Of a stretch of DNA of 64,000 nt, positions 1 to 64,000 are shown piece by piece. Within the stretch, counting starts at the first letter, position 1; each line of letters opens with the position of its first letter. Below the pieces are notes generated by a model. It was not told the DNA's origin. It saw nothing but the letters and a program-made list of their open reading frames with translations, and made no database searches. This DNA is from Marivibrio halodurans (GTDB lineage: Bacteria; Pseudomonadota; Alphaproteobacteria; UBA8366; Aestuariispiraceae): NCBI RefSeq assembly GCF_017963645.1, contig NZ_JAGMWN010000001.1:248001-312000 (forward strand), given 5' to 3'. A program made the translations under genes and the position numbers.

Positions 1-254
1 AGACGCGAATCCATCGCCGGTGGCGAGGCTTCCCACGCGCGAGCGCGGTTGCTTCGTGCCCGAACTTCTTTTAGAAGAGGGGAAAGGCCCCGATGGGGAT
101 CGGAACGATCCGGTCCCAGGGGCACAGAAGCCTTAAAGGCGGGTGAGGAAAAGCGAGCGATACATGGGCGATCGACGTTAACCCGTTGCAAGCCGGGGCA
201 TGAAGAACCCCACACAGCAACCCCGACAATCACTATAAAAGGGGGCCGAAAGCG
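1..254. other. Leader region upstream of hfq, no gene recognised
   Basis: No convincing coding region lies here; an open frame from 49 runs into hfq in another frame and matches nothing I recognise. A short inverted repeat (GGATCG/CGATCC, around 98-112) and a TATAAA at 234-239 are visible. The TATAAA sits too close to the hfq ribosome-binding site (AAGGGGG, about 238-244) to be a confident -10 element. Confidence 0.4.
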
Positions 255-512
255 ATGTCTTCCGACAAGACCCAGAACCTGCAGGACACTTTCCTCAACC
301 ATCTGCGCAAGAACAAGATGCCAGTCACCGTTTTCCTGGTGAACGGCGTCAAGTTGCAGGGCATCATCACGTGGTTCGATAATTTCTGCGTGCTGCTGCG
401 ACGCGACGCGCATTCGCAACTCGTCTATAAGCATGCGATCTCGACCGTCATGCCCTCCGCCCCGATCCAGCTTTTCGATGGAAACGGCGGCAAGGACGAC
501 GACGAGAGCTGA
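255..512 (+). CDS. hfq: RNA chaperone Hfq
   Basis: Hfq is the hexameric Sm-like RNA chaperone that pairs small regulatory RNAs with mRNAs in the cytoplasm. The 85-residue product has the usual alphaproteobacterial length. Its Sm1 segment ([17 protein letters not shown], from about residue 15) and Sm2 segment ([10 protein letters not shown], about residues 58-67) are both intact, with the GVKLQG turn between them and a short acidic C-terminal tail (GGKDDDES). A strong ribosome-binding site, AAGGGGG, lies about 10 bases before the ATG. hflX follows after 35 bases, the order expected in proteobacteria, so the two are probably co-transcribed. Confidence 0.97.
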
Positions 513-547
513 CGGCGAAGCCGACGACCGCGAGAACTGAGGACCGA

Positions 548-1927
548 TTGAGCGCACCGACGAACGACGACCAGCCGGGGTTCACCAACCAGCGCCGCTA
601 CCGCGCGAGCGACCAGGGCTGGGACGAGGCGGATAAGCGCCGCGCGCTCGTCATTCATCCCGATATCCGTCAAAACCGCCAACGCGAGGCCGCCGAGGCG
701 GGGGGCGTCCGTGACCCCGCCCATCGGCTTGAGGAGGCCGTGGGCCTCGCGGAGGCGATCGCGCTAGACGTCGTCTCGGCGGAGACGGTGCCGCTCAATC
801 GTCCGGTCCCCGCGACATTGCTGGGCGGCGGCGTGGTGGAGCGCATGGCGCGGACCGTCGAGGATGAGGCGATCGATCTCGTTATCGTCGACAACGCGCT
901 GACCCCGGTGCAGCAACGCAACCTGGAACGCGCGCTCGAAACCAAGGTCATCGACCGCACAGGACTGATCCTGGAAATCTTCGGCGCCCGCGCCCGCACC
1001 CATGAGGGGCGGCTGCAGGTGGAACTCGCCGCGCTCACCTTCCAGCGCTCCCGTCTCGTGCGCAGTTGGACGCATCTGGAGCGCCAGCGCGGCGGCCTCG
1101 GCTTCATCGGTGGTCCGGGTGAAAGCCAGCTCGAAATCGACCGACGCCTGATCGACGAACGCATCGCCAAGCTGAAGCGGGAGCTGGAGCAGGTTCGCCG
1201 CACCCGTGGCCTGCACCGCAAGGCGCGGGAGAAGGTGCCCTATCCTGTGGTGGCGCTGGTCGGCTATACCAATGCCGGCAAGTCGACGCTCTTCAACCGG
1301 CTGACCCGCAGCGACGTGTTCGCCAAGGACCTGCTCTTCGCGACGCTGGACCCGACCATGCGCCGGGTCGACCTTCCCTCGGGGCGGGAGGTGATCCTGT
1401 CCGACACGGTGGGGTTCATCACCGACTTGCCGACCGATCTCGTCGCCGCCTTCCGCGCGACGCTGGAGGAGGTGACCGGCGCCGACGTGATCGTCCATGT
1501 CCGCGACGTGGCCGCCGACGAAAGCGCGGCGGAGAAGATGGATGTCGAGGCGGTCCTGCGGTCCCTCGATATCGATCCCGAGGTGCCGGTGGTGGAGGCG
1601 CTCAACAAGATCGATCTGCTCGGCCCCGACGAACGGGGGGCGGTCTCGGCGGAAGCCGACCGGCTGGAGCGCGCCGCGTGTCTTTCCGCCGTGACCGGGG
1701 AAGGGGTCGATCGCTTGCTCGATGTCGTGGACGCCGCGCTCTCGCGCCGTCGGTCCATCCGGCATTACGATGTTTCGCTCGCCGACGGGCGCGCGCTTTC
1801 CTGGCTTTACGAGAACGCGCAAGTCGTCGCGCGGGAGGATGAGGGCACGGTCGCGCATCTCGACGTATCGATCGACCCGGAGGATGCCGCCCGCTTCGAA
1901 AGCCGTCATCGCCACGCGGCGGAGTGA
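548..1927 (+). CDS. hflX: Ribosome-associated GTPase HflX
   Basis: HflX is a translational GTPase-superfamily protein that binds the 50S subunit and splits stalled or heat-damaged ribosomes. The 459-residue protein has the N-terminal HflX nucleotide-binding-like domain (about 35-150), a glycine-rich linker with GGPGESQLE (188-196), and a G domain with G1 GYTNAGKST (239-247), G3 DTVGF (286-290) and G4 NKID (353-356). The start is a TTG with GAGG five bases upstream; no ATG gives a complete N-terminus. It sits directly behind hfq, as in many proteobacteria. There is no sign of damage. Confidence 0.95.
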   Translation: MSAPTNDDQPGFTNQRRYRASDQGWDEADKRRALVIHPDIRQNRQREAAEAGGVRDPAHRLEEAVGLAEAIALDVVSAETVPLNRPVPATLLGGGVVERMARTVEDEAIDLVIVDNALTPVQQRNLERALETKVIDRTGLILEIFGARARTHEGRLQVELAALTFQRSRLVRSWTHLERQRGGLGFIGGPGESQLEIDRRLIDERIAKLKRELEQVRRTRGLHRKAREKVPYPVVALVGYTNAGKSTLFNRLTRSDVFAKDLLFATLDPTMRRVDLPSGREVILSDTVGFITDLPTDLVAAFRATLEEVTGADVIVHVRDVAADESAAEKMDVEAVLRSLDIDPEVPVVEALNKIDLLGPDERGAVSAEADRLERAACLSAVTGEGVDRLLDVVDAALSRRRSIRHYDVSLADGRALSWLYENAQVVAREDEGTVAHLDVSIDPEDAARFESRHRHAAE

Positions 1928-2014
1928 TTGGCCGGTCGATCGGACGTATCACGGCGTATTCGTGCCTTTCTTCGCTAAATCCCCCGAATATCCGCTTTTT
2001 CCGGTCCCTTCGGG

Positions 2015-2043
2015 TTGACAGCCAAATCACGCACCCTTAGCTA
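2015..2043 (+). promoter_or_regulatory. Predicted groESL promoter
   Basis: A perfect -35 hexamer TTGACA (2015-2020) is followed after 17 bases by a weak -10-like TAGCTA (2038-2043). The CIRCE element begins at 2045, so bound HrcA would cover the transcription start. The -10 assignment is by spacing and is weak on its own. Confidence 0.5.
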
Positions 2044-2044
2044 A

Positions 2045-2071
2045 TCAGCACTCGCTGCGGGGGAGTGCTAA
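2045..2071 (+). promoter_or_regulatory. CIRCE operator (HrcA binding site)
   Basis: The element has the canonical CIRCE architecture: left arm TCAGCACTC (2045-2053), a 9-base spacer, and right arm GAGTGCTAA (2063-2071). The right arm matches the consensus exactly and the left arm differs at one position (TTAGCACTC in the consensus). CIRCE is the DNA target of the heat-shock repressor HrcA, whose activity depends on GroEL. Its position in front of groES-groEL fits this. Confidence 0.93.
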
Positions 2072-2239
2072 CATGCGCCCGATCGGGCGCCGACCGGCAC
2101 CGTCGCGAGCACGGTTCCGGACCCGTCATATCCTGGGAATATCTCCCGTGGCGGCCCGAGACAGGCAAGCTTCAACCAACGGGCGGCGTTGCCGATAGGG
2201 CGCGTCGCAACGGAAAACGACCGGTAAGGGGAAACAGGT

Positions 2240-2530
2240 ATGAAATTTCGGCCTCTTCACGACCGGATTCTCGTCGAGCGCGTCGAATCCGATACCAAGA
2301 CCAAGGGCGGCATCATCATTCCCGAGACCGCGCAGGAAAAGCCGATGCAGGGCAAGGTCCTCGCCGTCGGCAAGGGCGTGACGCTCGAGGATGGTTCGGT
2401 CCGCGCGCTGGATGTCAAGAAGGGCGACACGATCCTCTTCGGCAAGTGGTCCGGCACCGAAGTCAAGATGGACGGCAAGGAGCTGCTCATCATGAAGGAA
2501 AGCGACGTCATGGGCGTGGTCGAGGGCTGA
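2240..2530 (+). CDS. groES: Co-chaperonin GroES
   Basis: GroES is the 10-kDa heptameric lid of the GroEL chaperonin in the cytoplasm. The 96-residue product begins [15 protein letters not shown] and carries the mobile-loop segment around residues 17-33 ([17 protein letters not shown]). It ends in the family-typical VMGVVEG. A ribosome-binding site (AAGGGG) precedes the ATG. It is the first gene of the CIRCE-controlled operon, and groEL starts 67 bases after its stop. Confidence 0.97.
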
Positions 2531-2579
2531 ACGGCCTTCCCGCGCCTTTTCATTTCGGAAAAGACGTCACACCGACTAG

Positions 2580-4250
<1,671 letters not shown>

Positions 4251-4277
4251 TCTCTCCCCACAGCCTGCTATACCGGC

Positions 4278-4316
4278 GGGGTCGCGTTCCCAAGGGGACG
4301 CGGCCCCGTTTCTTTT
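4278..4316 (+). terminator. Intrinsic terminator of the groESL operon
   Basis: A 14-base-pair stem (4278-4291 with 4294-4307, two G-U pairs, two-base AA loop) is followed by GTTTCTTTT. This is a good rho-independent terminator located 27 bases after the groEL stop. Confidence 0.85.
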
Positions 4317-4359
4317 GGCCTCCTCTCTCCCGGGGGCAGCCACCACCGGACGAGGGACC

Positions 4360-5409
4360 ATGCGCGCCGCCATTTATCACGGCTTCAAGCAGCCGATCGC
4401 CGTCGAGACCGTCGCGGATCCCGCGTGCCCGCCCGACGGCGTCGTTCTGCGCGTGTTGGCGAACGGTGTCTGCCGCAGCGATTGGCATGGCTGGATGGGG
4501 CATGATTCCGATGTCCGCCTGCCGCATGTACCGGGGCATGAACTGGCGGGCGAGGTCGTGGCGGTCGGTCCCGATTGCGCCAAATGGCGGCAGGGCGCGC
4601 GCGTGGTCGTGCCCTTCGTCCTGGGGTGCGGGCGGTGTCCGCGTTGCGCCGACGGTCACCCCCAGGTCTGCGACGACCAGCAGCAGCCGGGTTTCACCTA
4701 TTGGGGTGGGTTCGCGGAATATGTCGCGGTGCCGCGCGCGGACCTCAACCTCGTAACCCTGCCGGAGACGCTGGGCCCGGTGGAGGCGGCGAGCCTCGGT
4801 TGCCGCTTCACGACGGCCTATCGCGCGGTGGCGGAGCAGGGCGCGATCCGGCCGGAACAGTGGCTGGCCGTCCATGGCTGCGGCGGGGTCGGCCTTTCCG
4901 CCGTGATGATCGGCGCGGCGCTTGGCGCGCGCGTCATCGCGGTCGATATCGATGCGTCCGCGCGCAAGCGGGCCGGAGAGGTCGGCGCGGAGAGTACCCT
5001 CGATGCCAGCGCGATCGACGACATTCCCGCCGCGATCCGGGAAGCGACGGGCGGCGGTGCGCATGTCTCGTTGGATGCGCTCGGCCACTGGGCGACCTGC
5101 CGCAATTCCATCCTGTGTCTGCGCACCCATGGCAGCCATGTTCAGGTCGGTCTTCTGGCGGGGGAGCATGCGGACCCCAGGCTTCCCATGTCCCGGGTCA
5201 TCGGCCGTGAATTGCGAATTCTCGGCAGTCACGGCATGGCCGGACATCGTTTTCCCTCGCTGTTCGAATTGATCGAGGACGGGCGGATCGATCCGGGTCG
5301 CCTAATCGCCCGGCGGCTCGATCTTGAGGCGGGGGCTTCCGCCCTGATGGCGATGGATCAGGGCGCGGCGGGGCTGGATGGCGGCATCGCCGTCATCGAC
5401 CGGTTCTGA
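4360..5409 (+). CDS. Zinc-dependent alcohol dehydrogenase (MDR family)
   Basis: This is a medium-chain dehydrogenase/reductase of 349 residues, expected to oxidise an alcohol or reduce an aldehyde with NAD(P). The GroES-like N-terminal half has the catalytic-zinc motifs GVCRSDWHGW and PGHELAGEVV. A structural-zinc four-cysteine lobe (CGRCPRCADGHPQVC) and the Rossmann glycine motif GCGGVG are also present. Substrate cannot be told from sequence. The open frame extends upstream to 4228, but that would run through the groEL terminator. The ATG at 4360 has GAGG before it and gives the normal family N-terminus (MRAAIYHGF). It probably starts its own transcription unit. Confidence 0.88.
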   Translation: MRAAIYHGFKQPIAVETVADPACPPDGVVLRVLANGVCRSDWHGWMGHDSDVRLPHVPGHELAGEVVAVGPDCAKWRQGARVVVPFVLGCGRCPRCADGHPQVCDDQQQPGFTYWGGFAEYVAVPRADLNLVTLPETLGPVEAASLGCRFTTAYRAVAEQGAIRPEQWLAVHGCGGVGLSAVMIGAALGARVIAVDIDASARKRAGEVGAESTLDASAIDDIPAAIREATGGGAHVSLDALGHWATCRNSILCLRTHGSHVQVGLLAGEHADPRLPMSRVIGRELRILGSHGMAGHRFPSLFELIEDGRIDPGRLIARRLDLEAGASALMAMDQGAAGLDGGIAVIDRF

Positions 5410-5455
5410 CTGACCCGCGGGATTGGAAACGGCGGACCGATACGAGCGCAGCATC

Positions 5456-6295
5456 ATGCACGATCCCGACATGGACAAGGTGGCCGCCCTGATGCGCCAC
5501 GTCGCCGAGGTGGCTATCCTGCCGCGCTTCCGCGCCCTGGCCGATCATGAGGTCATGGAGAAGGGGGCGGGCGATATCGTCACCGCCGCCGACATGGAAT
5601 CGGAACGCCTGCTGACCCGGGAATTGCCCGCGCTGCTGTCTGGTTCCACCACCGTGGGGGAGGAGGCGCATCATGCCGATCCTTCCATACTCGACCGTTT
5701 CGCGGGCGACGCGCCGGTTTGGGTGGTCGATCCGCTCGACGGCACGCGGAATTTCAGCCGGGGGTCGTCGACCTTTTGCATGCTGGTCGCGCTGGTCCGG
5801 AACGACGAAACGCGCATGGCCTGGATTCTGGACCCGGTGGGGGAGCGTCTGGCCATGGCGGAGAAGGGGGCGGGCGCGACCCTGAACGGCGCCCCCCTTC
5901 GCATGAATAACGGTACGGAGCCCCCCGCCGGTCCCGGCGCGATGATCGGGCAAGTGAATTTCAACTGGTTCGCCGAGCCGGCCCGCCGCGCGGCCCGGGA
6001 CACCTTGTCGGCGCAGGTCGGCTCGCTGCGGCCTCTCGCATGTGCCGGGCATGATTTTCTAGATCAAAGCCAGGGCCTTAGACATTTTTCCTTCTATCGC
6101 AGGTTATGGCCTTGGGACCATGCGGCGGGCGTTTTGGTCCGGCGCGAGGCGGGGGGCGTGGCGGACCGCATCGACAATCGCCCCTACCGCGCGGGCGAGC
6201 GGGTTCAGGGCCTGTTGTCCGCGCCGGACATGGCCGGTTGGATCAAGCTCAAGCGCCTTATCAAGGCTGCCGGCCCCGCTATCGAGGAAAGCTGA
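5456..6295 (+). CDS. Inositol monophosphatase family protein
   Basis: This is a magnesium-dependent phosphatase of the IMPase/HisN/CysQ superfamily. Metal-binding motifs are clear: GDIVTAADMESE, VGEEAHH, the motif A signature WVVDPLDGTRNF, and the motif B segment WPWDHAAG near the C-terminus. The substrate (inositol phosphate, histidinol phosphate or another sugar phosphate) is not resolved by these motifs. I start at the ATG at 5456 (MHDPDMDKVAALM), which matches family N-termini; a TTG at 5423 would add 11 residues. It lies close behind the alcohol dehydrogenase on the same strand. Confidence 0.88.
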   Translation: MHDPDMDKVAALMRHVAEVAILPRFRALADHEVMEKGAGDIVTAADMESERLLTRELPALLSGSTTVGEEAHHADPSILDRFAGDAPVWVVDPLDGTRNFSRGSSTFCMLVALVRNDETRMAWILDPVGERLAMAEKGAGATLNGAPLRMNNGTEPPAGPGAMIGQVNFNWFAEPARRAARDTLSAQVGSLRPLACAGHDFLDQSQGLRHFSFYRRLWPWDHAAGVLVRREAGGVADRIDNRPYRAGERVQGLLSAPDMAGWIKLKRLIKAAGPAIEES

Positions 6296-6366
6296 CGGCA
6301 TGCGGGACGCGATCGTGCCGCATGACCGTCCCGTAGCCGTGCCAGGAATTTGGCAGGCCCATAATT

Positions 6367-6377
6367 TGGTAAGACCA
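6367..6377 (+). promoter_or_regulatory. Possible GntR/FadR-type operator half-sites
   Basis: TGGTAAGACCA is a perfect TGGT-N3-ACCA dyad, the pattern bound by FadR-subfamily GntR regulators. It lies 128 bases upstream of the hydroxyacid dehydrogenase gene starting at 6505. A second perfect palindrome, CCGGTTAACCGG (6449-6460), is nearer the gene. No regulator gene is adjacent, so the assignment is speculative. Confidence 0.3.
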
Positions 6378-6504
6378 CTTGCATTAACCGGGCGGGACCG
6401 TTTGACTTGGGGTCGGACGAATAATCGACAATCCATGAGACGTGACCACCGGTTAACCGGACGGCCCCGGCGTCTCGCCCAAGAAATGTGAGGGAGTAGC
6501 GAAT

Positions 6505-7377
6505 ATGGCGAAGGTAGCATTCATCGGTCTCGGCGTTATGGGATACCCGATGGCCGCGCACCTGAAGAACAAGGGCGGGCACGATGTCACCGTCTATAAC
6601 CGCACCGCCGCGAAGGCCGAGAAGTGGGCGGCCGAGCATGGTGGTCAGTCCGCGCCCACGCCGAAGGAAGCCGCGAAGGGCTGTGATTTCGTCTTCATGT
6701 GCGTCGGCAACGATAAGGATCTGCACGACGTCGCGCTCGGCGATGACGGCGCGATTCACGGCATGGAGAAGGGCGCGACCCTGATCGACAACACGACCGC
6801 TTCCGCCGATGCGGCGCGCGCGATCTATGCGGCCTGCAAGGAAAAGGGCGTCGGCTTCATCGATGCGCCGGTATCCGGCGGCCAGGCCGGCGCGGAGAAC
6901 GGCGCGCTGACCGTCATGTGTGGCGGCGACCAGGATGTGTATGGTCCGGCGGAGCCGGTCATCATGTGCTATGCCAAGTCGTGCAAGCTGATGGGTGAAA
7001 GCGGCGCCGGCCAGATCACCAAGATGGTGAACCAGATTTGCATCGCGGGCCTCGTGCAGGGGTTGTCGGAAGGGCTGAACTTCGGCCAGAAGGCCGGGCT
7101 CGACATGGAAAAGGTGCTGGACGTCATCTCCAAGGGCGCGGCCGGTTCCTGGCAGATGGAGAACCGCGGTTCCACCATGTGCAAGGGCGAGTTCGATTTC
7201 GGCTTCGCGGTCGATTGGATGCGCAAGGATTTGGGCATTTGCCTCAGTGAGGCGAAGAATAACGGCGCGCGTCTGCCGGTGACCGCGCTGGTCGATCAGT
7301 TCTATGCCCAGGTTCAGGACCGTGGCGGCAATCGCTGGGATACGTCGAGCCTGATCCACTTGCTTCAGAACGACTGA
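6505..7377 (+). CDS. NAD(P)-dependent beta-hydroxyacid dehydrogenase (3-HIBADH family)
   Basis: The 290-residue protein belongs to the 3-hydroxyisobutyrate dehydrogenase/tartronate-semialdehyde reductase family, which interconverts beta-hydroxyacids and the matching semialdehydes. The N-terminal Rossmann motif is GLGVMGYPMA (8-17). The substrate-binding motif FIDAPVSGGQAGA and the catalytic-lysine segment GAGQITKMVNQ are both present. The exact substrate is unknown. The ATG follows GAGGGAG at good spacing. The 209-base upstream gap carries two small palindromes that may be operators. Confidence 0.9.
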   Translation: MAKVAFIGLGVMGYPMAAHLKNKGGHDVTVYNRTAAKAEKWAAEHGGQSAPTPKEAAKGCDFVFMCVGNDKDLHDVALGDDGAIHGMEKGATLIDNTTASADAARAIYAACKEKGVGFIDAPVSGGQAGAENGALTVMCGGDQDVYGPAEPVIMCYAKSCKLMGESGAGQITKMVNQICIAGLVQGLSEGLNFGQKAGLDMEKVLDVISKGAAGSWQMENRGSTMCKGEFDFGFAVDWMRKDLGICLSEAKNNGARLPVTALVDQFYAQVQDRGGNRWDTSSLIHLLQND

Positions 7378-7414
7378 GGCACCGGGACGAGCGCGGGCTG
7401 CGGGAGGGGCGCCG

Positions 7415-8662
7415 ATGTCGGATACCGACCGTGCCCGCGTCCCTCCCATGTCCCAACGGCCCCCGGATCGTCCGGTCGGCGATCGGCTGGCCGATTGGGT
7501 GGTGGAAAGCACGCTCCATGGCACGCGTCTGGATGCTCTGCTCGAAGGTCTGTGCGAAGGTCTAATCGCGGCCGGCATACCCCTGATGCGGGGTCATATG
7601 GCCTTCGGGTGGTTGCATCCGATGGTGGGATCGATCGCGATCACCTGGACCCGTGCCGCCGGCCTCACGCGGGAGCGGCACCTGCGTGGCGAGAGCACGG
7701 CCGAATGGATGGAAAGCGTCCCGAAGGCCTTGATAGACGAGGGCGGACACGAACGACGCTATCGCCTGGAACGGGGGGAAGGGCAGGATCGCTTCCCGCA
7801 ACTTCGCGCCCTACGGGACCAAGGGGCGACGGACTATCATCTGACGCTGACGGCTTTCCGCGGCATGCGCGCCGCGATCGATAATCGTGACGGCCTGATC
7901 GTAAGCTGGACGAGCGACGCGCCCGGCGGTTTCACCGATAGGGACATAGCTGTCCTGCATCGCCTCGTGCCCCCGCTCGCGCTCGCCGTGAAGGCATCGG
8001 TGCGGGAGGAAGCCGCGCGTAATGTGCTTTCCGCTTATCTGGGCGCGGGGCCGGGCGCCAAGGTTCTGGATGGTCAGATTCGACTTGGTGACGGGGAGGA
8101 GATATCGGCCGTCCTCTGGTACTGCGATCTGCGGGGGTCGACGCCGACCGCCGAGGCACTCGGCCGGCACGCGTTCCTTGAACATCTCAACCACTATTTC
8201 TCCTGCACCGCCGGGGCCGTTCTGGATCACGGCGGGGAGGTTCTGCGCTTTATCGGCGACGCGGTCTTGGCGATATTTCCGACCGACGGTCCGGGCGGCG
8301 AAGAGCGGGCGGCACGGCTCGCGATCAGCGCCGCGCGGGATGCCCGATCGCGCGCCGACAAGGCCAATGCCGAAGCCGGGGCGGACGCGCCTCGGATCGA
8401 ATTCGGCCTGGCGCTCCATGTCGGCACGGTCCTCTATGGCAATATCGGCGTACCGGAACGGGTGGAGTTCTCCGTCATCGGCGCGGCCGCCAACGAGGTC
8501 GCGCGGCTGGAGGATCTGACGAAGGATCTCGACCGGCCGATCCTAGCCTCCGACGCGTTTCATGTTCTGGCCCCGCCGTCCCTGGGGGCTTGGACAAATC
8601 TGGGACCCCGGCACTTTCGTGGGGTGAGGCGTCCACAGACGGTTTGGGCGCTTGAAAGCTAG
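7415..8662 (+). CDS. Class III adenylate/guanylate cyclase-domain protein
   Basis: The 415-residue protein has an N-terminal region of about 200 residues without a clear signature, possibly GAF-like, followed by a class III nucleotidyl cyclase domain (about 228-400). Metal-binding aspartates are visible in CDLRGST (D238) and FIGDA (D282). The transition-state asparagine and arginine are in AANEVAR (N360, R364). The usual purine-recognising lysine just before FIGD is replaced by arginine (VLRFIGD, R278), and the second specificity aspartate is absent, so the base used is uncertain. No membrane segment is evident. A small membrane-protein gene follows after 27 bases, suggesting a two-gene unit. 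Confidence 0.87.
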   Translation: MSDTDRARVPPMSQRPPDRPVGDRLADWVVESTLHGTRLDALLEGLCEGLIAAGIPLMRGHMAFGWLHPMVGSIAITWTRAAGLTRERHLRGESTAEWMESVPKALIDEGGHERRYRLERGEGQDRFPQLRALRDQGATDYHLTLTAFRGMRAAIDNRDGLIVSWTSDAPGGFTDRDIAVLHRLVPPLALAVKASVREEAARNVLSAYLGAGPGAKVLDGQIRLGDGEEISAVLWYCDLRGSTPTAEALGRHAFLEHLNHYFSCTAGAVLDHGGEVLRFIGDAVLAIFPTDGPGGEERAARLAISAARDARSRADKANAEAGADAPRIEFGLALHVGTVLYGNIGVPERVEFSVIGAAANEVARLEDLTKDLDRPILASDAFHVLAPPSLGAWTNLGPRHFRGVRRPQTVWALES

Positions 8663-8689
8663 AAAGGACATTTGAAGGGGAGGGGGAAT

Positions 8690-9223
8690 ATGTCGAATGG
8701 AACCCTGCAAGATGGGCTGGGGACGAGTGCGGATGACTGGCTTGCTCGGGAATATCTGGAATGCACGCGGATCGGCCGCTCTTCCTTCCAGAATGTCCTG
8801 ACCCTCGCCAAATACTCGCTGGTCTTCAACGGCACCCTCGGCGCGGCTCTCGGCTTCCTGCACGAAAAAGCCGAAATCCTGGCGCCACCCGCTATTCAGG
8901 ATGCACCGAATGGGATGGTCGCATTCTATGCCGGGCTGTCGATTTGCGTGGTCGCTGTCCTGTTCAATGTCGGGGCGTTGTTCGTGCACCGGCATTGTTG
9001 GCATTTTCTCGAAATCGTCTCGAAGCGTGCCAAGGAAATCGAGGATTCCATAAGACGATCCAATGTGGGCGCGACCCCGAAGATCGCCACGGGTATTTAC
9101 GAAGGCGTGTTCAATAAGCGGAAATTCAAGGCGCGTTGGCTCAACATCGCCTTCTATTCCTTGTTGAGCGGGTTGTGGACCGCCGCCCTCATTTTCATTT
9201 GCAACACTATCTTCCGGGGATGA
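8690..9223 (+). CDS. Small multi-pass membrane protein, possible RipA/SLATT-like
   Basis: Function is not recognised with confidence. The 177-residue product has three hydrophobic stretches: about 37-55, 70-98 (FYAGLSICVVAVLFNVGALF) and 152-173 (the last before FICNTIF). A charged cytoplasmic-type segment (SKRAKEIEDSIRR) lies between the second and third. This layout resembles the small membrane proteins called RipA or SLATT, some of which are effectors beside nucleotide-signal synthases. The ATG has GGGGAGGGGGA directly upstream. It lies 27 bases behind the class III cyclase, so co-transcription is likely. It is convergent with mazG. Confidence 0.7.
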   Translation: MSNGTLQDGLGTSADDWLAREYLECTRIGRSSFQNVLTLAKYSLVFNGTLGAALGFLHEKAEILAPPAIQDAPNGMVAFYAGLSICVVAVLFNVGALFVHRHCWHFLEIVSKRAKEIEDSIRRSNVGATPKIATGIYEGVFNKRKFKARWLNIAFYSLLSGLWTAALIFICNTIFRG

Positions 9224-9243
9224 ATTGGGGATGAATGAAGGGT

Positions 9244-10059
9244 TCAGCCCTTCCCGCGCGCCTTCACCGCGTCCCAGCGCGCATCCATCTCGTCGAGGGA
9301 ACAATCGGTTAGCGCGCGCCCCTCATCCTTGAAACTGCGCTCCATCATCTGGAATCGATCGGTGAACTTGTCGTTCGTCCGGCGCAGCGCCGCCTCCGGA
9401 TCGACGCCGAGGAGGCGGGCCAGATTGGCGATGGTGAAGAGGACGTCGCCAAGTTCGTCCTCCAGCCGGTCATGCGGCGTGCCGGCCTCGATCTCGGCCT
9501 TCAGCTCGTCCAGCTCCTCCTCGATATCGCCGAAGACGGTGGCGGCGTCCGGCCAGGTGAAACCGACCCGGGCCGCGCGCTTGGAAAGCTTCTCCGCCCG
9601 TTGCAGCGCGGGTAGGGCGAGAGCCACGCCGGAAAGCGCGCTGTCGTCCTGGCCCTTGGCATTTCGTTCGGAGGCCTTGGTCTCCTCCCAACTGCGCTTG
9701 ACGGCATCCGGTGTCTCGGCCGTATCGTTCGCGAAGACATGGGGATGGCGTCGGATCATCTTCTCCGCGATGGCTTGCGCGACGGCCTCGAAATCGAAGC
9801 TTTGCTCTTCCTCCGCCATGCGGGAATGGAAGACGACCTGGAGGAGGAGGTCGCCGAGTTCGTCGCGCAATTCCGCCCGGTCGCCGTGCCGGATGGCGTC
9901 CGCGACCTCATAGGCCTCCTCGATCGTATAGGGCGCGATGCTCGCGAAATCCTGCTTAAGGTCCCAAGGGCACCCGCCGTCCGGATCGCGCAGGGCCGCC
10001 ATGACGGCGATCAGCCGATCGATCCCGCGATCGGCCGGGGAGGGGGGTGTCTTCGCCAT
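9244..10059 (-). CDS. mazG: Nucleoside triphosphate pyrophosphohydrolase MazG
   Basis: MazG hydrolyses nucleoside triphosphates to monophosphates and pyrophosphate, a house-cleaning and stress-related activity. The 271-residue product has the duplicated MazG fold. The first domain has CPWDLKQ, EEAYEVADAI and the metal-binding ELGDLLLQVVFHSRMAEE; the second has EEELDELKAE and DELGDVLFTIANLARLL. Length fits the full two-domain enzyme. Its stop codon lies in a small hairpin (9237-9253) shared with the convergent gene. The glutamine synthetase homologue upstream ends 2 bases before its start, so the two may be coupled. Confidence 0.95.
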   Translation of the reverse strand: MAKTPPSPADRGIDRLIAVMAALRDPDGGCPWDLKQDFASIAPYTIEEAYEVADAIRHGDRAELRDELGDLLLQVVFHSRMAEEEQSFDFEAVAQAIAEKMIRRHPHVFANDTAETPDAVKRSWEETKASERNAKGQDDSALSGVALALPALQRAEKLSKRAARVGFTWPDAATVFGDIEEELDELKAEIEAGTPHDRLEDELGDVLFTIANLARLLGVDPEAALRRTNDKFTDRFQMMERSFKDEGRALTDCSLDEMDARWDAVKARGKG

Positions 10060-10061
10060 TG

Positions 10062-11477
10062 TCAGAGGTACCAGTCATATTCCCGGGGGCTCGGCTCACT
10101 CATGAAGTCCTCGAACTCCGCCGCCTTCACCGCATGATAGGCCTTGAGGAAATCACCGCCCATATAGCGCGGCAGGATGTCCGCCCCCTCCAGCGCGTCC
10201 AGTGCCCGCCATAGGCGGAAGGGCAAGCCCTCGTCCATCTCGGCGCCCGCGTTTCCGGTCGCGGCCTCGCTGGACGGGGTAAGGCCGTTCTCGATCCCGT
10301 GCCGCACGCCGGCCAGTACCGCCGCCATCACCAGATAGGGGTTGGCGTCGGCGCCGGCGACGCGATGCTCGATCCGACGCGCCGCGCCCCGGCCGGAGGG
10401 AACCCGGAAGGCGACGGAGCGGTTGTCATATCCCCAATCGGTCGTCACCGGCACGAACTGGTCCGGCGCGAACCGGCGATAGGCGTTCACATTGGGGGCG
10501 AAGAGGGCCATGGCCTCGCCCATGGTCGCCTGTAGCCCGGCGACCGCTTGACGCAGGGCCGTTTCCTCGGGATCGACGGTTTCGTCGAAGCGGTTGATGC
10601 CGCCCCCATCGGCAAGGCTTAGATGGATATGCAAGCCGCTGCCGCTTTGTTTCGGATAGGGCTTGGACATGAAGGTCGCATCGTAACCCATTTTTCGTGC
10701 AACGCTTTTAACGATCCGGCGCAGCAGGCAGGCATGGTCCGCCGCCAGGACCGGGTCGGCGACATGGCGCAGGTTCAACTCGAACTGGCCGGGTGCGTAT
10801 TCCGCCGAGGCTGCCGTCGCCGGCACGCCCTGGGCGGCGCACGCATCCTCGATGGCGGCGAGGATGGGGTCGAACTCCTCCAGCTTCAGCATGCCATAGA
10901 CCTGGTTCGCCCGGTGCGGACGGCCGGTCACGGTGCTGGTCGGCGGGATCGGACCACCGCCTTCCTCCTCGCGCGCGAGGTCGGTCAGGAAGAATTCAAG
11001 CTCCACCGCGACGACGGGGGTGAGGCCAAGCGCCTCCTGGAAATCCGCCGTCACCCGGCGCAATGTCTCGCGCGGTTCGAACCAGACGGGGGTGCGCGCC
11101 TCGTCCGCGCGGACGAGCCGCAGCATCACCTGCGCCGTCGGCCGGCGCGCCCAGGGAACCGGCGCGAGTGTTCCGGGAATGGCCACCGCATCCGCGTCCG
11201 GATCGCCGTCCGAGAAACCGTGGCCGAGGGGGTCGGCGCTGTTGCCCGTGACATCCAGCAAACAAGCGGCCGCGCACATCTGCAGGCCGTCCTCATAGAG
11301 CTTCGCCAAATCCTCGACCGGATAGCGCTTGCCCATGGCGAGGCCGCAAAGGTCGAAGATGAAGGCCTCGACCGTCTTGGTCCCGGGATGTTCAGTTAGG
11401 AAATGCCGTATTTCCTCCGTCGGTGTGCCCAAGAACGGAGCGGCGGGCGAGGGCGCGGCGTCGGACATCTCAGGCAT
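10062..11477 (-). CDS. Glutamine synthetase family protein (gamma-glutamylpolyamine synthetase-like)
   Basis: The 471-residue protein has the glutamine synthetase fold: a beta-grasp N-terminal domain, then the catalytic barrel with VAVELEFFLTD, SAEYAPGQFELNLRH, KQSGSGLHIHLSL and the ATP/glutamate-binding NAYRRFAPDQFVP. The sequence is closer to PuuA-type enzymes, which join glutamate to amines such as putrescine, than to GlnA. It also lacks the GlnA adenylylation tyrosine context. Substrate is therefore inferred as a small amine. I use ATG 11477 (MPEMSD); ATG 11468 or TTG 11540 are alternatives. mazG follows within 2 bases. Confidence 0.86.
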   Translation of the reverse strand: MPEMSDAAPSPAAPFLGTPTEEIRHFLTEHPGTKTVEAFIFDLCGLAMGKRYPVEDLAKLYEDGLQMCAAACLLDVTGNSADPLGHGFSDGDPDADAVAIPGTLAPVPWARRPTAQVMLRLVRADEARTPVWFEPRETLRRVTADFQEALGLTPVVAVELEFFLTDLAREEEGGGPIPPTSTVTGRPHRANQVYGMLKLEEFDPILAAIEDACAAQGVPATAASAEYAPGQFELNLRHVADPVLAADHACLLRRIVKSVARKMGYDATFMSKPYPKQSGSGLHIHLSLADGGGINRFDETVDPEETALRQAVAGLQATMGEAMALFAPNVNAYRRFAPDQFVPVTTDWGYDNRSVAFRVPSGRGAARRIEHRVAGADANPYLVMAAVLAGVRHGIENGLTPSSEAATGNAGAEMDEGLPFRLWRALDALEGADILPRYMGGDFLKAYHAVKAAEFEDFMSEPSPREYDWYL

Positions 11478-11576
11478 GATCGGCAATCCCGTCGAGGCGA
11501 TGTGGGCGGGAAGGGTGACCCGGTCCGCGCGGGCCGTCAATCCTGGCTCAACACAATGCCGACGGGAGCCTGGTTT

Positions 11577-12002
11577 TCATACGTCGAACGGCCCGAGATG
11601 TCGTCGCAATAGTGTAAGGTTCCGTCGATTGGCCTTGAATCCAAAGTCGAAGAGATCGCCAAGCAGTGGGATGCTGCCGACAAGCCAGTCGAGCCCCAGA
11701 TTAACGACCATGCGCGCCTGAACCGAAGCCGGTAAGCGATGCCGTCGCGCGACGAGGATCATATAGCCGGTCAACGCCGCCGTCGCGCTATCGCCGATAC
11801 CGGGGATCAGCCCCAGGATCGGGTCGAGACCGAAGCGGAAATTCGTACCCGGCAGGGTAAAGCGATCGTCCAGCAGGCTCGCCAACTGTTCGAGCCGCGC
11901 CAGCGTGCGTGCCCGCTCATCCATATCCTCCGCCCGGTACGGCCCGGCATAGCCCGTGCGCGGACGCCCGTCGTCATTCTTTGAAAAGGAAGCGTTCGTC
12001 AT
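11577..12002 (-). CDS. DUF4112 domain-containing protein
   Basis: The 141-residue protein matches the DUF4112 pattern: ARLEQLASLLDDRF, then PGTNFRFGLDPILGLIPGIG, then a hydrophobic segment (ATAALTGYMILVA) and LDWLVGSIPLLGDLFDFGFKAN. Family members are small proteins with one or two short membrane-associated hydrophobic stretches and no assigned function. The two GLIPGIGD/SIPLLGD motifs resemble an internal duplication. The gene stands alone, with AT-rich DNA upstream (12080-12140). Confidence 0.85.
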   Translation of the reverse strand: MTNASFSKNDDGRPRTGYAGPYRAEDMDERARTLARLEQLASLLDDRFTLPGTNFRFGLDPILGLIPGIGDSATAALTGYMILVARRHRLPASVQARMVVNLGLDWLVGSIPLLGDLFDFGFKANRRNLTLLRRHLGPFDV

Positions 12003-12179
12003 GACCGCCTAAATGGCGACGACGCACGCGAACCGCAAGGATCATGGGTCGCAAGGGACCGTTACCCTTGCCGTCGGCCGACTGCACAAAAGTCCGATAA
12101 TGTATATTATGGAAAATATATGTTTTGGTGAAGTTTCTTATACATCAAATGATTGTCAGGCGATGCTGTGCCGGAAGCG

Positions 12180-13001
12180 TTAGACGGTCAGTCGCATCGT
12201 ATCGAAGGCCGGTTCGATATCCGGCGGCAGTTCCGCCTTCAGCGTCGCGTAGTCGAGGTCGATATGCATGTTGGTCAGGACGGCCCGGCCCGGTCCCAAC
12301 CGGTCTATCCAGCGAAGCGCGTCGGACAGGCTGAAATGACTGGGATGCGGTGTCGGACGAAGTGCGTCGATGATCAGGAGGTCGAGCCCCTCGAAACGCG
12401 GAATGCTCGCCGTCGGAATATCGTTCGCGTCCGGGATATAACCCGCGCTGCGGCCGCGGTGATCGAACCGGAATCCGGCGGTGCCCGGCATGGCCCCATG
12501 AACGACCGGTACCGCCTCGACCGCGAGGTCCTTCAGTATCAAGGGTGCTGACAGTCTATTGAGCGTCATGATCGGCGGATAGCCGGCCGCGCCCGAGAAA
12601 CAATAGGCGAAGCGATCCTCCAGCACGTCCGCCGTCTCCGGCAGCGCGTGGACGGCCGCGCGTTCATGATGCTTGATCACATAGGCCCGCAGGTCGTCGA
12701 TCCCATGGGCCTGATCCGCATGGGCATGGGTGAAGCAGACGGCGTCGATCCGCTCCGGCGGGCCGATCGCCAGCATCTGTTCTCGGAAATCCGGGGCAAC
12801 GTCGATCAGCACCGTCACCTCCGCGGCCTCGGCCAGAAGCGCGCAGCGCCGGCGGCGGTTTTTCGGATTGGACGGATCGCATAGGCCCCAATCGCCCGTG
12901 GCGCGCGGCACGCCGCCGGAGGAGCCGCACCCCAGTATCGTCAGGACGAGATCGCCCTCCCCCGCCGTCTCCGCGTTAATTTCCGCGCCCGGGCCCGCCA
13001 T
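12180..13001 (-). CDS. MBL-fold metallo-hydrolase (PhnP-like)
   Basis: The 273-residue protein has the metallo-beta-lactamase fold, with the start motif ILGCGSSGGVPR (about 22-33) and the zinc motif THAHADQAHGIDDL (HxHxDH, residues 92-97). It resembles the PhnP/cyclic-phosphodiesterase branch, which hydrolyses phosphodiesters. The true substrate in this conserved position is not known. Its start lies 4 bases after the tatD stop, so it is translated with tatD as the last gene of the dac-tmk-holB-tatD unit. Confidence 0.9.
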   Translation of the reverse strand: MAGPGAEINAETAGEGDLVLTILGCGSSGGVPRATGDWGLCDPSNPKNRRRRCALLAEAAEVTVLIDVAPDFREQMLAIGPPERIDAVCFTHAHADQAHGIDDLRAYVIKHHERAAVHALPETADVLEDRFAYCFSGAAGYPPIMTLNRLSAPLILKDLAVEAVPVVHGAMPGTAGFRFDHRGRSAGYIPDANDIPTASIPRFEGLDLLIIDALRPTPHPSHFSLSDALRWIDRLGPGRAVLTNMHIDLDYATLKAELPPDIEPAFDTMRLTV

Positions 13002-13005
13002 CCGC

Positions 13006-13785
13006 TCACGCGGCCTTCGCGAAGAGGGTTCGGAAGTTCCGGGTCGTCACCTCGGCCAATTCCTCGGCCGATACGTCCTTCAACGCGGCGAGCGCCTCGG
13101 CCGTGTGAACGACGAAGGCGGGTTCGTTCTGTTTGCCGCGCTTGGGCACGGGCGCGAGATAGGGCGAGTCCGTCTCGACCAAAAGCCGATCCAATGGCAC
13201 GTCGCGCACGGCGTCCCGCAATTCCTCCGCCTTCTTGAAGGTCAGAATGCCTGATATGGAGATATAGAGGCCGAGCTTAACCGCCTCTTCCCCCAGCCAT
13301 TTCGAGGAACTGAAGCAGTGGATGACGCCGGGGAACGGGCCGCCTTCCCGATGCTCTTCCCTTAGGATGGCGATCGTGTCCTCGTCCGCGTCGCGGGTAT
13401 GGACGATGAGCGGCAGGCCGGTCTCCCGCGCCGCGCGAATATGGGCGCGGAAGCTTTTCTGTTGGGTCCCGCGCGGGCTGTGCTCATAGAAATAATCGAG
13501 GCCGGTCTCTCCGATCCCGACCACCTTCGGGTGCCGTGCCCACGCGACCAGCTGTTCGGTCGTCGTCTCCGGTTCGCTGCCGGCTTCGTGCGGGTGGATG
13601 CCGACGCTGCAGGTTACATCCTCGAACCGTTCGGCTATGGCGCGCACGGTCTCGAACTGGGTGACCTTGGTGCAGATCGTGACCAGCCGTTCGATCCCGG
13701 CGCGGCGGGCGGCGCCGACGACCTCTTCCAAATCGCGGCCGTCGCGTTCGAGATAGTCGAGGTGACAATGGCTATCGACGAGCAT
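13006..13785 (-). CDS. tatD: TatD family metal-dependent hydrolase (deoxyribonuclease)
   Basis: The 259-residue protein is a TIM-barrel metal-dependent hydrolase with 3'-5' exonuclease activity in characterised members. Metal ligands are seen in DSHCHLDYL (H6, H8), in GIGETGLDYFYE (E), HTRDADED, VIHCFSSS and ETDSPYLAP. These five blocks run in the family order and the length is normal. In related genomes metG commonly lies between holB and tatD, but here only 107 bases separate them. Confidence 0.94.
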   Translation of the reverse strand: MLVDSHCHLDYLERDGRDLEEVVGAARRAGIERLVTICTKVTQFETVRAIAERFEDVTCSVGIHPHEAGSEPETTTEQLVAWARHPKVVGIGETGLDYFYEHSPRGTQQKSFRAHIRAARETGLPLIVHTRDADEDTIAILREEHREGGPFPGVIHCFSSSKWLGEEAVKLGLYISISGILTFKKAEELRDAVRDVPLDRLLVETDSPYLAPVPKRGKQNEPAFVVHTAEALAALKDVSAEELAEVTTRNFRTLFAKAA

Positions 13786-13892
13786 CGGTTCGGATCCTGC
13801 CGGATTTGCGGAAGAGTGAGCGGTCGGAACGGAACAACCCGTGACTTAAGGGCTGGGGCGCGGCTTGTCCAGCCGGGCCCGTCATTATGGAC

Positions 13893-15050
13893 CTATGCGC
13901 CTCCCCGGCTCAAACGCTGCATTTCCGTAAAGAGCGCGAAGGTTATCTGACGCCGGTCCAGATTGGCCGGCGGGTGCGCCTGTCCCAGCAACTCGACCGC
14001 CCTGTCGCGGATCGTCAATACCGGCCCGGGTCCGCCGCCGAGGTCGCGGAACGCCGCGATCGCCTGCGCGTCGGCGGTATCGATCGGGGCCGGCCCCTCG
14101 CCTGTCGCGATGCCGCGAACCAGCCGCTTGAACCACCAATCCATCAGATCGCCGAGCGCATCATAGGCCGCTTCCCGTCCCTTCCCGGCGACCCGGTCGG
14201 CAAGGCGCGAGACGTGGCCTATATCCGGTTCGCGCGGTCGGGAAAGGAGCGCCGTCAGATCACCGAAAAGACCGAGCCCCCCGGCGGCTTGATAGGCGAG
14301 CGCCCGGCCGACGCTGCCTTCCGCGATGCGGGCGAGGGTGCGGGCCTCCTCCTCCGGCGTCTCGGGGCGATAGCGCCTCACGAGGCTTGCCACCCTGTCA
14401 TCGTCCAGCGCCTTGAATTGCAGCTTGCGGCAGCGCGAGCGGATCGTCGGAAGAAGTCCGCCTGGCGAATGGCTGATCAACAGGAAGGCCGCGCGGGGCG
14501 GCGGTTCCTCCAATGCCTTCAGGATGGCGTTGGCGGAACTGGTGTTGAAGTCGTCCGCCGGGTCGACGATCACGACGCGCCAAGGGCTTATCGCCGATGT
14601 CTGATAGGTGAAATCAACCACGCGCCGGGTCTGGAAGACATTGATGATGGTCGCGGTCGGCTTGCCGGCGGCATCCATCATGCCGCGCGTGAGAACGCGC
14701 ATATCCGGATGGCCAGCGGAGGCGACGAGGCGCGCAGTCTGACTTTCCCCGGAGATGGCGAGCCCGTCGGCGGCCAGGGCGTCGCCGAAGAGGTTGCTGC
14801 CCCCTTCCCCGCCGCCATCCTCCGCGCCGCCATTGGCCAGGATGAAGCGTGCGAGCCGATAGGCGAAGGTCGCCTTGCCGATCCCTTCCGCCCCGCAGAG
14901 CAACCAGGCATGCGGGAAGCGCCCGCTGTTCCAGGCATCGAGGACCGTCGCCTCGGCCTCATCGTGTCCTTCGAGGTGCGGGTTCCGGCGTGGCTCGAAC
15001 GGATCGATCGTTTGCGTTTCCTCGCTCGTCGCGCGCGCGGCCTTAGCCAT
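13893..15050 (-). CDS. holB: DNA polymerase III subunit delta'
   Basis: Delta' is the AAA+ clamp-loader stator of the replicative polymerase. The 385-residue protein has the delta'-type Walker A GAEGIGKATF near residue 50. Typical delta' blocks follow: WRVVIVDPADDFNTSSANA, LKALEEPPPRAAFLLISHSP and RSRCRKLQFKAL. The start is the ATG at 15050, which overlaps the last codons of tmk by 8 bases, a translational-coupling arrangement. A longer open frame to 15245 would lie inside tmk and is not used. Confidence 0.93.
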   Translation of the reverse strand: MAKAARATSEETQTIDPFEPRRNPHLEGHDEAEATVLDAWNSGRFPHAWLLCGAEGIGKATFAYRLARFILANGGAEDGGGEGGSNLFGDALAADGLAISGESQTARLVASAGHPDMRVLTRGMMDAAGKPTATIINVFQTRRVVDFTYQTSAISPWRVVIVDPADDFNTSSANAILKALEEPPPRAAFLLISHSPGGLLPTIRSRCRKLQFKALDDDRVASLVRRYRPETPEEEARTLARIAEGSVGRALAYQAAGGLGLFGDLTALLSRPREPDIGHVSRLADRVAGKGREAAYDALGDLMDWWFKRLVRGIATGEGPAPIDTADAQAIAAFRDLGGGPGPVLTIRDRAVELLGQAHPPANLDRRQITFALFTEMQRLSRGGA

Positions 15051-15699
15051 CCACACCCCCCGCCGCGGACAGCCCGCTATCCGGCAAACGATCGGCCACC
15101 AGCTTACGGACCGCGTCGGCGACCACGTATTCCTCCGCAGTCGCGTCGATAACCGCGCAGCGCACCGGTTCCTCCGCCGCGATGTCCAGGAAGGCCCGGC
15201 GTAATCGGTCGTGGAAGCCGGTCCCCATCCGCTCGAAACGATCATCGCCGCCGCGCTTACCCGCGCGAGCGAGGCCGTCGCCCACCGGAATATCGAGGAT
15301 CAAGGTCAGGTCCGGCGTGAAATCTCCGAGCGTGAGGCGCCCGATTTCGCGAACCCAGTCGCGACCTAACCCATGACCCGCGCCTTGATAGGCGGCGGTG
15401 CTGTCGGCGAACCGATCGCAAAGAACCCACTCCCCAGCCGCGAGAGCGGGCTTTATCACCCGTTCGACATGGTCACGTCGCGCGGCCAGGATCAGCAATG
15501 TCTCCGAAACCGGGTCCCAGCGATCCGTCTCGCCGGAGACGAGCAGTGCGCGGATCGCCTCCGCGCCGGGAGAGCCACCGGGTTCCCGGGTTGTCCTGAC
15601 ATCTCTCCCCGCCAGTTCAAGGGAGGTTGCCAGGTGTTTGATTTGAGTGGATTTTCCGGCGCCTTCCCCTCCCTCCACGGTGATTAGGCGGCCGCTCAT
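15043..15699 (-). CDS. tmk: Thymidylate kinase
   Basis: This enzyme phosphorylates dTMP to dTDP for DNA synthesis. The 218-residue product has the P-loop GGEGAGKST (10-18), the DR motif region TTREPGGSPGAEAIR, the DRFADSTAAYQG block and the lid segment KRGGDDRFERMG. Length and motif order are normal. It is followed by holB with an 8-base overlap and preceded by the D,D-carboxypeptidase gene with a 16-base gap. Confidence 0.96.
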   Translation of the reverse strand: MSGRLITVEGGEGAGKSTQIKHLATSLELAGRDVRTTREPGGSPGAEAIRALLVSGETDRWDPVSETLLILAARRDHVERVIKPALAAGEWVLCDRFADSTAAYQGAGHGLGRDWVREIGRLTLGDFTPDLTLILDIPVGDGLARAGKRGGDDRFERMGTGFHDRLRRAFLDIAAEEPVRCAVIDATAEEYVVADAVRKLVADRLPDSGLSAAGGVDG

Positions 15700-15715
15700 G
15701 CCTGCTCTCTCGCCT

Positions 15716-16867
15716 TCACTCGTTCCCGCCGAAGACGAGATATTGCAGCGCGGCCTGGATTCGGCCGAAGGCGCCCAATTTCTCGACCGCGCGCGCGGCC
15801 TTGACGGGCACGGTGATGGTGTCCAGCCCCGGCGCGGTAATCCGCACCTCGCCCACGGTTTGGCCGGCCTCTATGGGCGCTTCCAGCGGTTGCGTGCCGA
15901 CGAGCGTCACCTTCATCTCGTCCCGCTTCTTTCGGCGCAACGTGACGGCCACATCTTGATCGATGATCGCGGGGATCGTCCCCTGACGGCCGAGCCAGAC
16001 CGGGATATCGTTCACCACCTCGCCCGCCTTGAAGAGCCCGTAGGTTCCGAATTCCCGGAATCCCCAGTCGATCAACCGCTCGGCCTCCTTGGCCCGGTCC
16101 CCGGTGGAGTCCAGACCATTGACCACCAACAGCAATCGCCGGCCGTTCCGCACGGCCGAGGCGGTCAGCCCATATCCCGAATCGTCGGTAAAGCCTGTCT
16201 TCAGGCCGTCCGCGCCAATATTGCGATAAAGCAGTGGATTTCGGTTCTGCTGGGTGATGTTGGCGTAGGTGAATTCGGTTTGGGAATAGAGGTGGTAATA
16301 TTCCGGGAACCGCTCGATCAGCGCTTCCGCCAGCGTCACGAGGTCGCGAGCGGTAGTATAGTGCTGCGGGTCGGGCCAGCCGCTGGCATTCTTGAACTGG
16401 GTGTTCTCCATGCCCAGTTCGCGCGCTTTGGCCGTCATCTCGCGCGCGAAGGCCTCCTCGGTGCCCGCGACCCCCTCGGCCACGACGATTGTCGCGTCGT
16501 TACCGGACTGGATGATGATGCCGCGCAGCAGATCCTCGATCTTCACGCGCTCGCCGACTTCGACGAACATCTTCGACCCCCCCTTGCGCCAAGCCTTTTC
16601 GCTGACGGGAAAGGTGTCGTCGAGCGACAACGTGCCGTTCTGCAGGCGCTCGAACACGAGGAAGGCGGTCATCAGCTTGGTCATCGAGGCGGGATACATC
16701 CGCTGATCGGCATTGACGCTGAGCAACTCGGTATCGGTCTCGAGATCGACCATCAGCGCTTGGCGCGCGCTCGTTTCCGGCGATTGGGCGAGCGCCAGGC
16801 CGGCACTGAAGATCAAGGCCATGGCGGCCGACAGGCCCGCACGGAACAGTTGGAGAAAAAACGGCAT
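15716..16867 (-). CDS. D-alanyl-D-alanine carboxypeptidase (penicillin-binding protein 5/6 family)
   Basis: This periplasmic serine peptidase trims the terminal D-Ala from peptidoglycan stem peptides. The 383-residue protein begins with a signal peptide ending near ALA-Q (about residue 27). The active site motifs are SMTK (S61-K64), SGN (121-123) and KTG (223-225), followed by the C-terminal beta domain (GEVVNDIPVWLGRQG) that ends in an amphipathic-helix-like stretch for membrane binding. I use ATG 16867, with AGGA about 10 bases upstream, rather than TTG 16888. Confidence 0.93.
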   Translation of the reverse strand: MPFFLQLFRAGLSAAMALIFSAGLALAQSPETSARQALMVDLETDTELLSVNADQRMYPASMTKLMTAFLVFERLQNGTLSLDDTFPVSEKAWRKGGSKMFVEVGERVKIEDLLRGIIIQSGNDATIVVAEGVAGTEEAFAREMTAKARELGMENTQFKNASGWPDPQHYTTARDLVTLAEALIERFPEYYHLYSQTEFTYANITQQNRNPLLYRNIGADGLKTGFTDDSGYGLTASAVRNGRRLLLVVNGLDSTGDRAKEAERLIDWGFREFGTYGLFKAGEVVNDIPVWLGRQGTIPAIIDQDVAVTLRRKKRDEMKVTLVGTQPLEAPIEAGQTVGEVRITAPGLDTITVPVKAARAVEKLGAFGRIQAALQYLVFGGNE

Positions 16868-16964
16868 GGGTCGATCCTGAACAGTCAAAAACGGAGAGGC
16901 GTCGAGGGGTCGGCACCGTGGACGGCATCAAACTCGCATGAGCATCCGGCTCCGTCCAGGGGCC

Positions 16965-17016
16965 ATTGGACGCACCGGAAGCGATGCCGAAAGGCTATTA
17001 GGCGTCCAATTCGGCA
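16965..17016. repeat. Two interleaved inverted repeats between rlpA and the carboxypeptidase gene
   Basis: ATTGGACGC (16965-16973) pairs perfectly with GCGTCCAAT (17002-17010). TGCCGAA (16985-16991) pairs perfectly with TTCGGCA (17010-17016). The second repeat starts inside the loop of the first and ends outside it, so in RNA the two helices would form a pseudoknot or be alternatives. No T-tract follows on either strand. Confidence 0.5.
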
Positions 17017-17051
17017 TGAGTGTGGCAACCATCGCCCCTACCTTCACGGGG

Positions 17052-18161
17052 CTAGTCATTGACCACGATATGCGCGTCGTTGAAGCCCGCGTCCTGTACC
17101 GAGGCAAGCAGCATGTCGGCCCGGTCGACCTCCTTGATCGGACCAATTCGGACGCGGAAGAGCGGGGTCTCGCTCTTGTTGATCTGCTGGATCACGACGG
17201 GGCCGAGCGGGCGCAATCTAGCCTGAGCCTGGATCGCGTTCACATGCTGGGCGAAGGCGCCAGCCTGGATGAAGATGTCGGGGTTCGGTGAAACGGGCAC
17301 CACGCTCAAGGATTCCTCGCCCACCGGCTGCTCGTCCAGCGGCGCGCGCTCGATCTGATCGGGCGACGAGGGACGGCCTCGCAGATCGACATTGTAGGCA
17401 GTGCCTTCGGCGGCCGCGACCTCGACCCCGGGGGGCGCGGCCAGATCCTCGCTATCCACATCCGGCGCGGGGGCCGCTTCCGGGGCCGGCACCTCCTCGC
17501 GTCCCGCATTGGTGCTGGGCGCCGTCGAGGCGGCGGCCGCGCCCGGCTGGCCCAGCGCGGCGATCGTGGGACGCGGTCCCCGCCCCTGCATGAAGGCGGC
17601 GAGCTTCCGGCTTTCCTCCGCCAGCAGCTCGACACGGACCAGCGCGGTCCCCTTCTGCTCGAAACCCAGAAGCTGGGCGGCTTTGCGCGACAGATCGATG
17701 ATCCGGTTCTGCGAGAACGGTCCCCGGTCGTTAACCTTGACCTTGAGCGAGCGCCCGTTCTCCAGATTGGTCACGCGCACGATCGAGGGCATCGGCAGCG
17801 TCCGATGCGCGGCGGAAACCTTCCATTGGTCGAAGATGGCGCCGTTCGCGGTCGGCTTGCCGTGGAAGTTCGGGCCGTACCAGGAGGCGATGCCCTCCTC
17901 GACATATTCCTCGTCCTCGCGGGGATAATACCAGATGTTCTTGATCTGATAGGCCTTACCAATCTTGTAGCTCGTGCCGTTGCCGGCGGCATCGGGGTCG
18001 GCCGGGGCGGTCGGTGTCCCGCCACCGATCTGCTTCGCCGCCTGGGAGACGAACTGAACCTCCGCGCAACCACCGATGACAAGGGCGGCCGCGACAATCA
18101 ACCCCACGGCCGACGACAGCCGCAGGTTCTGGGTGGCCCGTGCGATACCTCGTTGTTTCAC
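17052..18161 (-). CDS. rlpA: RlpA-like septal lytic transglycosylase lipoprotein with SPOR domain
   Basis: RlpA cleaves peptidoglycan strands lacking stem peptides and acts at the septum. The 369-residue protein has a lipoprotein signal peptide with lipobox VIGGC (Cys at residue 32). A double-psi beta-barrel RlpA domain follows (EEGIASWYGPNFHGKPTANG, then KVKVNDRGPF), then a low-complexity Ala/Pro linker, then a C-terminal SPOR domain (FIQAGAFAQHVNAIQAQARL) that binds denuded glycan. A GTG at 18161 behind AAAGGGG gives a standard signal peptide (MKQRGIARAT); TTG 18182 is an alternative. It sits upstream of the carboxypeptidase, so both are cell-wall enzymes. Confidence 0.92.
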   Translation of the reverse strand: MKQRGIARATQNLRLSSAVGLIVAAALVIGGCAEVQFVSQAAKQIGGGTPTAPADPDAAGNGTSYKIGKAYQIKNIWYYPREDEEYVEEGIASWYGPNFHGKPTANGAIFDQWKVSAAHRTLPMPSIVRVTNLENGRSLKVKVNDRGPFSQNRIIDLSRKAAQLLGFEQKGTALVRVELLAEESRKLAAFMQGRGPRPTIAALGQPGAAAASTAPSTNAGREEVPAPEAAPAPDVDSEDLAAPPGVEVAAAEGTAYNVDLRGRPSSPDQIERAPLDEQPVGEESLSVVPVSPNPDIFIQAGAFAQHVNAIQAQARLRPLGPVVIQQINKSETPLFRVRIGPIKEVDRADMLLASVQDAGFNDAHIVVND

Positions 18162-18288
18162 CCCCGTAATCCCCTTTGACAAGGATGCGCCCTTCCCGTC
18201 GCCGATTGCTCGAAGAAAACGATCGCGGAACGCCCAGCCGAACCGGCGCGCCCCGAAATCCGGAACCCCATGACCATCATTTCACGCG

Positions 18289-19566
18289 TTAATTCCGACC
18301 GGCGTCGGACTCCCCCGTGGCCCCGGCCCCATAGAGCGTTTCCAATAGCGCCGGCGTCGGATAGCCGTCGGGCGGCAGGCCGGAAGCCTTCTGATAGGCC
18401 TTGACCGCCCCCCGTGTGGCGGGCCCGACCATGCCGTCCGGCTCGCCCGCGTCGAAGCCGAGCGCATTCAGCCGCCGTTGCATCTCCAGCACCTCGTCCC
18501 GGCTCAAGGCCCGCTCGTTCTCCGGCGGCTTGGCCGTCAGCGGCGGCAGGCCGACCAATCGATCGGCCAGATATCCCACCGCGATCGCGTAATAGGTCGA
18601 CCGATTCCAGGTCAGGATATTGTCGAAATTGTCATAGACCAGGAAGGCCGGTCCCTTCCAACCCGAGGGCAGGATGACGGAGCCCTCCATGCCCGCGACG
18701 ATTGGCAAATCGGCGCCATTCGCCCGGCGCACGCCGAGATCCTGCCAGTCGCTGAGAGTCTGGCGCACATCCCGGGTCGCCAGTTCGAGGTCGAAGCCTT
18801 CGGGCAAGCGAACCTCCCTGCCCCATGTCCGGTCGCCCTTCCAACCGACATCGCTCAGATACTTGGCGGCGGAGGAAAAAACGTCCGGCAGGCTGCCCCA
18901 GATATCCTTGCGCCCATCGCCGTCGGCATCGACGGCGTGCGCGGCGAAAGTGGAGGGCATGAATTGCAACTGTCCCATCGCGCCGGCCCAGGAGCCCAGC
19001 ATGCGGGGTTTGGCGATATGACCTTCATCCAGGATTCGAAGGGCGTTCATCAATTCCGCGCGGAAGAATTCCGACCGCCGCCGGTCATGCGCCAGGGTCG
19101 TGACCGCGTCGATCACCGGGAACCCGCCGGTATAGTCGCCGAAATTTGTCTCCAATCCCCAGAAGGCCACCAGGAACCGCGCTTGCACGCCGTATTCCGA
19201 CTCGACCCGGGTCAACAGCCCCCGATGCTCGCGCATCAATGCCCGCCCCCGCTCGATCCGGCCGTCGGTTACCGCGCGTTCAAGATATTGCCAGAAGGTC
19301 CGGGTGAACTCCGGTTGGCTGCGGTCGTATTCCAGCACCTTGGGCAGGGGCGCCACATCCTGGAAGGCGCCGGTCAGCGTCTCCTCGGAGATACCGCGTC
19401 GCATCGCCTCCGCCTTGAGGTCGCGCAGCCATTCCTCGAACGGTGGTGGAGGGGGCACGTCGTCGGCCAGGGCCGCGCCGTGCCCGCTCAGGAGCGCCGC
19501 GCCCGTGAGCAGGAAAAACCCGGCGGCGATACGCCGGAAGGGGCCGCCGTCGATGGAAATGCGCAT
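18289..19566 (-). CDS. Lytic murein transglycosylase (MltB family) with C-terminal peptidoglycan-binding domain
   Basis: The 425-residue protein begins with a signal peptide (MRISIDGGPFRRIAAGFFLL). The MltB-type catalytic domain has WGLETNFGDYTG with the catalytic Glu, GSWAGAMGQLQFMPSTF, and DADGDGRKDIWGSLPDV. The C-terminus is a PG-binding-1 domain (VLEMQRRLNALGFDAGEPDG). It cleaves glycan strands in the periplasm, forming 1,6-anhydro ends. I use ATG 19566 behind AAAGGGTG; the open frame extends to 19614. It lies directly before rlpA in the same orientation. Confidence 0.93.
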   Translation of the reverse strand: MRISIDGGPFRRIAAGFFLLTGAALLSGHGAALADDVPPPPPFEEWLRDLKAEAMRRGISEETLTGAFQDVAPLPKVLEYDRSQPEFTRTFWQYLERAVTDGRIERGRALMREHRGLLTRVESEYGVQARFLVAFWGLETNFGDYTGGFPVIDAVTTLAHDRRRSEFFRAELMNALRILDEGHIAKPRMLGSWAGAMGQLQFMPSTFAAHAVDADGDGRKDIWGSLPDVFSSAAKYLSDVGWKGDRTWGREVRLPEGFDLELATRDVRQTLSDWQDLGVRRANGADLPIVAGMEGSVILPSGWKGPAFLVYDNFDNILTWNRSTYYAIAVGYLADRLVGLPPLTAKPPENERALSRDEVLEMQRRLNALGFDAGEPDGMVGPATRGAVKAYQKASGLPPDGYPTPALLETLYGAGATGESDAGRN

Positions 19567-19822
19567 GGCCGTCGTCACCCTTTCGGATCGCGAATGTTGG
19601 AATGGGGCATACATCGGTAGCCCGCCCGCGACTCGCGTGCAACAATCGTGAAAAAGGTCCGCATATGCAGGCGTTTAATGGGGGCGCCACATAATCGCGC
19701 ATGATCCCGTGGCTCAAGATGATTCGCGAGCCGCCGGCCGGTCCGGCGTCAGCCATTGCATCTCGTGGTCGCTGCGGTATGAAGGCGCATCGGGGCGAAT
19801 GCGAAGCAACGGGAACGAACGG

Positions 19823-21400
19823 ATGTCGTCGAGTGACGCGACGAACGACGAGGACGAGGCCGACCGGACCTTCCAGCTCTATATCGACGAGGGAGGCGAG
19901 ATCGGCAGGGCACGGGGCGCCTGCGCCGAATGGCTGGGGCTCGGTGCCGACTCGACCACGGGCCGGAACCTCGCGGGCTTCCTGGCGGAGGAATCGCATT
20001 TCGCGCTGAGCGACATCCTCTGCTCCGCCATCATGCGGGAGACCCTGAAACGAACCGTTCTCTGGGTGCGGAACAAGGAGACGGGCACGATCCGGGGGTT
20101 CGACGTCACCGGCGGGCCGCAGAGCTTCAACGACTTCTATCGGTTGGTACTGCAACCGAACCCGAAACTGGCGCACGGGCCCGGGGCGAGAAACTCCCGC
20201 GCGGGTTTCGTGAAGGCGGTTTCGAACACATTGCGCGCGGCGGAGGCGTCCCGGCGCGATCTCGGCATGACCTTCGTCGACCTTGGCGATGTCTCTCGTC
20301 TGAATGCCGCCAAGGCGGTTGATGAGGACGCCATGCGCGCCTTCACGGACCGGGTGGAGGACCATCTGCGCCGTCACAGCGTGGATGACACGGTCGGACG
20401 CGTCCGTCCCGGCCGATACGGCTTGGTGCATGAGCAAGGAGCCGATCTGGACGGCCTGCATGGCGCGATCGAAGGCGAAGCGCGCGATCTCGACCCACGC
20501 GGCGATGCCTTGTCAGTGCGCTCCTCGACCGTCGCGCTCAGCCATGACGGGTTGGACGAGGCGGAAATCGACAGCGCCCTGGACCATGCGGTCGGGGAAT
20601 TCGAGGAAGCGGGCCTCGACGCGATCATCTTCGATACGCTGGATGCGAGTCAGGCCGCCTATATCGAGCGCAGCCGCTCGCGCTTGGAAACCCTGCGGCA
20701 GGCCCTGGAGGGCGACACGATCGTCTGCGCCTATCGCCGGGTGGTGCATGCGGAGGATTTGGAGCAAGCCCATCTACACGCGGAGCCACGCGTCGTCCTG
20801 GCGGAGGACGAGCTGGGCGCCGCCGAGATCCTACGGCTCACCGCCGAGGACCAGGATCTACGCCGCGCGGTCGACCATGCCGCTTGCCGAAAGCTACTGA
20901 CCGACCCGGCGCTGGAAGGACTGACCATCGCGTTGGACGTCGCGATCCGGTCCATGCTGGACAGGGATCTGATCGGGATGCTGCTGGATTATTCCCGCAA
21001 GATGGGGCGCCGCAAGCTGATCCTGCGACTCTCCGGCTTGGCGGAGGTGGAGATCGAGCGCGTGGGGGCGCTGGAGACGCTGCGCCGGGCGGGCTTCCAG
21101 GTGGCCCTTCATGGCAATGAGATCGGCGCCGTCACCGAAAGCCGCCTCGACCAATTGCCGGTCGACTATATCCTGCTCGATCCCAGCTATGGCGCGGACG
21201 TGGAGACATTGAGGCACAGCGTCCCGTCGCTCAACGCCATGGCGAACCGATGTCTCAAGCACCGCGTCGGCGTGATCGTCGAGGGGATCGTGGAGGGCGA
21301 GGCTGCGCGCCTTCTCACCCGCATGCGCGGGGCGCTGCTCTCCGGGCCCTATTTCGGCGCGGCCCGAGACCATGCCGACACCGACGCCACGCCCCCTTGA
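19823..21400 (+). CDS. Degenerate GGDEF/EAL domain protein
   Basis: The product (525 residues from ATG 19823; ATG 19799 or an earlier start at 19709 are possible) has a PAS-like N-terminus and a GGDEF-like fold in which the signature is replaced by RPGRYGLV. Its C-terminal EAL-like domain has lost the catalytic signatures. LEITE is replaced by LRLSG, DDFG by HGNEIG and the KxD block by LLDPS, while the AEGVE equivalent is VEGIVEG. It is therefore probably unable to make or cleave cyclic di-GMP and may act as a binding or scaffold protein. It is divergent from the lytic transglycosylase. Confidence 0.72.
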   Translation: MSSSDATNDEDEADRTFQLYIDEGGEIGRARGACAEWLGLGADSTTGRNLAGFLAEESHFALSDILCSAIMRETLKRTVLWVRNKETGTIRGFDVTGGPQSFNDFYRLVLQPNPKLAHGPGARNSRAGFVKAVSNTLRAAEASRRDLGMTFVDLGDVSRLNAAKAVDEDAMRAFTDRVEDHLRRHSVDDTVGRVRPGRYGLVHEQGADLDGLHGAIEGEARDLDPRGDALSVRSSTVALSHDGLDEAEIDSALDHAVGEFEEAGLDAIIFDTLDASQAAYIERSRSRLETLRQALEGDTIVCAYRRVVHAEDLEQAHLHAEPRVVLAEDELGAAEILRLTAEDQDLRRAVDHAACRKLLTDPALEGLTIALDVAIRSMLDRDLIGMLLDYSRKMGRRKLILRLSGLAEVEIERVGALETLRRAGFQVALHGNEIGAVTESRLDQLPVDYILLDPSYGADVETLRHSVPSLNAMANRCLKHRVGVIVEGIVEGEAARLLTRMRGALLSGPYFGAARDHADTDATPP

Positions 21401-21428
21401 ACCGCGCGACCGGAGCGGAGACAGCCCC

Positions 21429-21803
21429 ATGGAGATCGACCGGAAGAACCCGCCCCGCCGCTTCACGGTCGGCCGCGAAGGCGGGATCACCATCGCCGAC
21501 TGCGCGGCGATCGCGCTCTCCCCGGATGAACAGGTGACCTTCACCACGCCGGCCGGTGGCGAATATGACGTGGCGCGCAAGGCGTGGGGGTTCTATGCCA
21601 CGCCCTCGCTCAACGGCCGTTTACCGGCGCACGGGTTACGTCCCGCGCTCTGCGTCAACGCCGTGGGCCGGCTTTACCTCCTGCTTCGGGAGGATGGCCG
21701 CGAGGGAGCCTTCGAGGCCTATTTGGAGGCGGAAGGGATGCGTGTCCTCGTCTGGCTCGACGATCCGGAGGCAGCGACCCGACTTGCCGCTTCCCTGGGA
21801 TAG
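21429..21803 (+). CDS. Conserved-looking hypothetical protein
   Basis: I do not recognise a family. The 124-residue product (MEIDRKNPPRRFTVGREGG onward) is soluble, with short alternating beta-type segments, and has no signal peptide or membrane segment. ITIADCAAIALSPDEQVTF resembles the small N-terminal beta-sheet of metabolic-operon proteins, but no motif is decisive. The ATG lies 28 bases after the degenerate GGDEF/EAL gene, with GGAG nine bases upstream, so it is probably co-transcribed. An earlier ATG at 21372 would overlap that gene. Confidence 0.6.
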   Translation: MEIDRKNPPRRFTVGREGGITIADCAAIALSPDEQVTFTTPAGGEYDVARKAWGFYATPSLNGRLPAHGLRPALCVNAVGRLYLLLREDGREGAFEAYLEAEGMRVLVWLDDPEAATRLAASLG

Positions 21804-21818
21804 CCTCGATCGGCCGCC

Positions 21819-22028
21819 CTATTCCTCGAGCGTGAAGCCAACCTTCAGCGTCACTTGATAATGGCCGACGCGGCCGTCCTCGATATGGCCTCGGGTCTCC
21901 TGAACCTCGAACCAGCGGAGGTTCTTGAGCGATTTGGAGGCCCGCGCGATCGCGTTGTCGATCGCGCCCTCGATCGATTCCGGGGAGGAACCGACGAGTT
22001 CGACGACCTTGTAGGCGTGCTCGGACAT
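21819..22028 (-). CDS. Dodecin family flavin-binding protein
   Basis: The 69-residue product has the dodecin pattern: [18 protein letters not shown], then [19 protein letters not shown] with the flavin-stacking Trp, then [15 protein letters not shown]. Dodecins form hollow dodecamers that store or buffer flavins or coenzyme A. It is convergent with the preceding hypothetical gene (15-base gap). Confidence 0.93.
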
Positions 22029-22086
22029 GACGCTCTCCTTCGTTTCGGGATGGTCATGCGTTAGGTCGTGTCCGCGGCGCGGATCG

Positions 22087-22509
22087 TCAACCGGCCGCCT
22101 CGGCGCTCAACCGTTGCAGGATCGCGAGCGCGGCCTCGGCGTCCTCGGCCGGCACGAAAACATGATCGTGATGGAAAGCGGCCACCACGTTCGCGCTGAT
22201 GCCGGCGCGGGTCAGCGCCGTTGAGATCGCGGCCGTCAGCCCCACGGCCTCCAGGCTGGAATGGATGGTGAGGGTTATTCGCCGGAAGCGGGGTAATTCC
22301 GCGGCGCCCGGCATATCCCCCATCTCGCTCGGGAGGATAAGGGTGATTCCCTCCGACTCCCGGAACAGCATCAAGGCATGTTCCCAGAGCGTGGACGCCT
22401 TACACACGTCCTGCAACAGGACGAAGCGATAGTCGGCCGGATCCAGGACCGGCCGCATGTTCGCGATCAGCCGGTCGAGGTTCCGCTCACCATCAGCCAA
22501 TGGTGCCAT
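22087..22509 (-). CDS. ACT domain-containing protein
   Basis: The 140-residue protein has two ACT-like halves: an N-terminal part ([19 protein letters not shown], then [14 protein letters not shown]) and a C-terminal part ([35 protein letters not shown]). It resembles the stand-alone ACT-repeat proteins of the COG3602 type, thought to bind amino acids or similar ligands. No partner is evident. ATG 22509 follows GGGAGG at 9 bases; the open frame runs on to 22548. Confidence 0.82.
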
Positions 22510-22651
22510 TCTCCATGACCTCCCATGACCTTCCCCATGCGCTTCCAAGCGAACCGGGGCGGTTTTGTCCCCTCATCTCGCCCCGCGCCGCGGCACGCCG
22601 GATCGGGCGGCGATTCTAGGCCACGATCCCCGTCCGTTAAAGAGAAGGCGC

Positions 22652-23839
22652 TTACGCGGCGACCACCGGAATTTCGGGCGGGGCACGGCGGGTCAGGTAT
22701 CGTGGGCCATCCGCGCGGATCACGATGTTCTCCTCATGAACCATGACGCGGCCCGGTGCGATGGTCAGCCCCGGTTCCAATGTCAGGATCATGCCTGGAG
22801 CGATTTCCGTTTCGTCCCAGGCGGCGTTCGATGGCCATTCCGTGAGCTGCATGCCAAGACCGTGTCCCATCCGCCCGACGCCGCCCCCTGCCCCATCCTC
22901 GTCGCCGAGCGCCTTGGAAATCAAGCTGTTCATGGCGTGAAACACATCCCGGGCCTGGGCGCCGGGGCGGGCGGCATCGAACCCGGCGGCCGTCGCGTCA
23001 TGGGCGATGCGGTAGGCGTTCCGGACCGCATCGTCGGGGGAGCCGAATGAATAGTTTCGATCGAAGTCGCAATAATAGCCATCGAATACCGCGCCCGTGT
23101 CGAGCATCAGCACATCGCCCGCGCCGACCCGGCGTTCCCCCGGCGGAGAGATGATGTCCCCCACCCCACCGATCCCCGATCCGCCGACCAGATAGGGCAC
23201 GTCGTCCGCACCGGCCCGCAGGCAGGCGATCTTGAAGCGGCGGAATATCTCCCGCTCGCTCATCCCCGGCCGGATCAGGGTTGGCAGGCGCTCGAAAACG
23301 TCGGAGACGAGGTCGCAGATATGAGCTGTCTTGGCGATCTCCGCTTCCGACTTCACCATGCGAAGCTGGCGGATGATGTCGGCATCGCCGGTCCATGAGA
23401 CGCCCGGTAGCGCGCGCTTCAACCGGTCGAGATCATCGAGCGGCAGGCGCAGATGCGTCTCCGGTCCGCTGGGCAGGCCGATGCGGGCCACCGGTCCCAT
23501 ACGGTCCCGAATCGCATCGGCGAGGAGGGATAGTCCCTCGTCAGCCGGATTGGGGGAAGACCAGCATCGGATATCCTCGATCCAACCGCGCCGCATCGCG
23601 TCCTCGCCGATCGAGGGGATGATGGCGACGGGCGCGCCTTCGTCGGCGGGCAGCAGCAGGAACCAGGGGCGTGTCGGGCTTTGCCAGAACTGGGTTAGGA
23701 AACCGCTGAAATAGCGAAACTCCGGCTCCGTCGTCAGCAGCAAACCGTCGAGGCCGGCGGCGGCCATCAGAACCCGCGCCCGCGCGAGGCGGCCGGCGAA
23801 CTCCTCCGTCGGGAAGCCGCGCGGGGGCTCAGTCATCAT
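22652..23839 (-). CDS. M24 family metallopeptidase (Xaa-Pro peptidase/ectoine-hydrolase-like)
   Basis: The 395-residue protein has a creatinase-type N-terminal domain and a pita-bread metal-binding domain. All five expected metal ligands are visible: LMLDTGAVFDGYYCDFD (two Asp), RMGHGLGM (His), TLEPGL (Glu) and VHEENIVI (Glu). Family activities range from Xaa-Pro aminopeptidase to ectoine hydrolase (DoeA/EutD). Its start overlaps the end of the diaminopropionate ammonia-lyase gene by 11 bases, indicating coupled translation. An Lrp/AsnC regulator lies upstream and divergent. This context suggests catabolism of an amino-acid derivative rather than general peptide turnover. Confidence 0.88.
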   Translation of the reverse strand: MMTEPPRGFPTEEFAGRLARARVLMAAAGLDGLLLTTEPEFRYFSGFLTQFWQSPTRPWFLLLPADEGAPVAIIPSIGEDAMRRGWIEDIRCWSSPNPADEGLSLLADAIRDRMGPVARIGLPSGPETHLRLPLDDLDRLKRALPGVSWTGDADIIRQLRMVKSEAEIAKTAHICDLVSDVFERLPTLIRPGMSEREIFRRFKIACLRAGADDVPYLVGGSGIGGVGDIISPPGERRVGAGDVLMLDTGAVFDGYYCDFDRNYSFGSPDDAVRNAYRIAHDATAAGFDAARPGAQARDVFHAMNSLISKALGDEDGAGGGVGRMGHGLGMQLTEWPSNAAWDETEIAPGMILTLEPGLTIAPGRVMVHEENIVIRADGPRYLTRRAPPEIPVVAA

Positions 23840-25094
23840 GCCGAACACCGCTGGCCGCCGGCAGCGCGGGCGGGTCATCCGGCCCCGGCACCATCATGGC
23901 GCGATAGATGGCCGGATCGGTCGCGCCCTCGCAGCCCAGCACCAGCACACGCGACTCCGCGGCGAGCCCGAGCGCGCGAGCTAGGGTCTCGTCGGCTGCC
24001 GCCCCGATCAACCCGATCAACCCCGGCACGGCGGACTCCCCCGCCGTGATCGGCCCGCCCCCCGCCTCCCCGGCGGCGAGGAGACGCATGACGGGCCCGA
24101 CACGCTCGTCTCCTATGGTCAGGAAATCCGAGACGCCGCGTGCCAGCACCTCCCAGGCGAGCAGCGAGACCTCCCCGCAGGACAGGCCGGCCATCACGGT
24201 CTCCGTTTCAATCGTCACCGTGGCGGGCCGGTCACCCAGCGCGCTTTCGAAGCAGCAGGCTGCCTGCTCCGGCTCGATCACGACGAAGCGCGGGCGCTTC
24301 GGCCCGAGACGTTGCCAGAAGCGCGCGCAAACCGCGGCGGCCAAGCCCCCTACCCCGGCCTGAACGAAGACATGGCTCGGCGGGGCTTTCCCGGTCCGGT
24401 CGAGTTGGTCGAGAATTTCGGACGCCATGACCGTATAGCCCGCCATCACGGTGCGCGGGATTTCCATATAGCCATCGAAACTGGTGTCGGAGATGATGGT
24501 CCAGCCGTTCGCGATCGCCTCCCGGGCGCAAAGATGCACCGAGTCGTCATAATCCCCGTCGATTCGCACGACCTCCGCGTCAAGGGCGGCCATCGCCTCC
24601 CGCCGCCCCTCGCTGACCCCGGCGTGGATGTAGATACGGCACCGGCACCCGGCCATCCGCGCGCCCCAGGCGACGGATCGTCCGTGGTTGCCGTCGGTCG
24701 CGGTCACGACGGTCAGGCCCGCCAAGGCCTCCGCGTGCGCGCCCTCGCGGATCGATGCCAGGGACGGTGACTCCCCCGGGCGCCATTCCGCCAGCCAGTC
24801 GGCGGCGTGACGAAGCACGGCATAGGACCCACCCAGCGCCTTGAAACTGCCGAGGCCGAAACGCTCCCCCTCGTCCTTGTAATGCAACGCCGCGATGCCA
24901 AGCCGGTCGGCGAGCGCATCCAAGGCACGCAGCGGCGTCGGCGCATAGCCGGGCCAGGTGGTGATCTCGGCCCATGCCGCTTCGGCTTGCTCTTCCGAGA
25001 GGACGTCGAAAACCGCTTCCGGACAGGAATCGGGGCCCGATGCGGCGGGCCGGTTGAGATGGGCCCGAATGATCGGCCGTCTGGATGGGGGCAC
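23829..25094 (-). CDS. Diaminopropionate ammonia-lyase (PLP fold type II)
   Basis: The 421-residue enzyme belongs to the tryptophan-synthase-beta-like PLP family. The PLP lysine is in FGLGSFKALGG (K85). TATDGNHGRSVAW and the long glycine-rich phosphate loop are present, with the diaminopropionate ammonia-lyase pattern DTSFDGYMEIPRTVMAGY. Known members convert 2,3-diaminopropionate to pyruvate and ammonia; related members serve ectoine breakdown. The GTG at 25094 has an excellent GGAGGA six bases upstream. The M24 gene overlaps its 3' end. The divergent Lrp/AsnC gene probably regulates it. Confidence 0.88.
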   Translation of the reverse strand: MPPSRRPIIRAHLNRPAASGPDSCPEAVFDVLSEEQAEAAWAEITTWPGYAPTPLRALDALADRLGIAALHYKDEGERFGLGSFKALGGSYAVLRHAADWLAEWRPGESPSLASIREGAHAEALAGLTVVTATDGNHGRSVAWGARMAGCRCRIYIHAGVSEGRREAMAALDAEVVRIDGDYDDSVHLCAREAIANGWTIISDTSFDGYMEIPRTVMAGYTVMASEILDQLDRTGKAPPSHVFVQAGVGGLAAAVCARFWQRLGPKRPRFVVIEPEQAACCFESALGDRPATVTIETETVMAGLSCGEVSLLAWEVLARGVSDFLTIGDERVGPVMRLLAAGEAGGGPITAGESAVPGLIGLIGAAADETLARALGLAAESRVLVLGCEGATDPAIYRAMMVPGPDDPPALPAASGVRHDD

Positions 25095-25160
25095 GGTTTT
25101 CCTCCATGTCGCATGCGCGCCTAGAGCGGCTTGGAGGGCGGAGACTAACGCATCGTGTCG

Positions 25161-25204
25161 TCTGAAAATCATCTATCATGGATCGGAATGTTCCGATTTT
25201 CGGA
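25161..25204. promoter_or_regulatory. Probable Lrp/AsnC operator in the divergent intergenic region
   Basis: ATCGGAATGTTCCGAT (25182-25197) is a dyad with two 7-base arms around TG. An outer inverted repeat, TCTGAAAATC (25161-25170) against GATTTTCGGA (25195-25204), matches at 9 of 10 positions. The cluster lies between the divergent ammonia-lyase and Lrp/AsnC genes, where an autoregulated Lrp-type protein would bind. Confidence 0.55.
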
Positions 25205-25239
25205 GCAGCCTAACGAAGCGGATCGAAAGGACCGAGGAT

Positions 25240-25692
25240 ATGGATGACTTCGACCGCGCGATCCTGTCCCGGATGCAACTGAACAGCCGCGTGACGGCCG
25301 AGACGTTGTCGCGGGAGGTGGGGCTTTCCCCCGCCGCTTGTCAGAAACGCCTGAAGCGCCTGCGCGAGCGCGGCGTGATCGAACGCGAAGTCGCCGTTCT
25401 GTCGCCGCGCGCGGTGGATCGTGGCTTGACGCTAATCGTCGCCGTGACGTTGGAGACGGAACGGCCGGAGGCGCTCGACGCCTTCAAGCAGCGCATGCGC
25501 GCGGCGCCGGAAGTGATGCAATGTTATTATGTCACCGGCGACGCGGATTTCGTGCTGATCCTGACCACGCGCGACATGGCGGATTACGAAGCCTTCACCC
25601 GCCGCCACTTCTTCGCCGAAAGCAATGTCAGCCGCTTCAACACCCAGGTCGTCATGGACCGGACGAAGGTATCCCTCGCGGTTCCACTATAG
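25240..25692 (+). CDS. Lrp/AsnC family transcriptional regulator
   Basis: The 150-residue protein has an N-terminal winged helix-turn-helix (MDDFDRAILSRMQLNSRV, then LSREVGLSPAACQKRLKRL). A C-terminal RAM ligand-binding domain follows (TLIVAVTLETERPEALDAF, VMQCYYVTGDADFVLI). It is divergent from the diaminopropionate ammonia-lyase/M24 operon, so it is the likely local regulator, responding to an amino acid or catabolite. ATG 25240 follows GAGGAT; the open frame continues far upstream but has no family sequence there. Confidence 0.93.
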   Translation: MDDFDRAILSRMQLNSRVTAETLSREVGLSPAACQKRLKRLRERGVIEREVAVLSPRAVDRGLTLIVAVTLETERPEALDAFKQRMRAAPEVMQCYYVTGDADFVLILTTRDMADYEAFTRRHFFAESNVSRFNTQVVMDRTKVSLAVPL

Positions 25693-25720
25693 GCGGGGGG
25701 CGAGGATGGTGGCGGAAAAA

Positions 25721-25796
25721 TGGTGAGCCCGACAGGGTTCGAACCTGTGACCTACTGATTAAAAGTCAGTTGCTCTTCCAGCTGAGCTACGGGCCC
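25721..25796 (-). tRNA. tRNA-Lys (anticodon TTT)
   Basis: On the minus strand the sequence begins GGGCCCGTAGCTCAGCTGG and has an anticodon loop CTTTTAA (anticodon TTT). The T arm contains GGTTCGAACC, and the gene ends with an encoded CCA. The 7-base-pair acceptor stem (GGGCCCG with CGGGCTC) closes with one G-T pair. Total length is 76 bases including CCA. Confidence 0.97.
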
Positions 25797-26127
25797 CCGG
25801 TGGCCGGGATGGGGTCGTGCCGCCCCGTCCCGACCAAGGACGGGCGGAACATAGAAGGGTGGTTCCGGGGCGTCAATTCCCGGGTGGCACATAGCGTCCC
25901 CTTGGCGCTACGTGGAAAGACGGGGCAGTCATGGACCTATCACGCGACCTGCCGGAGAGCTTCGGGGCAAGCACTGATTCGGTAAAATTCGCGACTCGGG
26001 GACGCTTTACTTAAGTGATTGAAAGGGCTATCCATGTTTTCGTTAGGGATCGCTTGGCGACTCGCGAGTCGCGATTGATTCGATGGGGAGTTTCGCAGTG
26101 GATCGGGGGTCTTCGGGAATCGCGCAT
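25797..26127. other. Intergenic region between tRNA-Lys and lptD
   Basis: No gene is evident in these 331 bases. The notable feature is a perfect 16-base palindrome, GCGACTCGCGAGTCGC (26057-26072), about 55 bases before the chosen lptD start; a related GCGACTCG occurs near 25990. It could be an operator or a hairpin in the lptD leader. Confidence 0.5.
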
Positions 26128-28386
26128 ATGCGCGCCGGCAGGCGTTTCCGCATGGCCGCCCTCGGTATCGCCGTATTCGGTGCCGCTCTCCTTCCCTCCC
26201 CGCTTCCTCCCGGCCTTGCGGGAGATACGGGTGCGGCATGGGCGCAGCAGAGCGATCCGGTCAGCCTCTCCCAGTCCGAGGAAACGCTGTTCCGCGCGGA
26301 CGAAATCATCAACCACGGCGATATCGGCGTCACCGTCCTACGCGGCAATGTGGAGATCGCGCAAGGTGACTATGTCCTGACGGCCGACACGGTCAGCTAT
26401 AACCGGGAAGCCGATACGCTTACCGCCTCCGGCGACGTGGTCATGCTGCAGCCCGACGGCACCGTCGTCTTCTCCACCTATCTGGAGGTCACCTCCGACG
26501 GCTTCAAGAACGGTGTGATCGAGAATATCCGCATCCTGTTGGCGCAGGATGCGCGCATCGCCGCAAATGCCGCGCGTCGGTCGGACGGCAACAGGACGGA
26601 GATGGCGAAGGCCGTCTATTCTCCCTGCGACATATGCCGCGAGGATCCGTCGAGCGATCCGCTCTGGCAGTTGAAGGCCCGCCGCATCACCCATAACGAG
26701 GAAGAGTATCTGCTCCAATACGAGGATGCCTGGCTCGAATTCGCGGGCTTGCCGGTTCTCTATGCCCCTTACTTTCAGCACTACGATTCGAGGGTCGAGC
26801 GGAAGTCGGGTTTCCTGATTCCCTCCTTCGGTTCGACGACGGGTCTCGATCGTTTCGTCCAGCCCCGCTATTTCTGGGCCATGTCCGAGGACAAGGACCT
26901 GACGGTAGAACCGATTATCGGTTCCAACGGGGATGTCATCGCGGCCGCGAAATATCGCCAGCGTTTCAATCGGGGTTATCTGAACACTGACTTCTCGATT
27001 GGCGAGCTTGGTCCCGTTCTCGACGTCAACGGCGACGAGGGCATAGCCGGCGAGGAAAAGCTGGATGGCAGGACGATCCGCGGCCATATCCGGGCGGAGG
27101 GCGAATATCACATCAACGAGACATGGCGCGCCGGCCTCAACGTCAATCGTTTGACGGACGAATCCTATGGCCGCGCCTACCCCCTGTTCGACCTGCCGGG
27201 AACACAGGCGGTCAGCACCGCGCGTCTCGAAGGCTTTCGCCGGCGCAATTACGCGAATGTCGAGATGCTCTCGATTCAGTCGCTGCGCACCGATCCCGGA
27301 CCGAACTTCCGGGAGCAGGATGTCGTGCCCCGCGCCTCCTATAGCGGCCGTGGTGAAGCGGACAGCTTCGGCGGCCGGTGGCAGTTCGACGCGGATGCCC
27401 GGTTCCTCGCGGTCGAGAACGATGACGACCTGCATCGGCTGTCGTTGAACCCGGGCTATGGCTTCAGCAAGACATCGCCGCTCGGCTTCAAATGGGACGG
27501 TCAAGCGACGGTCCATGCCAATGGCTATGTGATCGAGCGGGACGTGAACCGCGCGCCCGGCGAGGACAAGGCCTATGAGTTCGAGGGAACGGTCGTTCCC
27601 AAGGCCTCCAGCCAGCTTTCCTATCCCTTCGTTCGGTATAGCGAGTCGACGACCCAGACGGTTACCCCCATTCTCTTCGGCACGCTGGCGCCGAATGTCG
27701 ATCCGCCGGACTCCATTACCTTCGAGGATACGACGCGCTTCGAACTCGACGAGATCAATGTGCTTAGCCATGACCGGCTCAAGGGGAACGACGCGATCGA
27801 CAGCGGTAGTCGCCTCGCCGCCGCCCTTCGGTACGATTTGAACTGGGGAGATTACCTGTTCAACGCGACGCTCGCGCGGACGCTCGCCTCCAACGACAAC
27901 GAGGATTTGGACCGGCGCACGAATATTGGTTGGTATAAGAACGATTGGGTCGGGTCGATTGGCATGGAACATGCCGATTACGGAAGCATCAGCTATAGTT
28001 TCCGAACCGATGATCTCGGCTTCCAGGAAGCAAGGCGCCAAACCGTCAATTGGTCGGTCGGCCCTTCCTATCTGCGGACGAACGGCAACTACACTTTCGT
28101 CGACAATGCGGCCTTCGGAACCACGACGCCGGATTCCGAGTTCTACAGCCTCGGATTTTCAGGCTCTGCCGGGAACTGGCTCTATTCCGCCAGTATCAAC
28201 CACGATATCACCGCGGACACGACACGTTCTTATGCCGCGTCTTTCGGTTGGGTGAATGAGTGCCTTTATGTCAGGGGTACGTTCAGCCGTGCCTACACGG
28301 TGGTCAATGGCCGCAACCAGACGCTTGACGGTGTCCTGGTCACGCTGTCGCTCAAGACGCTCGGGGAATACGATATCGTATTCTAG
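26128..28386 (+). CDS. lptD: LPS-assembly outer membrane protein LptD
   Basis: LptD is the outer membrane beta-barrel that inserts lipopolysaccharide into the outer leaflet, together with LptE. The 752-residue product has a signal peptide (MRAGRRFRMAALGIAVFGAA, cleavage near AWAQQ). An OstA/LptA-like N-terminal jellyroll follows (VLRGNVEIAQGDYVLTADTV, LTASGDVVMLQPDG), then cysteines in CDICRE, then a long beta-barrel rich in aromatic-ended strands, ending LKTLGEYDIVF with the terminal aromatic typical of outer-membrane barrels. An in-frame ATG at 26083 would add 15 residues before the signal peptide. Confidence 0.93.
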   Translation: MRAGRRFRMAALGIAVFGAALLPSPLPPGLAGDTGAAWAQQSDPVSLSQSEETLFRADEIINHGDIGVTVLRGNVEIAQGDYVLTADTVSYNREADTLTASGDVVMLQPDGTVVFSTYLEVTSDGFKNGVIENIRILLAQDARIAANAARRSDGNRTEMAKAVYSPCDICREDPSSDPLWQLKARRITHNEEEYLLQYEDAWLEFAGLPVLYAPYFQHYDSRVERKSGFLIPSFGSTTGLDRFVQPRYFWAMSEDKDLTVEPIIGSNGDVIAAAKYRQRFNRGYLNTDFSIGELGPVLDVNGDEGIAGEEKLDGRTIRGHIRAEGEYHINETWRAGLNVNRLTDESYGRAYPLFDLPGTQAVSTARLEGFRRRNYANVEMLSIQSLRTDPGPNFREQDVVPRASYSGRGEADSFGGRWQFDADARFLAVENDDDLHRLSLNPGYGFSKTSPLGFKWDGQATVHANGYVIERDVNRAPGEDKAYEFEGTVVPKASSQLSYPFVRYSESTTQTVTPILFGTLAPNVDPPDSITFEDTTRFELDEINVLSHDRLKGNDAIDSGSRLAAALRYDLNWGDYLFNATLARTLASNDNEDLDRRTNIGWYKNDWVGSIGMEHADYGSISYSFRTDDLGFQEARRQTVNWSVGPSYLRTNGNYTFVDNAAFGTTTPDSEFYSLGFSGSAGNWLYSASINHDITADTTRSYAASFGWVNECLYVRGTFSRAYTVVNGRNQTLDGVLVTLSLKTLGEYDIVF

Positions 28387-28477
28387 TGTCTGTCTGTTTT
28401 ATTCGGAATCGTTAGGGTTTCCCTTTGGCGGCGAATTGTGATTCATGCTGAGTGCTGGAGCAAGGAGGCTGGCCTGC

Positions 28478-28846
28478 ATGACGCGCCCCCTTTCCCGTGG
28501 CCTTCGAGAGCGCATCGTGGCCGGCTTGGCCGACGGGCGGGACGTGCCGCGAGGGTGCCCGGCGTTACGATGTGTCGGTGGCGGGCCGGCCGGAGTTTGT
28601 GACGCCCGGCAGGCGGTCCGAGACGCCGGCGCTCATCTCCTCTTCCTGCCGCCCTATAGTCCCGACCTCAATCCGGTCGAGATGATGTCCGCCAAGCTCA
28701 AGACCCTCGTCCGCAAGGCTGAAACCCGAACCGTCGAGGAAACATGGCGGCGCGGCGGAACTCTCCTCCACGCCTTCCCCCAGACGAATGTGCTCGCTAC
28801 ATCAGACACGCAGGGTAAGATTCAGTCTAAATCAGACGAATACTAA
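28478..28846 (+). pseudogene. IS630-family transposase remnant
   Basis: The first residues (TRPLSRGLRERIVAGLADG) match the IS630 N-terminal helix-turn-helix. The expected continuation (CREGARRYDVSVA) is read in another frame, showing a frameshift near 28550. The C-terminal DDE segment (LLFLPPYSPDLNPVEMM, then AKLKTLVRKAETRTVEETW) follows directly, so most of the catalytic core, including the first two acidic residues, is deleted. The remnant cannot be active. It ends where the 262-base palindromic element begins. Confidence 0.82.
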
Positions 28847-29107
28847 TACCAAACCTTGTTGATCACGCCCCATGCGGATCGCGTTCGGCTTTGGTCGGGC
28901 AGGAAGGGTGGCGCGGGCGATGCAGGGCATCGTCAAGCCGCGCTGACGCCCTCCGACGGAAGCCGAACGCGACCCGAAGGGCGCCCTCCCGGGCCCTCGG
29001 ACGGCGTTGCCCGCGCCTCGCGATGCCCCGCATCGCCACGGCATACCCTCCTGGCCGAGAGCCCGGGAGGGACGTCCCCATGGGTCGTGATCAACAAGAT
29101 TTGGTAT
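28846..29107. repeat. 262-bp near-palindromic element with terminal inverted repeats (MITE-like)
   Basis: The terminal 29 bases (28846-28874 and 29079-29107) are inverted copies with 27 of 29 matches, beginning ATACCAAA. Reading both halves inward without gaps, a second block (28916-28932 against 29021-29037) matches at 16 of 17. Each half also contains its own perfect stem: TCGCGTTCGGCTT (28879-28891) with 28960-28972, and CCCTCCCGGGC (28984-28994) with 29061-29071. The element could fold as a cruciform or a strongly structured RNA. It looks like a non-autonomous mobile or repetitive element; copies elsewhere cannot be seen here. Confidence 0.85.
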
Positions 29108-29216
29108 AAGGCGTGGGCGCTTGGGGCCGTGGCGGAATCAGTTCGATCCAGGAGATCATGCGATCTCGGCGAAACAGGGATGTGTCGGGCACGCCACCCT
29201 TCGGGGCGCGGCGAGG
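29108..29216. other. Spacer between the palindromic element and the dioxygenase-sulfotransferase gene
   Basis: I see no gene or clear terminator in these 109 bases. Confidence 0.4.
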
Positions 29217-31676
29217 TTAAACCGTCAGCCCCGCTGATCGCGCAGCCTCGATCTGCCGATTGAGCAGGTCGCGCCACTCGGCGCGCTCCCGAATGCAATC
29301 CTGGAGATTGGCGAACAGGGTTTCGGCGAAGGGGCGAACCGCCTTGAAATTTGGCGCGGCCGACGCATCGAGTGCGGGAAGCTTACGAACGGCCGGATCA
29401 TCGGGTGCATGCGCGACAACCTCGTTCGGAACGTCGATCTTCAACGCTTTCACGAGATCCTCGAATTGCTCGCCGATATTACGATATTCCAGCACATAGC
29501 CGTCCGGCCGATTGAGAACGATTGCATAGCCGATCACGTCGTTCATCGCCAACTGGAAGAGATTCCGCATCAACTCATCCCTGGGGATCGTCGGATAGCT
29601 CGGCCCCGCCTCAGCAGTCTCGCGCAGTCGACGAAGCATCACGCTCTCCTTGCCGCGCGGCGTGCGCCCATCCTTCGCTAGTCGATGCGTTGGTCCCCGG
29701 AACCGAAAGGACAGCAGGACCTCGCTATAGGGCCGGGTCAGCAGCACGGGTGTCACTTTCCGGTCCAATTTCGCGCGGATACCTTCGATGGCGGCTTCCA
29801 GGTCGTTCTCCTCGAGCGAGAAGATTAACTTCGAACCCGCATATCGCGCCGTGCCGGACCAAGTTGCGAAATCCGCTAGGAAGGTGCCGGACATATCTGG
29901 CACCATGCGATGCACTTCGTCGGGGGTCGCGTTCTTGGGTAGGCTCCAGCGATACTCAAAATCACTCGCGACGCCCGGCAGTTGATTGAGTAGGGTCGTC
30001 ACCCAGGTCGATCCTGTGCGCCCATTCCCGATAAAGAGAAAACCACCCTTCAGGGCCCGCCGAGACGTGGCGGCATTCTTCTTTTCGGCCTTTGTCCCGG
30101 CCGCGCCGTCGCTGGCCCGATAATAAGGCGATTCCTTCCAATTCACGATGGTGCCTAGAACCTGTCGCGTCGGAAGGTCCATATTGACACGCCCTGCGAC
30201 CAGGTGCTCTGGAACACTATCGCATTCACGCAGCGCCGAACTACGCGGCGACATGCTCACTTGATAACGCAAGGCCACGATCAGGCGACGCTTGCTTTGC
30301 GGCTGGTGAATTTTATGAAGCTGGAAGCCGTTGGAGGCAAGAATCGTCCCGGGCGGGCCCGTGAAGAACTTCTGATCCTGCTCGAACAACGCCAGCTTCA
30401 CCGATTGCGGAATGTGATACCCATACCCGTCGAAAAAGTCGAAGACGGTGAGGTTGCGGTCGAGATGCGGGAAATCCTGCCCCTTTCGAAGAGCCTCCTC
30501 GAGCCGCTTGGCGACGACATCGAAGCGATGCGATCCTGGGATAAGGGCGTGCGGTCCCGATTCCATATCCACATCGCTTAGATACATATAGACCCAGAAC
30601 ATGCCGAAATCGTTCAGGTCGCGGTGATAGTCGCCGATAGTCACGCCGTCCGGAACGAGATGGTCGGTATGCGGGAAATCCCAATGGACATAGATTTTCG
30701 ACAATAGAGGCGTCCCACCGAGATGCCGCCGCCCCACCTCCAACAGCGTTGGATCAACCGAGAGCTCGAGCAAATGCGGCGCGGCCATCGAATCGGCCAG
30801 GGAATAGCTGCCGTAGGAAAAGGCTTCGGCCCCATAGCCGACGAAACGTTGGATATTGTCCAGGCGATTTTCCGCCGTATGACCATTATAGACAGGGCGG
30901 CCAAGGAAATAATCGTAGACTTCCTGCAATTGCCGTTCGGTCAGTAAGGGATCGAAAGTCGTGGTGCCATGCTCAGCCATGTCCGACGCGTGACGGTCGA
31001 TTTTCTGTGACGTTTCACTAAATATCGCGGTCCCGAAGCGGCGCCGGTTGATCATCGCGACCAGCGCGCCGACATCATGCCAATGGACCAGCCGTCGGAA
31101 GCATTGCTGCTTCATGGAATGGTAGATACCACCATTTTCAGGCATCTGTAGCCATCGCAACACCTGCGCGGTCAGGTCGAACGGTATGCGGCGCCGATAA
31201 GCCTCCGCGACGAGCGCCCTCGCGAATAGAACGTCATTATCCAGCGCGTCCGCGTCACCGGCACTGATCGCCTCGGCTGCCTCTTCTGCCAACCGAAGGC
31301 TGGCGGGCTGGAAATAGGCTCCAAGGGCATTGGCATGAATCTGCCAGAGACTGCCGGCCTCCGATGAGTAGACAAGTGGCCGGCTGAGTTTCGGCATGGT
31401 CCGCAACGCCTTGATGTAATAGGGTGCCACGCGGCTTTGTTCCGCATAGGCGACTTCAAGGTGCGCCATATCATGTGAATGATCTGCTTGACTTGGCGGT
31501 ACGGTCGGCGCCGATGGCTCGGAAAACGCCGTTTCCGCAGCAGAATCAGGTGCCGCATTGCTCGCCTCAGAAACGGCGAAGGCCGGATCATTGAGCTTAA
31601 GGTACTCTGCCAGATCGCTCGGCACGGGCTCCTGTATCTGGCCGAGAAGGCTCGCTAGCCGTTTGGCGTGATCCAT
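29217..31676 (-). CDS. Fusion protein: Fe(II)/2-oxoglutarate dioxygenase (PhyH-like) plus sulfotransferase
   Basis: The 819-residue protein has three parts. Residues 1-240 are unrecognised and mostly helical. Residues about 245-475 look like a phytanoyl-CoA-dioxygenase-type jellyroll: YHRD (H351, D353), the conserved ESGPHALIPGSH, and a distal histidine and arginine in QLHKIHQPQSKRR (H454 or H457, R463). Residues about 544-819 are a sulfotransferase-like domain with the PAPS-binding loop FIGNGRTGSTW (548-558) and the 3'-phosphate-binding region around LLTRPYSEVLLSF. It would hydroxylate and sulfate a glycan or its precursor, which is inference. It lies at the 3' end of the exporter gene group and overlaps the small upstream gene by 22 bases. 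Confidence 0.75.
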   Translation of the reverse strand: MDHAKRLASLLGQIQEPVPSDLAEYLKLNDPAFAVSEASNAAPDSAAETAFSEPSAPTVPPSQADHSHDMAHLEVAYAEQSRVAPYYIKALRTMPKLSRPLVYSSEAGSLWQIHANALGAYFQPASLRLAEEAAEAISAGDADALDNDVLFARALVAEAYRRRIPFDLTAQVLRWLQMPENGGIYHSMKQQCFRRLVHWHDVGALVAMINRRRFGTAIFSETSQKIDRHASDMAEHGTTTFDPLLTERQLQEVYDYFLGRPVYNGHTAENRLDNIQRFVGYGAEAFSYGSYSLADSMAAPHLLELSVDPTLLEVGRRHLGGTPLLSKIYVHWDFPHTDHLVPDGVTIGDYHRDLNDFGMFWVYMYLSDVDMESGPHALIPGSHRFDVVAKRLEEALRKGQDFPHLDRNLTVFDFFDGYGYHIPQSVKLALFEQDQKFFTGPPGTILASNGFQLHKIHQPQSKRRLIVALRYQVSMSPRSSALRECDSVPEHLVAGRVNMDLPTRQVLGTIVNWKESPYYRASDGAAGTKAEKKNAATSRRALKGGFLFIGNGRTGSTWVTTLLNQLPGVASDFEYRWSLPKNATPDEVHRMVPDMSGTFLADFATWSGTARYAGSKLIFSLEENDLEAAIEGIRAKLDRKVTPVLLTRPYSEVLLSFRFRGPTHRLAKDGRTPRGKESVMLRRLRETAEAGPSYPTIPRDELMRNLFQLAMNDVIGYAIVLNRPDGYVLEYRNIGEQFEDLVKALKIDVPNEVVAHAPDDPAVRKLPALDASAAPNFKAVRPFAETLFANLQDCIRERAEWRDLLNRQIEAARSAGLTV

Positions 31677-31984
31677 GCACGCAACGAGGGATCGTCGAAT
31701 ATCTGTCGGAGCGCATGCGCCTCCAGATCCGGCGGCACGCCCGCGCCGTCCTCCATCATCCGCGTATGCAATGCGATAATGTCGGAGAATGGGACCGAAC
31801 GGCCGGCGGAAATCTCAGCCCGATAAGTCGCGACGAGATCCGATGGCTGCATGGACTCCTGGGCTTGGGCACTCTCCAGCGTATCGCTCGGGCTATTGGA
31901 TTGCCCCCACCCGGCCGATACATCGGATTCGGCAAGCATACGCTTAAACTTGCCGAGAGAACGGCCCAGATAACCTTTAAGCAC
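31655..31984 (-). CDS. Small hypothetical protein coupled to the fusion enzyme
   Basis: The 109-residue product (MLKGYLGRSLGKFKRML onward, ending DPSLRAWITPNG) has no recognised domain, signal peptide or membrane segment. Its last 22 bases overlap the start of the dioxygenase-sulfotransferase gene in a different frame. This may be translational coupling. Alternatively, it is the natural N-terminus of that protein separated by a frameshift, because the downstream N-terminus is itself unusual and helical. Confidence 0.6.
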   Translation of the reverse strand: MLKGYLGRSLGKFKRMLAESDVSAGWGQSNSPSDTLESAQAQESMQPSDLVATYRAEISAGRSVPFSDIIALHTRMMEDGAGVPPDLEAHALRQIFDDPSLRAWITPNG

Positions 31985-32067
31985 GGTACACCCCCAGTTC
32001 GTCTTTTATGGACGGCGCGCGCGGCATGCCTCATCCGGCGAGGTCGTATTGCAACACCGTATCCCTC

Positions 32068-33162
32068 TTACGATGCTATGCTCTCCTTGGACAGGATGTT
32101 GTCCACCTTCTTCGCAAGCTCCTCGTCGAGCGTTTCCCCATCACGAGATTCAATCCCGCGTTGCAGCGCCTCGCGGTTCGCCTCCATATCCGTCCCTTCC
32201 TCATATTCCGCGATGAGGGATCGGATTTTCACCTCGAAGGATATCGGCTTGTTCTGCTCCTGCAACAGGGCGACGTAGCGACGCCACATCTTAATGCTGT
32301 TCGGAGCAATGGTGAGGGCGTATCGAAGCCCTTGTTCCTCCAGTGCCGGGGGGGGAAGTTCCCCTCGGCTGGCCATGTCCACCGCCATGATATAGGCCTT
32401 GCGAAGGGCGTCCGGTGCCCCACGCTTTGCCCCTTCGATGATCTGGCTGCGGTAGTTTTGGACAAGCTGATCCGGCGCTCCATCGGCAAGGATGCGGCCG
32501 TGTTCCAGAACGATGCAGCGATTGCAGACCTTCTGCACGAAACTTTCGGAATGCGAGGCGACGACGAGAATGGATGAACGGTCGATCATCTCATTCATTC
32601 GCGATTGCGCCTTCTGCGTGAACCCCGCATCGCCCGTCGCAAGCCCCTCGTCCAATAGAAGGATTTCGGGTTCCACCGCCGTCGCGATGGAAAAGCCGAG
32701 CCGCATCAACATGCCGCTGGAATAGGTTCGAACAGGCAGGTCGATATAGGGACCGAGTTCGGCGAACGCGATGATCTCATCCGATTTCGCCGCGATCTCG
32801 CGCCGGTTCAATCCCAGATGAAGGCCGCAAATAACGATGTTTTCGCGACCTGACCCATCCATGTTGAGGCCCGGCGTGGAATTAAAAAGAGTGGATATCC
32901 GCCCGACCGCGCTGACCCTGCCCTGTGTCGGGCTATAAACGCCCGCGAGCAGCCGCAGCATCGTGGATTTACCGGCACCGTTGTGCCCAATGATGCCCAG
33001 CCGGTCTCCTTCCTTCAGGTCCAGCGTGATATCCTGTAGCGCGCTGACTATGCCGCGATTCGGATCGATCGTTCCGCCGATATCCGCGATCGTCCCGTCC
33101 TTCGAAGCGACAGGCTTTATCGGGAATTCTATCCAGGCGCCTTCACAAGTGATTCGTGTCAT
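32068..33162 (-). CDS. Polysaccharide ABC exporter, ATP-binding subunit (Wzt/KpsT type)
   Basis: The 364-residue protein has a standard ABC ATPase domain: Walker A GHNGAGKST, the signature region TYSSGMLMRLGF, Walker B ILLLDEGLATGD and a switch histidine in VASHS. The N-terminal block (DPNRGIVSALQDITLDLKEGD) is typical of O-antigen and capsule exporters. Residues about 235-364 are a helical extension (GAPDALRKAYIMAVDMASRG onward), not the beta-sandwich carbohydrate-binding domain of Wzt. ATG 33162 lies 14 bases after the permease stop; TTG 33186 is possible. With the permease it would export a lipid-linked glycan. Confidence 0.9.
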   Translation of the reverse strand: MTRITCEGAWIEFPIKPVASKDGTIADIGGTIDPNRGIVSALQDITLDLKEGDRLGIIGHNGAGKSTMLRLLAGVYSPTQGRVSAVGRISTLFNSTPGLNMDGSGRENIVICGLHLGLNRREIAAKSDEIIAFAELGPYIDLPVRTYSSGMLMRLGFSIATAVEPEILLLDEGLATGDAGFTQKAQSRMNEMIDRSSILVVASHSESFVQKVCNRCIVLEHGRILADGAPDQLVQNYRSQIIEGAKRGAPDALRKAYIMAVDMASRGELPPPALEEQGLRYALTIAPNSIKMWRRYVALLQEQNKPISFEVKIRSLIAEYEEGTDMEANREALQRGIESRDGETLDEELAKKVDNILSKESIAS

Positions 33163-33176
33163 TCCTTGGACCCGCC

Positions 33177-34046
33177 TCAATACCAAAACGCGATTCGGTC
33201 ACGAACGCGTCCGTAAATCCAGAATGTGACCGCCGTTCCTACGATCAATGTTCCGACGGCCCATATCCAGCTTACCGGGTCTGGCATTTGGCCGATCAAC
33301 GGGTCTCGGACGATCCGGACGAGGTGATAGAGCGGGTTGTAATCCACCGCGTAAGCCAATTCCGGGCCGAGCATATCCTTCGGCCAGAGAATAGGGGTTA
33401 CGAACATCGCGATCTGCATCGCGGAAGCCGCCGCCGGAACCACGTCGCGAGATCGCATGCAGATGATACCGACGAGTAAGCTGATCCAAACGCCATTCGC
33501 CACCAGCAGCAAGAGAGCCGGAAGCGCGAGAAGCGCGATCCAACCCGGCAGGAACTGGGTGACAACCATGATGATCAGATAAAGAAGGCAATGATGCCCA
33601 AACAGCAAAAGGGCGCGCCATACGTGCCCCATCGCGAAGGCGATGAAGGGAAAGCGTATCGACAATGCCGTGGCGCCGCTGGAGAGAATGCAATGGGTTC
33701 CCTCCACGACGAAATAAGACAGCAGCGACCAGACGATAAGGGACGTTCCGACATATCGGAAATGGTGTGTCGGATCCTGCTTAAGAACCACGGCCCAGAT
33801 CGTTCCCATGACGAAGACGAAGGCACCCAGGGCGAGTGTGTGCCAGAAGGCACCGAGCTTCGTGCGCCGATATTTCCAGAGAACATCGATCCAGCCGCTA
33901 TAGAGCCAGACAGGCGCGAGCCGTATCGATTCCCGGATATCCGATATTACCACGCTAAAGGAGCCGCCGCGCTCGGGTGTCGTGAATCCGGGTTTCGCCG
34001 GAGTACGCTTCGGACGACCTGCGGCCATGGAATGCTGCTCGTTCAT
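33177..34046 (-). CDS. Polysaccharide ABC exporter, permease subunit (ABC-2, Wzm/KpsM type)
   Basis: The 289-residue protein has an N-terminal amphipathic region and six hydrophobic segments between about residues 65 and 280, the ABC-2 export permease layout. WKYRRTKLGAFWHTLALGAF, VTPILWPKDM and YNPLYHLVRIVRDPLIG are typical Wzm/KpsM blocks. It exports lipid-linked or phospholipid-anchored glycan across the inner membrane with the ATPase encoded 14 bases downstream. Confidence 0.92.
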   Translation of the reverse strand: MNEQHSMAAGRPKRTPAKPGFTTPERGGSFSVVISDIRESIRLAPVWLYSGWIDVLWKYRRTKLGAFWHTLALGAFVFVMGTIWAVVLKQDPTHHFRYVGTSLIVWSLLSYFVVEGTHCILSSGATALSIRFPFIAFAMGHVWRALLLFGHHCLLYLIIMVVTQFLPGWIALLALPALLLLVANGVWISLLVGIICMRSRDVVPAAASAMQIAMFVTPILWPKDMLGPELAYAVDYNPLYHLVRIVRDPLIGQMPDPVSWIWAVGTLIVGTAVTFWIYGRVRDRIAFWY

Positions 34047-34304
34047 GATGGTCTTCGTTCGCTTTCAAGCAGAGGCGGAATGCAACCGGTGAGGTCGCGA
34101 TATCGTATTGGTGCCTGTCCGGCCGATATGCGGTCCGCCTCGGACGCGGCAGATAGCATGCGCGCCCAAGCAGGTCGAGTGGAATCCTCGCTGGTATCCT
34201 TCAGGCGAAGTCCCATGTGGATAGCGCCGTCTTCCAACGATCCGGAGGTGAGCGCACCGCGGGAGAGGGCTTTCCCCGACCCGCGGCGGCTCGTCATCGG
34301 AAAG
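34047..34304. other. Intergenic region upstream of the exporter permease
   Basis: These 258 bases contain an open frame of 84 codons on the minus strand (34043-34297, overlapping the permease ATG). It has no ribosome-binding site and no recognisable sequence, so I do not call it. The exporter promoter may lie here. Confidence 0.35.
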
Positions 34305-34967
34305 TTATTCGAAGTAAATGAATTCGTGGTCTCCGCTATAGCCGGTCTTCTCGAACAGGAACCGCCACTCCTCCGGCGTATGGAAGGCGCGGCAGGTGAG
34401 CTGCCAATACATCAGATTGACCTTCTCGCGCTCGTTCCTATAGCCCTCGACGCAGATATATTTGGCGACTCGCCCCACACGCTCGATTTCCTGGAACGCG
34501 GACCATAGATCGGGCAGGTAGAGATTGTGCAGCGTGTTGATGGAGATCACGAGGTCGAAGTAATCATCGGGCCAGGGTAGTTCGGCGGCGGATCCAACCT
34601 GGCAGTTCGGCTTCACCGAATCCATGGTATGCTCAATGGCGTAGCTGGAGATATCAATGCCGGCCACCTCGACGCCCGGAACCGACTCCGTGAAGTCGTG
34701 CAGCAGGAACCCCTTCCCCGACCCGACATCCAGTATCCGCATGCCCGGCTTGATGCCATAAGATTCGACCATCGCATCCGCGACCTTACGCCAGCGCCCG
34801 TCATATTTATAGCCGCCATAGCCGGTCAGCCGGTCACCGTCCCAATAGTCGTAGCCGAACTGGATCGCGACCTCCGCCACCTCGGCCTTATCGATTTCGT
34901 TCACCCGCGCGATATAGTCCCGCTTCGTCGATTTATGGACGAGGCTGACGAATTCCTGCATGGCCAT
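34305..34967 (-). CDS. Class I SAM-dependent methyltransferase
   Basis: The 220-residue protein has motif I ILDVGSGKGFLL and the acidic residue after strand 2 in VAGIDISS. It also has FDLVISINTLHNLYLPDLWS in the motif IV/post-IV region. The acceptor is unknown; genomic context suggests a sugar or glycan. GGGGGAACC precedes ATG 34967. It is the last gene of the sugar-precursor block running from 42128 down to 34305. Confidence 0.87.
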   Translation of the reverse strand: MAMQEFVSLVHKSTKRDYIARVNEIDKAEVAEVAIQFGYDYWDGDRLTGYGGYKYDGRWRKVADAMVESYGIKPGMRILDVGSGKGFLLHDFTESVPGVEVAGIDISSYAIEHTMDSVKPNCQVGSAAELPWPDDYFDLVISINTLHNLYLPDLWSAFQEIERVGRVAKYICVEGYRNEREKVNLMYWQLTCRAFHTPEEWRFLFEKTGYSGDHEFIYFE

Positions 34968-35036
34968 AGGTTCCCCCTTCGCGACCGGTTCAGTTTGGAC
35001 GGTTTCAACAGGCAGCCGGTTTCAGTGCATCGCGCG

Positions 35037-36080
35037 CTAGCCCGGAACAGCCCTGTCGATCAAGAGTTTCGCTTTCTCGAGTTGCGCCGCGCAGCGTGCC
35101 GATCGTTCCCCCTGACCGGCGAAGCGGCGGCGTGCATCGTGATGCAGCAGGAAATCGTTTAGAACGATACAAGCCCATTTGATGCTATAGGCGGCACGAA
35201 ACGCCATCATTCGTTCTCTGGCGGCATTACCCAGGGCAAGCCGATCGACAAGGATTTCGACGAACAAGTCGAAATACACGGAAGGCGTGGGGATCTCGGG
35301 GCAATTGAAGAAATCGCCCGCGAGCTTGGCCGGATCGTCCCAGCCCGCATATTCGAAATCGAGGAAAACGAGTCCCCTGTCCGCGGACCACAATGCATTG
35401 TGAAAGCCGAAATCGGAGGGAGAGGCAACGATCTCCCCTTCCGGCAACGGCGCGGCTGGATCTGCTCCCGCACGCGCGCAGGCTTCCATGAGAGCCTCCT
35501 TTATCCGCCCCCAAGCCGGGCCGAGCCGGTTACCGATGAGGGAACGGGCCGCCTCGATATGCGGTGCGTCGGGGTCGAGCATATCCAAGCGATCCACTCG
35601 CGCATCGATCCGCCGTATATGATCCGACATGGAAAAACATGCCTCAGACCCGTCATCGAGCGCCCCGCGCTCATGCGGTGCGTCGTTGAGCGTGCAGATG
35701 AAGTCGGACGCCTGCCGGATGTGGTCTTCCGTGATCGCCCCGGGCGCCAGTTTCTCGCCCCCGACGAACTCGTAAAGACCGATCCCGGCCTCCCTGTCGC
35801 AAGAAAGCGGCTGCGGCACGCAGCGCACGCCCCTTCCCCAGGCATAGGTCAGGAAGCGCCATTCCGCTCCCAAACGGTCGCGGGGATCGTCGGCATGCCG
35901 AAAATAGCTTTTCAGGACAAGGGGTTTATCGGCCGTTTCGACGCGATAGACGCGATTATTCTTCCCTCCGGCAAGAGCGGCCAGCCCCGTCGGAGCCCCC
36001 TGACCGGCCCGCGCACAAAGCGATGCCAGGGCGTCCGTCAGGGCCGGATCGTCCACCGGAAAATCAGCCGCCGCCGTCAT
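35037..36080 (-). CDS. Phosphotransferase family protein (aminoglycoside/choline kinase fold)
   Basis: The 347-residue protein has the kinase-like fold of the APH/choline-kinase superfamily. The catalytic loop is SPSDFGFHNALW and the metal-binding motif is VFLDFEYAGWDDPAKLAGDF. The N-lobe has GGKNNRVYRVET and VLKSYF with the nucleotide-binding lysine. Members in surface-glycan loci may phosphorylate sugars, for example at the anomeric carbon, which is inference here. ATG 36080 lies 5 bases after the HAD gene; an open frame extends upstream to 36188 inside that gene. Confidence 0.8.
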   Translation of the reverse strand: MTAAADFPVDDPALTDALASLCARAGQGAPTGLAALAGGKNNRVYRVETADKPLVLKSYFRHADDPRDRLGAEWRFLTYAWGRGVRCVPQPLSCDREAGIGLYEFVGGEKLAPGAITEDHIRQASDFICTLNDAPHERGALDDGSEACFSMSDHIRRIDARVDRLDMLDPDAPHIEAARSLIGNRLGPAWGRIKEALMEACARAGADPAAPLPEGEIVASPSDFGFHNALWSADRGLVFLDFEYAGWDDPAKLAGDFFNCPEIPTPSVYFDLFVEILVDRLALGNAARERMMAFRAAYSIKWACIVLNDFLLHHDARRRFAGQGERSARCAAQLEKAKLLIDRAVPG

Positions 36081-36085
36081 AGGGA

Positions 36086-36685
36086 TCACTCCAGCAGGGC
36101 GCGACGCATCGCCCCCCAATCCGAGAACCGCTCCTGCCCCCCTTCGCCCATCTTGGCGCCGACCGGATCGAACAGGATGCGCCGGCATTCGTCGGGGAAG
36201 CCGTCCATCGCCAGGATTTCCGGCAGGTCATCGATGAAGACGTCGACCGAAAGCGCCGCCGCGCGGGCCACCTTCTCCTCCTTCGTCAGTTCGAAGAAGG
36301 CGCGCTCGGAGGACAGCATGCCCGGGGCGAAGAACCCCCGAGCCTCCAGGAACCCCCGCGCGGCCGCATGCATGTCATAGTCGGGCCCCTTCATGGGATG
36401 CCGGGTCTTGTGACTGACGACATAGACGTCGTGCCCGCCCTTCACCGCCGCCGCGATGAAGTCCGCCACCCCGTCATAGGGCGAGACCAGATCCATCCGC
36501 GCCCCATAGACATAGCCCTGAAGCTCGGTGAAGGCATCCTTCTGCCCCGCGCCGTTCAGGTAATCCCGAACCGCGTTCTTGGATCGATCGATATCGGCCG
36601 GGATCAGCCCACGCTCCAGCGCGGCCGCGTGGAAGACGCCGTCATAATTCGCGATCGTGTTGTCGAAATCGACGCCGATGCGCAT
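36086..36685 (-). CDS. HAD-superfamily hydrolase
   Basis: The 199-residue protein begins with the HAD motif I MRIGVDFDNTIANYDG (D6, D8). Motif II is in YVVSHKT, the motif III lysine is near LTKEEK, and motif IV is FIDDLPEI. It probably removes a phosphate from a sugar phosphate, comparable in role to GmhB though not a clear GmhB orthologue. It is flanked by the phosphotransferase and the zinc dehydrogenase within a tight operon. Confidence 0.82.
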   Translation of the reverse strand: MRIGVDFDNTIANYDGVFHAAALERGLIPADIDRSKNAVRDYLNGAGQKDAFTELQGYVYGARMDLVSPYDGVADFIAAAVKGGHDVYVVSHKTRHPMKGPDYDMHAAARGFLEARGFFAPGMLSSERAFFELTKEEKVARAAALSVDVFIDDLPEILAMDGFPDECRRILFDPVGAKMGEGGQERFSDWGAMRRALLE

Positions 36686-36695
36686 GGGATGCGGA

Positions 36696-37736
36696 TCAGC
36701 GCTTCGACATGTCGATCAACGGCCGCGCGACGCGTCCGGCGGCAAGATCCTCGAGCGCCTGGGTCGCCTGGTCGAGGCTATAGGGATCGCTCAACAACCC
36801 GCGGATCGGGAAGCGGCCGCTGGCGAGCAGCTTGCCGAAGCGCGCATAGTCCCTGTCCGGCGCGCTGTCGCCGCCCCAGGTGCCCATCAGGCTCTTGCCC
36901 TGATTGAAGACGGAGGGGCTGATCGTCAGATCGTCGCCCAGCTTCGCATTGCCGATCACCACGACGCGACCGCCCTGCCCGCGCACGGCCTCGACCGCGC
37001 CGGCCATGACCTTGGAGGAGCCGGAGGCTTCCACCGCGAGATCGACGCCGCCGGGGGCGATCGCCTTGATCGCGTCCACGACATCCTCGCTCGTCGGGTC
37101 GATCACATGGGTCGCGCCATAGGCCTTGGCCAGTTCGCGCCGGGATTCCTTCGGATCGATGCCGATGATCGGAATCGCGCCGGCGAAGGCCGCCGCCATG
37201 CAGGCATTGAGCCCGATGCCACCGGTTCCGAAGATCGCGATGCTATCGCCCGCGCGCGCCTGAAGCACATTATGGACCGCGCCCATGCCCGTCGGCGCGG
37301 CGCAGCCGAGCAGGATCGCCGTCTCCGCCGTCAGGCCGGCCGGAAGCGGGGTCAGGCGGTTCTCGCTGACCACGGCATGGCGCTGGAAGGTGGTGACGCC
37401 GCCGGCATTCACCTCCTTGCCGTCCCAATCGTACTTGCAGCCACCGGTCTCAGCGCCGCCGCCCCGAATCCAGGAGAGGACGACCGCGTCGCCCTCCTTC
37501 ACCTTGGTGACCCCGGCGCCGGCATCGATCACCGTGCCCGTGCCCTCGTGGCCGAGACAATGGGGCAGCCAGCGATCCGGCCCCTTGTCGCCCCGCCATT
37601 CCATCACCTGGGTGCCGCAGGCCCCCGAATAGGCGATTTCGACCAGAACCTGCCCCGGCTTCAGCGCGGGTATGCTCAATTCCGCCAGGACCAGCGGTTT
37701 CCCTTGTTCGACGAGGAGCGCGGCTTCGGTTTTCAT
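36696..37736 (-). CDS. Zinc-dependent dehydrogenase, class III-like MDR
   Basis: The 346-residue enzyme has the catalytic-zinc cysteine in YSGACGTQVMEW, the histidine in CLGHEGTG and the third ligand region ILLGCAAPTGMGAV. The Rossmann motif is GTGGIGLNA. The four-cysteine structural-zinc lobe is missing; the segment WIRGGGAETGGCKYDW replaces it. The C-terminal LLSDPYSLDQATQALEDL matches the class III alcohol dehydrogenase layout. It overlaps the transketolase C-terminal gene by 4 bases. A sugar alcohol or sugar-derived aldehyde is the likely substrate, by context. Confidence 0.86.
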   Translation of the reverse strand: MKTEAALLVEQGKPLVLAELSIPALKPGQVLVEIAYSGACGTQVMEWRGDKGPDRWLPHCLGHEGTGTVIDAGAGVTKVKEGDAVVLSWIRGGGAETGGCKYDWDGKEVNAGGVTTFQRHAVVSENRLTPLPAGLTAETAILLGCAAPTGMGAVHNVLQARAGDSIAIFGTGGIGLNACMAAAFAGAIPIIGIDPKESRRELAKAYGATHVIDPTSEDVVDAIKAIAPGGVDLAVEASGSSKVMAGAVEAVRGQGGRVVVIGNAKLGDDLTISPSVFNQGKSLMGTWGGDSAPDRDYARFGKLLASGRFPIRGLLSDPYSLDQATQALEDLAAGRVARPLIDMSKR

Positions 37737-38677
37737 GATACGGCGGAGGTCCTTTGTTCAACGGTTGCACAGACGCGCTCGGCGATCTGGTGGCCCGTCA
37801 GCCCGAGGCATTCACGGGCGAATTCCTGTTCGCCGGATTTCTTGAAGAACTTATCGGGGGTTCCGATACGCATGAGCTTGCGCGCATCGACGCCGGTATC
37901 GACCGCCCATTCCGCCACCGCCGCGCCGAGGCCGCCGATGACCGAATGCTCCTCGATCGTTACCACCCGCTGAAACCGCTGGAATGCGTCGGCGAGGCAT
38001 GCCTCGTCCAACGGCTTGACGGTGTGGAAACTGACGACGCGTGTCGAAATCCCCTGCTCCCCTAGCAGACGGCCGGCCTCCAACGCCTCCGGCAGCATGT
38101 TTCCGGTCGACAGCAGACAGACGTCGGAGCCGTCCTCGATGGTGATGGCCTTGCCGATCTCGAAATCCTCGATCGGGCCGGAGTGGATGACCGGCTCGCC
38201 CTTCTTGCCCATGCGCATATAGACGGGGCGATCCTGGCGCAGGATCGCGCGGAGCGCGGCGCGAACCTCCCAGGCATCGCCGGGCGCCATCACCACCATG
38301 TTCGGGATGGAGCGCAGGAACGAAATATCCTCGCACGCATGGTGCGTCGGACCGAGCCCGGCATAGGACAGTCCCGCCCCCACGGCGACGATCGTGACCG
38401 GCACCTCGTGATAGGCCGCGTCGGTGCGGATCTGCTCAAGGCACCGCGTGGTGATGAAGGGCGTGATCGTATAGGCGACCGGCCGCATGCCGTTCATGGC
38501 CATGCCGGCGGCGACGCCCATCATGTTCTGTTCCGCCACGCCGCAATTGAAGAAACGGTCCGGCTGCGCGTCCTTGAACTTGTCGAACAGCTTGTTGCCG
38601 ATATCCCCCGACAGCATCACGACGCGGGGGTCTTCCTGGCCAAGCTTCGTCAGCTCGTCTGCGAAGGCGTTTCTCAT
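37733..38677 (-). CDS. Transketolase, C-terminal subunit
   Basis: The 314-residue protein is the pyrimidine-binding plus C-terminal half of a split transketolase. The conserved glutamate is in CGVAEQNMMGVAAGMA. LSYAGLGPTHHACEDISFLR matches the family, and the C-terminal domain starts near DGSDVCLLSTGNM. Split transketolases transfer a two-carbon ketol unit using thiamine diphosphate. The partner N-terminal subunit is encoded next, 1 base away. Occurrence inside a polysaccharide locus suggests synthesis of an unusual sugar. Confidence 0.92.
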   Translation of the reverse strand: MRNAFADELTKLGQEDPRVVMLSGDIGNKLFDKFKDAQPDRFFNCGVAEQNMMGVAAGMAMNGMRPVAYTITPFITTRCLEQIRTDAAYHEVPVTIVAVGAGLSYAGLGPTHHACEDISFLRSIPNMVVMAPGDAWEVRAALRAILRQDRPVYMRMGKKGEPVIHSGPIEDFEIGKAITIEDGSDVCLLSTGNMLPEALEAGRLLGEQGISTRVVSFHTVKPLDEACLADAFQRFQRVVTIEEHSVIGGLGAAVAEWAVDTGVDARKLMRIGTPDKFFKKSGEQEFARECLGLTGHQIAERVCATVEQRTSAVS

Positions 38678-38678
38678 G

Positions 38679-39521
38679 TCAGATCAACCCCAGTTCACGA
38701 TGCGCTTCGGTGACTTCCTCGGCGGTGGGCGCGCGATAGTGCCAGTTGTTGTCGTCCTCCATGAAGGAGACGCCCTTGCCCTTGACCGTATGCGCGATCA
38801 AGGCCACCGGCTTGCCGGAGCCGTTCGGCACATTGGCCATCAGTTCCGCCAGCTTCGCGACGTCGTGGCCGTCGACCTCGTGCGCGTCCCAGCCGAAGGC
38901 GGCCCATTTGTCGCGCAGCGGCGCCAGCGCCAGGGTCTCGTTCGACCGGCCGGTCGCCTGCCACTTGTTGTAATCGACGATGACGCAGACATTCTCGAGC
39001 TTCTGGCCCGCGCCGAACATCGCGGCCTCCCAGACGGAGCCCTCGTTGTTCTCGCCATCGGACAACAGGGCGAAGACGCGATAATCCTGCCCCTTGATCC
39101 GGCCGGCGAGCGCGGAGCCGAGGCCGATCGGCAGGCCGTGTCCGAGGGAGCCAGTCGCCGCCTCGACCCCGGGCAGCAGGTTGGCCGGCGGATGCTCCGC
39201 CAGCCGCCCGTCATCCTGGTTATAGGTGGCGAGCTCTTCCTCCGGGAAATAGCCGCGCATGGCGAGCGTGGCGTAAATCGCCATGGCCGCATGCCCCTTG
39301 GAGAGGATGAAACGGTCGCGCTTCGGGTCGTCCGGACGCTTCGGATCGATGCGCAGCGCATGCCAATAGGCGGCTGTCAGGACGTCCACGCAGGACAGCG
39401 ACGAGCCCAGATGGGCGGATTTGGACGCGTGGCACATCTCCACCACGCGGCCGCGTATGCGCGCGGCCTGGGCGCGCAGGGCCTCCCCGTCCGGGCTTCG
39501 ATCTAGGGCCATGGCTTCCAT
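38679..39521 (-). CDS. Transketolase, N-terminal subunit
   Basis: The 280-residue protein carries the thiamine-diphosphate-binding half: SKSAHLGSSLSCVDVL, FILSKGHAAMA, GSLGHGLPIGLG and the diphosphate motif LLSDGENNEGSVWEA with YNKWQATG after it. It would pair with the C-terminal subunit encoded downstream. ATG 39521 (MEAMALDRS) is used; the open frame runs upstream into the epimerase gene without family sequence. Confidence 0.92.
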   Translation of the reverse strand: MEAMALDRSPDGEALRAQAARIRGRVVEMCHASKSAHLGSSLSCVDVLTAAYWHALRIDPKRPDDPKRDRFILSKGHAAMAIYATLAMRGYFPEEELATYNQDDGRLAEHPPANLLPGVEAATGSLGHGLPIGLGSALAGRIKGQDYRVFALLSDGENNEGSVWEAAMFGAGQKLENVCVIVDYNKWQATGRSNETLALAPLRDKWAAFGWDAHEVDGHDVAKLAELMANVPNGSGKPVALIAHTVKGKGVSFMEDDNNWHYRAPTAEEVTEAHRELGLI

Positions 39522-39541
39522 TGGACGCCTCTCTCGATGAC

Positions 39542-40543
39542 TTAGGGCTTGTGAATATAGTCGGACGGCAGATTGGGCAGTTCGCTCTCGAAGCGCCTGG
39601 CCCAGGCGATGCAATCGGCCACGCCCTCCGCGAGACCAATCTTGTCGCGCCAGCCGAGTTCGGTGCGAATCTTGAAACTGTCGAGCGTATAGGCCGTGTC
39701 CTTGCCGGCCCGCTCCGGTCCGATATCGACGCAATCCTCGAAGGAGGCGCCGAGCTGATCCAGGATCGTTTCGACCAACTGCCGGATGGAAACAAGCTCA
39801 TAGCCGGAGATGTGATAGCAATCGCCGGGCGCGCCGTTGAGCGCCACCTTGTAGGTCGCGTCCGACACGTCGTTCATATGAATGAACACGCGCACGGACT
39901 TACCGCCGCCATCCAGCTTCAGACGCTTGCCCGTCATCGCCGCGTAGATCGTGCGCGGGATGATCCGGTAGAGCTGCTGGCCAGGGCCGTAGACATTCGC
40001 CGCCCGGGTCGAGACCGCCGGGAAGTCGAAATTGTCGACATAGGTCTTGAGGCTCATATCGCCGGCCGCGCGGGAGACCGCGTAGGGGGTCGAGGGATTG
40101 TAGGGATGATCCTCGCGCACCCAGCCCTCGGTCGAGCCATAGACCTCCGGCGTCGTCACATGCACGTACCGGTCGAGCCCGTCATAGCCGCGCAGCAGAT
40201 TGTGCAGCCGCACCGTGGAAACCACGTTGGTGCGCATCCAATCGTCGGGATGGTCCCAACTCTGCCCCACCATGCTCTGCGCCGCGAAATTGACGACATG
40301 AGTCGGACGTTCGCGCTTCAGAAGGGCGCCGAGCGTGTCGAGATCGTGATTGATGTCGATCTTCTCGAATCGGACGGCGCCGCCGTCCTTGCGCCATTTA
40401 TAGGGCAACAGCGCGTCATGCGGCTCCGCCGAGCGGCTTCCGGCCAACACGTCATAGCCGAGGCCCGCGAGATAGTCACAGAAACTCGCCCCGGAGAAGG
40501 AGTTCGACCCGAGGACTAGAAAACGTTCGTTACCGGCCATCAA
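39542..40543 (-). CDS. NAD-dependent epimerase/dehydratase (GDP-mannose 4,6-dehydratase-like SDR)
   Basis: The 333-residue extended SDR protein has a nucleotide-binding motif GSNSFSGASF instead of the classical GxxGxxG. It also has VVNFAAQSMVGQSW and HVTTPEVYGSTEGW. The catalytic tyrosine motif is TPYAVSRAAGDM, with arginine where YxxxK normally has lysine. The block RVFIHMNDVSDATYKV matches sugar-nucleotide dehydratases. It probably acts on an activated sugar, dehydrating, epimerising or reducing it. It lies between the SIS isomerase and the transketolase pair. Confidence 0.85.
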   Translation of the reverse strand: MMAGNERFLVLGSNSFSGASFCDYLAGLGYDVLAGSRSAEPHDALLPYKWRKDGGAVRFEKIDINHDLDTLGALLKRERPTHVVNFAAQSMVGQSWDHPDDWMRTNVVSTVRLHNLLRGYDGLDRYVHVTTPEVYGSTEGWVREDHPYNPSTPYAVSRAAGDMSLKTYVDNFDFPAVSTRAANVYGPGQQLYRIIPRTIYAAMTGKRLKLDGGGKSVRVFIHMNDVSDATYKVALNGAPGDCYHISGYELVSIRQLVETILDQLGASFEDCVDIGPERAGKDTAYTLDSFKIRTELGWRDKIGLAEGVADCIAWARRFESELPNLPSDYIHKP

Positions 40544-40551
40544 TCCCCGCC

Positions 40552-41193
40552 TTACGAGCTTTTGCCTTCGACGACCTCATGGCGCTTCGTCCAGAGGTAC
40601 TGCATCAGCATATGCCCGATAACGAGCTGCGCATCCTCGGCGATCTGCATGTCGTCGATGGCGAAATGAATCGGCCGGTCGGCCATCGCCTTCGCCTTGC
40701 CGCCGGAGAAGCCGAGCACGGCATAGCTCTTCATGCCGATCCGCTTCCCCTCCTCCAGGGCGTTCAGGATGTTCGGGGAATTCCCGCTGCCGGAGAAGCA
40801 GATCAGGATATCGTCCGGCCGCGCCATGACGCCGAGCTGAATCGAGAAGATCTGATCATAGCCCTCGTCATTGGCCAGGCAGGTAAGGACCGCCGAGTTG
40901 GCTGGCAGCGCATGGGCGCGAATGCCGGAGCCCGGAGTCTTGCCCAGGGCATAGACGAAGTCGTTGGCGAGGTGGATCGCGTTGCCCGCGCTGCCGCCAT
41001 TGCCGCAGAAGAAGACCTGCTTGCCGGTCTTCCAGGCGTCCAGCATGTCGTCCGCCAGCTCCGCCACCTGTTCCCAGCTATAGCCGGTCAGCGTGTCGGA
41101 CAGGCGCTTCGCATAGGCGGAGAACATGCCGTCCGGGCCGCCGGACCGGTCGTCCGCCGGACGCTCTACCGTCGGTGCTTCCGTTACGCTCAT
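40552..41193 (-). CDS. SIS-domain sugar phosphate isomerase (GmhA-like)
   Basis: The 213-residue protein has a single SIS domain with QVFFCGNGGSAGNAIHLAND, LICFSGSGNSPNIL and the C-terminal IGHMLMQYLW block. It resembles sedoheptulose-7-phosphate isomerase (GmhA), which converts the ketose phosphate made by transketolase-type chemistry to a heptose phosphate. ATG 41193 follows GGAGG at 7 bases and overlaps the stop of the upstream epimerase (TGATG-type overlap). Confidence 0.87.
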   Translation of the reverse strand: MSVTEAPTVERPADDRSGGPDGMFSAYAKRLSDTLTGYSWEQVAELADDMLDAWKTGKQVFFCGNGGSAGNAIHLANDFVYALGKTPGSGIRAHALPANSAVLTCLANDEGYDQIFSIQLGVMARPDDILICFSGSGNSPNILNALEEGKRIGMKSYAVLGFSGGKAKAMADRPIHFAIDDMQIAEDAQLVIGHMLMQYLWTKRHEVVEGKSS

Positions 41194-42128
41194 CACAGCA
41201 CCTCCTCTTGCATCCAGTTCAGATTGTAGAACGAGGGCTCGTTTTTCAGAACCCCCTGGGAATGGAGGCCGGCCAACTCGCGAATGGCGTCGCGTACAGT
41301 CTTCTTCGGCCGGAACCCGGTGGCGAGCAGCTTATCCGAATTGACCCGGTAGGAACGCGGATCATTGGACGGAGTCACGACGACCTCCGCATCGACATGC
41401 TCGCCGACCATCTCGGCGATCTCGCGAATCTTCAGGTTCTCGAACCCGGCGTTATAGACACCGGTGTGCTGGGGATTGTGGAGCAGGAAGACGTAAAGAT
41501 CGGTGATGTCGTCGATATGGATGTTCGGCCGGGTTTGTTCCCCGCCGAAGACGGTGATCTTGCCGTTCTCCAGCGCCTGCATCGTCAGCATATTGACCGA
41601 GACGTCGAGGCGCATGCGCGGCGAATAACCGCAAACCGTCGCCGGGCGCACGATCTGGACCGTCATGTCGTTCTCGTAGGAGAGCACGATCCGCTCGCCG
41701 CACATCTTCGTCTTGTTGTACTCGGACAGCGGGAAGAGCTCCAGATCCTCCGTCACCTGCGGCTCGTCCGACACGCCGTAGACCGAGCCGGAGGAGGCGT
41801 AGATGAACTGCTTCACGCCGACGCGCTTCGCACGGTCCGCGAGCTGCATCGTGGCGAGGCAACTGATCTCCCAGGTAAGCTTGGGGTCGAGATCGCCGCA
41901 CGGGTCGTTGGCCACGCTCGACAGATGGATGACGGCGTCCACGCCCTCCAGATCCACCTCGTCGATATTGCGGATATCGCCCTTGACCATGGTCAGGTTC
42001 GGGTGCGGCAGCAGATGATTGCCGAACCACTGGATATCGAAGGCGACGACTTCGTGCCCATGCTCCAACAGCTTCGGCACCAGCACGGTCCCCTTATACC
42101 CACACGCACCGGTCACAAAGAGTTTCAT
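41193..42128 (-). CDS. NAD-dependent epimerase/dehydratase (UDP-glucose 4-epimerase-like SDR)
   Basis: The 311-residue protein has the Rossmann motif VTGACGYKG and HLSSVANDPCGD. The SSGSVYG strand and catalytic YNKTK (YxxxK) follow, then RPATVCGYSPRMRLDV and HIDDITDLYVFLL. The residue pattern is that of sugar-nucleotide epimerases/dehydratases. It is the first gene of the minus-strand precursor block and overlaps the SIS gene. Confidence 0.88.
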   Translation of the reverse strand: MKLFVTGACGYKGTVLVPKLLEHGHEVVAFDIQWFGNHLLPHPNLTMVKGDIRNIDEVDLEGVDAVIHLSSVANDPCGDLDPKLTWEISCLATMQLADRAKRVGVKQFIYASSGSVYGVSDEPQVTEDLELFPLSEYNKTKMCGERIVLSYENDMTVQIVRPATVCGYSPRMRLDVSVNMLTMQALENGKITVFGGEQTRPNIHIDDITDLYVFLLHNPQHTGVYNAGFENLKIREIAEMVGEHVDAEVVVTPSNDPRSYRVNSDKLLATGFRPKKTVRDAIRELAGLHSQGVLKNEPSFYNLNWMQEEVL

Positions 42129-42424
42129 GTCCTAGACCCCATTCCAAACACCCTCTCCGACCATGCCCGAAATGCACATGCCCGGTACGCCAGCGTGCTA
42201 CCGGGTTAGCCGTCTCCTTTCAACAGAAAACGGGCCAGCGCGGGAGAAAACACCCCTGACGTACAGGATGGCGACAGATTGTCTCAGCCATCATCTATCT
42301 CGCGTAAATTTAAACCCTGCGTATAGCTGAGAGGCATTGCCCCCCCCTGCCACAATCCCCTATACCGTCTCGGATTTGACAAACGATCCTTCGTTGCTGG
42401 CACTCTCGTAACAGGCGAAACATC
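42129..42424. other. Divergent promoter region between sugar-precursor operon and + strand island
   Basis: No gene lies here. It includes a TTGACA at 42376-42381 in the + direction without a convincing -10 partner, and a run of eight C residues near 42341-42350. It probably holds promoters for both the minus-strand operon (start 42128) and the methyltransferase at 42425. Confidence 0.4.
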
Positions 42425-43204
42425 ATGAGCGTAGCGAAAAATCGTCCCCCAAACCCTCAGCAGCAGCAATACGAAACAATCCACGACGCCTATGAGGTGC
42501 ATTATTATGACGCCTCATCAATGGCTTACCGCCATCGTTTTATCTATGGCCCTCTCGTCGCCGGATTGGATTTAACCGATGCCTCCCTTGCGGATCTCGC
42601 ATGTGGCAGCGGGCATAATTCACTCGCCATGCGCAGCTATTTCCCGACCATAACAACAACGGGATATGATATTTCTCCGTCGGCTTGCCGCGATTACGAG
42701 ACTCGCACCGGCGGAAACGCCCATCAGATTGACCTCACCGTTCCCTACAAAGCCGAGCAGACGCACGATGCCGCCCTTGTCATTGGTGGGCTACATCACT
42801 GCGTCGCCGATCTCGATGCAACGTTTCGCAATGTGGCCCAAATGGTGCGCCCCGGGGGATATTTCCTGATGATGGAACCGAATGACGACTTCATCCTGAG
42901 CGTCATTCGACGAGTCTGGTACCGACGCGATCGGTGGTTCGAGGCCGATACGGAAGAAGCGCTCAAGCATGATGAGATTGCGTCGAGGGCGGCCCCCTAT
43001 TTTACTCCCGTGAGAGTCGAATATTTCGGGGGGCCAGCCTTCTACCTTATTTTGAATAGCCTTATCATGCGTATTCCGTTGAAAGCGAAGCCCTTTTTGA
43101 GACCATTTCTTTTCCCGTTGGAGCGAATCTATAATCTGTTGCCTGGTCGAAAACCCTATGCGGCGTTCCTGGCCGTGTGGCGGCGTAATGAGGTTGACGT
43201 TTAG
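42425..43204 (+). CDS. Class I SAM-dependent methyltransferase
   Basis: The 259-residue protein has motif I LADLACGSGHNSLAM, the post-II acidic region TGYDISPSA, and ALVIGGLHHCVADLDATF. VRPGGYFLMMEPNDD follows. A hydrophobic C-terminal stretch (around FYLILNSLIM and RPFLFPLERI) suggests membrane or lipid association, fitting a lipid-linked glycan acceptor; this is inference. Its G+C is lower than in the flanking minus-strand operon. Confidence 0.85.
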   Translation: MSVAKNRPPNPQQQQYETIHDAYEVHYYDASSMAYRHRFIYGPLVAGLDLTDASLADLACGSGHNSLAMRSYFPTITTTGYDISPSACRDYETRTGGNAHQIDLTVPYKAEQTHDAALVIGGLHHCVADLDATFRNVAQMVRPGGYFLMMEPNDDFILSVIRRVWYRRDRWFEADTEEALKHDEIASRAAPYFTPVRVEYFGGPAFYLILNSLIMRIPLKAKPFLRPFLFPLERIYNLLPGRKPYAAFLAVWRRNEVDV

Positions 43205-43320
43205 AATGTCTCATTCGTTCGGCGGAATCTCTGGTTCATTATAAATCAATGTCCTATGTAGGGGCATTGGTGACAGTGTGCTCGAGGCTGCACTGTGCTA
43301 ACGAGATTTGGGTAGCGAAT

Positions 43321-44283
43321 ATGACGGTCTCTATCGCCAAGGTTCGTGCAAGTATCATGAAACAAGGGCTCCCCAAGGATTGGTCGCGGGTCAGCAATTG
43401 CTATGGGGTGGCCATATCGTCGCGCATTCTTCTGCCGTTCCTCGGCGCCTTCGTTGTGGCCCCCTATCTCGTCACGTTTTCGCCTTGGTTGGCCATCCCT
43501 GTTGTTCTGACGATGGGAATCTACGGCTACAAGATCAGCTTTATCCTACATGACTGCTCGCATAACGCGCTATTCTCGAGAAAGTCCGTCAACCTATGGG
43601 TCGGGCGTGTCTGTGGGTGGATGGTTGGCGTCAACTATGATGTGTTCCGCCAGACTCATCTCTTGCACCATAGCCACAATGGCCAGGGCCTTGACCCTCA
43701 GCATGGCGAAGTGAATGGGTTTGGTGGAGCCTCGCGGGGTAAGCTGTTGCATCATCTGCTGACCCCGCTCCTAGGCATGCGCGCGCCGGAGATAATCTTA
43801 GGCTATGGCGGCGGGTACCTCGAGGCGGAAGAAGGCGAGCAAGCAACCCTCGAGCGTGTTGCCGACGAAGGGCGCCGCACTCGTATCCTCTGGCTCGGTG
43901 GCACGGGACTCACGCAAATCGTCCTCGCATTGATTGTCGCGAATTTTGGCATGGTTCCATGGGCCGTGCTGCTTTACCCGTTGGCTGTCGTAACGGTCGG
44001 CTTGTTTCTTGCTCGGATGCGGACCTTCGCTGAACATTGCAGGCCGGAAGGGGTGGAAACCCCCGACTTCACGCGGTCTCACCGACCGAACTGGGTCGAT
44101 TCCCTGCTGCTATACGATGCACATTTCAACTATCATCTTGAGCACCATCTTTTCCCACAAATTCCATCCAACCGCCTGAGAAACCTCTATGATAAGTTTG
44201 GTGAGCAATATCATACAGAAGCGACGATCGCATCGTCGATGTTTGCAACTGTGGCGCGGCGGGTGCTTGATGCGCGAGGGTAA
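43321..44283 (+). CDS. Fatty acid desaturase family membrane protein
   Basis: The 320-residue protein has all three di-iron histidine boxes: HDCSHN, HLLHHSHNG and HFNYHLEHHLFP. Hydrophobic membrane segments lie around VVAPYLVTF and LTQIVLALIVANF. Family members desaturate or hydroxylate acyl chains, including acyl-lipids. Location within the glycan locus suggests it modifies a lipid anchor or an acyl group on the sugar. I use ATG 43321 (MTVSIAKVR); an earlier ATG at 43249 adds an implausible N-terminus. The downstream methyltransferase overlaps its end by 14 bases. Confidence 0.88.
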   Translation: MTVSIAKVRASIMKQGLPKDWSRVSNCYGVAISSRILLPFLGAFVVAPYLVTFSPWLAIPVVLTMGIYGYKISFILHDCSHNALFSRKSVNLWVGRVCGWMVGVNYDVFRQTHLLHHSHNGQGLDPQHGEVNGFGGASRGKLLHHLLTPLLGMRAPEIILGYGGGYLEAEEGEQATLERVADEGRRTRILWLGGTGLTQIVLALIVANFGMVPWAVLLYPLAVVTVGLFLARMRTFAEHCRPEGVETPDFTRSHRPNWVDSLLLYDAHFNYHLEHHLFPQIPSNRLRNLYDKFGEQYHTEATIASSMFATVARRVLDARG

Positions 44284-45268
44284 GCAGCAACAGGAGCGGC
44301 CTGAAACAACCGTCGGCATGATCGAGACTCGGGAGGTTGATTGCGTGCTTTGTGGCACGTCGGAGGTCGGTGAAGAGGTCTGTGTGACGAAGGACTTCTG
44401 CTACGAGACCTGCGAAAATGAATTCCATTATGTCGCTTGCGCAAATTGCGGCCATCTCTATTTAAAAAACAGGCCGGCTCTTTCAGAGCTTTCGACGATC
44501 TATCCAAAAAATTACCTTACATATGATTACGAGAAATCGCTGGGCAATCTGATCTTCCGTCTTCGGAATGCAGTCCAAGCGCGCAAGATCGACCCGATCG
44601 CACATTATGCGCGCCCCAACGACACGATCGTCGACATCGGGTGCGGCGCGGGTGATCTCTTGCGGCTCATGCGCCGGTATGGTGCACCGGGTTGGCGGTT
44701 GGTTGGCGTGGATTTTTCCGCCGAAGCCGTCAAGCGTGCGAGAGCTGACGACATCGAGGTCATCGAAGGTCGTATTGAGGCGTTGCCGGAGAACACGCTT
44801 AATGACGTCGGCGTCTTTGTTATGAACCAGTTGATTGAGCACGTCGAAGATCCCGGTGAGGTCCTGAGGAGCTGCGCTAGTATGTTGCGTCCCGGCGGGG
44901 TTCTAATAATGGAAACGCCCAACCATGCGGCTTGGGACCCACGTCTTTTTCGCTCACGATATTGGGGCTGTTGGCACGCCCCTCGTCATTGGAATATTTT
45001 CGACGCGGAATCGCTTGGCAGCTTGGCTGAACGCAATGGGTTCGAAGTTGTCGCGGAGGACTACACCCTCAATCCCTTTGGCTGGCTGCATAGTATCCAG
45101 TACTGGATGCGTGAACGCGTCGGATGGTGGCGTCTGGGCCGTAAGTTTGACGTCGATAACGTTTTTGCCCTTGCTGCAGCGAGCGCTCTTGATGTGCTCC
45201 AAAAGCTCTTCTCCGGGAAAACCTCGAATCTTCGCCTCATTTGTCGAAGGCCGGAGATGGAAAGGTGA
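44270..45268 (+). CDS. Class I SAM-dependent methyltransferase with N-terminal zinc-ribbon-like segment
   Basis: The 332-residue protein starts with a four-cysteine element (CVLCGTSE and CANCGHLY). Motif I IVDIGCGAGDLLRLM follows, then LVGVDFSAEAVKRA and VGVFVMNQLIEHVEDPGEVL. The zinc-ribbon plus methyltransferase arrangement is common in surface-glycan loci. ATG 44270 overlaps the desaturase by 14 bases; ATG 44318 is an alternative that would still include the zinc segment. Confidence 0.85.
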   Translation: MREGKQQQERPETTVGMIETREVDCVLCGTSEVGEEVCVTKDFCYETCENEFHYVACANCGHLYLKNRPALSELSTIYPKNYLTYDYEKSLGNLIFRLRNAVQARKIDPIAHYARPNDTIVDIGCGAGDLLRLMRRYGAPGWRLVGVDFSAEAVKRARADDIEVIEGRIEALPENTLNDVGVFVMNQLIEHVEDPGEVLRSCASMLRPGGVLIMETPNHAAWDPRLFRSRYWGCWHAPRHWNIFDAESLGSLAERNGFEVVAEDYTLNPFGWLHSIQYWMRERVGWWRLGRKFDVDNVFALAAASALDVLQKLFSGKTSNLRLICRRPEMER

Positions 45269-46236
45269 AATTTGTGCTCTCACCGAGGGGGCGGAAGTAT
45301 TTTGTCATCGTTACCAAGATTTTGGTGACTGCAGCTATTTTAATCTTCATAGCTAAGCTCGTTGAATCGGATGAGATCTTGGTTACGTTGAGTGGAATAG
45401 ATATTCCAATGGTTATTCTTGGGGTCTTGGCAATGTGGCTCAATGTCGCCCTATCTGCTCTACGTTGGCAAGTATTTCTGGGTTTTTTCCGTGTCCGAGC
45501 ATCTCTTCTTGATTGTATGCGTATCTATGCTGAAGCAGTCACACTTAATCTAATACTACCCGGTTCCGTTGGTGGCGATGTATTCAGGATCTATAAGCTA
45601 GGACGAGAACGTGGGAAAGGGCGGTACTGGGAGATTCTTAGTTCAGTCCTCGCGGATAGGTTTTGCAGTCTTTTGATTCTAATAGCACTCTGCGCGGGCA
45701 CTCTAACATTACATGGAAATCTCGTAGGCGTTCAATTGACGATCATATGGGGGCTGGTGGTTATGCTCGCACTCGGTTTCGTGTTCGTCTATGCCTTCCC
45801 TATATCGCGCCATTGGATGCGTAATTGGGCCTATCGCTTACTCTCCCGATTGGTTTATATCGTGCGACGTCTTTTTCGTGGCCCCAGACGTATTGGACTT
45901 GCATTGTTTCTATCCATAAGCGTTCAAATACCTATACTTATGAGTATGTATTTTTCGATATTATCTGTTTCTATTGAATTGGCTGACGTTAATATTGTAA
46001 TTCTATCTACAACGCTTGCGACTCTCGCAGCAATGATTCCTGTTACCTTGGCAGGTTTCGGAATGCGAGAAGGCGCCATCGTTGTCGTCTTGACTTTATT
46101 CGGAGCAACGCCAGAACGTGCGGCGGCAATCGCGGCTGTTTTTGCGGTTTGCACATTAGGCCAGTGTTTACCCGGACTTCTGTCTTGGCTTTCTTTTCGA
46201 TCCAAAGCCTTTTTCTTCTCAAAAGCCCCTACTTGA
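45265..46236 (+). CDS. Lysylphosphatidylglycerol synthase TM region/UPF0104 family membrane protein
   Basis: The 323-residue protein has about eight hydrophobic membrane segments. LNLILPGSVGGDVFRIYKLG, VLADRFCSLLILIALCAG and AGFGMREGAIVVVLTLFG are the conserved blocks of the UPF0104/flippase-like family. Members act on lipids or lipid-linked molecules in the inner membrane. The GTG start overlaps the upstream stop (GTGA), with GGAG upstream. The segment is distinctly AT-rich: 45901-45960 has 18 G/C of 60. Confidence 0.86.
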   Translation: MKFVLSPRGRKYFVIVTKILVTAAILIFIAKLVESDEILVTLSGIDIPMVILGVLAMWLNVALSALRWQVFLGFFRVRASLLDCMRIYAEAVTLNLILPGSVGGDVFRIYKLGRERGKGRYWEILSSVLADRFCSLLILIALCAGTLTLHGNLVGVQLTIIWGLVVMLALGFVFVYAFPISRHWMRNWAYRLLSRLVYIVRRLFRGPRRIGLALFLSISVQIPILMSMYFSILSVSIELADVNIVILSTTLATLAAMIPVTLAGFGMREGAIVVVLTLFGATPERAAAIAAVFAVCTLGQCLPGLLSWLSFRSKAFFFSKAPT

Positions 46237-46265
46237 TCGTGCGTTCCATCCCACCGTAGTAATGG

Positions 46266-47075
46266 TTACATACCTCGATTATAACCAACAACAGTCCAAC
46301 TGTACCCGTGGCGGTGATGTGTAGCGATATCGGATAAACCACAAGACGACAGGAGGTCAATTGCTTCCTTTTGAGAATAGTATTTTGCATATGCTGGTTT
46401 CAATTGGTCGTATATAACAAGATATCTTTTTTCTCGAGAGAATTTCCCGATCACGTTTCTCATATAACCACGAAGTGGAACGGGGAGCCAGTGCGCCATC
46501 CATATATATCCGCTAAGTATTACATTTAAGGCATGGCAAAGAATAGAGAGAAGGCCGTGAGGTAGCCTAGAGGTTACTACCCTAAGCGGCAAAAAAAGTC
46601 CGAGATATGCTTCATTACCTTCTTTTCCATATAACCATACAATCATTAGCCCGTCATCTTTTAGGCATTGACGCGCCCTTTCGACGACTTCTTTAGCATT
46701 TGGTATATGGTGTAGAACGCCGATAGATAGTATCATATCGTAGGAATCGTCTACCGGCATCTCTTGGCCTGGGGCTTCGACATATCTAATTTGATCGGCT
46801 AGGTCCTCTGTATTCTTCTTGAGGACGTTCATTGAGCGAGAGGGTTCAATAGCCGTCACATGTTTAGCACCTGCTCCTAAAAGCATCCGAACGATGCGTC
46901 CGGAGCCACTACCAATTTCAGCTATACGCTTATCGTGAATTTCCTGAATTGGGACTAGTGGCTCCAAGATATCAGCCAAAAGCTCTACTGACCCATAATA
47001 GCCTTCATTTCCAGTGTATCTCGTCCACTGGTCGCCAAAATCCTCAATTGTTCGTTCTCCTAGATCATTCTTCAT
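46266..47075 (-). CDS. Class I SAM-dependent methyltransferase
   Basis: The 269-residue protein has motif I IAEIGSGSGRIVRMLLGAG, TAIEPSRSMNVLKKN and MILSIGVLHHIPNAKEVVER. It also has a hydrophobic segment (LHALNVILSGYIWMAHW-like) and a basic C-terminal part. It is the 3'-most gene of the minus-strand operon starting at 54195, and its coding sequence is AT-rich. The acceptor is unknown. Confidence 0.85.
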   Translation of the reverse strand: MKNDLGERTIEDFGDQWTRYTGNEGYYGSVELLADILEPLVPIQEIHDKRIAEIGSGSGRIVRMLLGAGAKHVTAIEPSRSMNVLKKNTEDLADQIRYVEAPGQEMPVDDSYDMILSIGVLHHIPNAKEVVERARQCLKDDGLMIVWLYGKEGNEAYLGLFLPLRVVTSRLPHGLLSILCHALNVILSGYIWMAHWLPVPLRGYMRNVIGKFSREKRYLVIYDQLKPAYAKYYSQKEAIDLLSSCGLSDIATHHRHGYSWTVVGYNRGM

Positions 47076-47106
47076 TTTAAGACGGTCTCCATTTCAAACC
47101 GGTTCA

Positions 47107-47847
47107 TTACTCGCTTTCAGGGCGCTGCGCTAATACCAAAACAGAAACTCCGAAAGGTATTCTTATGAACGGAGCGGTCAGGCAATCCAACGTAAATAAA
47201 AATAATAATATTTCATTTATTACAGGCGCATTAAATCTATTTTCACTCTTTTGGGGTATCTTTAGCATTGAAATAATCCGGCGAACCAAAAAAATCGGTA
47301 GGAATAGCAGGAAGTTGAAATAGTAACTCCGCCGTACGCGCAGTCTGGAGACAGCGACCAAGGATTCGAAGCCCTTCTTACGGTAACGCCGCTTGTGATG
47401 CGATAGAATATCCTGGGCACCCCACAGACTTTGAAAGGCTGGAACGGTCATCAGGACGTAACCTCCGGGCCGGACGACTCGGAAAATTTCCGAAAGGGCC
47501 CGGGCATCGTCATCGACATGCTCGACGATATCCGTCGCGAGTACGAGGTCGAAATGACCATCCTTGAAGGGCATTTGGCAGATATCACCCTGCCTCACCT
47601 CCCCCAGCCCCTTATCGCGGCAGAAGCGAATCGCTTCCTCGCTCATATCGAGGCCTGTCACATCAGAAAATCCCATATCCCGCATAAGCCGTAGGTTGGT
47701 CCCCGTGCTCGTTCCAACATCAAGCACACGGGCGTCCCGGGATACCCCTGCCCGGCCTATCTCTCGCGCGAACAGCCTTCGGCGGCCCACGAACCACCAA
47801 TGGCGTTCCTCCAGGGCCGCTTCGGCAGCGTAGGTTTCTCTATCCAT
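47107..47847 (-). CDS. Class I SAM-dependent methyltransferase
   Basis: The 246-residue protein has the N-terminal HWWFVGRRRLFAREIG block, motif I VLDVGTSTGTNLRLM, and VTGLDMSEEAIRFCRDKG. FDLVLATDIVEHVDDDARAL and VRPGGYVLMTVPAFQSLWG follow, with a C-terminal hydrophobic membrane-type segment (FNFLLFLPIFLVRR). This is the pattern of methyltransferases found with polyprenyl-phosphate glycosyltransferases. ATG 47847 lies 20 bases after the asparagine synthase gene; upstream open-frame residues are not family-like. Confidence 0.86.
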   Translation of the reverse strand: MDRETYAAEAALEERHWWFVGRRRLFAREIGRAGVSRDARVLDVGTSTGTNLRLMRDMGFSDVTGLDMSEEAIRFCRDKGLGEVRQGDICQMPFKDGHFDLVLATDIVEHVDDDARALSEIFRVVRPGGYVLMTVPAFQSLWGAQDILSHHKRRYRKKGFESLVAVSRLRVRRSYYFNFLLFLPIFLVRRIISMLKIPQKSENRFNAPVINEILLFLFTLDCLTAPFIRIPFGVSVLVLAQRPESE

Positions 47848-47867
47848 AACCGGCGCGCCTTCTTCCC

Positions 47868-49751
47868 CTATGCCGGCACTGTCGCCGCCATGGCGGGTGA
47901 TCGATGGGCTGCGCGCTGAAGGCTCCACCATGTCCACATAAAAAGCCGATAATCCGCCCGCCCAGTGCGGTGAGCCTCCCAGGCATGTCGAGCCCAACCG
48001 GTATCGGTACCGGGTATCGGGAACATCGGAATCTCCTGTGGCACCTCGCACATCCAATCAGCCAGTGGAATACCAAAGCCCTTTTTGCGCCGATGGACGA
48101 TCTCGGTCGGTAGAAGCGGCTCCAGCGCCTTCTTCAGCAGATATTTACGCTGGCCGTTCCGGAATTTGAAGCGGTTCGGTAAGCGTTGGCAGAATGACAC
48201 AAGATCATTATCGAGAAAGACCGCCCGCGATTCCAAGGAGGACATCATACTGGCCCGATCGGACTTCGTCAGGATGTCATCCTGCAGATAAATCTGCGTG
48301 AAGAACTGGAGCAATCGGTCAATCCGTCCTCGCGCGGGGCCCGTCTCCCAAAGATCCATCGCTTCGCTATAGACTTCTTCCATGGGCATCGGCTGATCGA
48401 AAAGTTCGGTAGCCTCCTTAGAGTCGATCGGCGCCATCCAGGCCGGTGCCCAGGCCGATTCCGGATACGAGAGACCGGCCAGCGTCCGACGCAGCTTGAA
48501 GTCGAGGCTCATGTTCCGACCGGAACGGGGAAGCTGCCCGGCCAGCCAACGAAATATCTCGTGAAGCGGCCGCGGCACTGTCCGGCTATAGAGCGCGGCC
48601 GGTCCCAAGGCCGCGAAAGGATCATATCCGGCAAAGAGCTCGTCGCCGCCGTCACCGGACAGTGCGACTGTCACATGCTCACGTGTGAAGGCGCTTAACA
48701 GATGTGTCGGAACGATTGAGGCATCGCCAAGTGGCTCGTCGAGACCGTCGAGCACAGACGGGATAAGGTCCCGTGCGTGACCCAGGCTAAGCACACGGGA
48801 CCTATGTTGTGTTCCGACATGCTCCGCGACTTGAGCAGCGAAGCCTGATTCGTCGTAAGAGGCCTCTTCGAACCCGATCGTGAAACTGCGCAAGGAATCC
48901 GCCGGAACATGTGTTGCTGCGGTGGCGAGGATGCCGCTCGAATCCAGCCCGCCACTCAGGAATATCCCGATCGGCACATCGCTGACCAGACGCCGCGCCA
49001 CGGCGCGGGTCAGAAGTTCGCGAAGCTCTTCCGCCAGCACCTCCTCACCGCGTGCTGCGAGGTCCTCATCCGGTTCGAGATCGAACCGCCAATAGCACAT
49101 AGTGCAGTGATGACGAGTGCGCAGATCGACGGTCATGAAATGACCCGCCGGCAACTTATAGGTTTCGGAATAGAGGGCATGAGGCGCAGGCAGATAGCCG
49201 TAAGCGAAGAGCTTCTGGAGCGCGGTGGCCGAAATTTCCGTTCCCACGGCGCGGTGGCAGGTCAGCGCGCTGAGTTCGCTGGCGAAGGCGAACAATTCGG
49301 AACGGGCGCTGTAGTAGAGAGGCTTCTCTCCGAAGCGATCGCGCGCGAGATAGAGGCGTTCCCGTTCCAGGTCGAATATCGCGAAGGCGAATTGTCCGTT
49401 CAGTCGCTCGGCCAGGCCCTCGCCCCATGCCCGATAGCCATGGATCAGGACTTCCGTATCGGAATGGTCGGTTTCAAAACGGTGGCCGCCCCCTTCCAAC
49501 TCAGCACGGAGATCCTCGAAATTGAATATCTCGCCGTTGAAGACAACGCACAGGGTGGCGTCGCGGCTCCACATCGGCTGGCCACCTCCCGCCAAGTCTC
49601 GGATCGCCAACCGCCGATGCCCTAAGTGCAGCCCCCGGTCGCGGTCGATATGGAAACCTTCCGCGTCGGGGCCGCGATGGGTTAGGGCACGCGTCATCGC
49701 CTCCAGGTCGGACCGGTCACCGACACCCACGAATCCCGCGATACCGCACAT
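47868..49751 (-). CDS. asnB: Asparagine synthase (glutamine-hydrolysing)
   Basis: The 627-residue protein has the N-terminal glutaminase nucleophile (MCGIAGFVG, Cys2), with NGEIFNFEDLR and the ATP-pyrophosphatase loop FLSGGLDSSGILA. Length is normal for the AsnB family. In surface-glycan loci such enzymes may amidate uronic acids or other carboxylates rather than make asparagine; here that is inference. The glycosyltransferase ends 8 bases upstream and a methyltransferase starts 20 bases downstream. Confidence 0.93.
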   Translation of the reverse strand: MCGIAGFVGVGDRSDLEAMTRALTHRGPDAEGFHIDRDRGLHLGHRRLAIRDLAGGGQPMWSRDATLCVVFNGEIFNFEDLRAELEGGGHRFETDHSDTEVLIHGYRAWGEGLAERLNGQFAFAIFDLERERLYLARDRFGEKPLYYSARSELFAFASELSALTCHRAVGTEISATALQKLFAYGYLPAPHALYSETYKLPAGHFMTVDLRTRHHCTMCYWRFDLEPDEDLAARGEEVLAEELRELLTRAVARRLVSDVPIGIFLSGGLDSSGILATAATHVPADSLRSFTIGFEEASYDESGFAAQVAEHVGTQHRSRVLSLGHARDLIPSVLDGLDEPLGDASIVPTHLLSAFTREHVTVALSGDGGDELFAGYDPFAALGPAALYSRTVPRPLHEIFRWLAGQLPRSGRNMSLDFKLRRTLAGLSYPESAWAPAWMAPIDSKEATELFDQPMPMEEVYSEAMDLWETGPARGRIDRLLQFFTQIYLQDDILTKSDRASMMSSLESRAVFLDNDLVSFCQRLPNRFKFRNGQRKYLLKKALEPLLPTEIVHRRKKGFGIPLADWMCEVPQEIPMFPIPGTDTGWARHAWEAHRTGRADYRLFMWTWWSLQRAAHRSPAMAATVPA

Positions 49752-49759
49752 GCGCGCCG

Positions 49760-50767
49760 TTAGTCCTTCTGACCGTTACGAAGAACATCCACCATATAGG
49801 TGGTCTTCCCCTGTCCTTCGAAGTAGGTGCGAACAATGACCTCCGCCAAAATGCCCATCAACACCAGGATCACGCCGATCATGAACAGCATTGCCGTCAT
49901 TAGGGGAAGCGGTGTCGCGATAAAGGAAACCCCCTCGAACAGCTTGAGGAAAACCGAATATCCACCGGAAAGAAACGCCAGGGCTATAGAAATGAGCCCC
50001 GCCCCCCCGAAGAAGTGAATCGGTTTCGTCAGGTAGCGGTCGAGGAAACTCACGAGCAACAGGTCCAGGACGACCTTGAATATACGCTTCAAACCATATT
50101 TCGATTTACCGGCCACGCGCGCACGGTGGTTCACGGCCATTTCAGTCACACGGCCGCCCATCCACTTCGTATAGATGGGAATAAAGCGATGCATCTCGCC
50201 ATAAAGCCGGACATCCTTGATATAGCGTCGACGATAAACCTTCAGGGAGCAGCCATAGTCATGCAGGCTGACACCGGACACATGCGAAATCAGCCAGTTA
50301 GCTGCTTGGCTCGGCAGTTTCCGCGATAGCATCGTATCCTTGCGGTCACGACGCCAGCCGGACACCACGTCGAATCCTTCGTCCAGCTTGGCCAGCATGG
50401 TGGGGATGTCCTTCGGATCGTTCTGACGATCTCCATCCAACCCAACCAGCAACTCGCCGGAAGCGTGGTCGATCGCCGCGGACATCGCCGCCGTTTGGCC
50501 GAAGTTCCGCACGAAATGAATAACGACGACGCGCGTGTCCGCCGCGGCCAAATCATCGAGAACCGCACGCGTCCCATCACTACTACCGTCATTGACGAAC
50601 ACCAGTTCGAAGGCGCGCCCATCACCTTCCAGCACCTCGACGAGTTCGTCGTAGAGGGGTTTGATATTCTGGTCCTCATTATAGAATGGAACAAGAACAG
50701 ATATTTCGACCGACGATCCTGACGCGCCCTGCTCCGGTGTCCGTCCATCATGGTCCCGCATGCTCAT
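49760..50767 (-). CDS. GT2 glycosyltransferase, polyprenyl-phosphate type
   Basis: The 335-residue protein has the GT-A motif VNDGSSDGT and the DxD-type GLDGDRQNDP. A C-terminal region holds two transmembrane segments (around GGAGLISIALAFLSGG and LTAMLFMIGVILVLMG). This is the dolichol-phosphate-mannose/ArnC/GtrB layout, which transfers a sugar to undecaprenyl phosphate on the cytoplasmic face. ATG 50767 has AGGGG a few bases upstream; 50761 is nearly as good. Confidence 0.9.
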   Translation of the reverse strand: MSMRDHDGRTPEQGASGSSVEISVLVPFYNEDQNIKPLYDELVEVLEGDGRAFELVFVNDGSSDGTRAVLDDLAAADTRVVVIHFVRNFGQTAAMSAAIDHASGELLVGLDGDRQNDPKDIPTMLAKLDEGFDVVSGWRRDRKDTMLSRKLPSQAANWLISHVSGVSLHDYGCSLKVYRRRYIKDVRLYGEMHRFIPIYTKWMGGRVTEMAVNHRARVAGKSKYGLKRIFKVVLDLLLVSFLDRYLTKPIHFFGGAGLISIALAFLSGGYSVFLKLFEGVSFIATPLPLMTAMLFMIGVILVLMGILAEVIVRTYFEGQGKTTYMVDVLRNGQKD

Positions 50768-50837
50768 GATGCCCCTACTCCCCATATTCTCGCCCCAATA
50801 TCGTTGCCCCCGATGCACGTATGCGTGGGATCACACA

Positions 50838-51956
50838 CTAGCTCCTGTTCGCCGAAGCTCCCCCGCCCCGGACTGGGTAGATCACCGCGACCTTGCCAGT
50901 ACAATCCTTGATGGCATCACGATCCACATCCGGAAGACCGTTCACCAAGAAGAAGACATCCTGGTCCGATAGAAATGCAGCGAACTCCTCACAGACCGGC
51001 TGCCACGCCTGGAAGCTTATCACGCGTGAGTCCCTTGCGCATTCAAGGTCGATTGTCCCTCCCCATTTGGATTCCGTCCAATCCTTCCGAGTCGCGGTTA
51101 GGCGCTCCGTCTCCTCGGAATTGCATGTCGGGGAAAGCGCTCGCCACTCCCGTAAAATGGTTTCGGCCTGTTCTAAGCCTGCTTCCCCATAGGGTTCCGG
51201 CGGAAAGATGATCGCGAGGGCACCAGTACAATCCTTGGGCACGGTCTTCGGGTCGAGTTCCATCCCATCAAGGAAGAACGATAGATCATTCTCCCGAATA
51301 ATATCGATCAAGTCTCCACAGATCGGTGGCCATACCTGGAAACTGATCACATGCGTTCCCTGCGCGCATCCAAGTGTCACGGCCCCCCCCCATGCGGATG
51401 TTTTCCAGTCCGCGTGCGAAGCAGTCAGGCGCGCCGCTTCCTCCGGATCACAAACCGGGTCCTTTTCGCGCCATTCGCGTAAAATTTGGTTCGCCTGCGC
51501 GAAGCCAGCCTGCGCATATGGCTGTGGCTCGAAGAAAATAGCGAGAGGACCAGTACAATCCTCATCCGCGACGGGCCCATCAACCTCTTCGCCATTCAAA
51601 TACAAAGTTTGCCCGCGTTTACTGCTGATTTTGACGATATCAGCGCAAAATGGCTGCCATACAGGTACGCTAACAACACGAATTTCACCAAGGCACATCA
51701 GTGTTACGTCCTGTCCCCAGATCAAGGTTTTTAACGCAGGACGCCCTTTGAACACATCGGACAGTCGATCTGGATCACATGTCGGCGATTCTTGACGCCA
51801 TATGTCGACGATTTTTGCAGCTTGCTCATAGCCATGTCTTGCCAGCAAGGATGTCTGAAAATCCTTGGCCAGAAAAAGTATGCTGGGGGGAATAATGAGA
51901 AGAGAAAAGGCCAGAATAATGCTTTTCATTAACTTCATGCGCTGAGTCATCACCAT
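50838..51956 (-). CDS. Membrane-anchored protein of three exact-length cysteine repeats
   Basis: I do not recognise a family. The 372-residue product has an N-terminal hydrophobic anchor or signal (about 10-30). Three tandem units follow (41-149, 150-258, 259-367), each 109 residues without gaps. Cysteines recur at 60/169/278, 88/197/306, 104/213/322 and 134/243/352. Shared motifs are ILREW, WGG, VISF, W.P..C and DCTG. The four cysteines per unit suggest disulfides in an exported domain. It starts 4 bases after the stop of the 744-residue membrane protein gene, so the two are probably made together. Confidence 0.78.
   Translation of the reverse strand: MVMTQRMKLMKSIILAFSLLIIPPSILFLAKDFQTSLLARHGYEQAAKIVDIWRQESPTCDPDRLSDVFKGRPALKTLIWGQDVTLMCLGEIRVVSVPVWQPFCADIVKISSKRGQTLYLNGEEVDGPVADEDCTGPLAIFFEPQPYAQAGFAQANQILREWREKDPVCDPEEAARLTASHADWKTSAWGGAVTLGCAQGTHVISFQVWPPICGDLIDIIRENDLSFFLDGMELDPKTVPKDCTGALAIIFPPEPYGEAGLEQAETILREWRALSPTCNSEETERLTATRKDWTESKWGGTIDLECARDSRVISFQAWQPVCEEFAAFLSDQDVFFLVNGLPDVDRDAIKDCTGKVAVIYPVRGGGASANRS
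50856..51836 (-). repeat. Three tandem 327-bp coding repeats
   Basis: The DNA encoding the 109-residue units repeats every 327 bases. For example, CCAGTACAATCC on the + strand begins at 50896, 51223 and 51550, spaced exactly 327 bases each time. Units run 51836-51510, 51509-51183 and 51182-50856. Nucleotide divergence between units is clear, so the duplications are not very recent. Confidence 0.88.
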
Positions 51957-51960
51957 GATC

Positions 51961-54195
51961 TCACCACTTCGCCTGTATAATGGCCTCGAAAAGTCGTTCG
52001 CGCGGTGTTTTCTCGAAAACGATCAAATCCTGCACATCCCAAAGTCCAGGTCCTTCAGCCATGGCATCGATATCGTCCCGCCAGTCCTCCATATCCCGGC
52101 GTCGACACCCGGCATTAAATATTCCATAAGTGAAGTGGAGGGTTAGCTCAGCGGAACGGTTCACGGAAAGCGCCGTAAAGGCACCGTTTCCACGAAATAT
52201 TCGTGCTCCCACCCCATCCGTATCCTCAATCTTCCAACAGTGGGAATAATAAACTGGCAATACGATAATGGTTGGACCATCTGACTTTATCGTGACGTGT
52301 AGTTTATTCTTACCGACCCGCAAGGAGGCATCGTCAGCACGCACAAAGTCGTCCAGAGGCCGTGTTTTTAACAAGAGTGTTTCACGCACATCCACATCCG
52401 GCTGCTGAAGAAGGGCGATAGTTTTCGCTATGGACGTGGTTTGTTCAATTCTGCTCGGACGAAGGATTACCTCGGGGTTGCGCACCCGATGAACATAGGC
52501 ATGCCCGCCATTGGCTATATCCACACGCTGTCCAGCCTCCAGTGCGGCATGATGAAGCGGCTCCCCGGAAACAACCACCTTTACCGCAAACGAACGGAAC
52601 AAGTTCTCCTGATATGAGGCAATCGTCAGTTTGTTGAACCGCGCCTTATAATGGTTATACGGATGTGATTGATCTTTTGTCGCTTCTTCGGAATCCGTAA
52701 GCCGCGTGGTAAGGAAGTGAGCTGGAGGTGTCACCACTTGCGCATATTCATTCATGGTTCGCGCCCCCATGTTCAGCAAATGGCCAGTTACATGATTAAA
52801 GCTAGGAGTTTGATCACGCCCGATGTTAAGTACCGATACGGTAAAAAGCGTTTCCTCCCCCCCATCCTGCCGGAGCATATCAAGAGCACGTTCCGCGATC
52901 GGACGATAAGATTCTATTGGTTCCTGATAGATGATGGAGCGATTTGGCGCCAAGCTCATCGCGCATGCCACGATAACTACTGGAGCCACTAAAGAAAATG
53001 TAACGGAAGCCGCCCGACGCCCCCAAGAGGACAGATGAATTGGAGTCGCGTCGATTCCGTCCCGCAAGATAGCTGCAATAACACCGACCGCTACTACGAT
53101 GAAAACCGAATAACTATGGGTTTCATAATATAACGGGAAAGGAAATGGCCAAACCTGAGCATAGGCTAGATAGTAGGTAGCAACGAGATAAAATACTACC
53201 AAACACGAAAACATTGAAAATGAGATGAATTGCCTTCGTCCCTTTGTGAAAAGGGCCCCAAACAACAAGGATACAAAAACAGAAATATGGATAAGGAAAG
53301 TCCACTTTCCGACAAAAACTCCTGAAGTATATACGGGGAATCCAGCCCCTCTCCAGGCTTCCATGACCATGGAACGAGAATTACCAATACCAAGAGTATA
53401 TATATACTCCAACAGCCCGGAAGCAGAAATAATAACGATTATCCCAAAAAGGTAGGCGGAATGAATTAGTATCGCCCGCCCCTTTGACAACAACGCAATC
53501 ACAAAGAATGGAAAGAAGAACATCCCATTTATCAAAACCCATAGAGGTTCAGACGATATAGACCAAACCAAAATCAAAAGAAACGACAAATACCTTAAAA
53601 TTAGATTTTTATTATTATTTATAAATGCGATTCCAAGCATAAAATTAAACTGCGCAATCGACAGAAATGCTGTCGGCCAAATTAAAAATTGAACAGAAGT
53701 GCTAAAAATATATTGAAAAGGGTATATAGTCTGCAAACATGAAGCAAAAACTGCCAAAAAAGAGAAAATATTATTTAGGCCAAGGCAGCGCGATAAAAAG
53801 AAAATAGAGCTGGAAAAAAGTAGAAAATTTATAACCGATGAAATGAAAACACCATTCCACCCTTCAATATAAAGAAGGGGAAATGTCGAGCTTAGAGCCG
53901 TATTGAATGGTAACGCTAAATTAAAAGCGCCCTGCATTGTGTTTATATTGTTTGTCTGCCAGGGAATTCCGCTGGACTGAGAGTTTTCAATCAGAAGCTG
54001 TAATAACCGGCCATCCGTCCCGGCAAAAAGCCCCTGGGGAATCTCAAGCCAAATCAGCGGCACAATGATCCAGAACGTCAAAAGAGAAAGATAGCCAAGA
54101 ATCCGATCGCGAGACCAGTACTGCCGGCTAAATAAGAAACTCGTCCAACCGTTCATGGACTGATGAAGGATTTCATATGCTCCGAAAATTGTCAT
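51961..54195 (-). CDS. Large polytopic membrane protein, unknown function (possible GT-C type)
   Basis: The 744-residue protein has about ten to twelve hydrophobic segments in its first 430 residues, then a soluble C-terminal region of roughly 300 residues ending in IIQAKW. The early loop DGRLLQLLIENSQSSGIPW could correspond to the acidic first loop of GT-C glycosyltransferases, but I see no decisive signature. The gene is strongly AT-rich (53581-53640 has 13 G/C of 60). It is the first gene of a minus-strand operon with the triple-repeat protein, GT2, AsnB and two methyltransferases. Confidence 0.7.
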   Translation of the reverse strand: MTIFGAYEILHQSMNGWTSFLFSRQYWSRDRILGYLSLLTFWIIVPLIWLEIPQGLFAGTDGRLLQLLIENSQSSGIPWQTNNINTMQGAFNLALPFNTALSSTFPLLYIEGWNGVFISSVINFLLFSSSIFFLSRCLGLNNIFSFLAVFASCLQTIYPFQYIFSTSVQFLIWPTAFLSIAQFNFMLGIAFINNNKNLILRYLSFLLILVWSISSEPLWVLINGMFFFPFFVIALLSKGRAILIHSAYLFGIIVIISASGLLEYIYTLGIGNSRSMVMEAWRGAGFPVYTSGVFVGKWTFLIHISVFVSLLFGALFTKGRRQFISFSMFSCLVVFYLVATYYLAYAQVWPFPFPLYYETHSYSVFIVVAVGVIAAILRDGIDATPIHLSSWGRRAASVTFSLVAPVVIVACAMSLAPNRSIIYQEPIESYRPIAERALDMLRQDGGEETLFTVSVLNIGRDQTPSFNHVTGHLLNMGARTMNEYAQVVTPPAHFLTTRLTDSEEATKDQSHPYNHYKARFNKLTIASYQENLFRSFAVKVVVSGEPLHHAALEAGQRVDIANGGHAYVHRVRNPEVILRPSRIEQTTSIAKTIALLQQPDVDVRETLLLKTRPLDDFVRADDASLRVGKNKLHVTIKSDGPTIIVLPVYYSHCWKIEDTDGVGARIFRGNGAFTALSVNRSAELTLHFTYGIFNAGCRRRDMEDWRDDIDAMAEGPGLWDVQDLIVFEKTPRERLFEAIIQAKW

Positions 54196-54318
54196 TTATC
54201 CTATCCTCATCGTTTTCTTTAAAGTTTATGATTGTTCCTAATAAGGATATGTAAGTTACATACTCATTCGATATGCGGACGTTTGAAAACTTTCCTTAGG
54301 CTAAATCTATAAGCGGCC
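54196..54318. other. AT-rich intergenic region with probable operon promoter
   Basis: This 123-base region separates the 744-residue membrane protein (start 54195) from the methyltransferase that ends at 54319. It is AT-rich and may contain the promoter of the operon running down to 46266, but I find no confident -10/-35 pair. Confidence 0.35.
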
Positions 54319-54999
54319 TCATCGCAGCCCCGCGCAAACCGCGAAGTTATAGTGCGCCATCTTGTGGAAGCCGGTATGGACCACCTCGTCATTCATGCTG
54401 AACATGAAGACGTTGTGGAAATAGTTCTGGAGCAGCGCCTTCAACTCCGGGCCGGTCTTGCAGTTGATGTGCCCTTCCTTCGATTGCGGCGAGGCATAGA
54501 CCTGGCTTTCCAGGGAGGGGACGCCGATGACCGCGCACCCGTTCTTTTCGAGATTGCCGAAGCTGTTCTCCAGGAAGACACGCTCGTCCTTCGGCTCGAT
54601 ATGCTCCAGCACATCCAGCGAATAGACCGCGTCGAACGATCCCGGGACCGGGCCGTCCAGCATGTCGTGAACCCGGGCATCGAAGTGCCAGCGCTCCACC
54701 ATCCGGTCGTTGACGTCCTGGATGAAGACGGGATCGAAATCGATCGCCGTCAGATTCTCGACTTCCGCCTGAACGATGCGGATACCGAAGGCATCGCCGC
54801 ATCCGACCTCCAGAACGTGGCGGCGCCCCTGCAGCATCTTGGCGACGAACTTGTAGCGCGATAGCCGGAAGACCAGATGCTTCGGGTCTTCGTACCAACT
54901 CTCGCTGCTGCGCAGGCCGAACCGCTCGACGCCGCGCTCCTTCGCGGCCTCGACGATCACTTGGTACTGTGCTTCCTTGGTCTTCTGCGTCTCGCTCAT
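54319..54999 (-). CDS. Class I SAM-dependent methyltransferase
   Basis: The 226-residue protein has motif I HVLEVGCGDAFGIRIVQAEV, LTAIDFDPVFIQDV and FDAVYSLDVLEHIEPKDERV. A conserved C-terminal block (VFMFSMNDEVVHTGFHKMAH) follows. This type occurs in glycan loci of alphaproteobacteria; the acceptor is unknown. ATG 54999 follows AAGAAGGCG. It is the last gene of a minus-strand run starting with the WbuC gene. Confidence 0.87.
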   Translation of the reverse strand: MSETQKTKEAQYQVIVEAAKERGVERFGLRSSESWYEDPKHLVFRLSRYKFVAKMLQGRRHVLEVGCGDAFGIRIVQAEVENLTAIDFDPVFIQDVNDRMVERWHFDARVHDMLDGPVPGSFDAVYSLDVLEHIEPKDERVFLENSFGNLEKNGCAVIGVPSLESQVYASPQSKEGHINCKTGPELKALLQNYFHNVFMFSMNDEVVHTGFHKMAHYNFAVCAGLR

Positions 55000-55052
55000 G
55001 CTTAGTCGCCTTCTTGGCGGCGCGTTCTGGAACGCGGCCGCGCGCTTTCGCG

Positions 55053-56318
55053 TTAAATCTTGACGTCGCCGTCCTTGCCGACGACCCGGGTTTCGGGGCA
55101 AAGCACGACGAAATGGCCGCCCTTCTCCAGATAATCCGGGTTGGATTCGATAATCTTCGCCGAATGCACCCAGGCAAGGATCACGGTGTAGTCCGGCATA
55201 CGCTCCAGCAATTCTGCCGTCGGACGAATGGGAATACCATCGCCGGATGAGTATTTCCCGACCTTCTGCGGATGATCGTCGACGATGAAATCGATCTTGT
55301 CCCGCAGACCGAGCTGGGCCAGCAGGGTCGGCCCGCTGCGCGCCGCGCCATAGGCGGCGACGGTCTTACCCTCGGCGCGCCATTGATCGACCAGGGCCGC
55401 GGTCGCTTCGCGCATCCGCACGAGCTTGGCATCGAACTCCCGAAGGGTTTCGACCCGATCGAGCTTGCGCTCGTTCTCCAGCGCGACGAGTTCATGAACC
55501 GACGTCTCGACCGGCCGCCTGCCCCCCTTCAACTGAACGGTCCCGATCAGGGAGCCGTGCTGGATCGGCGCGCGCTCGACCGCGATCAACTCCAGCCCAT
55601 GCCGATCGAGGAAATCGATCAGCGGCTTCACCGAATGGTGGCTCATATGCTCATGGAAAATCGACGCGATGAGGACACCGTCGATGATATCCAGCAGATA
55701 CTGCGCCTCGAAGAAGAATAGACCGTCCGGTGCCAGCATGGTGCGGACGCAATCAACCATCTCGCCCAGGTCGTCCGCGTGCGCGAAGACGTTGAAGGCG
55801 CAGATCGCATGCGCAGGCCCGTATTCCTTCCGAACCCGCTCGGCGAGGTCCCGGGTCATAAGGTTACAGAAGGTCTCGATCCCGCGCTCATTGGCGCGGC
55901 GCGCGACTTCCGTCGCCGGATCGATGCCGAGCACGCGATAACCCCGTTCCTTGAAGGGCACCAGGAGCGAGCCGTCATTGCTGCCGATATCGACGACCAG
56001 GGCGCCTTCCGGTGGCTTGGTGGCGTCCAGGATCGTGTCCGCCATCTGCCGGAAATGCTCCGGCATCCCCTTCGCCTCACCCGAATAATAGGTGTAGGAG
56101 TCCCAAAGGTTCGTCGAATCGATGACGTCCAGATGCTGAACATGGCCGCAATCGGCGCACATATAGACATCGACCGAATAGCGCGCGGCCTGGCGCGCGG
56201 TTTCGGGATCGTCGGTATAGCCTTCCGAAAGAGGAATCGGCTTAAGCGCGACCACGAGTTCCACGTTCGGCGAGTCGCACAAGCGACACGTATCCCGATG
56301 CGCCACGGAAACGTCCAT
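55053..56318 (-). CDS. C-methyltransferase-type SAM-dependent methyltransferase
   Basis: The 421-residue protein has the three-part layout of sugar C-methyltransferases. An N-terminal zinc-binding segment (CRLCDSP and CADCGHVQHL) comes first, then a class I methyltransferase core (VVDIGSNDGSLLVPFKERG, then ICAFNVFAHADDLGEM). A C-terminal Rossmann-like domain (TVAAYGAARSGPTLLAQLG, then IDFIVDDHPQKVGKY) follows. Such enzymes add branching methyl groups to keto-sugar nucleotides. It lies 20 bases after the reductase gene, so a methyl-branched deoxysugar is plausible. Confidence 0.88.
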   Translation of the reverse strand: MDVSVAHRDTCRLCDSPNVELVVALKPIPLSEGYTDDPETARQAARYSVDVYMCADCGHVQHLDVIDSTNLWDSYTYYSGEAKGMPEHFRQMADTILDATKPPEGALVVDIGSNDGSLLVPFKERGYRVLGIDPATEVARRANERGIETFCNLMTRDLAERVRKEYGPAHAICAFNVFAHADDLGEMVDCVRTMLAPDGLFFFEAQYLLDIIDGVLIASIFHEHMSHHSVKPLIDFLDRHGLELIAVERAPIQHGSLIGTVQLKGGRRPVETSVHELVALENERKLDRVETLREFDAKLVRMREATAALVDQWRAEGKTVAAYGAARSGPTLLAQLGLRDKIDFIVDDHPQKVGKYSSGDGIPIRPTAELLERMPDYTVILAWVHSAKIIESNPDYLEKGGHFVVLCPETRVVGKDGDVKI

Positions 56319-56338
56319 TTTCAAGACAGCCCCTCCCC

Positions 56339-57235
56339 TCAATCCAAGTCCCGCGCGGCCGGGAACAGGTCCCGCACCAGCGCTTCGAGCGGCTGCGGCC
56401 GCAGCCCCGTCAGTTCCTGCGTCCGGGTCATGCCCAAGCCGCTATAAGTCGGTTTGAAGGCGATATGAATCCCCTTCTCCGTCGACGTCGTCGCTTCGAT
56501 AAGGGCAGAATCGACACCAAGCCGGCCCGCCAAGGCTTCCGCGAACCGCGTATAGCTCACGTTCTCCGCACCCGAAAGATGTAAATTACCGGACACCCTC
56601 TTTTCCGCGATCGTGGCCAAGGATTCACCCACGAACCGGGTCGACATCGGCGCGAAGATCAGGTCGGAAAAGGGGGTTACCACCTCGCCCTTGTCCCATG
56701 CCGCGAGCCAGTTCGGCAACGGTGGCGTGTCCGATTCCATGATCTTGGTCAGCCGCGTGATATTGAGCCGGTCGCGCGCGTCCAATTCGTCGGCGAATTT
56801 CAGTATCTCGCGCTCACCCTCGTCCTTCTGCCGGGCATAAGCGATGCCCGGCGCGTGCGGGTCATCCTCGTGCGGCCAAGGACGCTCCCCACCGAACACG
56901 GAATTGGTCGAGATGAAGGTAACGAAGATTCCCTGCTCCAACAGGGAGGCGACCAGCCGCGGGATCAACTCCACATTGATGACCCGGGCCTGGGGGTCGG
57001 TCTCGCAGCGCTCGTAGTTCGTCGCGGCCGCGATGACGAGGGCATAATCGACGCCTTCCGGCGCGCGATAGGTCTCCTCGCGTTCGAAATCCATGAGAAC
57101 GCGCCCCGGCCCCACGGTCTCCTCCCGTCGCGTCGAGGCCAGAACCTCGTGACCGCGCGCCGCGAGCGCCTTCACGGTGGCGCCGCCGACAAGGCTGTCG
57201 CCACCGACAACCAGAAACTTTCCTTGATCCGGCAT
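56339..57235 (-). CDS. NAD(P)-dependent sugar reductase (RmlD-like SDR)
   Basis: The 298-residue protein has the Rossmann motif VVGGDSLVGGATVKAL, ALVIAAATNYERCETDP, ISTNSVFGGERPW and a YARQKDEGE catalytic YxxxK. It resembles dTDP-4-dehydrorhamnose reductase (RmlD), which reduces keto-sugar nucleotides. Directly downstream is the C-methyltransferase-type gene, supporting a shared pathway. Confidence 0.86.
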   Translation of the reverse strand: MPDQGKFLVVGGDSLVGGATVKALAARGHEVLASTRREETVGPGRVLMDFEREETYRAPEGVDYALVIAAATNYERCETDPQARVINVELIPRLVASLLEQGIFVTFISTNSVFGGERPWPHEDDPHAPGIAYARQKDEGEREILKFADELDARDRLNITRLTKIMESDTPPLPNWLAAWDKGEVVTPFSDLIFAPMSTRFVGESLATIAEKRVSGNLHLSGAENVSYTRFAEALAGRLGVDSALIEATTSTEKGIHIAFKPTYSGLGMTRTQELTGLRPQPLEALVRDLFPAARDLD

Positions 57236-57324
57236 CTTTTACCCACCTGTTTTGAAGCATCTGCTCTTCGCAAGTGCTTATCTCGATGTCAACTGCCCTT
57301 CCCCTTGCATGCCGATTCCACGCT

Positions 57325-59232
57325 TTAAGGGGAATTCTCGTCGCGCGTATTTCCGTCGCCTCGCCGGCGCATGGTCAGCAGGATACTCGTACAGAAGGCC
57401 GGACGGGCCACCCGGGAGCACGCGCGGTGACGAAGATTCACGCCCGCCATCGCCGTGGCGATGAAGGGAAGCATGACCGCCGCCAACAGGGTCGCCGGGG
57501 TTTCGCGCCAGCGTCCCGGCCAAAGCGCGCGCAGACAGGACAATTCCAATCGTCGCAGAAGGCGTCTGAGACGCCCCCCCACCAACCGCGTTGAAATCGT
57601 CCATCCCAACCAGTCACGCGGCAGCATCCCCTCGACCAGTAGAGGAAATAGGTCGGTATGATTGGCCGGGTCGGCCGACGCGCCGGGATGGTGTATCCAG
57701 AGCCTTAGAACACCGCCCGGCGCCAGCAACGGCTGCGTCCGCGCGATCAGGGCCCGGATTTCCTCAACCCTATCCCATGGCAGACGGACGACAACCGCGT
57801 CGAAGGGGCCGCCCTGGGCACTCGACGTTTCGCCGATTCCCTCGATCGATGACGTCGTGGCGTCGAGGCGGCGCACGCATTCGGCCGCGAGCGTCCCGTC
57901 ACCACCATCCGCCACGAGGGTTCGGGCCGCCCTGTCCCGCGCGATTTCCTCCAACTCCCGCTCGATCAGCCATATATCCGGCCATTGATTGTGCCAAAGC
58001 GCGACCCGCATGCCCCGACCGCGACGCCGCCTGGCCCCCTGCAGAATGCGGGCATAGATCGATGCCGCGCCCCCATCCTTCAAGGATGGGCCACCCTCCC
58101 CCTGCGCCAGTTCTGGCGGCAGACTGGCCGGGCGGTCCGTGCCCGCCTGCTCGGCACGCGAAAGGCTCCACATCCGCACCGCCGGCGACCAATAGGGATG
58201 GTTCGCGTAAGCGATTGGCGGACACTTGTTCAGGGCCGCGTCGATACGGTCCATGAACGCGCTCAACGCAGCTTTCTGCCGTGCCAATCCCGCCGGCAAA
58301 TCCCGTGCATGGAAGACGATATCCCGTTCAGCGACGGCGCGATGCTCCTTGGTCGTCCAGGCGGCCAACCCATCGGCGATCATGGCGGGATCATGTACCC
58401 CGGCGAAGAGTAGCTCGCGCTCCTGCGCCGTCTGCTGCAATTCCATGATGAAACAGTCATCGGAATCATCGAGCACCACCCACGGCCCCGACGGGGCCAG
58501 ATCCGGCACGAACCCGTAATCGCAATAGGAGGTGACCGGCGGCATCGAACGCTCCGGCCGGATCGCCAGCATGAAGATCAAGTGATACCGCGCCAGAAGC
58601 GTGGCATCATCCACCTGCCAGAAGATTTGATTGTAGGTGTGGGCGGCCAACAGATCCTGCGTCACCGTCTTCCCGACGACGGTCGGATGCAGCATCTCGA
58701 ACGCCATGGCGACCATATCCCGCTTTCCCATGGCGAGGGTCGACGTTCGCGGGTCGAACGCCTCCAGCAGACGGGGTACGGCTGGCTCCGCCTGAACACG
58801 CAGCGAAGGCGCCAGAATGCAGCGTGCCTCGTTCCGGCTCATATGCTCGGCGAGCATGCCCAAGGAGCCGTCCGCCAGGACGAAATCCGAGTTCATAAAG
58901 ATGAACCAACTGTCCGTCTGCCGCTCTCCCGCCGAGCGGACACCACGGGCGAAGGCCAAGGTCAGCGTGACGCCGTAATGACCATCCGTCACCAAATCGT
59001 CGATCAGGATAAAGGTCACCGTGCAATGCTGGCGTAAAGCCGCGAAGGTCGGCTCGCGCTCGAACAAGGCCACGCTCTCGCGCGTGGTCATGATCGCGAC
59101 CTCGAGTTCGACCCGCTCCACCAGGCTCGGTATATTCCCCGAGGCAAGATAGGAAGGCAGGGAGACTCGCGCGAACACCTCAACGTAGCGACGCCCCCAT
59201 ATCGCCGCGATCATCCTCGCTTTCGGTCGCAT
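57325..59232 (-). CDS. Two-domain protein: glycosyltransferase-like N-terminus, methyltransferase-like C-terminus
   Basis: The 635-residue product is not a well-known enzyme. Residues 1-350 resemble a GT-A glycosyltransferase, with WFIFMNSDFVLADGSLGMLAEHM, VDDATLLARYH and VVLDDSDDCFIMELQQ as candidate metal- and sugar-binding parts. Residues about 400-560 resemble a class I methyltransferase fold (ARTLVADGGDGTLAAECVRR, then FDAVVVRLPWD and LLAPGGVLRLWIHH), but with an unusual glycine motif. ATG 59232 (MRPKARMIAAIWG) is used; the frame extends upstream to 59409 into the WbuC gene. Confidence 0.68.
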   Translation of the reverse strand: MRPKARMIAAIWGRRYVEVFARVSLPSYLASGNIPSLVERVELEVAIMTTRESVALFEREPTFAALRQHCTVTFILIDDLVTDGHYGVTLTLAFARGVRSAGERQTDSWFIFMNSDFVLADGSLGMLAEHMSRNEARCILAPSLRVQAEPAVPRLLEAFDPRTSTLAMGKRDMVAMAFEMLHPTVVGKTVTQDLLAAHTYNQIFWQVDDATLLARYHLIFMLAIRPERSMPPVTSYCDYGFVPDLAPSGPWVVLDDSDDCFIMELQQTAQERELLFAGVHDPAMIADGLAAWTTKEHRAVAERDIVFHARDLPAGLARQKAALSAFMDRIDAALNKCPPIAYANHPYWSPAVRMWSLSRAEQAGTDRPASLPPELAQGEGGPSLKDGGAASIYARILQGARRRRGRGMRVALWHNQWPDIWLIERELEEIARDRAARTLVADGGDGTLAAECVRRLDATTSSIEGIGETSSAQGGPFDAVVVRLPWDRVEEIRALIARTQPLLAPGGVLRLWIHHPGASADPANHTDLFPLLVEGMLPRDWLGWTISTRLVGGRLRRLLRRLELSCLRALWPGRWRETPATLLAAVMLPFIATAMAGVNLRHRACSRVARPAFCTSILLTMRRRGDGNTRDENSP

Positions 59233-59278
59233 TTCCCCCGACCTTGATTTGAATTGTCCAGCGTGCGCCCAGTCGCGC

Positions 59279-59797
59279 CTATGCGTCGAGACCGCGAATG
59301 AAATCGAACCCCGCCTCGGGATCGCTCTCGGGCGGCGCCCAAGCAGCCCCCTCCGACTTCGCCGGATCGAACGGACCGGTCGTTGTTTCGAGATAGACGA
59401 AGATATCACTCTCGAAATCGAGTGTGTGGAATATCCCTTCCGGCATACGATAAAAGAACGTTCGCCCCTGCCCGTGCGGCCCCATCGGAACGCGCCGCGT
59501 CACCTCCCCCGATTCGCCGAACAACAACGCGGTCGCGCTCCCCTCGAGCACGGTTAACGTCTCGCTTTTCCCGAAATGCCGGTGCGGACGTACATAGGAT
59601 CGGCCAGCCATGGCGATCAGCATCTCCTGGGCCGTCGCTTCCGGGCCGGGATGGAAACAGATACGGCAGCGCTTTCTGGGTGATTCCAAGGCGATGCGCT
59701 TGATCATCGCGACAGCCTCCGGGCCGGCCGTCGCAAAGGAATCGACCGAATAATAGACCTCCGCCGCCACCTGCCGGAATGCGGTGCTGTCGGCCAT
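59279..59797 (-). CDS. WbuC-type cupin protein
   Basis: The 172-residue protein has the WbuC features: MIKRIALESPRKRCRICFH, then a cupin motif YVRPHRHFGKSETLTVLEG with metal-type histidines, and FYRMPEGIFHTLDFESD. WbuC proteins occur in O-antigen loci, probably as small sugar-modifying or binding proteins, but their reaction is not known. AGGAG lies at good spacing before ATG 59797. The gene opens a minus-strand run. Confidence 0.87.
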   Translation of the reverse strand: MADSTAFRQVAAEVYYSVDSFATAGPEAVAMIKRIALESPRKRCRICFHPGPEATAQEMLIAMAGRSYVRPHRHFGKSETLTVLEGSATALLFGESGEVTRRVPMGPHGQGRTFFYRMPEGIFHTLDFESDIFVYLETTTGPFDPAKSEGAAWAPPESDPEAGFDFIRGLDA

Positions 59798-60113
59798 AAG
59801 TCTTCTCCTGGAATATGCCCCCATCAACGTCCATGCCTTTCAGCATGAAGCGCCTCTTGATAGGGGGTCGATAAGCTCACGTCAATTTTGGGTGCTTCCG
59901 CTCGCGCCGGAAGTCTCTGAGAGTTCATGGTGAAAAGCGTATTATCATGGATTCCCCGCTGGATTTCGGGCCGCCTATTGTGCAACAAGGCGGCGTCCGG
60001 GGGCGCGATGGCCTTTTCCCGGATTCCATCGGTACGGGGGACGTGCGAAAGACTTTTCACGCGGTTCCATTCAAACCCGTGGACAAGCTATTTCGATCAA
60101 TCGGAGGGTTCGG
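59798..60113. other. Divergent region between WbuC and methyltransferase-like genes
   Basis: No gene is evident in these 316 bases. Two small inverted repeats are present: CTTCCG/CGGAAG (around 59897-59915), and a bulged hairpin around CCGCC...GGCGG (about 59971-59995). Promoters for both directions probably lie here. Confidence 0.4.
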
Positions 60114-61319
60114 ATGAGTTGTTTGGTTTGCGGCAACGCGCTAGGCGCGGATCGGTTGGATGTCGGTGCGCATCCCGTGGCCTCCTTCCTGCGCGAGGAG
60201 CGCTCGGCCGAGGAGGATCGCGTATCGATGGTTCTGGGCCAGTGCGAGACGTGCGGAGTCATTCAACTCCGGCAGCCGGTCTCTCACGAGAAGCTCGTCC
60301 CGCCGACCTTCATCGCGGCCCGTGAGCCGGAGGATCACCTCGATTCGGTCGTGGACAAGATCCTGGAACTGCCGGGCATGGGCCCGGACAGCGTCGTCGC
60401 CGGCCTCACCTACAAGGACGACACGACGATAGAGCGGTTCGAGCGCAAGGGCATCAAGAAGACTTGGCGCGTCGAGCTCTCCGATCTGGACATCCAGGAA
60501 CCGGCCGCCAATATCGAGACGGTTCAGATTCGCACCACGCCGGAACGGATGGAAGCGATCGCCGCGAAGTATGGCCAGGCCGATTTACTGCTCGTGCGTC
60601 ATATTTCCGAACATACCGAGGATCCCGGCGCCTTCATGCGCGGACTATCCGCCCTGGTTAAGCCAGGCGGCTTGCTGATGCTCGAAATCCCCGATTGCAC
60701 CGCCAACTTGAACCTGAAGGATTATTGCATGGTGTGGGAGGAGCATTCGCTCTACCTCACCCCGGCGACCTTCGCGATGCTGCCGCCATTGGGAGGCTTC
60801 GAGAGCCTCTATATCGACGTTCATCCTTTGCCGTTCGAGAACTGCCTGGTGCAACTCGCACGCAAGACGGGCGAGCCGCGCATGCCCGCCCCGACCCCGG
60901 AGGCGGCGGCCGAGATCGGGTGGCTCGGCGACTATGCGCGCGCCTACGAGCCCGCGCGCGAGGAACTGCGGCGCCTGCTCCAAGGCATGCGTGAAAGCCA
61001 GGGCAAGATCGCGCTCTTCGGCGCCGGCCATCTGGCGTGCGCTTTCGTCAACTTCATGGGTGTCGAGGATCTGATCGAGTTCGTCGCCGACGACACGCCG
61101 GAGAAGCAAGGGCGCTATCTTCCAGGCACGAATCTCCAGATCGTCCCCTCGGCCGAACTGGTTTCCCAGAACATCGCCGTGTGTCTGCTGGCGCTGTCCA
61201 TCACCAACGAGGATAAGGTGATCGGACGCAACCAGGGCTTCGTCGACGGTGGCGGACGGTTCCTATCGATATTCCGTGCCAGCACACGATCCGTTTTCGA
61301 CGCGGGGAAGAAGACGTAG
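60114..61319 (+). CDS. C-methyltransferase-like protein with degenerate SAM site
   Basis: The 401-residue protein keeps the layout of zinc-ribbon sugar C-methyltransferases. An N-terminal CLVCG and CETCG segment is followed by a core with LLLVRHISEHTEDPGAFMRGL and LVKPGGLLMLEIPDC. The C-terminal Rossmann-like domain has KIALFGAGHLACAFVNFMG and IEFVADDTPEKQGRY. The glycine-rich SAM motif expected after the first 90 residues is replaced by VVAGLTYKDDTTIERFERKG, with no GxGxG. It may bind another ligand or be non-catalytic. It is divergent from WbuC. Confidence 0.8.
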   Translation: MSCLVCGNALGADRLDVGAHPVASFLREERSAEEDRVSMVLGQCETCGVIQLRQPVSHEKLVPPTFIAAREPEDHLDSVVDKILELPGMGPDSVVAGLTYKDDTTIERFERKGIKKTWRVELSDLDIQEPAANIETVQIRTTPERMEAIAAKYGQADLLLVRHISEHTEDPGAFMRGLSALVKPGGLLMLEIPDCTANLNLKDYCMVWEEHSLYLTPATFAMLPPLGGFESLYIDVHPLPFENCLVQLARKTGEPRMPAPTPEAAAEIGWLGDYARAYEPAREELRRLLQGMRESQGKIALFGAGHLACAFVNFMGVEDLIEFVADDTPEKQGRYLPGTNLQIVPSAELVSQNIAVCLLALSITNEDKVIGRNQGFVDGGGRFLSIFRASTRSVFDAGKKT

Positions 61320-61482
61320 ACTCCCCCATCGACGAGGGCGGCATCCCCGATGGGTTGCCCCCGGAAATAGTCCAAGCGGTGCGGTGTCTTTGGTCCCTGG
61401 ACGCGTCCCGGCCGTGAGAATAATGTGAGCGGTGATTGCTGACAGGTTAGTCGGCACCGAAATACAGGAGCGACGAGATCCT

Positions 61483-62334
61483 ATGGGTGTTTCATTCTAT
61501 ACTCTTGAAACAATGGAAAAGTATGGCCTGATCGGTGCGGGGCGAACCTTGTTGGATTTCGGCAGTTCGAACCTGTACGCCGCAACAGCCGATCAGATCG
61601 CCGCCTTCGTGAGACGGCACGTGGAATCGCCCCGACCGGATCTCGATGAGTTCGCGAACCGTCTTGCCAGTGGCAGCGGCAAGGGCCCCGACGGCCAAGC
61701 GCTCAATCAAGCGTTTCTGGGCGAACTCCTGGAAGCGATCAATATGACTTATGAATCGATCGATATCGCGGCCGGCTATAAAACACGTCAAGTCGATCTT
61801 AATGTCGAGCCGTTGCCGGCGGCAATGGTGGGCCGTTACGATTCCGTCATAAATTGCGGAACCAGCGAGCACATCCTCAACCAACTAAATACATTCAACG
61901 CCATCCATGCCGCCACGAAGTCGGGGGGAAGGATGATGCATGTCCTGCCGGCGATCGGCTTCGTCGATCACGGCTACTTCACCTATACGAGCCGGTTCTT
62001 CTTCGATCTCGCCGGATACAATCAGTATGAGGTCGTGGATATGTGGTACGAAGGCGACGGCGGTGGCGACGAGAACATCTTCACTACCGCGCGCCAGTAT
62101 CAAACCTATTTTCCGGTGCTGACCGAACGGCTCGCGAAGATCGGGACCACGGATCGTGAAACCAAGCAGGACAGCGTGAAGGTTCCCACGATCTCGATTT
62201 CCCTTGTCTTCCAGAAAACCCAGGATGTGCGGTTCATGGGGACGTTGGAAACCAGCACCAGCGTGGGGGAATTCACAGGCGACTTGCGGGACGCGTATAG
62301 CGAAAAGCAGGGCTCCGCAGCGAAGACTGGGTAA
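61483..62334 (+). CDS. Methyltransferase-like protein
   Basis: The 283-residue product has a class I methyltransferase-like core: TLLDFGSSNLYAATADQIAA for motif I, and VGRYDSVINCGTSEHILNQL for the motif IV region. MMHVLPAIGFVDHGYFTYTS follows, in a segment typical of a small group of glycan-locus proteins. Function and acceptor are not known. ATG 61483 follows AGGAG; the open frame extends upstream to 61432. It is convergent with the GT2 gene. Confidence 0.72.
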   Translation: MGVSFYTLETMEKYGLIGAGRTLLDFGSSNLYAATADQIAAFVRRHVESPRPDLDEFANRLASGSGKGPDGQALNQAFLGELLEAINMTYESIDIAAGYKTRQVDLNVEPLPAAMVGRYDSVINCGTSEHILNQLNTFNAIHAATKSGGRMMHVLPAIGFVDHGYFTYTSRFFFDLAGYNQYEVVDMWYEGDGGGDENIFTTARQYQTYFPVLTERLAKIGTTDRETKQDSVKVPTISISLVFQKTQDVRFMGTLETSTSVGEFTGDLRDAYSEKQGSAAKTG

Positions 62335-62350
62335 TCAGCCCTATTTCATA

Positions 62351-63364
62351 TCACCCCTGGAGCCGGAGACGTCGGGCGACGAGGTCGCCCGCGTCGAACG
62401 GGCGGAGCCCAGCGAAAACCAGCCCTTTCGCTAGAGGACGGCCCAAGGACCCCAAGCTTCGGCAAAGCCGTGCGAAACGGATAGGGCAAGACGGGACGAC
62501 ATCCAGCACGCCTGGGTGGTCAAACCCACTCCATTTCCCACGATCGATTTGGAAGCAAAGAGCGCCGCTGATCCAGCGGCGGCGCCATCTTTGCGCGTAC
62601 CCGGATGGGAAAATATCCGGCGTGTTTGCCTGAAAACGTTCGAATGCTGCCGCGGCGGTTCTCACCAACAGGTCCGGGTCGAGGTTTGTGCGCGAAGCCA
62701 CACCCGTATCGCTCCGTCGCCAGGCGCCAAACGGCCGCTCGTCGAAAATCGCGCCCCAGCGCGCCGCCATATAACGCTGAATATAACCATCACAGAAGCT
62801 TCCCAGCGCGAGATCAAAGCCGCCTAATTGCACAAGACGGTCTCGTCGATAAACGCTCGAATTCCCAAAAATCCAACTATCGCGCGCCATGAGGGTGCGT
62901 CGCGCATTCTCGGGGGAAACCCAACCATCCTGGTTGTAGGGTGAAGGGCTGGCGATAACACCTAAATCCTGCCCATCGGCGTCCGAGATCAACCGGGTAC
63001 GGGTGGAATAAATCGCCGCGCTCGGATGTGCTTGAAGCCCGGCCCTGGCCGCATCGAGAAACCCCGCCTCCACCGTATCATCGGCGGCGGAACAATGAAC
63101 CAAGTCGGTCTCGACCGCCTGAATTCCCATGTTCAGCGCACCCACGACGCCTAGATGCTCCGACAGTTCGATCAACTTGACGGAAGGGTAAGTCGAGACG
63201 ATCTCACGCACACGGAGTCGCGCGGCCGGATCGGAATAATCATCGACGATGACGACGGCATCCGGCGCCGCTGACCGATCCGCAAAAAGCCGTTTCAGCG
63301 CGTGGGGCAAAAGATCCGTGTGGTTCCTATGGGGAATCACGACGCCTACGCTCAAGCCTTGCAT
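62351..63364 (-). CDS. Glycosyltransferase family 2 protein
   Basis: The 337-residue protein has a GT2 GT-A domain: VVIPHRNHTDLLPHAL, VVIVDDYSDPAAR, LVHCSAADDTVEAGF with a DxD-like acidic pair, and the WIFGNSSVYRRDRLVQLGGF acceptor region. It probably adds one sugar to a lipid-linked or nucleotide-linked glycan in the cytoplasm. It has no membrane segments. It follows the nucleotidyltransferase on the same strand after 37 bases. Confidence 0.88.
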   Translation of the reverse strand: MQGLSVGVVIPHRNHTDLLPHALKRLFADRSAAPDAVVIVDDYSDPAARLRVREIVSTYPSVKLIELSEHLGVVGALNMGIQAVETDLVHCSAADDTVEAGFLDAARAGLQAHPSAAIYSTRTRLISDADGQDLGVIASPSPYNQDGWVSPENARRTLMARDSWIFGNSSVYRRDRLVQLGGFDLALGSFCDGYIQRYMAARWGAIFDERPFGAWRRSDTGVASRTNLDPDLLVRTAAAAFERFQANTPDIFPSGYAQRWRRRWISGALCFQIDRGKWSGFDHPGVLDVVPSCPIRFARLCRSLGSLGRPLAKGLVFAGLRPFDAGDLVARRLRLQG

Positions 63365-63401
63365 TATTGCCTCGCAGGGATAGCCGGACGTCCCGAGCCC
63401 G

Positions 63402-64000
63402 TTACCTCTTGTTTGGCCTGAATTCGCGATGCGCTCGTTCCAGGCCCTCCACGGTTTCTATTCCGCGATGATAGCCGTCCACCGCGGTCGCGAAAATCCG
63501 ACCGACATACCGGGGGATGATCTCCGTGCTGAGATCGATGAAAGGGCCCTCGTGCTCATCGATATCCGCGAGAACTTCCGGGGTCAGGATATAAACCGCC
63601 GCATTGGCCAGATCACCCGGCGGATTATCCACCTTCTCGTGAAAGGCCTGAACGAGTCCGCTCTCATCAAGCTCGACGATCCCCGACTGCCGCGGCATGT
63701 CGGTATGGAAGGTCAGCATCGTCAGTGCCGCTTCCGGCGGGCGAGCGTCATGTTTCGCGAGGAACGAAGGCACGTCGAGTTGCGTCAGGTTGTCAGCATG
63801 CGCGACAAGCAAGGGCTCTCCAAGATGGAAGCCGCCATTGGCCTTGATCGTACCCGCTGTGCCAAGCAGATCGGGCTCAAAGCTCATAGCGACGCGATCA
63901 CGCCAAGGAGACTCTGCGATGAAGGCCTCCACCTTCTCATGGAGATAATGGGTATTAACCAAAATCTCCGAAACCGCACGGTCGCGCAGCAGCAACTCAA
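63402..64000 (-). CDS. Sugar nucleotidyltransferase (HddC-like), cut by the window end
   Basis: The visible part (about 197 codons; the N-terminus is outside the window) has EILVNTHYLHEKVEAFI, DLLGTAGTIKANGGFHLG, VAHADNLTQLDVPSFLAKHD and LANAAVYILTPEVLADI. This is the C-terminal two-thirds of an NTP-transferase such as HddC or MurU, which activates a sugar-1-phosphate. The glycine-rich nucleotide-binding N-terminal loop is not visible, so the nucleotide used is unknown. With the GmhA-like and HAD enzymes near 36-41 kb, a heptose-type pathway is possible. Confidence 0.8.
   Translation of the reverse strand, partial: ELLLRDRAVSEILVNTHYLHEKVEAFIAESPWRDRVAMSFEPDLLGTAGTIKANGGFHLGEPLLVAHADNLTQLDVPSFLAKHDARPPEAALTMLTFHTDMPRQSGIVELDESGLVQAFHEKVDNPPGDLANAAVYILTPEVLADIDEHEGPFIDLSTEIIPRYVGRIFATAVDGYHRGIETVEGLERAHREFRPNKR

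Follow-up and report, generated by a model that had tools for sequence, protein, structure and literature searches.

The window analysed here, a 64,000-nucleotide stretch of the Marivibrio halodurans genome, contains a gene that an initial annotation took for a fusion of an Fe(II)/2-oxoglutarate (2OG) dioxygenase with a PAPS-type sulfotransferase. This locus raises the question of whether a single polypeptide carries both enzymes and, if so, on what they would act. The single 819-residue gene claimed in the annotation is real: the reading frame starts with ATG and runs uninterrupted, without internal stops (Table 1). The whole protein matched no family in Pfam (E <= 10) or NCBIfam (E <= 1), phmmer against PDB sequences yielded two matches, both at chance level, and no relative was found in the genome contig and viral contig sets. 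Domain identification by family HMMs, as envisaged in the annotation, thus failed for the whole protein in Pfam and NCBIfam; the sulfotransferase was recovered through profile comparison. A scan of positions 28800-32200 for sigma-70-like promoters gave 0 sites, against a mean of 1.3 in shuffled sequences. A transposase remnant adjoins the fusion gene.

Table 1. Coordinates, in the window, of the fusion gene, its domains and predicted functional residues, and the neighbouring genes.
Feature	Position	Strand	Evidence or remark
Fusion gene, 819 aa: unmatched front, PhyH-like Fe(II)/2OG dioxygenase and divergent PAPS sulfotransferase	29217..31676	-	
Front without detectable relatives, residues 1-150 (150-204 doubtful)	31227..31676	-	predicted helical, low confidence
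Double-stranded beta-helix (jellyroll) Fe(II)/2OG dioxygenase domain, residues 215-480	30237..31034	-	AlphaFold, Foldseek, VIA-align
H351-R352-D353, predicted Fe ligands (HxD)	30618..30626	-	H and D invariant 81/81
H454, predicted distal Fe ligand	30315..30317	-	invariant 81/81
R464, expected 2-oxoglutarate carboxylate ligand	30285..30287	-	invariant 81/81
Linker between the two enzyme domains, residues 521-545	30042..30116	-	beyond the C-terminal end of standalone relatives (alignment by eye); low pLDDT
Sulfotransferase domain, residues 546-819 and stop	29217..30041	-	homologues L142, L143; hhalign 90-95%
5'-phosphosulfate-binding loop (predicted), GNGRTGSTW, residues 550-558, R553 at the Lys/Arg position	30003..30029	-	
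3'-phosphate-binding strand-turn-helix (predicted), residues 646-657 LTRPYSEVLLSF, R648 and S656 (RxxxExxxS)	29706..29741	-	
Wzt-like ABC exporter ATPase	32068..33186	-	PF00005 5.3e-20; galactan_ABC_ATP 249.9 bits, below cut-off 400
Wzm-like ABC exporter permease	33177..34046	-	PF01061 1.3e-07; only NCBIfam match galactan_ABC_perm 182.2 bits, below cut-off 380
Sugar-supply cassette: methyltransferase, APH-like kinase, HAD-like protein, alcohol dehydrogenase, split transketolase, dTDP-glucose-dehydratase-like SDR, GmhA-like isomerase, epimerase	34305..42128	-	

A PhyH-like Fe(II)/2OG dioxygenase domain occupies residues ~205-480. The jellyroll expected at residues 245-475 is indeed predicted by AlphaFold, with pLDDT mostly >90 and dips at residues 341-350 (to 66, just before H351) and 401-430, and its nearest folds are Fe/2OG oxygenases. 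Foldseek neighbours of the model include SnoK, H11, SnoN, KanJ and EctD, and also AviO1 and EvdO1; KanJ, AviO1 and EvdO1 act on sugar-containing antibiotics. All 50 rows shown by VIA-align (Z 17.0-19.1) belong to Fe/2OG-type oxygenases or to epimerases/carbocyclases of the same type, a uniformity of the whole-model list that is uninformative on the C-terminal part because the dioxygenase domain dominates it. The iron ligands named in the annotation are in place: H351, D353 and the distal histidine, H454, do not vary in any of the 81 aligned rows, query counted, and neither does R464, which we take to be the expected 2OG-binding arginine. By sequence and model, the middle domain has the fold and the full set of residues to be expected for Fe(II)/2OG dioxygenase activity.

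The best dioxygenase homologue had E = 2.8e-40. Of the 184 relatives found, 80 loci were covered; the 81-row alignment consists of the query and 80 relative rows (L103 contributes two), after removal of L061 (too short), of the second, short piece from L078 and of a match on the minus strand of L113, and a reduced alignment, A3, contains the query and 60 of the 80 relative rows. In one survey of relatives, no more than two candidates from each genome were scored, so its tally is a lower bound. The PF05721 cut-off (22 bits) is passed by L027 (22.4), L009 (23.4), L044 (25.5), L046 (28.5) and L106 (29.5) and missed by some close relatives (L026, 15.0; L050, 15.2; L053, no score); this score serves as a detection aid, not as a defining trait. 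The fusion protein itself gives no match to PF05721 at E <= 10 and is therefore labelled PhyH-like rather than a PF05721 member; in the tree, its dioxygenase lies on a long branch (1.97). The dioxygenase profile reached a leucine hydroxylase in the PDB at 0.0036, and no relative was detected in viral contigs searched with the dioxygenase alignment. A tblastn search of plasmids returned 39 records, and in the best 20 of these 39 the matches fell within residues 148-498, at <60% identity.

For the first ~150-200 residues of the fusion protein, sequence searches gave no convincing match. Residues 1-240 had no phmmer match (E <= 1) in the scanned loci other than the gene itself, and residues 1-205 alone matched neither of two Azospirillum relatives. 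The best dioxygenase relatives align from residues 202-252 onward and some weaker ones from 194; the alignment to one Azospirillum relative begins at residue 149 with BLAST and at 204 with HMMER. Accordingly, of the unknown 240-residue helical front described earlier, the helical character persists in the AlphaFold model at low confidence (block pLDDT 33-66), but the length does not, the part free of relatives being shorter than 240 residues.

The C-terminal region, residues ~546-819, is supported by sequence comparison as a very divergent sulfotransferase. Two standalone homologues, L142:9317-10276:- and L143:5508-6587:+, both from one genome of another class, were detected with E values of 6.0e-13 and 7.1e-12, each 24% identical to the query. 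The three-row profile of the query and these homologues matched two sulfotransferase alignments (27 rows each, largely from the same loci and hence not independent) with hhalign probabilities of 93.6% and 95.3%, and a separate 7-row Stf0 alignment with 90.1%, covering both PAPS loops. Six unrelated control families (2 to 60 rows each, some small) reached <= 3.9%, a methyltransferase control set having yielded no rows, and column shuffles, 50 per sulfotransferase alignment (100 in total), had a maximum of 2.9%, a test that covered the 93.6% and 95.3% comparisons and not the Stf0 one. The query alone reached 12.1% and 18.3%, the signal coming mainly from the two homologues.

The PAPS-type loop placed at residues 548-558 in the annotation corresponds to a motif at 550-558 and is borne out by the profile comparison and the coverage of both loops. 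The homologues read KSGSTW in this loop, and the G-S-T-W core, E574 and the R648/S656 pair (Arg and Ser eight residues apart) are common to all three sequences. The 3'-phosphate site has the consensus RXXXDXXXS, according to a published account (PMC11625862). E574, directly behind the PAPS loop and invariant in the three sequences, is a candidate general base. By sequence, the C-terminal domain thus combines a sulfotransferase profile with both PAPS-binding signatures.

Searched alone against Pfam, the C-terminal piece had its best match to PF13469 (E 0.072), over the loop, and the matches of the standalone homologues to PF00685 or PF13469, with E values of 0.0024 to 0.03, fall short of the curated cut-offs. 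PF09037 (Stf0) gave no HMMER match in the whole protein (E <= 10), in the C-terminal piece (E <= 1) or in the organism's own genome. The AlphaFold model of this part (mean pLDDT 37.5) is uninformative on its fold; the C-terminal profile had two matches in the PDB, both at chance level, and tblastn of the C-terminal piece against plasmids gave one chance match (E 6). Two weak class-level matches of this piece were rejected, one being an HflX GTPase and the other lacking a Pfam or NCBIfam family. Five weaker phylum-level matches in the search for sulfotransferase homologues had E values from 6.9e-4 to 0.0098, three of them with internal stops. The same genome contains an APS-kinase match (E 2.2e-70) in a 715-aa frame, a possible source of the PAPS donor.

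The surroundings of the fusion gene are a deoxysugar-rich glycan cluster. The exporter genes lie upstream on the same strand, 391 bp away, in agreement with the reported position beside a Wzm/Wzt-type exporter. At E <= 0.01, Pfam detected only ABC_tran and AAA_29 in the exporter ATPase, and no Wzt_C carbohydrate-binding domain; the nearest NCBIfam model, below its cut-off, is of the galactan Wzt/RfbE type. Within the cassette, the dTDP-glucose-dehydratase-like SDR also scores below its NCBIfam cut-off, and ORF 36086-36685 has no Pfam match itself, the HAD-like assignment deriving from a weak match of its homologue. Glycan-type genes of the cluster encode RmlD, two proteins with C-methyltransferase domains, and glycosyltransferases. 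A fatty-acid desaturase gene is located nearby (43249-44283).

Recurrence of this context was assessed in 20 of the 21 non-self cassette loci. One of the 20 (L200) carries a Wzt/Wzm-like pair within its cassette, and the stretches covered, several of which end at contig ends, contain no sulfotransferase and no dioxygenase of the same family. One standalone sulfotransferase homologue adjoins tktC/tktN/APH/HAD homologues of the same cassette, and the other is found ~2 kb from a WcbI-type polysaccharide gene. Beside a standalone homologue, L142:7574-9289 looks, by eye, like an acyl-adenylating enzyme. Around the dioxygenase relatives, GT2, SDR and ABC ATPase genes are not enriched, the SDR and ABC counts rising with distance, in a test of low power because the GT2 profile found only 10 genes. 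Among ten neighbouring ORFs at seven close-relative loci, L050 has a GT2, and L048 has both an FkbM methyltransferase and a GT2 of borderline score; at other loci one ORF matches a pterin dehydratase and one an EPSP synthase, and five ORFs have no match. With glycan genes not enriched around the dioxygenase relatives, the case for the proposed substrate is drawn from this locus and from what surrounds the homologues. No second dioxygenase-sulfotransferase fusion was found in the genome samples searched, and conservation therefore lends the arrangement no support; a record-level search of the open-access literature did not find the joined form either, which fits the earlier remark that the combination had not been described as an enzyme.

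We infer that the fusion gene very probably encodes one chain with two active enzyme domains and that its substrate is probably a glycan; the complete reading, in which a two-domain enzyme tailors the surface glycan that the surrounding cluster makes for export, falls just on the probable side. The dioxygenase would act on a glycan or nucleotide-sugar in the cytoplasm and oxidise one of its C-H bonds, in the simplest case by adding a hydroxyl. The tethered sulfotransferase would then transfer the sulfate of PAPS to a hydroxyl of that molecule, either ahead of its export through the Wzm/Wzt-like transporter or in the course of it.

How the two activities would be coupled can be read in two ways, both of them versions of the two-domain tailoring enzyme rather than exclusive alternatives to it. 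In a strict relay, the dioxygenase would place a hydroxyl on an unactivated carbon in a deoxy or C-methyl sugar, and exactly this new hydroxyl would receive sulfate from the sulfotransferase, so that the fusion would give the sugar a sulfation site previously absent. The two joined reactions are chemically consecutive and deoxysugar functions are abundant (the dTDP-glucose-dehydratase-like SDR, below cut-off; RmlD; the two C-methyltransferase-domain proteins), but these genes are silent on which residue is modified, and the data fit action at two different positions equally well, leaving the relay a tentative proposal. Similarly tentative is the idea that the domains decorate different positions of the same glycan, the fusion fixing only ratio and location, possibly with a dioxygenase that epimerises, cyclises or desaturates; the joining of the same dioxygenase family to another module, GSCFA, in L067 and the presence of the epimerase SnoN and the carbocyclase SnoK among the near structural neighbours are consistent with it, but nothing points positively to separate positions. 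A single-chain enzyme that makes a hydroxyl and then sulfates it, specifically on a deoxy or branched sugar carbon devoid of a hydroxyl, seems somewhat unlikely.

Three further explanations were weighed. The dioxygenase alone might be catalytic, with the C-terminal part a sulfotransferase fold that has degenerated and is retained to bind substrate or PAP(S), given its extreme divergence even from its two homologues, the lack of a whole-protein family match and the Lys to Arg replacement in the PAPS loop. However, Arg at this position is normal in Stf0 (PMC11625862), and the retention of the G-S-T-W core, R648/S656 and E574 in all three sequences makes such degeneration quite unlikely. A lipid or small molecule as the substrate would agree with the nearby desaturase gene, the acyl-adenylating-like ORF next to a standalone sulfotransferase homologue and the overall absence of dioxygenase enrichment near glycan genes, but the genes closest to the fusion gene belong to the exporter and the sugar cassette, and we consider this substrate unlikely. 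The adjoining exporter genes also lie behind the suggestion that the enzyme terminates chain growth by adding a cap that licenses export. This claim went unsupported: the exporter ATPase has no Wzt_C domain detectable with Pfam, and galactan-type ATPases, to which its nearest model (below cut-off) belongs, are not known to need cap recognition, so that chain termination is highly improbable.

If the relay is true, the two-domain enzyme would open a route to sulfate groups on otherwise unfunctionalised sugar carbons, the cell could sulfate positions beyond the reach of ordinary glycan sulfotransferases, and glycan engineering would gain a ready tool consisting of one gene. That whole-protein searches with Pfam and NCBIfam overlook this sulfotransferase branch also bears on the number of unrecognised sulfated bacterial glycans.

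Each of the two enzyme families is already known on its own. In marine Cobetia and Vibrio, clusters for sulfated capsules combine a polysaccharide exported by an ABC system with genes for sulfotransferases and for the supply of PAPS, but their sulfotransferases are presented without mention of a dioxygenase, a word absent from both main texts (PMC11766843, PMC11641403). The sulfotransferase domain shares profile similarity with Sulfotransfer_1 and Sulfotransfer_3 (PF00685, PF13469; 93.6% and 95.3%, respectively), but the query and both homologues stay below the curated cut-offs, and the query has RxxxExxxS instead of RxxxDxxxS. With Stf0 (PF09037, the trehalose 2-sulfotransferase type), it has in common the profile match over both loops and the Arg in the PAPS loop, but lacking a PF09037 HMMER match, it is not filed as a member. 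The middle domain resembles PhyH-type dioxygenases (PF05721; SnoK, SnoN, KanJ, EctD, H11) in its jellyroll, HxD...H motif and Arg, and close structural match, and differs from them in missing PF05721, in its long branch and in being joined to a sulfotransferase. The same dioxygenase family is followed by a second module in one frame in L067, a Bacteriovoracaceae MAG, where the partner is GSCFA (E 1e-43) rather than a sulfotransferase.

The ORF encoding the 819-residue fusion protein is uninterrupted, starts with ATG and reads as a single coding unit, in which two domains with intact active-site signatures are joined. Third-position G+C is similar among the parts of the gene (0.63-0.70) and near that of the exporter genes (0.69-0.70), with higher values in LptD (0.76) and in tktC, one of the two halves of the split transketolase (0.83). 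A transposase remnant lies between LptD and the fusion gene, a position that fits, but does not prove, local acquisition.

Features of the fusion gene region
Feature	Position	Strand	Details
DDE_3 transposase remnant	28445-28846		profile positions 97-144 of 146 only
Fusion gene	29217-31676	-	dioxygenase part ~205-480, sulfotransferase part ~546-819
Wzt-like ATPase	32068-33186	-	upstream of fusion gene; closest models galactan exporters, below cut-offs; C-terminal extension of ~120 residues (past ~250 of 372) with no Pfam match
Wzm-like permease		-	upstream of fusion gene; closest models galactan exporters, below cut-offs
Sugar cassette	34305-42128	-	before exporter genes; methyltransferase, APH-like kinase, HAD-like, alcohol dehydrogenase, split transketolase (tktC, tktN), dehydratase-like SDR, GmhA-like isomerase (SIS), epimerase
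Genes beyond the cassette			glycosyltransferases, RmlD, two proteins with C-methyltransferase domains
Large glycan-cluster ORF	50838-51956		372 aa; no Pfam match at 0.001
Large glycan-cluster ORF	51961-54195		744 aa; no Pfam match at 0.001
Large glycan-cluster ORF	57325-59409		694 aa; no Pfam match at 0.001

For the initial annotation, scores of both domains with PhyH and sulfotransferase HMMs would count as support; the whole protein had no match in Pfam or NCBIfam. Clear relatives of the dioxygenase part nevertheless turned up in genome searches. Of 14 genomes from the same family, 8 contain one, as do at least 20 of 385 genomes of the class sample (own genome counted in both); the fusion gene itself aside, all matches listed in these searches are confined to residues 194-504, with standalone frames of ~300-410 residues as the best among them. 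Scanning named genomes with an alignment yielded 184 relatives, of which 80 were analyzed further. By record title, many belong to Alphaproteobacteria, and others to Bacteroidota, cyanobacteria and further groups; some pass the PF05721 (PhyH) cut-off, whereas others miss it. H351, D353, G443, H454 and R464 are invariant across 80 aligned rows of relatives and the query. In the phylogenetic tree, the query dioxygenase falls inside a wider clade (support 0.994), with poorly supported nearest neighbours (0.273) and a branch length of 1.97 substitutions per site.

The jellyroll previously proposed for this region is indeed predicted. In the AlphaFold model (61 rows; mean pLDDT 60.3 for the whole protein), pLDDT mostly exceeds 90 over residues ~221-470, with dips at residues 341-350 (66) and 401-430 (71-80). 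The best solved Foldseek matches are SnoK, proline hydroxylase H11, SnoN and KanJ, with EctD lower in the list, and all 50 of the VIA-align matches listed (Z up to 19.1) are Fe/2OG-type enzymes. The model of the front has low confidence from end to end. The initial annotation described an unknown front of 240 residues, and residues 1-240 matched nothing besides the fusion gene itself in the loci scanned. The alignment to one Azospirillum relative begins at residue 149 in BLAST and at 204 in HMMER, and residues 1-205 alone matched neither of two Azospirillum relatives; thus, an unmatched front exists, but comprises ~150-200 residues.

The C-terminal 275 residues are almost without relatives. 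Among 398 genomes of the phylum, seven match this part at E <= 0.01 (own genome counted), with strong matches only in G500, a genome of another class that encodes two standalone homologues (E 6.0e-13 and 7.1e-12). Across partly overlapping genome samples, the part was matched in G500 alone among 48 genomes of that class and in the own genome alone among 14 of the own family. Two weak matches in the class sample (385 genomes, self aside) were judged spurious. Both G500 homologues weakly match PF00685 or PF13469 below cut-off (E 0.0024 to 0.03) and share with the query N551, G555-S-T-W558, E574, W577, G614-S-K-L617, T647-R648 and L655-S656, followed by M-N-D and Y-x-x-x-x-E motifs. A profile of the three sequences matched two PF00685/PF13469-derived sulfotransferase alignments, which have most rows in common, with hhalign probabilities of 93.6% and 95.3%, and a separately built Stf0 (PF09037) alignment with 90.1%, the last match spanning both PAPS loops. 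Six unrelated control families reached at most 3.9%, the value for P-loop ABC ATPases, and column shuffling of the profile gave at most 2.9% (100 shuffles in all, 50 per PF00685/PF13469-derived set). On the other side, the query alone reached only 12-18%, the C-terminal piece taken by itself matched PF13469 no better than E 0.072, and mean pLDDT of this part in the AlphaFold model is 37.5. The profile matches, together with the PAPS loop and the R648...S656 signature, support the earlier assignment of a PAPS-type sulfotransferase.

Elsewhere in the own genome, three frames of 627-701 residues with a GRAGTT loop match PF13469 (L132, L133 and, below cut-off, L134); two of these lie 1.4 kb apart on contig C18.

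None of the 80 dioxygenase-relative loci contains an ORF matching the C-terminal or N-terminal part of the query, and only two of them (L069 and L080) gave a sulfotransferase-like gene. Among the open-access papers listed in literature searches, no title or displayed abstract concerned a dioxygenase-sulfotransferase fusion, an absence that is weak evidence. Much of the sugar cassette is found elsewhere too: of 372 genomes in a class sample, 22 carry its HAD-like gene (own genome counted), and among 20 cassette loci tktN recurs in 18, the APH-like kinase gene and tktC in 17 each, and the methyltransferase gene in 10, with a Wzt/Wzm-like pair inside the cassette in one (L200). No sulfotransferase or dioxygenase of the query's kind was found within the stretches examined at these 20 loci, so the fusion is an accessory rather than a fixed cassette member.

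Counted by distance from the dioxygenase relatives, GT2, SDR and ABC ATPase genes are not enriched nearby, although glycosyltransferases do adjoin single relatives (L050 and Azospirillum TSH100); the dioxygenase family itself is therefore no argument for glycans. The best substrate hint comes from G500, where one standalone sulfotransferase homologue directly adjoins tktC, tktN, APH and HAD homologues, hinting at a glycan with the cassette's sugar. Both domains would be catalytic and would share one substrate, probably the exported glycan or its precursor. PAPS and 2OG are located in the cytoplasm, and hence both domains would act there; PAPS should be available, given that a 715-residue frame of the own genome matches APS kinase. 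Placement of sulfate on the hydroxyl newly made by the dioxygenase would be a natural possibility where the surrounding genes make deoxy and C-methyl sugars. However, our results equally fit two independent decorations by the two domains. The suggestion that the enzyme caps the growing glycan chain lacks support.

What is new in the fusion protein is the joining of two enzyme families, each of them known. According to the review PMC11625862, sulfotransferases are defined by a Lys in the PAPS loop, replaced by Arg in Stf0, by a Ser on the 3'-phosphate helix, within RXXXDXXXS in PF00685, and by a His or Glu base. On sequence grounds, E574 is a possible base in the query. The query resembles Stf0 in the Arg of its PAPS loop (R553) and differs from the PF00685 motif in R648...S656, where Glu replaces Asp. 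In a Bacteriovoracaceae MAG (L067:9734-12091), a dioxygenase of the same family forms a second unusual fusion, being followed in one long frame by a GSCFA domain instead of a sulfotransferase, indicating that this dioxygenase family tolerates other modules.
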